This document shows positions 1 through 28,187 of a stretch of DNA of 28,187 nucleotides, one piece after another. The DNA lies in the IMG/VR virus record IMGVR_UViG_3300008107_000422, positions 1 to 28,187 of that record; one strand, written 5' to 3'. The notes below the pieces were generated by a model, which had not been told where the DNA came from, searched no databases, and worked only from the letters and a program-made list of their open reading frames with translations. The translations under genes were made by a program, and so were the position numbers. This DNA is from a virus. Positions within the stretch are counted from its first letter, which is position 1. The number at the start of each line of letters is the position of its first letter.

Positions 1-1
1 A

Positions 2-739
2 GGTGCAACATTCTCAAAGGTTGAATTGACTACAAAGAAGATTCGTCTTGACTGGGAAGTATCTGCAGAAGCACTAGAAGATAACATCGAAGGTGCAGCA
101 CTAGAAGATCACATCGTACGCTTGATGACAAACGCTTTCGGTAATGATATCGAAGACCTTGCAATCAACGGAGATGGCGCAACAGGAAACTTCTTGTCAA
201 TCATGAACGGTTTCGTAAACCGTGTAAAGACTGACGGAGATGCTCATGAGTCAGTTGTAACAGTCGCTAATAACGCCTGGACAACAGATGTAATGCAGAA
301 CATCATCCTAGCAATGCCACGTAAGTATCGTGCTATCAAGTCTAACTTGAAGTTCTATGCTGGTACAGACGCATTCCAGGGTATCGTTAAGAATAACGGT
401 ACACTAGCAGACGCAGTTGCTGAAGCATTTGCTTCACGTGCTGGCGGTACTCCAACAAATCGTCAAGCATACCTTGACGGTGGAGCACAGACATTCGGCG
501 GAGCACGTACAACACGTGTTCTAGGAATTGACGTACAGGAAGTTCCATACTACCCTGCAGGATATGTCGACTTGACATTCCCACAGAACCGTGTATGGGG
601 ATTCCAGCGTGACATCACAGTAAACCGTGAATACAAGCCAAAGAAGGACACTGTAGAATATACAGTCTTCGTTCGCTTCGGTATTCAGTGGGAAGAGCAG
701 GATGCAATTGCATTCGCTGATGCTGCAGCAGACGCATAA
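2..739 (+). CDS. Major capsid protein, 5' end missing
   Basis: This is the C-terminal 245 residues of an HK97-fold major capsid protein, the subunit that builds the icosahedral head. The frame is already open at base 2 (reading GATFSKVELTTKK), so the TTG at 26 is internal and the true start lies before the window. Recognisable family features are the KVELTTKKIRLDWEVS strand, the ALEDNIEG and LEDHIVRLMTNAFGNDIEDL segments that fit the spine helix, and a C-terminal stretch with VWGFQRDITVNREY typical of the A-domain and P-loop end. All 13 arginine codons are CGT or CGC, unlike most neighbours, which fits very high expression. A hairpin follows the stop. The family call rests on recalled similarity and on position before the connector genes. 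Confidence 0.9.
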   Translation, partial: GATFSKVELTTKKIRLDWEVSAEALEDNIEGAALEDHIVRLMTNAFGNDIEDLAINGDGATGNFLSIMNGFVNRVKTDGDAHESVVTVANNAWTTDVMQNIILAMPRKYRAIKSNLKFYAGTDAFQGIVKNNGTLADAVAEAFASRAGGTPTNRQAYLDGGAQTFGGARTTRVLGIDVQEVPYYPAGYVDLTFPQNRVWGFQRDITVNREYKPKKDTVEYTVFVRFGIQWEEQDAIAFADAAADA

Positions 740-760
740 TCTGTAAACAGTACAATTTAG

Positions 761-790
761 GGGGAGTAGGAGTTAACGCTCCTGCTCCCC
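761..790 (+). terminator. Hairpin after the capsid gene
   Basis: A 12-bp stem (761-772 with 779-790, one G-T wobble) closes a 6-base loop. It follows the capsid stop by about 20 bases. The bases after it (TTACTACTT) are only moderately T-rich, so it may be a partial terminator or an mRNA 3'-stabilising hairpin rather than a strong intrinsic terminator. Confidence 0.6.
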
Positions 791-798
791 TTACTACT

Positions 799-812
799 TA
801 TAATGATATAAT
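799..812 (+). promoter_or_regulatory. Promoter with two overlapping -10 boxes
   Basis: TATAAT occurs at 799-804 and again at 807-812. The second is preceded by TGA (804-806), giving an extended -10 of the form TGnTATAAT. No convincing -35 box is seen. Transcription would start near 819, just at the AAGGAGG ribosome binding site (819-825) of the gene at 830. Confidence 0.6.
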
Positions 813-829
813 ACTAACAAGGAGGAATT

Positions 830-1294
830 ATGGAAAACATTAATGAAAATCCAATTGTAGAAGAAGCAGTATTTGAAACACCAGTTTACGAAACACCAGT
901 TTACGAAGCACCAGTTGCCGAAGAGGTTGTTGTAGAAGAAGCAGTTGTTGAGCATGTTGCAGAAACTCCAGTTGTAGAAGAGGCTGCTCAGGCAGTCGTA
1001 GAAGCACCTGCATACCAGGCACCTGAAGAAGTTCAGGCACTTGGATCAGTAGCAGAAGGTGTTATTGGGGCAACCACAGCAACAAAGACATCTCCAAAGA
1101 AGAAGAGCGTAAAGGCTTCAGAAGTTAAAGAAACTGTTGCAATTTATTCAACAAAGAATGTTACATGGCCAGAAGTAGGCAAGGTTTACCGTGGTTACAA
1201 CATTGTTGAAAAAGATGCTGCTGAAAAGTGGCTTACTCGCTCACACATCCGCACAGCCACACCAGAAGAAGTTGCCAAGGAATTCGGTAAGTAA
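830..1294 (+). CDS. Post-capsid protein with acidic repeat N-terminus
   Basis: The function is not recognised. Residues 1-70 are a low-complexity Glu/Val/Ala/Pro region built of repeats such as ETPVYETPVYEAPV. A Thr/Lys-rich linker (about 80-95) leads to a compact basic C-terminal domain with YSTKNVTWPEVGKVYRGYNI and a final helix TPEEVAKEFG. The start is well set by AAGGAGG five bases or fewer upstream. All three arginine codons are CGN, as in the capsid and tail-tube genes, and it has its own promoter, so it is probably an abundant virion protein. A head decoration or head-fibre role is a guess from position directly after the capsid gene. The disordered acidic arm could be exposed on the capsid surface. 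Confidence 0.75.
   Translation: MENINENPIVEEAVFETPVYETPVYEAPVAEEVVVEEAVVEHVAETPVVEEAAQAVVEAPAYQAPEEVQALGSVAEGVIGATTATKTSPKKKSVKASEVKETVAIYSTKNVTWPEVGKVYRGYNIVEKDAAEKWLTRSHIRTATPEEVAKEFGK
875..919 (+). repeat. Tandem 15-bp repeat, three copies
   Basis: GAAACACCAGTTTAC occurs at 875-889 and is repeated exactly at 890-904. A third diverged copy (GAAGCACCAGTTGCC) is at 905-919. It encodes the pentapeptide E-T/A-P-V-Y/A and is in frame, so copy number could vary without breaking the gene. Confidence 0.9.
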
Positions 1295-1297
1295 AAT

Positions 1298-2221
1298 ATG
1301 GAGATATTGAGAGTTCCGCCATATGATGACATCATAGTAAACTTTGTTGTTCCTTCAGGATACAGCGATGCAGATATCTATGCAAGAGTAACAGATATGG
1401 CGGACCTTTCAGTACAGGTTTTAGAATTTATAGAACGGTCAACAGGAGATAATCTTAGCATCCAACTTCCTGGAAGATATGATAATAACCATAGAGTTGA
1501 GATTTTTACAGTTGGCGAGGGTACAGAAAGTTTAATTCACGAAGAATACTACGAACTAATAAGACCATATGTAGACCCAAATACACTAGGAACAACGGCA
1601 TCAGAGATTGCTGAATATACAGTATTAGAATTAGTTGCAAGATCCATGATAGATACATTTGTCCCAGAAGGTTTCTATAACAAAAAGATAACAATAGTTG
1701 GAACTGGAAATGGTTCAGACTATTTTTCTTTATGGGAAAAGGTTTACAGAGTCTTCAAGGTTTATGAGAATAATGTTTTAGTTTATGATAGATCAACACC
1801 AGACTTAAATGAATACCAGTATGTAATAACATCAGATAAAACTGCTATACAAAGAGTTAGGGAAGATGTTCTAGAACTAAACAGATATGAGTCAACAGCC
1901 CAGAATCTGCCAGTGGCAAGCGGAGATCTAGGATATTATGGCTATGAAGGAATATCATTCCCTTCAGGATATGATTACACATTTGTTGTTGATCACGGAT
2001 ACATAACAGTCCCTGCTGACATTGAGTATGCAGCAAAACTATTAATAGAAGATCTTAAGTGCGGGAAACTTGATTATTATAAAAGATATATCACAGCATA
2101 CAATACAGATCAATTTAGAATTCAATTTGATAAGTCAATGCTTAGCGGAACAGGAAACTTCCTAGTAGATAAGATACTTGAAAAATATGTTAAAACCATT
2201 GTCAAGCCAGGGATAATTTAA
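1298..2221 (+). CDS. Head-tail connector (adaptor) protein
   Basis: A 307-residue protein placed where siphophages encode the gp6/gp15-type adaptor that binds the portal. The N-terminal part is beta-rich (residues 1-80, with VPSGYSDADIYARV). The middle has an alpha segment TASEIAEYTVLELVARSMID (about 108-127), typical of the helical connector fold. The C-terminal part has a second helical segment (AAKLLIEDLKCGKLDYY) and a conserved-looking end, FRIQFDKSMLSGTGN. The extra N-terminal beta region makes it longer than the usual 100-150 residue adaptor. Arginine codons are 12 AGA, 1 AGG and 1 CGG. It starts 3 bases after the previous stop and overlaps the next gene by one base (TAATG). The precise connector class is inferred. 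Confidence 0.65.
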   Translation: MEILRVPPYDDIIVNFVVPSGYSDADIYARVTDMADLSVQVLEFIERSTGDNLSIQLPGRYDNNHRVEIFTVGEGTESLIHEEYYELIRPYVDPNTLGTTASEIAEYTVLELVARSMIDTFVPEGFYNKKITIVGTGNGSDYFSLWEKVYRVFKVYENNVLVYDRSTPDLNEYQYVITSDKTAIQRVREDVLELNRYESTAQNLPVASGDLGYYGYEGISFPSGYDYTFVVDHGYITVPADIEYAAKLLIEDLKCGKLDYYKRYITAYNTDQFRIQFDKSMLSGTGNFLVDKILEKYVKTIVKPGII

Positions 2222-2667
2222 TGATATGCGAGCAACCAGATTTTGCATTCCCAATGCTTGCAGATGTTTATCATCCAGTAGTTGAGCAGGGTATTTACGG
2301 CAACGTAGAAAAGACCTGGATCCTTGATAGAACAATTGCCTGTTCTTTTGCATCAGCAGGTGGAGCATTTAAGGAAGAACTAACTCCCAATGTAAACATA
2401 ACACAGGACAAGATACTAATTGGCAGAGTAAAGACAGACATCAGAATGTCAAGCCTTGAGGCAAAGAACTCAATTACAAATGTTATAGTAACAAATATCA
2501 GAGATCAAAACTGTAATGAAATTTATCTAGAAACATCTGGCCCACGTTCTGGAAAGTCTACTATCTTTGAGATTGCAACACAAGATCCTTTTGTCGGTCC
2601 TTTTGGCTCAACAGAATATTATAAGTTAATTATAAGACGATCAGAAAATCAGGCGGTAGATGTATGA
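2221..2667 (+). CDS. Head closure (stopper)-like neck protein
   Basis: A 148-residue, mostly beta-strand protein between the adaptor and the tail-completion gene, the slot normally used by the stopper that closes the head after DNA packaging. Visible features are YGNVEKTWILDRTIACSF near residues 26-43, then LIGRVKTDIR and ITNVIVTNIRD strands, in keeping with a small beta-barrel stopper. Start overlaps the previous stop (TAATG) with AGGGA upstream. It shares ATGA with the next gene, indicating translational coupling. No diagnostic motif is visible, so the role rests on gene order. Confidence 0.5.
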   Translation: MICEQPDFAFPMLADVYHPVVEQGIYGNVEKTWILDRTIACSFASAGGAFKEELTPNVNITQDKILIGRVKTDIRMSSLEAKNSITNVIVTNIRDQNCNEIYLETSGPRSGKSTIFEIATQDPFVGPFGSTEYYKLIIRRSENQAVDV

Positions 2668-3338
2668 TTAAGATAAAGTTTAATACCGTACAATTTAACA
2701 AGGACATGAAGAATATAATTGACTATTCAACTGGCTTTGCCGAAGGAATACAAAAAGGTAAAAAAGACTTTCTTAATACACTTGGTATTGATGTATCTGA
2801 AATAGCCTCACAATTTATTGATACAAATGCTAGAGTGTCTCCAGACACCCTTCATCACGTTTATGAGTGGTATAAGAACGGAAGCCCAGAGGCTAGACTG
2901 TTTGACATAAACTATACAGTTAGCAATATTGGCCTTTCATTTATATCAAACTTTAAACAATCTAATAGTGTAAAAGAAGGATCTAATGAGCCTTTTCGTG
3001 ACAAGGCTATAATTATGGAAACTGGTAATTCTGTTGTAATAAGACCACGCAATGCAGAGGCTTTAAGGTTTGAAGTTGATGGAAAGATTGTTTATACAAA
3101 GAGACCAGTACTTGTTCAAAACCCAGGAGGAAACACTCAGGGAGAGTTTGAGAAAGCATTTGATATGTTCTTTGGAAGATATTTTACTCAAGCATTTTTA
3201 AATAGTGGTAACCTTAGACAGTACTTTGAGAACCCATCAGTGTACAAGAAAAACTTAGGAAAGGGCAAGCGTGGCGGAAGGTCAACTGGTATTTCTACAG
3301 GGTATCGTTGGGTCGCAAATGCATCGGTGGCTAGTTAA
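2664..3338 (+). CDS. Tail completion (HK97 gp10-like) neck protein
   Basis: A 224-residue protein resembling the HK97-gp10 family that joins the tail to the head. An N-terminal helical half (about 1-60) precedes SPDTLHHVYEWYKNGSPEAR (about 58-77), a pattern I associate with this family in actinophages. A beta half follows with FRDKAIIMETGNSVVIRPRN, then FEVDGKIVYTKRPVLVQNPG. The C-terminus has FEKAFDMFFGRYF followed by a basic Gly-rich tail (GKGKRGGRSTG). The start codon sits inside the preceding stop (ATGA), with AGGCGG seven bases upstream. It is followed by another TAATG overlap. Confidence 0.65.
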   Translation: MIKIKFNTVQFNKDMKNIIDYSTGFAEGIQKGKKDFLNTLGIDVSEIASQFIDTNARVSPDTLHHVYEWYKNGSPEARLFDINYTVSNIGLSFISNFKQSNSVKEGSNEPFRDKAIIMETGNSVVIRPRNAEALRFEVDGKIVYTKRPVLVQNPGGNTQGEFEKAFDMFFGRYFTQAFLNSGNLRQYFENPSVYKKNLGKGKRGGRSTGISTGYRWVANASVAS

Positions 3339-3925
3339 TGTCTACATCAGTATTAAACACTCCAGTCCTATGGATAAACCAATATCTTAAAGAAAAAATT
3401 GAACTGCTAACTGACCTAGAGGATGTTCCCTTTTTCCCAACAGGTCCATCAACACTTGAAACTTTACAAACCCAGTTCCCAGATGGTGGAACCATGGCAG
3501 TCTATGACAGAATGTTTAAGATGCGTAGAGGTGCTTTCCCACACATAAAATGTGAGCAAATCCTATACTATTTTTATGCATCTGGCAATCAACCAATGTT
3601 AAAGATGATTCAGATACAAGAGTCAGTTATGAGGCTACTTGATCGTGGGGATGAGAGTGCACAGGATATAAACTCCTGGGCAAGAGGAAAGGTTATAGGT
3701 GGAATGACCTGCAAATTCTATTTCCATGATTTTAAGATTTACCAACTAGAAGAGGCAAGAGATATAGTTGACTTTGGCACAGCCCGAACCTATGCGGGTA
3801 ATAAGATAATCATTGACTATGACTACCACCAAACATCAAACAAGTATGCTGAAACAAATGACTCCACCCCAGAAAGACCAAGATATAATACAAACGTAGT
3901 CGTAGAAGAAGGAATTCTTCCTTAA
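3338..3925 (+). CDS. Tail terminator-like protein
   Basis: A 195-residue protein placed just before the tail tube gene, where siphophages encode the terminator that caps the finished tail and docks it on the head. It has an N-terminal helix (LNTPVLWINQYLKEKIELL), a strand around KCEQILYYFYAS, a central helix LKMIQIQESVMRLLDRGDES and further strands (TCKFYFHDFKIYQL), matching the alpha-beta layout of such proteins. The last 35 residues look extended and polar. It overlaps the previous gene by TAATG and is followed by a hairpin. The assignment is positional plus fold impression. Confidence 0.55.
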   Translation: MSTSVLNTPVLWINQYLKEKIELLTDLEDVPFFPTGPSTLETLQTQFPDGGTMAVYDRMFKMRRGAFPHIKCEQILYYFYASGNQPMLKMIQIQESVMRLLDRGDESAQDINSWARGKVIGGMTCKFYFHDFKIYQLEEARDIVDFGTARTYAGNKIIIDYDYHQTSNKYAETNDSTPERPRYNTNVVVEEGILP

Positions 3926-3965
3926 AAAAGGGCTGTATAATTAGATTGAGGAAACAAGCCCTTTT
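3926..3965 (+). terminator. Hairpin before the tail tube gene
   Basis: AAAAGGGCT (3926-3934) pairs fully with AGCCCTTTT (3957-3965), with a 22-base loop. The stem's own TTTT is the only T tract. It follows the terminator-protein stop directly and may end or slow upstream transcripts. Its loop contains a TATAAT box. Confidence 0.55.
3936..3941 (+). promoter_or_regulatory. Possible -10 box for the tail tube gene
   Basis: TATAAT lies in the loop of the hairpin at 3926-3965, immediately preceded by TG without the usual one-base spacer. A start near 3948 would give a leader of about 48 bases carrying AAAGAGGTGA. No -35 box is apparent. Confidence 0.4.
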
Positions 3966-3995
3966 AATCTAAAAGAAAAAAAAGAGGTGAAATAC

Positions 3996-4616
3996 ATGGC
4001 ATATACACGTGGTAGTTCTAACGATATTATCGTTGGCGCAGCAGCACTCTTCACATACGAAGATGGCGCACTTGCAGACGCAGATCTTCCAGCATACGTA
4101 TCAGGCACATCATTTAAGGATACCCTTCAAGATGATGTAGACTTCCGTAACGTTGGATACACAATGAATGGTTTGGAAATTCAATTCCAGCCAGATTTCG
4201 GTGAAGTAGCAGTAGACCAGGTACTTGACGTTGCTAAGTTGTTTAAGCAAGGCATGCAGGTAAACCTAAATACTACATTCGCAGAATCAACGCTAGAAAA
4301 TCTTCTATTTGCATTAGCAGGTAAGGATTCAGCACTAGCAACAACAGCAGGAAACCCAACACTTAATCTTTCAGCAGGAGACATTGGAGATGTTCCAGTC
4401 GAACGCGGTTTGGTTGCAGTTGGTCCAGGAACTGGAGACGCTACAGAAAATATTGAGCGTGTCTACGTTGCATACCGTGCACTTTCAATCGAGAGCGTAT
4501 CAGTATCAGCAAAGCGTGACGAGGCGACAATGTTCGAAGTATCATTCCGTCTTCTTCCAAATGACAATGCTTCATACGGTAAGATCGTAGATCGTACTGT
4601 TGGCGTTGGCGCATAA
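3996..4616 (+). CDS. Major tail (tube) protein
   Basis: A 206-residue protein that should polymerise into the tail tube. It begins MAYTRGSSNDIIVGAAALF and has the alternating strands of tube proteins: FRNVGYTMNGLEIQFQPDFG (about 49-68), LDVAKLFKQGMQVNLNTTFAE, VYVAYRALSIESVSVSAKRD, and FEVSFRLLPNDNASYGKIVD at the end. ATG 3996 is chosen over the in-frame GTG at 3987 because AAAGAGGTGA (3981-3990) is correctly spaced from 3996. All its arginine codons are CGT or CGC, as in the capsid gene, which is the expected mark of a very abundant virion protein. Hairpins sit on both sides, so it can be transcribed as a unit on its own. Confidence 0.85.
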   Translation: MAYTRGSSNDIIVGAAALFTYEDGALADADLPAYVSGTSFKDTLQDDVDFRNVGYTMNGLEIQFQPDFGEVAVDQVLDVAKLFKQGMQVNLNTTFAESTLENLLFALAGKDSALATTAGNPTLNLSAGDIGDVPVERGLVAVGPGTGDATENIERVYVAYRALSIESVSVSAKRDEATMFEVSFRLLPNDNASYGKIVDRTVGVGA

Positions 4617-4638
4617 TATAACTTAATATATACAGTTT

Positions 4639-4672
4639 GGCCCAGACCGTAAAAAGTCTGGGCCTTTCTGTT
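4639..4672 (+). terminator. Rho-independent terminator after tail tube gene
   Basis: A perfect 9-bp GC-rich stem, GGCCCAGAC (4639-4647) with GTCTGGGCC (4656-4664), has an 8-base loop. TTTCTGTT follows (4665-4672). This is the most convincing terminator in the window. Confidence 0.85.
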
Positions 4673-4677
4673 ATACT
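4669..4677 (+). promoter_or_regulatory. Extended -10 promoter, probably leaderless
   Basis: TGTTATACT fits TGnTAnnnT. The last -10 base (4677) is 6 bases before the ATG at 4684, so transcription should begin at or next to the A of the start codon. No ribosome binding site lies between. It directly abuts the terminator T tract. Confidence 0.6.
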
Positions 4678-4683
4678 ATATAT

Positions 4684-5367
4684 ATGGCAACAACTGTATA
4701 TAATACAAAAAATATTACTCTTCAAGATGGGGTAGAGATAGAGTTGTCTCCACTAAAAATAAAATATCTTAGACAATTAATGGACAACTTTGACGAGGTT
4801 AGAAATGCTCAAGGAGACCTAGAGGCCATCGCAGCATTATCAAAGTGTGCAAGAATTTGCATGAAACAGTTTAGACCAGAGATTACTCAAACTCAAGATA
4901 TGTTAGAAGAATATGTTAACCTGCAGGATATCTATGATATTCTAGATATTACTGCTGGAATTAAAATTAATGATAAATCAGAAGAGCCCGTAAAAAAACA
5001 AGCAGTCGATAGTGGTTCATCTTGGGATGATCTAGACCTAGCAAAACTAGAGTCAGAGGTTTTTTTGCTGGGTATATGGAAAGACTACGAAGAACTAGAA
5101 ACATCACTATCTATGCCAGAGTTAATGATAACTCTTTCTATGAGCAGAGAGTTAAACTACGAAGAAAAGAAATTCCTTGCAGCAATGCAGGGTGTCGACC
5201 TAGACAAAAATGCTGGAAAGTCTAATGCCTGGGAAGAAATGAAGGCCAGAGTATTTAGTGGTGGCGCAGCAGCCAACGCAAAAGACATTGTTGCACTTCA
5301 AGGAATTAGTGCACAGAAGGCTGGATTTGGAATCGGCATGGGCTTAGACTATGAAAAAATAGACTAA
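4684..5367 (+). CDS. Tail assembly chaperone, long (GT-like) form
   Basis: A 227-residue protein between tail tube and tape measure, the place of the lambda G/GT chaperones that coat the tape measure during tail assembly. Residues 1-100 form the G-like domain (DGVEIELSPLKIKYLRQLMD, then LQDIYDILDITAGIKI). After a charged linker, residues about 115-227 form the T-like part (SSWDDLDLAKLESEVFLLG, YEEKKFLAAMQG, QKAGFGIGMGLDYEKID). Unusually the two parts lie in one frame. Seven As at the linker (4992-4998) form an in-frame A-AAA-AAA slippery site, and a -1 slip would stop four codons later, giving a 109-residue G-like form. The next gene is a paralogue of the N-terminal domain. No ribosome binding site precedes the ATG. 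Confidence 0.75.
   Translation: MATTVYNTKNITLQDGVEIELSPLKIKYLRQLMDNFDEVRNAQGDLEAIAALSKCARICMKQFRPEITQTQDMLEEYVNLQDIYDILDITAGIKINDKSEEPVKKQAVDSGSSWDDLDLAKLESEVFLLGIWKDYEELETSLSMPELMITLSMSRELNYEEKKFLAAMQGVDLDKNAGKSNAWEEMKARVFSGGAAANAKDIVALQGISAQKAGFGIGMGLDYEKID
4992..4998 (+). other. Slippery heptamer A AAA AAA in chaperone gene
   Basis: Codons read GTA AAA AAA CAA, so the heptamer has the canonical X XXY YYZ phase. A -1 slip reads ACA AGC AGT CGA and stops at TAG 5010-5012. It sits exactly at the boundary between the G-like and T-like domains. I did not identify a stimulatory structure. Confidence 0.55.
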
Positions 5368-5383
5368 AAAACAAGCCTGTTTA

Positions 5384-5392
5384 TGGTATAAT
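5384..5392 (+). promoter_or_regulatory. Extended -10 promoter TGGTATAAT
   Basis: TG-G-TATAAT matches the extended -10 consensus exactly. A start near 5399 would give a leader of about 18 bases containing GGAGG (5407-5411). No -35 box is seen. Confidence 0.6.
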
Positions 5393-5416
5393 TAAACAAC
5401 TACAATGGAGGAAATC

Positions 5417-5749
5417 ATGGTTAAAGAAGTAGAAAACAAGAATCAACTGTCCCTTATAGATGGAACAAAGTTTGAGATTAAGCCACTAAAGATATCTCTA
5501 CTTAAGCCTTTTATGGAACACTTTACTAAACTGCAAGAAGTTGCAGACGATAATAGCAAGTCAATGGATGTACTTATTGATTGTGTACAAATTGCATTTA
5601 AACAATACTTGCCTGCAATTGCAGACAACAGAGAGGCGATTGAGGAAAATCTAGATCTTCCTACAGTCTACAAGATCATTGATGCTGCTTCAGGAATGCA
5701 AAGGCTATTAATGCGACTGGAAAGTTTGTTGCAACGCAGAAAGATGTAG
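5417..5749 (+). CDS. Short tail assembly chaperone paralogue
   Basis: A 110-residue paralogue of the N-terminal domain of the preceding gene. DGTKFEIKPLKISLLKPFME aligns with DGVEIELSPLKIKYLRQLMD, and LDLPTVYKIIDAASGM aligns with VNLQDIYDILDITAGI. It lacks the T-like domain. ATG 5417 is preferred over 5405 because GGAGG (5407-5411) lies five bases before it. The last 17 codons give an Arg/Leu-rich tail (QRLLMRLESLLQRRKM) that does not match the paralogue. Over the same bases the -1 frame is open from 5683 and runs without a stop into the tape measure gene. The natural product may therefore be a frameshifted fusion, or the gene may carry a one-base indel. Confidence 0.7.
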   Translation: MVKEVENKNQLSLIDGTKFEIKPLKISLLKPFMEHFTKLQEVADDNSKSMDVLIDCVQIAFKQYLPAIADNREAIEENLDLPTVYKIIDAASGMQRLLMRLESLLQRRKM

Positions 5750-5793
5750 CCACAAGTACATCGTCTTTTACACAGGCACTTGAAAAAAATCAA

Positions 5794-8700
5794 ATGTCAA
5801 TGAAGCAGTACTTTAGGTACACTGCTGCAGCAGCAACGCAAAATACCAAAATATTTAAAGGTATGTTTGCACAAGAGCGTGAGACTTTAACTCGTGCTAG
5901 TAAAGATAGGGTAAAACTCCTACAAGCACAGTATATCCAGATGCAGTCTGCAAATGGGGATATGATCAAGACCCTTCAGGTTATTCCAAAACACCTGAAA
6001 ATGGTTAATGGTCAGTATACAGACTATGCAACACGCATGCAAATGGCTGCACAAAGACAGCAATTTTTAAACAAACTATTAAGTCAAGGCTCAACACAAC
6101 TCCTGAATTTTGGTAAGAATACTCAGTGGGCAGGTCGTCAGTTAATGGTTGGTTTAACTATTCCGCTTACGATTCTAGGATCAACTGCAGCAAAAACATT
6201 TATGGAAATGGAGCAGGCAGTAACCAAGTTCTCCAGAGTATATGGAGATATGACAACTGGAAATGATGCAACAAACAGAGCAATTGCAGACATTCAACTA
6301 CTTGCAAAAGAATTTACAAAGTATGGCATTGCAGTAAAAGATACTGTAGAAATGGCTGCAACAGCAGCAGCAATGGGCTTAACTGGAGGGGCTTTAAATG
6401 CACAAGTAATTCAAGCAACCAGGCTTGCAGTACTTGGACAGGTAGAACAACAGCAGGCGCTAGAGACGACAATCTCTCTTACAAATGCTTTCGGAATTGC
6501 TTCTGAAGATCTAGCAAAAAAGATTAACTTTCTTAACGCAGTAGAAAACCAAACTGTTCTTTCTATTGAAGATTTAACTATTGCTATTCCAAAGGCTGGA
6601 CCAGTTGTAAGGCAACTTGGTGGATCTGTAGAAGATCTTGCATTCTTTATGACTGCAATGAAGGAAGGTGGAATCAACGCATCAGAAGGTGCTAACGCAC
6701 TTAAGTCTGGTCTTGCTTCTATGATCAATCCTTCAAAGAAAGCAAGCGAGTTCCTTGCCGAACTGGGAATTAATATTACAGGAATTGTTAACGCAAATGC
6801 AGGAGACCTAAAAGGAACTGTAGTTGGATTTGCTAGAGCGTTAGATACTTTAGATCCTCTTAACCGTGCAAGAGCAATTGAGCAGATGTTTGGTAAGTTC
6901 CAGTTTGCTCGTCTATCAACTTTATTCCAAAACATAACAAAAGATGGTACTCAGGCATCTAGAGCACTTGGTCTTGCTGGAGCATCAGTTGAAGAATTAG
7001 CAATCTTGTCTGAACGAGAACTTGGCAAGGTTGAAGATATGACTGGTGCTAAGTTTAAGAAGTCTATGGAAAATCTTAAACTTCAGTTAATACCAATAGG
7101 CAAGGCATTTTTGCAGGCAGCAACTCCTATAGTTAATTTTGTTGGAAGAGTGCTAGAAAAGTTTAATACTTTAAGCGACGGAACTAAAAAAGTTATAACA
7201 GTTGTTATTGGAGTCATTGGAGGGCTTGCACCAGTCCTATTGATGACATTCGGTGTTCTAATGAACTTTGTTGCAAATGGTATCAAGTTATTTGCAAAAC
7301 TTCGTGGTGGAGTTGCTCAACTTAATGGCTCAAACAATGTTCTAGGTGGCGGATTTGAATATTTAACTAATCAGCAAATTGAAAACCTTGCACAGTCTAA
7401 CGCTTTGCACACATCCCATAGCCAACTAATATCTACATTTAATGTTGAAGCAGCATCAGTTCAAGCACTAGCAGCAGCATATCACGCAGCAGCAAGTCAG
7501 GCAAGAGCACTTGCTCAATCATCTCCAGGTTTATTTAACACAGTTCCAGGACCAGCAGGAGCAGTAGCAGGCCTGCCAAAGAAGTTTGCAACAGGCGGAG
7601 TTGTTCCAGGTACAGGAAATAAAGATACTGTCCCAGCAATGCTTACTCCAGGAGAAGTTGTTCTATCAAAAGACATGGTCAAGAAAAATCCAGAACTAAT
7701 TGCTGGAATTATGAATGGTAGTGTTAAGAAATATTCACAGTCAACAAACATAGAAGGCGGTGGATTTTCTACAGAGGCTCTAAAGGCAAGAGCAGAACAA
7801 ATGAAGGCTGTCTATATGGGTACTGGTAGCGAGGGTTTTGACACGAGAGTCGAGGGACTTATAGACGGTGCAATATCTGCTGGAACAGCAGGAGTTAAAA
7901 GAATAATTGAGTTTGCTAGAGCATCTGGTGAGGAAATTGTAGAGTCACAAACAGAGGCTATGAATCGTTGGCGAAGTGCAATGCTTGATGAAGCAGATGC
8001 AGCACTTGCTGCTGTGCCAGATAGGTCTGCTAACAAGCAGGAAATTAAAGAGTTCTTAAAGAGTAGAGCACTTGGTTCATCAAATGCATTTGACACACTA
8101 GATACACATGGAAATCAAAATGGTGCAAAAACTTTTGCACACACAGAAACATCCTCAGAAGTTCCTTATTCTCAAGCATTACAGTTGACTTCTGAAAATC
8201 CTGCTGTTGCTGATAGAGTTAAACTAATACAAGCAGGAGCAGATTGGATGAATAACCTTCCAGATTCAGATCCAAGAAAACCTGCCACCCCAGTAACACC
8301 AAAGTTTAGACCAGTCTCTGCTGCAGGTATTGAAGGAATCTCGATGGGCCTAAACAAGAAACTAGACACAGGTACCGCAAGCGTTGATGCTTTTATTACT
8401 GAATTTACTAATTTAGACCCAATTGAAAAATGGAGAACAAGCCTTGAAAATGCTGGCCTAGATGTTGATCAACACGCTGAAGGAATTAGACAACTTGATG
8501 CGGTTTATGAAGAACGTTTAAGAGATTTTGCTTCTAAAAATAAAACGGGGAAGATGAGTGACTCAGACTTAACTACAATTAGAGAAGAGGCTCTATCCGA
8601 TCCTAGAGTAGACCCAACTGTTGCAGCAGCAGCCAGAAGATCATCTAACAATGTTTCAGGAATAAGATCAAGCGGAGTAGGTAAAGAGCAACAAGATATA

Positions 8701-11700
8701 ATCATGGAAGCATACGCCAATGGGGAGATTCCTCTACCAGATGGCGTAACCTCGGTACCTGATGTGGTATTTCCAAAATCAGGTTCAGCAATCGGAGGAG
8801 AAGCAGGAAGAGGAAGAAGACTTGGAGTATTTGATCAAGAAGTAGAAGATACATTAGCCCCTCTCGTTGTGGCTACTCCAGAAGCAGAAGCAGATGCTGA
8901 AGCAGAAGGTGAAAAAATTGGCAAAGCAGCAACAAGAGGTGTAAAGAAAGGTGCAAAAACAGAATCGCCTTCTAAAGATGGAATTGAGGTTGGTAAAGAT
9001 ATTGCAGAAGGAGTTGTTATTGGTTTGCAAGAAGGAGAGGCATCGGTTGCTTCTCAGGGCGCACAACTTGGCTCTTCTGCTGTACCGAAAAAACCAAGGA
9101 CCGCAGCAGAAACACAAGCAAGAGTCGACAAAATGGATCTGGACAATAAATCTTTTTACGATGACCTAGACACTCCAGAATTTAGAGAACAAAGACAAAT
9201 ACTTAAGTCACAAGATAGACACAGAAGAAAGATGGGTGCCACAGGAACCGTAGGCGGTGGTCCAGTAACACCACCAGTACCAGGACCATCTTCTTTAACT
9301 GTCTCCTCAACAGCAAGAACTGAAGCAGCAGCAGAAAAATTAGCAGTAAGCACAGAACAAGCAGCAACTGCTCAATCACAAGTTGTTCAGCAAATTCATG
9401 ATGAAAGTAAATCAAGAATTACAATCAAGGGTAACACTATTAACATTGGCAAGGCCCGTGAAGATGCAGACAGACTAGACAAAGAAGCCTCCGATGCAGA
9501 AGCAGCAGCAGCCAAGGTTAGAACTGAAGCAGCAAAGTGGGAAGAGATAGCAGCCCGTGAAAAAGGCAAGAATATGCAGACTGCTGAGAATGCTAAGGCC
9601 CTTAAAAAGCAGGCTGATGAAGCAGAAATTAGAGCAGCAGAAGCAAGAATAAAAGCAGCAGAAGCACAGCGTGTAGCAGCCGAACTTGAAAACGGTGATG
9701 GTGCTGTAGAACAAATAATTCAAGACCCAGTAAAGACTCCAGCAAAGGTTAAAAAAGCAGAAGAGATTATTTCTAACGGAACCGTTGAAGCAGGAGACGG
9801 CATGCGACGAATTGTTGACGGGACAGATGAAACAGCAGACTCAACCCTCTTAGTTGCAGATCAAACAGATGAACTTGCAGCAACAACTGGAGAGATCATT
9901 CCAGCACAGACAGAAAACTTAGATAATGTTATAACAACAGCATCACTAAACGATGCAATTGTACAAACTACTGGAGATATTCACGGATCAACAATAGAAA
10001 CAGCAATGTCTCAAGAAGAAATAATTGCACTACAAGAACAAGAAAAGTTTTTAAGAGAGCAACTAAATGAAAACCTTGCACAACAAAATGCTGCTCTTGG
10101 AGCAGGTAGTGGCCTTAGCCAAACAGCAAGTGACTTTAGCAAAACAGGCAAAAAAAGACTAACCGAGCAGGAAGCACTAGATGAATTTTGGGGAAGAGAC
10201 CCAGGAACCAATGGTGAAGATGATAAGGGCCAGAAGGGGTACACAAAGAATAAAAAGGGCGAGGTACTTTTTGATCCAGAAACTGGTCAGCCAACAACTA
10301 TGGATGAAAAACAAATAACCAAAAAGAAACGTGGTATGCGTAAAGAAAAGGTTGGAAAGTTTTCTGGTAAGGCAGCAGGAGCCCTAGGAACAGCAACAAT
10401 GGTTGCTGGTATGGTAGGAGCACCGCCACAGGTTACAGCAGCATTAGGAACAGCAGCGACAGTTGCACAGTTTGCTCCGATGCTTGCAGGTATGGGTCCA
10501 GTAGGTATAGCAGTGACTGCTATCGCAGCAGTCGGTGTTGGTCTAATGGTTCTCAATAAGAGACTACAAGCATCCTATGATGCTCAAGCAAAGTTTGTTC
10601 GTGAGACATCTGCATCAACAAAGAAGATGGCAGAGATTGGAGCAATAACTGGTAAGGTTGGTGCTTCTGAAATTATGGCTAAGAAACGAGCCACGGGAAC
10701 CACAAGAGATTATATAGTTAGAGAAAGAGCAGGCTCTTCTTTTGGCGATACATTTATGCAATCTGATACTGGTAAAGCAATGTCAAAAACTCTTCAGGCA
10801 AATATTACAAAGTCTGGAGCAAAAGAAGCAGCAGAAACATTTGCAACAGAGATCGCAGCATATGTTCAAGATGGAGTTTTGACTGCAGCCCAGGCTCAAG
10901 ATATTGCCTATCAAATTGGAGTTAACTTTAAAGATACATCTCTTGGAATTAAAATTGATGCAAACCTTTCAGCGTTGATAGGACCAAATGGAGAAGATCT
11001 TGCAAAAGACCCTATGGTCATTGGAATGAGACTTGTAGCCTCTGCAGAACGAGGTTCTGTAAATTCAGTTAAAAGTATTGATGAAGCAAAAAGTCATGGT
11101 CTATCTGGAGCAGTAGAAGCAGCAGACCTTGGTGCAAGAGATGCAGTGGCCATGCAGATGGCTCAAATGCAAGCAGATGCCGTTGCCAAAAGATACGATG
11201 ATGAAATTAGAGCACTAGAAGCACAAGTTGCACAAACCAAAAACAAACAAGAACAGATTAAACTTGAAGGTAAGTTAACCGCTCTAAAAGAAAAAGCATA
11301 TGATGCAGAATCTCAGATGAACAATATGGTTGCTAACCAAACAGATATGGCAATGCAAAGATTTACTGAAGAGATTCAACACCAAAGTGTGGTTTGGGAT
11401 GCTGTAACCCTTGGACTATATAAACTTTGGGGAGCAGGAAACCAAAGAGAAGCAGCATATACTCAAGCACTTAATGGAGCAATAACTGATAAGTATGCAA
11501 ACACAGAACAAGCAACTCAGGCAGCAACAGTTTCGGACAGACTTGCAAAGTTTGCTGACGGTAAGACCCTGGGGTTTGGAACCAATAATTATGAAGACGC
11601 AGGGTTTGAGGGTGGCAAAGAGGCTCAGCAGTTTGAGGTAAAGATGAAACTGTTGATGGCAAATGGAACGCTTACTCCAAACCAAACAACAGCGATGCTG

Positions 11701-14700
11701 GACTTATTTGAGGGTAACCTTCCAAGACTTGAAACAATATTGGATATTGGAACAAGAATGCATGGTGCTTCTGGAACTGCAGAACTAATCATGCTATTAA
11801 CAAACTTTCAAGATAAAGAGTATGCACAAAAAATAGCATTAGAAGTAACTACAGCAGATAATGAGTCATTTAAAAAGTTGTCAGATATTCTTGGACTTGC
11901 TGTACAGATGGACGGTAAAGAAATTAACATGGAAGTTGTTGTTACAGAGGTAGGCGGGGTTGCGGGATTAGAATACTACATTGAACAACTTGACTTACTT
12001 GAAACAAAAATAAAAGGCCTTAAGGGTAAAGATATAAAACAAGAAGATGTTGCTCAATTTACAAACGATACAAATGTAAAAGTAGATGACGGATTCCTTG
12101 ACTATATAAACACAGAGTTTAAGGGTGATGGAAAGAAGCAAGCAGATGCCATAAGAGCCTATACCCTTGTATATAAGCAAATTATGTCAATGGATTATGA
12201 AAGTGAAGAAGCAAGAGATTACTTTAGATCACAAGCGGGTCAGGCTGCAGTTGACAAACTAAATGAACTTAAAAAAGCAGGAAATGTCCCAGCAGACATT
12301 GAGACATATATAAAGCAACAAACAGAGATTGAAATTGATGCTTTGATTACAAAAGTAAAGGTTGACCCAACAGCAGTTACAGGAGATAAAGTTGAAACCT
12401 ATCTAGGAACCAAGCCAGTAGTTGACAGCAATACTGGCCCTGGCGGTAACAAAGATGGAGGAGCAAAGAAAGAAGATCCTCTAGCATTCCTAGATTCTCT
12501 CGCTATGCGTATCAAGATGGTTAGAGATCAAGCATTTAACGCAAAGAAGCCAATTGAGTCAATGCTCGCAGCATTCAATAGTCCTGCTGCAAAGAAAAAT
12601 GTTGCAAACATGTTTACACTATTTGATGGCTTACAACAAAAACTTATTGCTCTAAAGGTTCCAGAAGAATTTAGAGATTATATTGCAGGGCTAGATGCAC
12701 AGCAACTTGAAGATTTAAGGAAGGCTGACCTTGACAAAAAGAAAAAGGGACAGCAAGGAATATTTACCTATGGCGAAAAGAAAGATAAAGATGGAAAGAC
12801 TGTAAAAGATAAGAAGGGTAATGTTGTTTATGATACTTCAAGAATTGTTGGAATATCAAAAGAAGGTAAGGCTATCATGGCTGCCTACAGAGAGGCTCCT
12901 CTTGACAAATTCAATATTGCACAACGCAAGGTAATAACTGACACTGACATGCAGTTTAAAGCCTTTAATAAACTGAAGGCAGCAGGAATAGATACAGGCG
13001 TTGCTCTAGAAACTGTATCAGACTCAGTTCTTGCAGCATCAATTGCTTCAAGTGCATTACAAGGTACCGATCTAAAAATATTTGTTGAGGACCTAAAGAA
13101 CTCTGCAAATGCAGCAGAGAAGGCTGCTGTGATGGCAGACCTACTAAAAAAGAATGCAGACTTTAAATTTAAAAAAGAAACTTTCCCAAAACTTGCCTCT
13201 TCACTAAAGATTGCAGGCCTTTCTGCTGAAAATATTGCAACAGTTCTTCAAGACCCAGCACTAGCAAAGCAGTTGATGGCAGATCTAGAAGATGGCAAGA
13301 TAGACTCTAAAGCAATTGCAGATTATTTAAAGAGCATAAAAGAAGAAAAAATTGTTGAAATTCGTGGTAAGTTTAATGCTGGAGACTTTGCTGCTGCAGC
13401 AGCCCCAGGCATGGAACTTGTTAATAAAATGTTTGCAACACAAGAGGCATTAATAAGAACTGGCATTGATGGTAGATCTAAAGCCATGGTTGCAAGACTT
13501 AAAGATTTAAAGGAAGTTAATGAAAACCTACAACTTGATATACAAAAAATAACATTTAACCAAATACGTCCAATCGAAAAGGCTATTGAAACTGCAACTA
13601 GAAATCTTGAGATTCAGGTTACCCGTAGGATTGAGGTCTTTCAAGAAGAAATAAGCGACCTACAAAGAGTTATTGAAATTGCTTTTGAAAGACCTATCGC
13701 TGCGATAAATGCAGAAAATACAATCCTGTCTAATGACATGGAAATAATGAACCATGCTGCAGAAGAAATAAACAAGAGATATGACGAGCAGGCAGAAGCC
13801 CTATCCAAGGTTGCAGAAATTAATTCACAAATTGTTGAACAAGAAAAGGAACAACTTGATTTAGCAGATGCATTATCTAAGGGTGATATTGCTGCTGCAG
13901 CGAGGGCAGTCCAATCGATCAGAGCAACACAGGCTGCAAAAAATGCAGACAATGCATCAAAGGCTTTAGAGCAGTCACGCAAAAATGAAGTGGATAGCCT
14001 TAGAGGTCGTGATTCAGGTCTAACTAAGAGTGAGATAACTGAAAGACAGTATGTGAATTCACAGGCTATATATGATTTAGAAAATAGAGCAACCACAGAA
14101 GTTAATGGAAAACTTCTTACAAGACTTCAGATCCTAGATGACATTAAAAATAAAAGCGATGAAATTTATAAACTTGAAGAAGATCGTGAGGCAAGACAAC
14201 TTGCTATCCGTGCACTTGAAGATAAAATTTATGATATAAATGAAAAACAAATTAAGCCAAAGCAAGATATAATTGACGCCAATGCTCTTCAGATTGCCAT
14301 AGATGAAGATGCAATGCAAGACCTTGTAGATAACATAACCGTTCTTGGAAAAACAAAAGATGTTTGGGATGGTATTTCAGCCAAGATTGAAGCGTCATCA
14401 CTTGCTGGACAAGATTTTGATGGTCTTATGGGAAGCATGCTTGCATCTGTTGATGAAATTGACAAGGGATGGAAGAATATAGAAAATACCCTTAGCAAGT
14501 ATTCTTCTGCATCTGCAGCAGCCTCTGGCACTACAATGGATAATCTAAGACAAGAGTTTAAGACTTCAGCAGCAAACCTTGAGGCACTCGCAAAAGCAGA
14601 AAAAGATAAGTCTGAAGCAGCAATCAAAGCAGCAGAAGATGAGTATAAGATTAAGAAAGACACCTACGATCTAGAACTTGAATCAATGAAGACTCAACTT

Positions 14701-16107
14701 GAGGCTGCAAAAGCAAGAAACGATTACCAAGCAGCAGGAATGATTAACTCAGCAATTGCTGCTTATGTAAAGAAGGGCCCACCAGTTGCTCCTGTATCAG
14801 GTCCAACAACTGCAGCAGATAATCCAAATGTAGACTACAACGACCCTACAAAAAACGCTGCAAATGATATTTATAAAACTGGATTATATGATGGTAAAAC
14901 AACAAGTAGCGCTGGAGGAAAATCTAGTACTACAGGTACAGGTGGAACAACAGGTGGTGGAACCACAGGTGGAACTACAGGTGGTGGAACTACTGGCGGA
15001 ACAAACGATCCTGTTCCAAGCCCTGGACAACAAACTCCTCCAAAAGGCAATACTCCACCAGGAGGGACAAAGAAAAATGCTAATGCTGACACTGCTGCAG
15101 GAACAGCAATGACCGCAGCAGAAAAAGCAATTGTAGCATCAGCATCAGCAAAGAGAATGGATATATTAAAAGATATAGCACTTAATAGAGCAAAGTTTGC
15201 TCTCAGCAACATAAAAACCAAATATGGAACTGATGATAAAAATAGCAAAACTTATGCAAATTTAACTGGGCAAACAAGAACAAACTTTGATACAGACTAT
15301 GCAGCGTATGAGGCTCTTGCACTTGCTGCCAAGGATTGGACAACAACTCCTAGTGGAGCAACCACAAGTTGGTCCTATAGTTCTAAGGCAGGTCTGGCTG
15401 AAGAAGAAAAATTGTTAAAGCAATTGCCAGACTGGGTACAAAAAGCCGTAGCGTTAATAGACGCAAGAGATGATCTTTACTACACAGATTATCCTAAATT
15501 TAAAGAAGTACGAGGAAGATACTACGATGCAAAAGAAGAAATGAAGATTGGAGACAACTGGTCATTCAAACAAATTGAAGAGTATCCGACATTTATGAAT
15601 AAGTATGGCAATCTATATAGAGAGTATCGAGCAATTCATAAGACATTACACGATACAAATAATGCAACAGATGCAGCCCGTGCCAATTTACTTAAGGCTG
15701 GATATAATGAGGAAAATTTAGGCTGGGCCTTTAAGAGTGGTACAAGTTCTTACCGATTTACTAATCAAACTCCAGCAGGGTTTGTACCACATAGTAGTTT
15801 TGCTTATTATTCTAAGGGTGGGTTTGTTGCTTCTAGATTTGCACAAAAGAAATTTAGTATGGGAACTGACACAGTACCAGCCATGCTTACCCCTGGAGAA
15901 TTTGTGATGAGTAAGTTTGCTGTACAATCACACGGCACAGAAAAGATGAAGGCAATAAATAATGGCTCATCCGTAGGAGACTCAGTGTATAATTATAGTA
16001 TTAGCGTAAATGTTAAGTCTGAATCAAACCCAGATGAAATTGCAAGAACCGTCATTGCTCAAATAAAGAGCGTGGACGCACAGAAGATTAGAGGAGTTAG
16101 AATATAA
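5794..16107 (+). CDS. Giant tail tape measure protein
   Basis: At 3437 residues this sets tail length and sits inside the tube. Residues about 107-460 match the TP901-type tape measure core (KNTQWAGRQLMVGLTIPLT, FMEMEQAVTKFSRVYGDM, AEGANALKSGLASMINPS-like segment). A hydrophobic stretch follows (467-500), and a second Gly/Ala-rich one lies at about 1527-1588. Both may help DNA cross the host membrane. Ala/Glu-rich helices fill about 1050-1330, and a long coiled-coil region spans about 2569-2990. A Gly/Thr linker lies near 3050-3070. The motif DTVPAMLTPGE occurs twice, near residues 610 and 3359. No ribosome binding site precedes ATG 5794, and the frame is open upstream to 5683, overlapping the chaperone paralogue, so the true N-terminus may be longer. 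No peptidase or lysozyme motif was seen. Confidence 0.95.
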   Translation: MSMKQYFRYTAAAATQNTKIFKGMFAQERETLTRASKDRVKLLQAQYIQMQSANGDMIKTLQVIPKHLKMVNGQYTDYATRMQMAAQRQQFLNKLLSQGSTQLLNFGKNTQWAGRQLMVGLTIPLTILGSTAAKTFMEMEQAVTKFSRVYGDMTTGNDATNRAIADIQLLAKEFTKYGIAVKDTVEMAATAAAMGLTGGALNAQVIQATRLAVLGQVEQQQALETTISLTNAFGIASEDLAKKINFLNAVENQTVLSIEDLTIAIPKAGPVVRQLGGSVEDLAFFMTAMKEGGINASEGANALKSGLASMINPSKKASEFLAELGINITGIVNANAGDLKGTVVGFARALDTLDPLNRARAIEQMFGKFQFARLSTLFQNITKDGTQASRALGLAGASVEELAILSERELGKVEDMTGAKFKKSMENLKLQLIPIGKAFLQAATPIVNFVGRVLEKFNTLSDGTKKVITVVIGVIGGLAPVLLMTFGVLMNFVANGIKLFAKLRGGVAQLNGSNNVLGGGFEYLTNQQIENLAQSNALHTSHSQLISTFNVEAASVQALAAAYHAAASQARALAQSSPGLFNTVPGPAGAVAGLPKKFATGGVVPGTGNKDTVPAMLTPGEVVLSKDMVKKNPELIAGIMNGSVKKYSQSTNIEGGGFSTEALKARAEQMKAVYMGTGSEGFDTRVEGLIDGAISAGTAGVKRIIEFARASGEEIVESQTEAMNRWRSAMLDEADAALAAVPDRSANKQEIKEFLKSRALGSSNAFDTLDTHGNQNGAKTFAHTETSSEVPYSQALQLTSENPAVADRVKLIQAGADWMNNLPDSDPRKPATPVTPKFRPVSAAGIEGISMGLNKKLDTGTASVDAFITEFTNLDPIEKWRTSLENAGLDVDQHAEGIRQLDAVYEERLRDFASKNKTGKMSDSDLTTIREEALSDPRVDPTVAAAARRSSNNVSGIRSSGVGKEQQDIIMEAYANGEIPLPDGVTSVPDVVFPKSGSAIGGEAGRGRRLGVFDQEVEDTLAPLVVATPEAEADAEAEGEKIGKAATRGVKKGAKTESPSKDGIEVGKDIAEGVVIGLQEGEASVASQGAQLGSSAVPKKPRTAAETQARVDKMDLDNKSFYDDLDTPEFREQRQILKSQDRHRRKMGATGTVGGGPVTPPVPGPSSLTVSSTARTEAAAEKLAVSTEQAATAQSQVVQQIHDESKSRITIKGNTINIGKAREDADRLDKEASDAEAAAAKVRTEAAKWEEIAAREKGKNMQTAENAKALKKQADEAEIRAAEARIKAAEAQRVAAELENGDGAVEQIIQDPVKTPAKVKKAEEIISNGTVEAGDGMRRIVDGTDETADSTLLVADQTDELAATTGEIIPAQTENLDNVITTASLNDAIVQTTGDIHGSTIETAMSQEEIIALQEQEKFLREQLNENLAQQNAALGAGSGLSQTASDFSKTGKKRLTEQEALDEFWGRDPGTNGEDDKGQKGYTKNKKGEVLFDPETGQPTTMDEKQITKKKRGMRKEKVGKFSGKAAGALGTATMVAGMVGAPPQVTAALGTAATVAQFAPMLAGMGPVGIAVTAIAAVGVGLMVLNKRLQASYDAQAKFVRETSASTKKMAEIGAITGKVGASEIMAKKRATGTTRDYIVRERAGSSFGDTFMQSDTGKAMSKTLQANITKSGAKEAAETFATEIAAYVQDGVLTAAQAQDIAYQIGVNFKDTSLGIKIDANLSALIGPNGEDLAKDPMVIGMRLVASAERGSVNSVKSIDEAKSHGLSGAVEAADLGARDAVAMQMAQMQADAVAKRYDDEIRALEAQVAQTKNKQEQIKLEGKLTALKEKAYDAESQMNNMVANQTDMAMQRFTEEIQHQSVVWDAVTLGLYKLWGAGNQREAAYTQALNGAITDKYANTEQATQAATVSDRLAKFADGKTLGFGTNNYEDAGFEGGKEAQQFEVKMKLLMANGTLTPNQTTAMLDLFEGNLPRLETILDIGTRMHGASGTAELIMLLTNFQDKEYAQKIALEVTTADNESFKKLSDILGLAVQMDGKEINMEVVVTEVGGVAGLEYYIEQLDLLETKIKGLKGKDIKQEDVAQFTNDTNVKVDDGFLDYINTEFKGDGKKQADAIRAYTLVYKQIMSMDYESEEARDYFRSQAGQAAVDKLNELKKAGNVPADIETYIKQQTEIEIDALITKVKVDPTAVTGDKVETYLGTKPVVDSNTGPGGNKDGGAKKEDPLAFLDSLAMRIKMVRDQAFNAKKPIESMLAAFNSPAAKKNVANMFTLFDGLQQKLIALKVPEEFRDYIAGLDAQQLEDLRKADLDKKKKGQQGIFTYGEKKDKDGKTVKDKKGNVVYDTSRIVGISKEGKAIMAAYREAPLDKFNIAQRKVITDTDMQFKAFNKLKAAGIDTGVALETVSDSVLAASIASSALQGTDLKIFVEDLKNSANAAEKAAVMADLLKKNADFKFKKETFPKLASSLKIAGLSAENIATVLQDPALAKQLMADLEDGKIDSKAIADYLKSIKEEKIVEIRGKFNAGDFAAAAAPGMELVNKMFATQEALIRTGIDGRSKAMVARLKDLKEVNENLQLDIQKITFNQIRPIEKAIETATRNLEIQVTRRIEVFQEEISDLQRVIEIAFERPIAAINAENTILSNDMEIMNHAAEEINKRYDEQAEALSKVAEINSQIVEQEKEQLDLADALSKGDIAAAARAVQSIRATQAAKNADNASKALEQSRKNEVDSLRGRDSGLTKSEITERQYVNSQAIYDLENRATTEVNGKLLTRLQILDDIKNKSDEIYKLEEDREARQLAIRALEDKIYDINEKQIKPKQDIIDANALQIAIDEDAMQDLVDNITVLGKTKDVWDGISAKIEASSLAGQDFDGLMGSMLASVDEIDKGWKNIENTLSKYSSASAAASGTTMDNLRQEFKTSAANLEALAKAEKDKSEAAIKAAEDEYKIKKDTYDLELESMKTQLEAAKARNDYQAAGMINSAIAAYVKKGPPVAPVSGPTTAADNPNVDYNDPTKNAANDIYKTGLYDGKTTSSAGGKSSTTGTGGTTGGGTTGGTTGGGTTGGTNDPVPSPGQQTPPKGNTPPGGTKKNANADTAAGTAMTAAEKAIVASASAKRMDILKDIALNRAKFALSNIKTKYGTDDKNSKTYANLTGQTRTNFDTDYAAYEALALAAKDWTTTPSGATTSWSYSSKAGLAEEEKLLKQLPDWVQKAVALIDARDDLYYTDYPKFKEVRGRYYDAKEEMKIGDNWSFKQIEEYPTFMNKYGNLYREYRAIHKTLHDTNNATDAARANLLKAGYNEENLGWAFKSGTSSYRFTNQTPAGFVPHSSFAYYSKGGFVASRFAQKKFSMGTDTVPAMLTPGEFVMSKFAVQSHGTEKMKAINNGSSVGDSVYNYSISVNVKSESNPDEIARTVIAQIKSVDAQKIRGVRI
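14940..15002 (+). repeat. Tandem 27-bp Gly/Thr-coding repeat
   Basis: Two near-identical 27-bp units (14940-14966 and 14967-14993) are each built of AGGTGGAACnAC plus AGGTGGTGGAACnAC. A partial third unit ends at 15002. In frame it encodes a GGTTGGGTT linker in the tape measure protein, followed by a Pro-rich segment. Confidence 0.85.
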
Positions 16108-16766
16108 TGGCAACCAATGCATACATGGCAGGTCGTAAAAAATATCAAAGACCTCAAGGACTTCTTTTTGCAGATAACCAGGGGATCAAGGTTGATGGAT
16201 TTCATATCCCTGAAGGGGACGAGATTGGGTCATTAGGAGCCTCTGTAGACGGCTATGGCGAGTTCTTAATACTTTCTGATAATAATAGGTCACCCATAGA
16301 ATTTAAGAATACTAGAATTGAAAAACGGGAAAGAATGATCAATGGCCGTATGAGGTCATACCATACTGCTGACAAACTAACCATTACAGTATCTTGGGAC
16401 ATGCTTCCATCAAGAGCCTACGACACATATGCAGGGTTTAATTCTAGTGGAGAGCCAAACCTAGTAAAAAATATAAACACTAGGCCAAATCCATTAGAGT
16501 TTACTACTGATGGTGGAGCAGGTGGAGTAGAACTACTTGATTGGTATAAAAATCATAGCGGATCATTTTGGGTTTATCTTGCTTACGACAAATATACTAA
16601 CTTTAAAGACACATACGAGACTGCGCCAGATGAAAGATTTAACAATACAAATAAATATAATGAAGTCATAGAAGTATTCTTTTCAGACTTTAATTACTCA
16701 GTTCAAAAAAGAAGCGGATTGAACTTTGATTTCTGGAATGTATCCTTAACTTTGGAAGAAGTATAA
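16107..16766 (+). CDS. Distal tail (Dit-like) protein
   Basis: The gene directly after the tape measure in siphophages is usually the distal tail protein, which forms the ring joining tube to baseplate. This 219-residue product fits in size and is beta-rich, with DKLTITVSWDMLPSRAYDTY (about 91-110) and SFWVYLAYDKY. It ends in YNEVIEVFFSDFNYSVQKRS and FDFWNVSLTLEEV, a strand pair common at the C-terminus of such proteins. It shares TAATG with both neighbours, with GAGGAG upstream. No enzymatic motif is seen. The Dit role is inferred from position and fold impression. Confidence 0.6.
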   Translation: MATNAYMAGRKKYQRPQGLLFADNQGIKVDGFHIPEGDEIGSLGASVDGYGEFLILSDNNRSPIEFKNTRIEKRERMINGRMRSYHTADKLTITVSWDMLPSRAYDTYAGFNSSGEPNLVKNINTRPNPLEFTTDGGAGGVELLDWYKNHSGSFWVYLAYDKYTNFKDTYETAPDERFNNTNKYNEVIEVFFSDFNYSVQKRSGLNFDFWNVSLTLEEV

Positions 16767-19700
16767 TGTTTCAGGATAAAGATTTACTAAATCACATAGA
16801 GACAAGTTCATCTGTTAAAACACAGTCAGCCGTTATTGCTGAATGGAATATGAATATCTATACAAATATACTGGCAGTTGGAAACTATAGGTATCGTCCA
16901 AACCAATCATCTTCTATTTATAGAACAATCCCAAATACTTTTTCTTTAGAAAATAAAAATACTAGTACAGCATTTTATTATGGTGCAACCGATGCAGATG
17001 TAGTTGTTGACGCAGGGTTTGAAAATAATGATTTACCAATGAAACTTGTTCCTAAAAAAGATAAACTAAAAATGCTTTACTCTTTAGAAGATTGTTTAAA
17101 GCCGTTTAGACCTAGATCTGGAATTAATAAAGCAATGTTGTTGGACGGAAGATTTCTTCACAATCCAGATATAAACATGGCAAGAAAGCCAAGATACTAT
17201 ATGGCAGACAAAAATGATCCATTTAAATACTGGACATCCTATAGAACTGAAAATGGAATTGAGTATGGCATATCTAATAAAACAATTAATGGAAGGCATG
17301 CAATTGAGGATGCTGCTCCATTTGTTGTTTATAAAGAAAAAGTTCCAGCAAACAGAATTGTTGTAAAAATGCAAACAAATACAGGAGACATTAACTCTGG
17401 AGTATATACAAAAAAGTCAGGATCTTTTCCAGACCCTTATTTTGGAGAACTAAATCAAACCACCCCAAATGTTTGGAAAGTCCAAGTATTAAAAAACAAT
17501 AGTTGGGTAGATGCATTCTCATTCTCTGATCAAAATAAAAGAAAAGATGGAACACCAATAATCCAGTCAGACGGATATGTTGAACTATCTTATGGTCTTA
17601 TAGTCCCAAAAATATATTCAGAAGTCTTTACTTATCGTGGAGAACTTTCATCCGTATCTCTTAAGCCAATTGCTGGAACAAGAGAAGGAGATGCTTTTCT
17701 AGTTGTTGAAAATTCTGGAGATATTGGAGAGTACCATATTTGGTATAAGGGAGAATGGAAAATATTTGTTCCCACGTATGGCTGGAAGTTTCAAGAGCCA
17801 GAAGTTGATAGTCTTACAAATTTCGTTACTGAGTTGTCAGACCCTACAAAATATGTAGTGAGAGGAGAAACTAAGTATAAGGAGTTTGAATATATTTCTG
17901 GAATTAGGATTGTGGTAGACAGCATGAAGAAGTTTGACTCATCTTTTGACCTTATAGAACTTTCTCCAAGACTCACGGCAGACCTATCAGATCGAGTAAA
18001 ATCTTTTAGTGTTAATAAAAGTGCTTCAGACTTAGGCGTAAGCGGTATGCCAGTAGGACAACTTCTTGCATCTACTGGTACTATTTCTTTTTTTGATTTT
18101 GATGATTCGTTTAGTGATGAAAACATAAAAAGTATTATTGCTAATAAAAAAATAAAAAATGTTCAAGTTAAAATATATGAAGTTTTAACAGATGGTGTCG
18201 GAATAGACTACTATGTTCCAGTTAAGACAATGTATTCTGATGGATTTCCAAAAACAAATAATCAATCAAAGGAAGTATCTTTAGATTTAAGAGATTTATA
18301 TTTTTATTTTGAGTCACAGACTGCCCCAGAAATTTTATCTACAAGTACATCCGTAAGTGCTGCAGTATCTCTGCTTCTTGACTCTATTGGTTTTTCTAAT
18401 TACATATTTAAAAGGGTTGAGGGAGAATCCGAAATGGTAATCCCCTATTTCTTTATTCCTCCAGATAAAAGCGTCGCAGAAGTTCTAGAGTACTTGGCAA
18501 TTTCTACACAGACAGCAATGTTCTTTGATGAATATAATAATTTTGTAATGATGAGTAAAGACTACATAATGCCAACAGAAGAACAAAGACCTACAGATCT
18601 AACACTTTATGGTTCATCAGATTCTGCTGATGTCGAAGTTATAAAAAATAAAACAACTAAGCCTAAACTTTCAAACATTATTGAGTTAACCAGCCAGAAC
18701 AATCAAGTTTATAATGGTGGGCAAATATCTTACACCACAAGACACATACAAAGGTCGGTTGGAACTATCAAAGAAGCACTCATGGTCGATAGGGAAAGAT
18801 CTTATATTTATAAGCCAGTTCCTCTTTGGGAAGTTTCTGGGACAGAGTTTACAAAATCAATAAACCAAGAAGTTGGAAACATGTCTAGTTATTCTCTTAG
18901 TGCAATACCTTTAAACTCTTCTCTTTCTTCTTTGGTTCCAAAGGTTTCTAGTGGTAGAGTTATAAATAATACTATTGATTTAGGAGAGGCAATATATTAT
19001 ATATCAAGATACAATGGATATTTTTATGCAAATGCAGAAATTATAAAATATGATGCAGTTCAATACAACGTTTCAGGTTCTGGAGATGTGTGGATTAATA
19101 GTGTTGATGAGTACAGCAAGTATTTTGCTTCACTACCTTTTAATGGGAAAATATATCCAACAGGTCTTATAAGAATATTCTCTGAGCCAAACTATGAAGA
19201 AGTTAACGGACTCTCTAGACTAAAAGATGGGGATGTTGCAAAGCATGGAAGAGGACAGTTTGGAACTCCTGTTGTAGAACACACGGCTGGACTAGGTGAT
19301 CATTGGTCAAATAATGAGAATGTAAGAGGCTGTAATATGGAGTCTAAATATTTGTTTAGGTTTAATCAAACTCTTCCAGAAACAACTAAAGATGTGGCAG
19401 CGGGAATTAATAATACACTTGCTACAAAAACAACCAGAAACGGAATTATTAAAAATTTTTATTCTTCTAAATACATTGCAGAGTCCAACATTAATAAAAT
19501 GCCTTCAGTTCAGGCGGGGACCGTACAGTCTTCAGCCTTAGTAATGAACGGCGCAGGGTTCAAAACAACAGAATCCCCTACAGACTTTATATCTTACGTA
19601 TACAAACCGCTAGATAACAACTATAAGCATTTTGGAACAAGGCTTAGAGTAATCGGAAGAATTAATGATAACGAAAAAAACGGTCAAACTCCAGTAGGAC

Positions 19701-21067
19701 TAGCAGAACTATATACCGTAGCAGGTAAAACAGCAGACGAAAAGATTACCATCTCTGGTGGTGGAGGAGGTCTTGGAATCATGGTTGATCCAAAAACAAA
19801 TGCTGGATACTTTTTTGAGATAATTGCCCTTGATGCAACTAAACTAACAGACACTCAAAGACAAAATGTTCATAATATTATTTTTTATAAAACAGAGGCT
19901 CGCAAGTCAACAGACACTAATCCAGAGGCACCAGCAATTCCAGTTAAACTATATGAGGGTCTTGCAAACATATCTGTAGATGGAGGAGACTTTGCAGGTC
20001 AGTATAGGCTATCTGCTGAACAGGATCCAACTGTGTATGACTTGTCAGTAGAGTATCAAAACATTGGATCAAGAAGAAAATTTTTCTTATACCTAAATAA
20101 TAATCTTATTGCTACAGTATTTGACGAGTCTCCGCTAAAAGTTTATAACAATGTTGCTCTTTTTGTTAGAGGATCATCTAGAGTTATGTTTGAAAATGTA
20201 TATGCACTAGCAAACAATTACTCCCAAAATACTTCATTTGAACTAAACACTCCAATCTCAAGCGTGTTCGGTGACTCAAAAGTAAATGCTCACGACTCAT
20301 TCAGAAAATATTCTATGAGCGGAATGGTTCAGGCATCCTATTTAACAGGAATCGGTTCTGCTCAGCCACCAAAATTTAGTATGTACTTTGATGAGTTTGG
20401 AACCATTATGAGAGAGGCAGCATCTTTTAACTTTAAGTATGATTTAGCATATCCAGCATTGTACGCAGAAATGTCTCCAACCTTTAACAAACTAAAGGGC
20501 TATGCAGTTTCTGGATTTAGAGCAAGATCTTATGGAGCAGAGTTTTTAATTTTTAATACAACAGACACTGCTTTAAATTTAGATGAGACAAGTCAAAATT
20601 ATTTAAGAGTTCAAGGAGTTGCTTTTACTAATCAATCTCCAAACAACTTTACTGTTGATGAGTACTTTTTAAAAAATAGCGACATGTCAGATCCACAGTT
20701 TGATTCAACTGGGTTAGTAACATCTGTAGGAAAAATAGCAAAAAACTATGAAGACATAAAAGCAAGCAGAATGCTATACGGAAGAAAAGACTTTTCATTA
20801 GATGTTCCATATGTTCAGTCCAAAGATGATGCTGAATCATTAATGTCTTGGCTTGTGCAGAAAATAACAAAGCCAAGAAAGTCTATAGGTCTTAAGATAT
20901 TTGCAAACCCCATGATACAACTTGGAGATATTGTAAAGGTGGACTATGTAGAAAAAGGTATAAATAAAATTGATAATGATAATTCTAGGTTTGTAGTGTA
21001 CAATATAGAGTATTCAAAATCACAAGATGGTCCAGAAATGTCTATATTTTTAAGTGAGGTGTTATAA
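16766..21067 (+). CDS. Tail-tip hub / minor tail protein (Tal-like)
   Basis: A 1433-residue baseplate protein. The central section around 395-660 (LSPRLTADLSDRVKSFSVNK, GTISFFDFDDSF, then FFIPPDKSVAEVLEYLAIST) resembles the hub fold of tail-tip proteins. A segment near 750-870 (YFYANAEIIKYDAVQYNVSG, LPFNGKIYPTGLIRIFSEP, VAKHGRGQFGTPVVEHTAG) is one I recall as conserved in actinophage minor tail proteins. Residues about 937-1150 look like a concanavalin/LamG-type beta sandwich, which could bind glycans. The last 90 residues (PRKSIGLKIFANPMIQLGDI onward) resemble a hub closing domain. TAATG overlaps on both sides couple it to its neighbours. The exact receptor role is unknown. Confidence 0.7.
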   Translation: MFQDKDLLNHIETSSSVKTQSAVIAEWNMNIYTNILAVGNYRYRPNQSSSIYRTIPNTFSLENKNTSTAFYYGATDADVVVDAGFENNDLPMKLVPKKDKLKMLYSLEDCLKPFRPRSGINKAMLLDGRFLHNPDINMARKPRYYMADKNDPFKYWTSYRTENGIEYGISNKTINGRHAIEDAAPFVVYKEKVPANRIVVKMQTNTGDINSGVYTKKSGSFPDPYFGELNQTTPNVWKVQVLKNNSWVDAFSFSDQNKRKDGTPIIQSDGYVELSYGLIVPKIYSEVFTYRGELSSVSLKPIAGTREGDAFLVVENSGDIGEYHIWYKGEWKIFVPTYGWKFQEPEVDSLTNFVTELSDPTKYVVRGETKYKEFEYISGIRIVVDSMKKFDSSFDLIELSPRLTADLSDRVKSFSVNKSASDLGVSGMPVGQLLASTGTISFFDFDDSFSDENIKSIIANKKIKNVQVKIYEVLTDGVGIDYYVPVKTMYSDGFPKTNNQSKEVSLDLRDLYFYFESQTAPEILSTSTSVSAAVSLLLDSIGFSNYIFKRVEGESEMVIPYFFIPPDKSVAEVLEYLAISTQTAMFFDEYNNFVMMSKDYIMPTEEQRPTDLTLYGSSDSADVEVIKNKTTKPKLSNIIELTSQNNQVYNGGQISYTTRHIQRSVGTIKEALMVDRERSYIYKPVPLWEVSGTEFTKSINQEVGNMSSYSLSAIPLNSSLSSLVPKVSSGRVINNTIDLGEAIYYISRYNGYFYANAEIIKYDAVQYNVSGSGDVWINSVDEYSKYFASLPFNGKIYPTGLIRIFSEPNYEEVNGLSRLKDGDVAKHGRGQFGTPVVEHTAGLGDHWSNNENVRGCNMESKYLFRFNQTLPETTKDVAAGINNTLATKTTRNGIIKNFYSSKYIAESNINKMPSVQAGTVQSSALVMNGAGFKTTESPTDFISYVYKPLDNNYKHFGTRLRVIGRINDNEKNGQTPVGLAELYTVAGKTADEKITISGGGGGLGIMVDPKTNAGYFFEIIALDATKLTDTQRQNVHNIIFYKTEARKSTDTNPEAPAIPVKLYEGLANISVDGGDFAGQYRLSAEQDPTVYDLSVEYQNIGSRRKFFLYLNNNLIATVFDESPLKVYNNVALFVRGSSRVMFENVYALANNYSQNTSFELNTPISSVFGDSKVNAHDSFRKYSMSGMVQASYLTGIGSAQPPKFSMYFDEFGTIMREAASFNFKYDLAYPALYAEMSPTFNKLKGYAVSGFRARSYGAEFLIFNTTDTALNLDETSQNYLRVQGVAFTNQSPNNFTVDEYFLKNSDMSDPQFDSTGLVTSVGKIAKNYEDIKASRMLYGRKDFSLDVPYVQSKDDAESLMSWLVQKITKPRKSIGLKIFANPMIQLGDIVKVDYVEKGINKIDNDNSRFVVYNIEYSKSQDGPEMSIFLSEVL

Positions 21068-21576
21068 TGGCAGTAGATGCAACAGCAAACCAGGCAACAA
21101 CAACCTGGGTATCAGATTTTGGTCGAAGCACCACATCGGCCCCAATCAAGGTAGCAACACCTAATTTAGTAGAAATACTAAACCCTCCACTTGACTACAA
21201 CACCATGACAGAACTTATATTTCAAGATATAGGTGGACAAGAGATGATCAATATTTCTAGGTCTGACGCAATCAATGGCCAAAACATTATGTATAGCATT
21301 ATAAAAAATTTAAAAAATATAATGCTTGACTATAATTCTAACAATATAATTAAACTTCAGGGCACTTCCGATGTATATTTTAAGAACTTTTCAATAAGGC
21401 TTGAGGACAAACTGCCTATTCAGAATTATTCAGAGCAAACACCGAATGTATACATTGAAAACAATACTCAAAACATAGTAGTTGAGTTAGTTAATCTTGA
21501 AGAAGATGAGCAGGTAGAGATAGAAATAATAAGCCAAGGATCGTACTTTGATGATATACTTGAGGATGGGGAATAG
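21067..21576 (+). CDS. Minor tail structural protein, unknown role
   Basis: A 169-residue acidic protein with no named motif. A Thr/Ala-rich N-terminus (1-30) precedes NPPLDYNTMTELIFQDIGGQ, a helix around SIIKNLKNIMLDYNSNNII, and a C-terminal beta section with GTSDVYFKNFSIRLEDKLP, NIVVELVNLEEDEQVEIEII. It overlaps the hub gene by TAATG with GAGGTG upstream, and is closely followed by the next tail gene, so it is very probably part of the baseplate or tail tip. The beta-rich end suggests a scaffold or connector rather than an enzyme. Confidence 0.6.
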   Translation: MAVDATANQATTTWVSDFGRSTTSAPIKVATPNLVEILNPPLDYNTMTELIFQDIGGQEMINISRSDAINGQNIMYSIIKNLKNIMLDYNSNNIIKLQGTSDVYFKNFSIRLEDKLPIQNYSEQTPNVYIENNTQNIVVELVNLEEDEQVEIEIISQGSYFDDILEDGE

Positions 21577-21579
21577 AAC

Positions 21580-22743
21580 ATGATAACTAACGAAGGTAAG
21601 GGTATTTTAGCCAAATATCTTGTAGGGCAGGCTCCAGCATTTGCTTCTTTTATTGCTATTGGTTGTGGAGCAAAGCCAGTTCCGTTAAACTATGTTTTTT
21701 CTACCGAAGAAAAGAATGCTATAAAAAACAAAGAATCTTTAGATTTTGAAATGTTTCGTGTACCAATAACCTCAAGAGGATATGTTACTGAAAATGGTGT
21801 AGACAAAATTGTCTTTACTGGAGAACTTCCAACACTAGAAAGATATGAGATAACAGAGGTTGGACTTTGGTCAGCGGGGTCTAATCCCAGTGCAAACTTT
21901 AATGACAGCAGGCCAATATTCTTGTTTAATGAAAATGAATCTTGGCAGCATGTAAATACTCCTGGATTAGTGGTTGAATTAAATCCATACACGGACAGAC
22001 TAGATTTGGAAGGGGTCTTAATCCCTACTGAAAAATCATTTATAACAAACTCAGACAACCCAACTTTCTTAAGACCAAAACGCTCTGATAAGTATGAAGG
22101 GTCTAGGTTTTTAAATAGTGTTATAGTTCTTAGAGGAGACTTGTCAAAGATAGATAAAGATCCGATTACTGGAATTTTAGAAATAAATCCAACCTCACCT
22201 AGTCATTTAAGGTTAACAGCAGCAACACTAGACTTTGATAAATCATCGCCAAAAGATGAATTTAGATTAGCATTTTCTGTAATAAATAAAGACGAAGACA
22301 GAGAAAATATACAGCCTCATAATGTAAAAATTGTTGTAGAGTTTTCAGATAAAGATGAATTAGATGATACTAAAAAAGAATATGCAAGATTTCAAACACT
22401 TCTTAATGAAGAGGATGTTGACTTTGCAAATCAAAGATACTTTGTTTCTGTTGCAAAATTTGAAGACTTAGATAGAAGTCCTGGCTTTACGTGGAAGATA
22501 GCAAATTTGGTAAAAATTTATGTAACGATAGAGGAAAAAAATCCAAACACAGAGGTTGTTTCTATATCTGATCAATACTATGTTTGCCTTGACGCACTAA
22601 GATTAGAAAATACAACAAACCTTAACCCTATATATGGACTAACAGGTTACTCAGTCATAAAAACAATAGACTCAAAACCTATTGTAAAAATTTCTAACAG
22701 TTCAAATCATATTGAATTTAGATTTGGTTTGGATGTTTTGTAG
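21580..22743 (+). CDS. Baseplate/tail fibre-like protein
   Basis: A 387-residue protein starting MITNEGKGILAKYLVGQAPA followed by FASFIAIGCGAKP, a start resembling the N-terminal anchor of fibre proteins that attach to baseplates. FTGELPTLERYEITEVGLWS (about 85-104) adds to that likeness. The rest (about 150-387) is beta-rich with many Asp/Lys residues and no motif I know. GGATGGGG lies before ATG 21580. The stop overlaps the GTG start of the next gene (TAGTG). A structural role at the tail tip is well supported by context, but a receptor-binding role is only inferred. Confidence 0.6.
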   Translation: MITNEGKGILAKYLVGQAPAFASFIAIGCGAKPVPLNYVFSTEEKNAIKNKESLDFEMFRVPITSRGYVTENGVDKIVFTGELPTLERYEITEVGLWSAGSNPSANFNDSRPIFLFNENESWQHVNTPGLVVELNPYTDRLDLEGVLIPTEKSFITNSDNPTFLRPKRSDKYEGSRFLNSVIVLRGDLSKIDKDPITGILEINPTSPSHLRLTAATLDFDKSSPKDEFRLAFSVINKDEDRENIQPHNVKIVVEFSDKDELDDTKKEYARFQTLLNEEDVDFANQRYFVSVAKFEDLDRSPGFTWKIANLVKIYVTIEEKNPNTEVVSISDQYYVCLDALRLENTTNLNPIYGLTGYSVIKTIDSKPIVKISNSSNHIEFRFGLDVL

Positions 22744-23243
22744 TGGTAGATCAGGGAATAAAAAAGGCTACAGTATTGAAAGAAGATTTGCCTTCTTTTA
22801 ATGCAAACAATTTAGGGTATTTTGTTAGGTATAGAATTGTTTCTGCTGATAAAAATAGATCTTCACACTGGTCTCCATACTATCTTTTGATTAAAGGAAT
22901 AGTTCCAAAAGTTCCTTGCTCTGTTACCGTTACAGGCACTTCTCTAAAAGTTATCAATATGGTCTGGCAACACCCAAAAATTTCAGAGGCTGCTGAAGAA
23001 ACTGAGATAGCAATATTTAAAGAATATGATATATACATAAGGACAAACCGTACGTTTGATCCACTAGATATTGAGAATCCTTTAAATGGTTTTATTAATA
23101 TTGGAAGTTCTTCATCAACACAGTTCTCAACTCTAATGCCTTCTGATATATCTTGGTTCCAGGTTGCAGTTCAAGTTCCCGTTTATCCAAAAGCCTATTC
23201 TGAAAATGCTGCAATTTTTACTTCATCACAGGCAAGCGTTTAG
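22743..23243 (+). CDS. Tail-tip protein, fibronectin III-like
   Basis: A 166-residue protein with a GTG start overlapping the previous TAG by one base. It contains NNLGYFVRYRIVSADKNRSS and then HWSPYYLL, the Tyr-x-Arg-Tyr-x-Ile pattern and hydrophobic spacing seen in fibronectin type III-like folds, then PKVPCSVTVTGTSLKVINMV and WQHP, resembling the first strands of a second such unit. FN3-like modules are common in phage tail-tip proteins and may aid weak surface binding. The fold call is from sequence pattern only. Confidence 0.55.
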   Translation: MVDQGIKKATVLKEDLPSFNANNLGYFVRYRIVSADKNRSSHWSPYYLLIKGIVPKVPCSVTVTGTSLKVINMVWQHPKISEAAEETEIAIFKEYDIYIRTNRTFDPLDIENPLNGFINIGSSSSTQFSTLMPSDISWFQVAVQVPVYPKAYSENAAIFTSSQASV

Positions 23244-23252
23244 TGGTATAAT
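23244..23252 (+). promoter_or_regulatory. Extended -10 promoter, probably leaderless
   Basis: TGGTATAAT is identical to the element at 5384. The last -10 base is 6 bases before ATG 23259, the same spacing as at 4677/4684. There is no ribosome binding site between the upstream stop (23241-23243) and the ATG. Confidence 0.65.
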
Positions 23253-23258
23253 TATAGT

Positions 23259-23702
23259 ATGGCAAAAATACCCCTACCTGAGCGTGGTCAACCACTAGAT
23301 GTTACCTACATTTATGATATGGCGCAAGCAATAAATGATTTGTCTAAAGAAGTATCTCCAGCCACATATGACTATGTAACTGTTCAAACAGCAGATAATG
23401 GCCCTCAGAATAGAAAGATTACAGAAGTTAGAATGCTTGGGGCGTTGGCTAAGGTTGCAAGCAGTAGGTCTGTTCTTGCTGGAGACCAACTTCCATTCAG
23501 TGTTTCTTTTGCTGGAGAGTTTAGGTTCCCACCAATTGTTACTGCAACTGCAGTAAATGCGGGTCAAACTCCTGCAGGTGCAAATGTAACACTCATTTTA
23601 AATGATCCGTCAACATCTTCTGTTAATGGTTTTGTTAAGTTTAATGCCTCTGGTCTTGTATCAGTTAATGTTAACTTAATGATTATGGGAATACCAAATT
23701 AA
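23259..23702 (+). CDS. Tail-tip protein, possible lectin-like end
   Basis: A 147-residue protein, the last of the tail block. The N-terminus (PLPERGQPLDVTYIYDMAQA then INDLSKEV) looks like an attachment helix. The C-terminal 70 residues (FSVSFAGEFRFPPIVTATAV, then a Thr/Asn-rich strand, then VNGFVKFNASGLVSVNVNL) resemble the H-type lectin sandwich, where F-x-x-P-P-x-V is a frequent pattern. That would make it a candidate receptor-binding protein. The ATG is placed for leaderless translation. It ends in TAATG shared with the next gene. The lectin fold is an inference needing structural comparison. Confidence 0.55.
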   Translation: MAKIPLPERGQPLDVTYIYDMAQAINDLSKEVSPATYDYVTVQTADNGPQNRKITEVRMLGALAKVASSRSVLAGDQLPFSVSFAGEFRFPPIVTATAVNAGQTPAGANVTLILNDPSTSSVNGFVKFNASGLVSVNVNLMIMGIPN

Positions 23703-23893
23703 TGCTAAAGTGCAAAAAATGTAGTGGAAGAATGTTTCTTGACAGACAGTACACAACGATTGGTCACCTTGAAACATATTGCATGTCTTGTGGAAACAGA
23801 AATTTTTTTAATCCACCAACAAGTTCTGCGGAGGGTCTATGGCTATTAAAAAGGGAAGTATCGAGAGCGAAGGCTACAATGTCCTCCCTGTAA
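23702..23893 (+). CDS. Small zinc-ribbon protein
   Basis: A 63-residue protein with two CxxC knuckles, C4-x2-C7 and C27-x2-C30, the spacing of a zinc ribbon. The first 35 residues form the ribbon. The rest is a basic helix (WLLKREVSRAKATM). It could be a nucleic-acid-binding or protein-docking adaptor; no specific target can be read. It overlaps the tail gene by TAATG, and its last 55 bases overlap the next gene in another frame, so the two are probably co-translated. It sits at the border between tail and replication blocks. Confidence 0.65.
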   Translation: MLKCKKCSGRMFLDRQYTTIGHLETYCMSCGNRNFFNPPTSSAEGLWLLKREVSRAKATMSSL

Positions 23894-24381
23894 TTCCAGG
23901 GAACCAAAAAGTATGGTTTCTTAATGGAGACCTTGTAAGAGTTTACCATTTAAATAAATCTAATGGAATAATGTCTGTTTATAATATTACAAAAGATCAG
24001 ATTGAAAGTTGTTTAATTTCTGATTTTAAAAAGAATCGTGAGAGAGCATATACTGTTAGAGAGACTGCTGATTTAGTTAATCGTCATAAAAAATATATGC
24101 CATCATTAATGAAACGAGGAGTCATTCCATTTCCAACGGGATCTCAAAAAGGTGGAGCAAGAGGCTTTCAAGTAAGGTCATATTATTCAGAATCACAAGT
24201 AAGAGAGATACGTGATATACTTGCTACATACCATATTGGCAGACCAAGAAAAGATAATTTAATAACAAATGATATTACGCCCAGTAAGCAAGAGTTGACA
24301 AGAAGAATGGGCGATGGTATACTTACATATACGAGAACTGAAGATGGTCGATTCATTCCAATCTGGTCTGAATCTATTTAA
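23839..24381 (+). CDS. MerR/excisionase-type HTH regulator
   Basis: A 180-residue protein with a winged-helix region at about 70-125: AYTVRETADLVNRHKKYMPS contains the recognition helices and RSYYSESQVREIRDILATYH follows, like MerR or excisionase DNA-binding domains. IGRPRKD at 133-139 resembles an AT-hook, which binds A+T-rich minor groove. The N-terminal 60 residues (VWFLNGDLVRVYHLNKSNGI) look like a small beta domain. GGAGGG is five to six bases before ATG 23839, which lies inside the preceding gene. It may control the switch from early to late transcription, but the target is not visible. No integrase is present in the window to support an excisionase role. Confidence 0.65.
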   Translation: MAIKKGSIESEGYNVLPVIPGNQKVWFLNGDLVRVYHLNKSNGIMSVYNITKDQIESCLISDFKKNRERAYTVRETADLVNRHKKYMPSLMKRGVIPFPTGSQKGGARGFQVRSYYSESQVREIRDILATYHIGRPRKDNLITNDITPSKQELTRRMGDGILTYTRTEDGRFIPIWSESI

Positions 24382-24394
24382 CGAAGGGTATGAA

Positions 24395-24601
24395 ATGGAA
24401 AACGAAGACACAAAGGTATCTGTTACACTTGGATACACACTTAACCTTGGCAATTTTCAATCGCTAAGACTTGATCTTGGAGTCGTTGACTCAAGACGTA
24501 ATGGGGAAACTGTAGACCAATCATTTGAGCGAGTCTATAAATTTGTTGAAGATAAGTTAACTGAAAAGATTAACGAAGCAAAGTCTGAAATTAACGAGTA
24601 A
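24395..24601 (+). CDS. Small conserved-type phage protein, unknown
   Basis: A 68-residue protein with unknown function. The frame stays open upstream to 24314, but ATG 24395 is chosen because GAAGGG (24383-24388) lies six bases before it and 24314 is deep in the previous gene. It has a beta hairpin (VSVTLGYTLNLGNFQSLRLD) and a charged C-terminal helix (FERVYKFVEDKLTEKINEAK). The pattern T-L-N-L-G-N-x-x-S-L-R-L recalls small proteins often found near phage replication or recombination genes, but I cannot name a function. TAATG overlaps the next gene. Confidence 0.6.
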   Translation: MENEDTKVSVTLGYTLNLGNFQSLRLDLGVVDSRRNGETVDQSFERVYKFVEDKLTEKINEAKSEINE

Positions 24602-24909
24602 TGGCCGAACGCAAAGACCGTATGGCTTTGCTTTCAAGATACAGTAAGTATCATACCGCAAGGTACGAATCAAAGCCATCTCTGAATCTAAACGTAGAGC
24701 AGTGGGCCTCTGACGGCCTTGTAGAGTCATACGGACTCTCTGGCTGTTACGATATACTTGAGTATTACTTTTCAGTTGCAGAGAACCCATCTTGGAACTA
24801 CTTTGCTTACAACGCAGAAAAAATTTTACAGGCACAAAAAGATAAAAAAAGAGATGACGAAGAGAGAGCAGAGCGTAGAAGAATGGCTAAGGAGTGGCTA
24901 AGTGAATAA
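24601..24909 (+). CDS. Unknown protein upstream of helicase
   Basis: A 102-residue helical protein. The N-terminal part has KYHTARYESKPSLNLNVEQW, the middle CYDILEYYFSVAENPSWNYF, and the end is a highly charged helix (DKKRDDEERAERRRMAKEWL). It overlaps the DnaB-like helicase gene by 8 bases, so the two are probably co-translated. That context makes a helicase partner or loader an attractive idea, but no AAA+ or known loader motif is present. It starts in the previous stop (TAATG). Confidence 0.55.
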   Translation: MAERKDRMALLSRYSKYHTARYESKPSLNLNVEQWASDGLVESYGLSGCYDILEYYFSVAENPSWNYFAYNAEKILQAQKDKKRDDEERAERRRMAKEWLSE

Positions 24910-26122
24910 TACAGAGTCCAAACTAATTACTGCAGTTCTTCAGGACAAGCAGATCCATGTTTTGCTACAGGCAAATGTCGATAACCTTCTTAGAACTCAT
25001 GGGGATATCTGGAACTTTATCAGGCTTTACTTTGAAAACAATAAGTCTTTGCCACCTGCAGAACTTGTTACAGAAAAATTTAGAGATTTCTCGCCAATTC
25101 CAAATGTTGGTGCCACAAAGCACCACCTTGAAGAGTTGCAGGGCGAATATCTAAATGATAGCCTTAAAGATATTCTAAGATCTGCAGCAACCAATGTTCA
25201 GAACAATCAAGGCAATCTTGCATTAAATGATTTAATTACACAGACATCAGAGTTAAAGAAAAATACTTCAGCAATTCGTGACATCGATGTAACCGATCTT
25301 GAGTCTGCAATTGCATACTTTGAAAATCTAAAGATTCAACAAGCAGCAGGTCATGTTGGTATTAAAACAAATCTACCAGGTTTTGACAACTATCTTCCTT
25401 CTGGAATTATGCCAGGGCAGTTAGGAGTCTTTTTAGCATACCCAGGTATAGGAAAGTCATGGATGGCTCTGTACTTTGCTGTACAGGCCTGGAAACAGGG
25501 TAAGACACCCCTTGTAATCTCACTTGAGATGAGTGAGACAGAAGTTCGTAATCGTGTATTTACAATTATGGGAGAAGGTCTTTGGTCACATAGAAAACTC
25601 TCTAACGGAGATGTTGAGTTGGATACTCTCAAGGCTTGGCATGAAAGGCACCTAAAGGGTAAGCCAGAGTTTCATATCATTTCAAATGACCAAGGCGGAG
25701 AAATTAATCCATCAGTACTTCGTGGAAAGATTGATCAGTACAAGCCAGACTTTGTAATCGTTGACTACCTTCAGTTGATGGCTCCTAATCAGAAGTCAGA
25801 CAATGAAACGGTACGAATGAAGAACCTTTCAAGAGAACTCAAACTCATGGCTATTGGTGAAGAAGTTCCTATTATTGCTATCTCATCTGCTACACCAGAT
25901 GATGTAAATGATCTTAGTGGTGTTCCGACTCTTGGTCAGACTGCTTGGTCTAGACAGATTGCCTACGATGCTGACTGGGTTATTGCTCTTGGTAGAGCAT
26001 CAAATAGTGATATTATTGAATGCGCTTTTAGAAAGAACCGTAATGGGTTTATGGGAGACTTCCTTGTACAGGTCGATTTTGACAAGGGATACTACAGATA
26101 TAAAGATTATGAAGATAAGTAG
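24902..26122 (+). CDS. dnaB: DnaB-like replicative helicase
   Basis: A 406-residue hexameric-type helicase that unwinds DNA ahead of the phage fork. Residues 1-110 are a helical N-terminal domain beginning ESKLITAVLQDKQIH. The RecA-like core has a Walker A at 179-186 (AYPGIGKS), an SLEMSE motif just after (about 206-211), Walker B at D288 (VIVDYLQLM), SRELKLMAIG, and AYDADWVIALGRA near residue 355. The first Walker A glycine is replaced by alanine. Length is shorter than bacterial DnaB (about 450-470), as is usual in phages. The GTG start follows AAGGAG by seven bases. It is followed 12 bases later by another gene. Confidence 0.92.
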   Translation: MNNTESKLITAVLQDKQIHVLLQANVDNLLRTHGDIWNFIRLYFENNKSLPPAELVTEKFRDFSPIPNVGATKHHLEELQGEYLNDSLKDILRSAATNVQNNQGNLALNDLITQTSELKKNTSAIRDIDVTDLESAIAYFENLKIQQAAGHVGIKTNLPGFDNYLPSGIMPGQLGVFLAYPGIGKSWMALYFAVQAWKQGKTPLVISLEMSETEVRNRVFTIMGEGLWSHRKLSNGDVELDTLKAWHERHLKGKPEFHIISNDQGGEINPSVLRGKIDQYKPDFVIVDYLQLMAPNQKSDNETVRMKNLSRELKLMAIGEEVPIIAISSATPDDVNDLSGVPTLGQTAWSRQIAYDADWVIALGRASNSDIIECAFRKNRNGFMGDFLVQVDFDKGYYRYKDYEDK

Positions 26123-26123
26123 T

Positions 26124-26129
26124 TATAAT
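26124..26129 (+). promoter_or_regulatory. -10 box, probably leaderless
   Basis: TATAAT ends 5 bases before ATG 26135, and there is no ribosome binding site between them. Unlike the other elements it lacks the TG extension. A start near the ATG is expected. Confidence 0.5.
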
Positions 26130-26134
26130 ATGGT

Positions 26135-26488
26135 ATGTCTAAAAGTAAGGAAAATCTTCCTCCTACCTTCTATCATCACAAGCCTATCAAAAAGTTTTAT
26201 CTTGATGGGGTTATACATGATGAGTCAGCCCTTGGTAGGCTTAAAGAGGAATACGTTAGACTACTTGAATCAGAAATGCGACTATCAGGGTACGTACCAA
26301 GACTTGACATATTGCCAGACTTTACATTAGACTATAATCATAAGAAAAAATATTTTGAATTTCAACTAACAGTACACGGAACATATACGGGGAGAAAACA
26401 AAGCGAATGGATAGCAGGAATAGACGGAAGCACAGCAATCTATACACAAAAGAACAAATCAAAAGAGTTCTCACGGGAACAGGTGTAA
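26135..26488 (+). CDS. Unknown protein between helicase and primase
   Basis: A 117-residue protein with no motif I can name. It has PPTFYHHKPIKKFYLDGVIH at the N-terminus, a helix LKEEYVRLLESEMRLSGYVP (about 36-55), then a strand pair (FTLDYNHKKKYFEFQLTVHG) and a polar tail. Position between helicase and primase suggests a replication role. Its last 82 bases overlap the primase gene in a different frame, an unusually long overlap. A -10 box five bases before the ATG and the absence of a ribosome binding site suggest leaderless expression. Confidence 0.65.
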   Translation: MSKSKENLPPTFYHHKPIKKFYLDGVIHDESALGRLKEEYVRLLESEMRLSGYVPRLDILPDFTLDYNHKKKYFEFQLTVHGTYTGRKQSEWIAGIDGSTAIYTQKNKSKEFSREQV

Positions 26489-27351
26489 CGATTGAATCTG
26501 AGGTAGACTCAGACTATATAATCTTTTGTCCATATCACAATAACAATAGAACCCCTGCAGGAGAAATAGATAAATCAAACGGAACTTTTTTCTGCTTTGC
26601 CTGTCACCATGTAACTGGACTAACAGAGTTTGTTATGCACATGTCTAATAGAACTTACTTTGAGGCTGCAAGATTTATTAAGAGCAAAGAAGCAGAAACA
26701 AGCATACAGCAAGATGTAGATAGAGCGCTTTATAAAAAGCCAGAGTTTATTCTATTTGATGAGGTTGTTCTTAAGAGACTTCATAATAGCCTTTTGTCAT
26801 CAAGCAGAGCAAAAGATTATTTTAATTATAGAAAGATTAATAAAGATTCAGCAACAAAGTTTTGTTTAGGCTATTCAGAAAAACAGGATATGGTTACCGT
26901 GCCAGTGCATAGTCCAGATGGAATACCTATTGGGTTTGTTGGAAGATCTATTGAGGGCAAAGAGTTTAAGAATACTCCAGGACTTCCAAAGTCTAAGACA
27001 TTGTTTAATCTACACAGAGTAAAGAGTTCTGGTAAAGTGTATATAGTAGAATCATCATTTGATGCCATTAGGCTTGACCAGTGTGGCTTTCCAGCAGTGG
27101 CAACACTAGGATCCAATGTATCAAACATACAAATAGAATTGCTTCAGAAGTACTTTAATGATATAATTGTCATTGCGGATAACGATGAAGCAGGTGGAAA
27201 TATGAAAACTAAAATAGTTGAAAAACTTGGTTCTCGTGTATCCGTAATACAACTAAATAAAGAATATAAAGATATAGGTGACATGGACGATAAGTCAATC
27301 AAAGAACTGGACTTCCAGTTTGACAAATCAATACAGTCTATGCTAAACTAA
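26407..27351 (+). CDS. DnaG-like primase
   Basis: A 314-residue primase that makes RNA primers at the phage fork. A zinc finger in the N-terminal part has C41-x2-H44 and C63-x2-C66 (CPYH and CFAC). The TOPRIM fold follows, with catalytic Glu at 215 (YIVESSFDA) and the DxD pair at 258-260 (VIADNDEAGG) that bind metal. It lacks the long C-terminal helicase-binding domain of bacterial DnaG, so it is compact. ATG 26407 is the only good start before the zinc finger. GGGGAG lies 12 bases upstream, and the start is inside the preceding gene. It cooperates with the helicase encoded just upstream. Confidence 0.9.
   Translation: MDSRNRRKHSNLYTKEQIKRVLTGTGVTIESEVDSDYIIFCPYHNNNRTPAGEIDKSNGTFFCFACHHVTGLTEFVMHMSNRTYFEAARFIKSKEAETSIQQDVDRALYKKPEFILFDEVVLKRLHNSLLSSSRAKDYFNYRKINKDSATKFCLGYSEKQDMVTVPVHSPDGIPIGFVGRSIEGKEFKNTPGLPKSKTLFNLHRVKSSGKVYIVESSFDAIRLDQCGFPAVATLGSNVSNIQIELLQKYFNDIIVIADNDEAGGNMKTKIVEKLGSRVSVIQLNKEYKDIGDMDDKSIKELDFQFDKSIQSMLN
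27320..27349 (+). promoter_or_regulatory. Promoter for SSB gene, -35 and -10
   Basis: A perfect TTGACA at 27320-27325 is followed after 18 bases by TAAACT (27344-27349), which is preceded by TGC to give an extended -10. A start near 27356 gives a short leader with AGGAGA (27365-27370) before ATG 27377. It lies within the 3' end of the primase gene. Confidence 0.55.
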
Positions 27352-27376
27352 TATAACAACACATAGGAGAAAACAC

Positions 27377-28030
27377 ATGGCAATACTAAGAGGAATAAAA
27401 GAAATGGGCCCAGTGCTTGACGGTCCAAAGGGCGGAGATGGCCCAAAGGTTAAGTGGCTAAAACTTGCAGATGGACAATCTGTAAAGATTAGATTCTTAG
27501 AAGAACTAGATGAAGATTCAGCAAACTATAACGCAGAGCGTGGACTAGCAATTGTTGTATCAGAACACACAAACCCAAAGGACTACAAGCGTAAGGCTGT
27601 AGACACAATGGACACAGAAGGTCGTGACTGGGCTGAAGAAATGCACCGCAAGGATCCAAAGGCTGGCTGGAGAGCACGTCTTCGTTTCTACTGCAACGTT
27701 CTTGTAGACGACGGCATTGAAGCACCATATGTTGCAATCTGGTCAATGGGTATCAGTAAGCAATCATCATTCAACACAATTCGTGAGTATGCACTTGAAA
27801 CAGGAAGCATATCAAATGTACAGTGGAAGTTAAAGCGTAATGGTCAGGGAACTGAAACTAATTACACACTTATTCCATCTGCACCAGACAAGGAACCATT
27901 CAACTGGGGAGAGATCAAGCCTTACCCACTAGAATCTGCACTACGCAAGGTTCCATACGCAGAACAAGAAGCGTTCTATTTGGGCTTTGACGGCCCATCT
28001 GCCACTTCAGCAACTAACGCTGATTGGTAA
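27377..28030 (+). CDS. gp32-like single-stranded DNA-binding protein
   Basis: A 217-residue protein between primase and polymerase. It has the pattern I know from actinophage SSBs: SVKIRFLEELDEDSANYNAE (about 35-54), SEHTNPKDYKRKAVDTMDTE, then WRARLRFYCNVLVDDGIEAP (about 95-114) and WKLKRNGQGTETNYTLIPSA. These give an OB-fold-like core. In homologues I recall, the segment after the KRKA stretch carries a Cys pair for zinc, whereas here it reads RDWAEEMHRKD with no cysteine, so a metal site is probably lost. There is no strongly acidic tail; it ends NADW. Arginine codons are mostly CGN (9 of 12), so it is probably well expressed. AGGAGA supports the start. Confidence 0.75.
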   Translation: MAILRGIKEMGPVLDGPKGGDGPKVKWLKLADGQSVKIRFLEELDEDSANYNAERGLAIVVSEHTNPKDYKRKAVDTMDTEGRDWAEEMHRKDPKAGWRARLRFYCNVLVDDGIEAPYVAIWSMGISKQSSFNTIREYALETGSISNVQWKLKRNGQGTETNYTLIPSAPDKEPFNWGEIKPYPLESALRKVPYAEQEAFYLGFDGPSATSATNADW

Positions 28031-28031
28031 T

Positions 28032-28187
28032 ATGAACTACGTCGGCTTACATGTCCATACCCATTTTAGTTTATTTGATGGGATTGCTACTCCAGAAGAA
28101 TACGTGAACCGTGCAGTTGAGTTAGGGATGCCTGCAATAGCCATCACTGACCACGGTACTTTATCTGGGCATAGGGAACTGCACCGT
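28032..28187 (+). CDS. DNA polymerase III alpha (DnaE-type), 5' part
   Basis: The first 52 codons of a polymerase continue past the window. The translation starts MNYVGLHVHTHFSLFDG, with the HxH metal ligands, and later has IAITDHGTLSGHREL, together the first two signatures of the PHP domain at the N-terminus of bacterial DnaE. The PHP residues appear intact, so proofreading-type or structural metal binding is possible. It starts two bases after the SSB stop with no clear ribosome binding site, suggesting coupling. Only the N-terminus is visible, so another PHP protein cannot be fully excluded, but the location after SSB favours a polymerase. Confidence 0.8.
   Translation, partial: MNYVGLHVHTHFSLFDGIATPEEYVNRAVELGMPAIAITDHGTLSGHRELHR

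What the first reader, a model, noticed from the sequence alone, without database searches (positions are those of the whole stretch)
5683..5800. Chaperone paralogue and tape measure share an open -1 frame
The -1 frame relative to the short chaperone gene is open from 5683 and continues without a stop into the tape measure, whose ATG 5794 has no ribosome binding site. The residues encoded there (AKAINATGKFVATQKDVATS and onward) look like normal protein, while the final 17 codons of the chaperone frame look like out-of-frame Arg/Leu-rich sequence. One added A in CAAAGG (5699-5704) would give an unbroken 3563-residue fusion. Options are a programmed -1 shift, a real indel, or a sequencing or assembly error. 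I see no canonical slippery heptamer, only a weak A-AAG at 5740-5743.
Basis: partly seen in the sequence, partly recalled or inferred. Interest (0 to 1): 0.65.

Follow-up and report, generated by a model that had tools for sequence, protein, structure and literature searches.

The report
Assembly join misread as frame overlap
The odd overlap between a small tail-chaperone gene and the giant tape-measure gene of this freshwater phage record arises where about 215 bases found in every relative are missing, exactly at the end of a separately stored, identical 5,701-base contig, so it is almost certainly an assembly join and not a biological frameshift.

Summary
The reading-frame geometry is as described, but the cause is a break in the sequence. 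Window 1-5701 is letter for letter the reverse complement of a whole, separately held IMG/VR record of 5,701 bp (IMGVR_UViG_3300008113_002683), so the junction lies exactly at a known contig end. Right of 5701 the sequence resumes about 215 nt further downstream than in every relative. In 156 related loci (75 distinct) the chaperone ends normally, a gap of 10-29 nt follows, and the tape measure starts at TTG, GTG or ATG with some 55 residues that the window lacks. The final 15 chaperone codons are out-of-frame tape-measure DNA, and ATG 5794 is an internal codon. No relative has a fusion or an open -1 frame, no slippery heptamer lies in register, and the junction sequence occurs in no other record. 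Best explanation: a join of two contig ends (or a chimeric read), about 0.88. A real deletion variant is possible (about 0.09); programmed frameshifting is not supported. Of real interest nearby: this lineage encodes the long chaperone (G+T) in one frame plus a separate short paralogue, where Streptomyces relatives use a -1 frameshift.

The parts
1..5701 (.). Left piece: identical, end to end, to the reverse complement of the separate 5,701-bp record IMGVR_UViG_3300008113_002683
   Evidence: G014:C1:1-5701, 100%; letter-for-letter string match
5701..5702 (.). Junction (GGAATGCAA|AGGCTATT); about 215 nt present in all relatives are missing here; a short AATGCA similarity exists at the two ends but does not account exactly for the join
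   Evidence: junction 28-mer in no other viral contig
5702..28187 (.). Right piece; co-linear and in frame with relatives throughout (87-89% to the 111,870-bp contig, 100% over 9,161 bp to IMGVR_UViG_3300008448_002164)
5417..5701 (+). Genuine part of the short tail assembly chaperone paralogue (G-like, TAC-N), residues 1-95; relatives add about 12 more residues and a stop
   Evidence: (phrog_10504, 7.6e-16)
5702..5749 (+). False C-terminal 15 codons plus stop of the short ORF: tape-measure DNA read out of frame
5702..16107 (+). Tape measure protein coding sequence lacking its start and about the first 55 residues; the 5794 ATG is an internal codon
   Evidence: (PF10145, 8.2e-26)
4684..5367 (+). 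Long tail assembly chaperone (G and T domains in a single frame, TAC-NC); intact, not affected by the junction
   Evidence: (phrog_10504 and phrog_10474)

Best explanation
The shared open -1 frame is an artefact of how the record was put together. The window consists of a complete contig of 5,701 bp butt-joined to a second stretch of 22,486 bp, without the roughly 215 nt that lie between them in the genome. The loss removes the last dozen codons and stop of the short chaperone, the intergenic gap with the ribosome-binding site, and the start and first ~55 codons of the tape measure. As 215 is not a multiple of three, the short chaperone ORF runs on into tape-measure DNA in the wrong frame and happens to stop at 5749, while the tape-measure frame looks open upstream. 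Shown: identity and exact end of the separate contig; absence of such a loss in all relatives. Inferred: that the join was made by an assembler or scaffolder (or by concatenating contigs of one record), or by a chimeric read, at a point where strains share a highly conserved block.
For: Record IMGVR_UViG_3300008113_002683 is 5,701 bp long and matches window 1-5701 over its whole length at 100%, so both ends of the left piece are accounted for. All 156 relatives with both genes (75 distinct) have a normal chaperone stop, a 10-29 nt gap and a TTG/GTG/ATG tape-measure start. The closest relatives (short chaperone 92-100% identical) have 215 nt more. The junction 28-mer occurs in no other viral contig. 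The rest of the window is co-linear with a 111,870-bp relative with every gene in frame, so this is the only frame-breaking defect. The missing 215 nt are nowhere else in the window. The 100 nt left of the junction are the most conserved stretch of the area among strains (about 97%), and several strains share 111-117 nt exactly there, the kind of place where assembly graphs branch and contigs end.
Against: No reads could be examined. A contig would also end exactly at 5701 if intact and truly deleted molecules coexisted in that sample.
Confidence: 0.88

Rival explanations
1. A real 215-bp out-of-frame deletion in a phage variant of this population, giving a truncated chaperone and a tape measure without its proper start (a defective or attenuated variant, or one that restarts at 5794).
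For: The contig shows no N at the junction; a short AATGCA similarity lies at both ends; coexistence of intact and deleted molecules would also make the 5,701-bp contig end there.
Against: None of 156 relatives shows it; junction found in no other record; it removes conserved residues, the ribosome-binding site and the start codon of a tail gene that is essential in long-tailed phages generally; it needs a coincidence to explain why the separate contig also begins exactly at window base 1.
Confidence: 0.09
2. Programmed -1 ribosomal frameshift that fuses the short chaperone to the tape measure.
For: The -1 frame is open and encodes real tape-measure residues.
Against: No in-register slippery heptamer; in every relative the chaperone stop precedes the opening of the tape-measure frame by 7-28 nt, so no frameshift could join them; the short G-like gene is followed by no T domain, which is already encoded in frame in the upstream gene.
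Confidence: 0.01
3. A single-base sequencing error in a natural chaperone/tape-measure fusion gene.
For: A one-base change of frame would open the reading frame arithmetically.
Against: No relative has such a fusion; all have two genes with a gap; the defect is about 215 nt.
Confidence: 0.01

Closest known systems
Contig-end joins and collapsed strain variants in short-read metagenome assembly
   Same: Break coincides exactly with an independently stored contig end and with a stretch conserved between strains; no support elsewhere
   Different: Assembler and read data for this record could not be examined, so the exact step that made the join is not known
G/GT (TAC-N/TAC-NC) tail assembly chaperones with -1 programmed frameshift (lambda; Streptomyces phage Yaboi genes 59/60)
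   Same: Homologous chaperone domains directly upstream of the tape measure
   Different: In this lineage G and T are in one frame and a second, separate G-like gene exists; no frameshift is needed, and none links the chaperone to the tape measure
T4-like phages proposed to make the short and long chaperone without frameshifting (Vladimirov et al. 2022, PubMed 34826709; not held here, details from memory: two separate genes)
   Same: Short and long chaperone forms from two genes instead of frameshifting
   Different: Different phage lineage; here the paralogues are adjacent and just upstream of the tape measure

Membership tests
Programmed -1 frameshift of tail assembly chaperone genes | Open -1 frame overlap conserved among relatives | tested here: not met
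   Overlap absent in all relatives; frames separated by 7-28 nt
Programmed -1 frameshift of tail assembly chaperone genes | In-register slippery heptamer in the overlap | tested here: not met
   No XXXYYYZ in 5683-5749
Programmed -1 frameshift of tail assembly chaperone genes | Shifted frame encodes a T domain | tested here: not met
   Shifted frame is tape measure; the T domain (phrog_10474) lies in the upstream gene in frame
Assembly or record join artefact | Break coincides with the end of an independent contig | tested here: met
   5,701-bp record identical to window 1-5701
Assembly or record join artefact | Relatives are continuous through the break | tested here: met
   156 loci continuous
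Assembly or record join artefact | No reads span the junction | not testable with these tools
   Raw reads not available

The most novel reading that the evidence does not exclude
The deletion is real: a natural phage variant lost the start of its tape measure gene and makes the protein by restart at 5794 or by rare frameshifting from the chaperone paralogue.
Probability: 0.05. Interest if true: 0.3.

Novelty: not a real feature. Interest (0 to 1): 0.07.

Why it matters
It removes a false candidate for a new frameshift and warns that annotation of this record (chaperone end, tape-measure start, tape-measure length) should not be used. It also shows a cheap test: look for independent contigs that end exactly where a frame anomaly sits. 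The intact relatives reveal a lineage in which a chaperone duplication appears to replace the usual programmed frameshift, which is worth study in its own right.

Tried and rejected
A -1 frameshift: no slippery site in register, no conservation. Missing segment moved elsewhere in the window: only 12-nt chance matches. Other records with the same junction or the same right flank: none. A conserved inverted-logic frameshift in the long chaperone gene (A AAA AAA at 4992-4998): the A tract is not kept in relatives (AAG AAA, AAG TCT, CAA AAA), so rejected. A bacterial genome carrying the long chaperone, as a host hint: no relative confirmed in genome contigs. Strain chimera between left and right: the best-matching strain changes along the right side too, so inconclusive. 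The T4-like chaperone paper (PubMed 34826709) is not held and could not be read.

Full report
What is there. The short ORF 5405..5749 (likely real start 5417, behind GGAGGAAATC) and the 3,437-codon ORF 5794..16107 are as described, and the frame of the latter is open from 5683 without any ATG, GTG or TTG before 5794. The short protein matches phrog_10504, the same family as the N-terminal half of the upstream gene 4684..5367, whose C-terminal half matches phrog_10474. The long ORF holds the Pfam PhageMin_Tail domain. tblastn against annotated phages finds Streptomyces phages, including members of Stanwilliamsviridae, as nearest named relatives, where these genes are annotated as tail assembly chaperone and tape measure.

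Relatives. Two scans of IMG/VR gave 160 loci. Already the search output was telling: matches to the short protein stop at residue 98-99, which is codon 5699-5701. Mapping both genes in each locus showed that in every relative the chaperone stops 7-28 nt before the tape-measure frame even opens. In the closest relatives 307 nt lie between codon 99 and the equivalent of ATG 5794, against 92 in the window. The missing 215 nt hold the end of the chaperone (LSDATGLLNSIK and stop), a gap of 10-29 nt usually with a Shine-Dalgarno-like stretch, a TTG, GTG or rarely ATG start, and about 55 conserved residues (beginning MADVNANIGINFDT or similar). This holds for 156 loci, 75 of them distinct. ATG 5794 is an internal codon.

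The junction. Base 5701 is exactly where one other record ends. IMGVR_UViG_3300008113_002683 is 5,701 bp long and its reverse complement is window 1-5701 letter for letter. The window is therefore a complete 5,701-bp contig plus a 22,486-bp stretch. The junction 28-mer, and a window-specific 32-mer just right of it, occur in no other viral contig. The remaining genes of the window are all in frame and co-linear with a 111,870-bp relative, and the right part is 100% identical over 9,161 bp to another record. The sequence is otherwise of good quality and the defect is local. The 100 nt before the junction are the most conserved stretch of the area among strains, shared exactly over 111-117 nt by several of them, so a branching assembly graph there is expected.

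Interpretation. The simplest account is a join of two contig ends, or a chimeric read, across about 215 unassembled bases. A real deletion in a coexisting variant would also make the 5,701-bp contig end there, but it must explain why that contig also begins exactly at window base 1, why no relative shows it, and how the tape measure would be started. I give it 0.09. A programmed -1 shift has no slippery heptamer in register, no conservation and no counterpart in relatives.

Neighbouring observation. In this lineage the long chaperone is encoded in one frame in every distinct sequence examined, while Streptomyces phage Yaboi is annotated with a joined (frameshifted) product, and in Yaboi, Wofford and Beuffert the two domains lie in different frames. 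A separate short paralogue lies before the tape measure. In a tree of 79 chaperone N-domains the short paralogues form one group with full support. The lineage thus seems to have replaced frameshifting by a gene pair. T4-like phages have been proposed to use a mechanism other than frameshifting (title of PubMed 34826709 as cited in PMC10274946, and PMC12846349; that T4 uses two genes is from memory), so this would be a further case of a known kind and not a new principle. The usual ratio-setting role of the frameshift is reviewed in PMC5009743.

Noticed in passing
4684-5367 and 5417-5701; relatives L003-L161 and others: Long (G+T) chaperone encoded in one frame plus a separate short G-like paralogue, in all distinct relatives of this lineage, whereas Streptomyces phages need a -1 frameshift for G-T; the short paralogues form one fully supported group in a tree. 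Looks like a duplication that replaced programmed frameshifting.
   Followed up: partly
4992-4998: A AAA AAA heptamer in slippery register inside the long chaperone gene, with a -1 frame stop at 5010; not conserved in relatives, so probably chance.
   Followed up: yes
about 5059-5074 (GTT TTT TTG CTG GGT): The string TTTTTGCTGGG at the start of the T domain is kept codon for codon in most distant relatives although neighbouring codons vary; meaning unknown.
   Followed up: no
9488-9718 and 14541-14780: Two short stretches of the tape measure diverge from the closest long relative while flanks stay 87-89% identical; the frame stays open.
   Followed up: no
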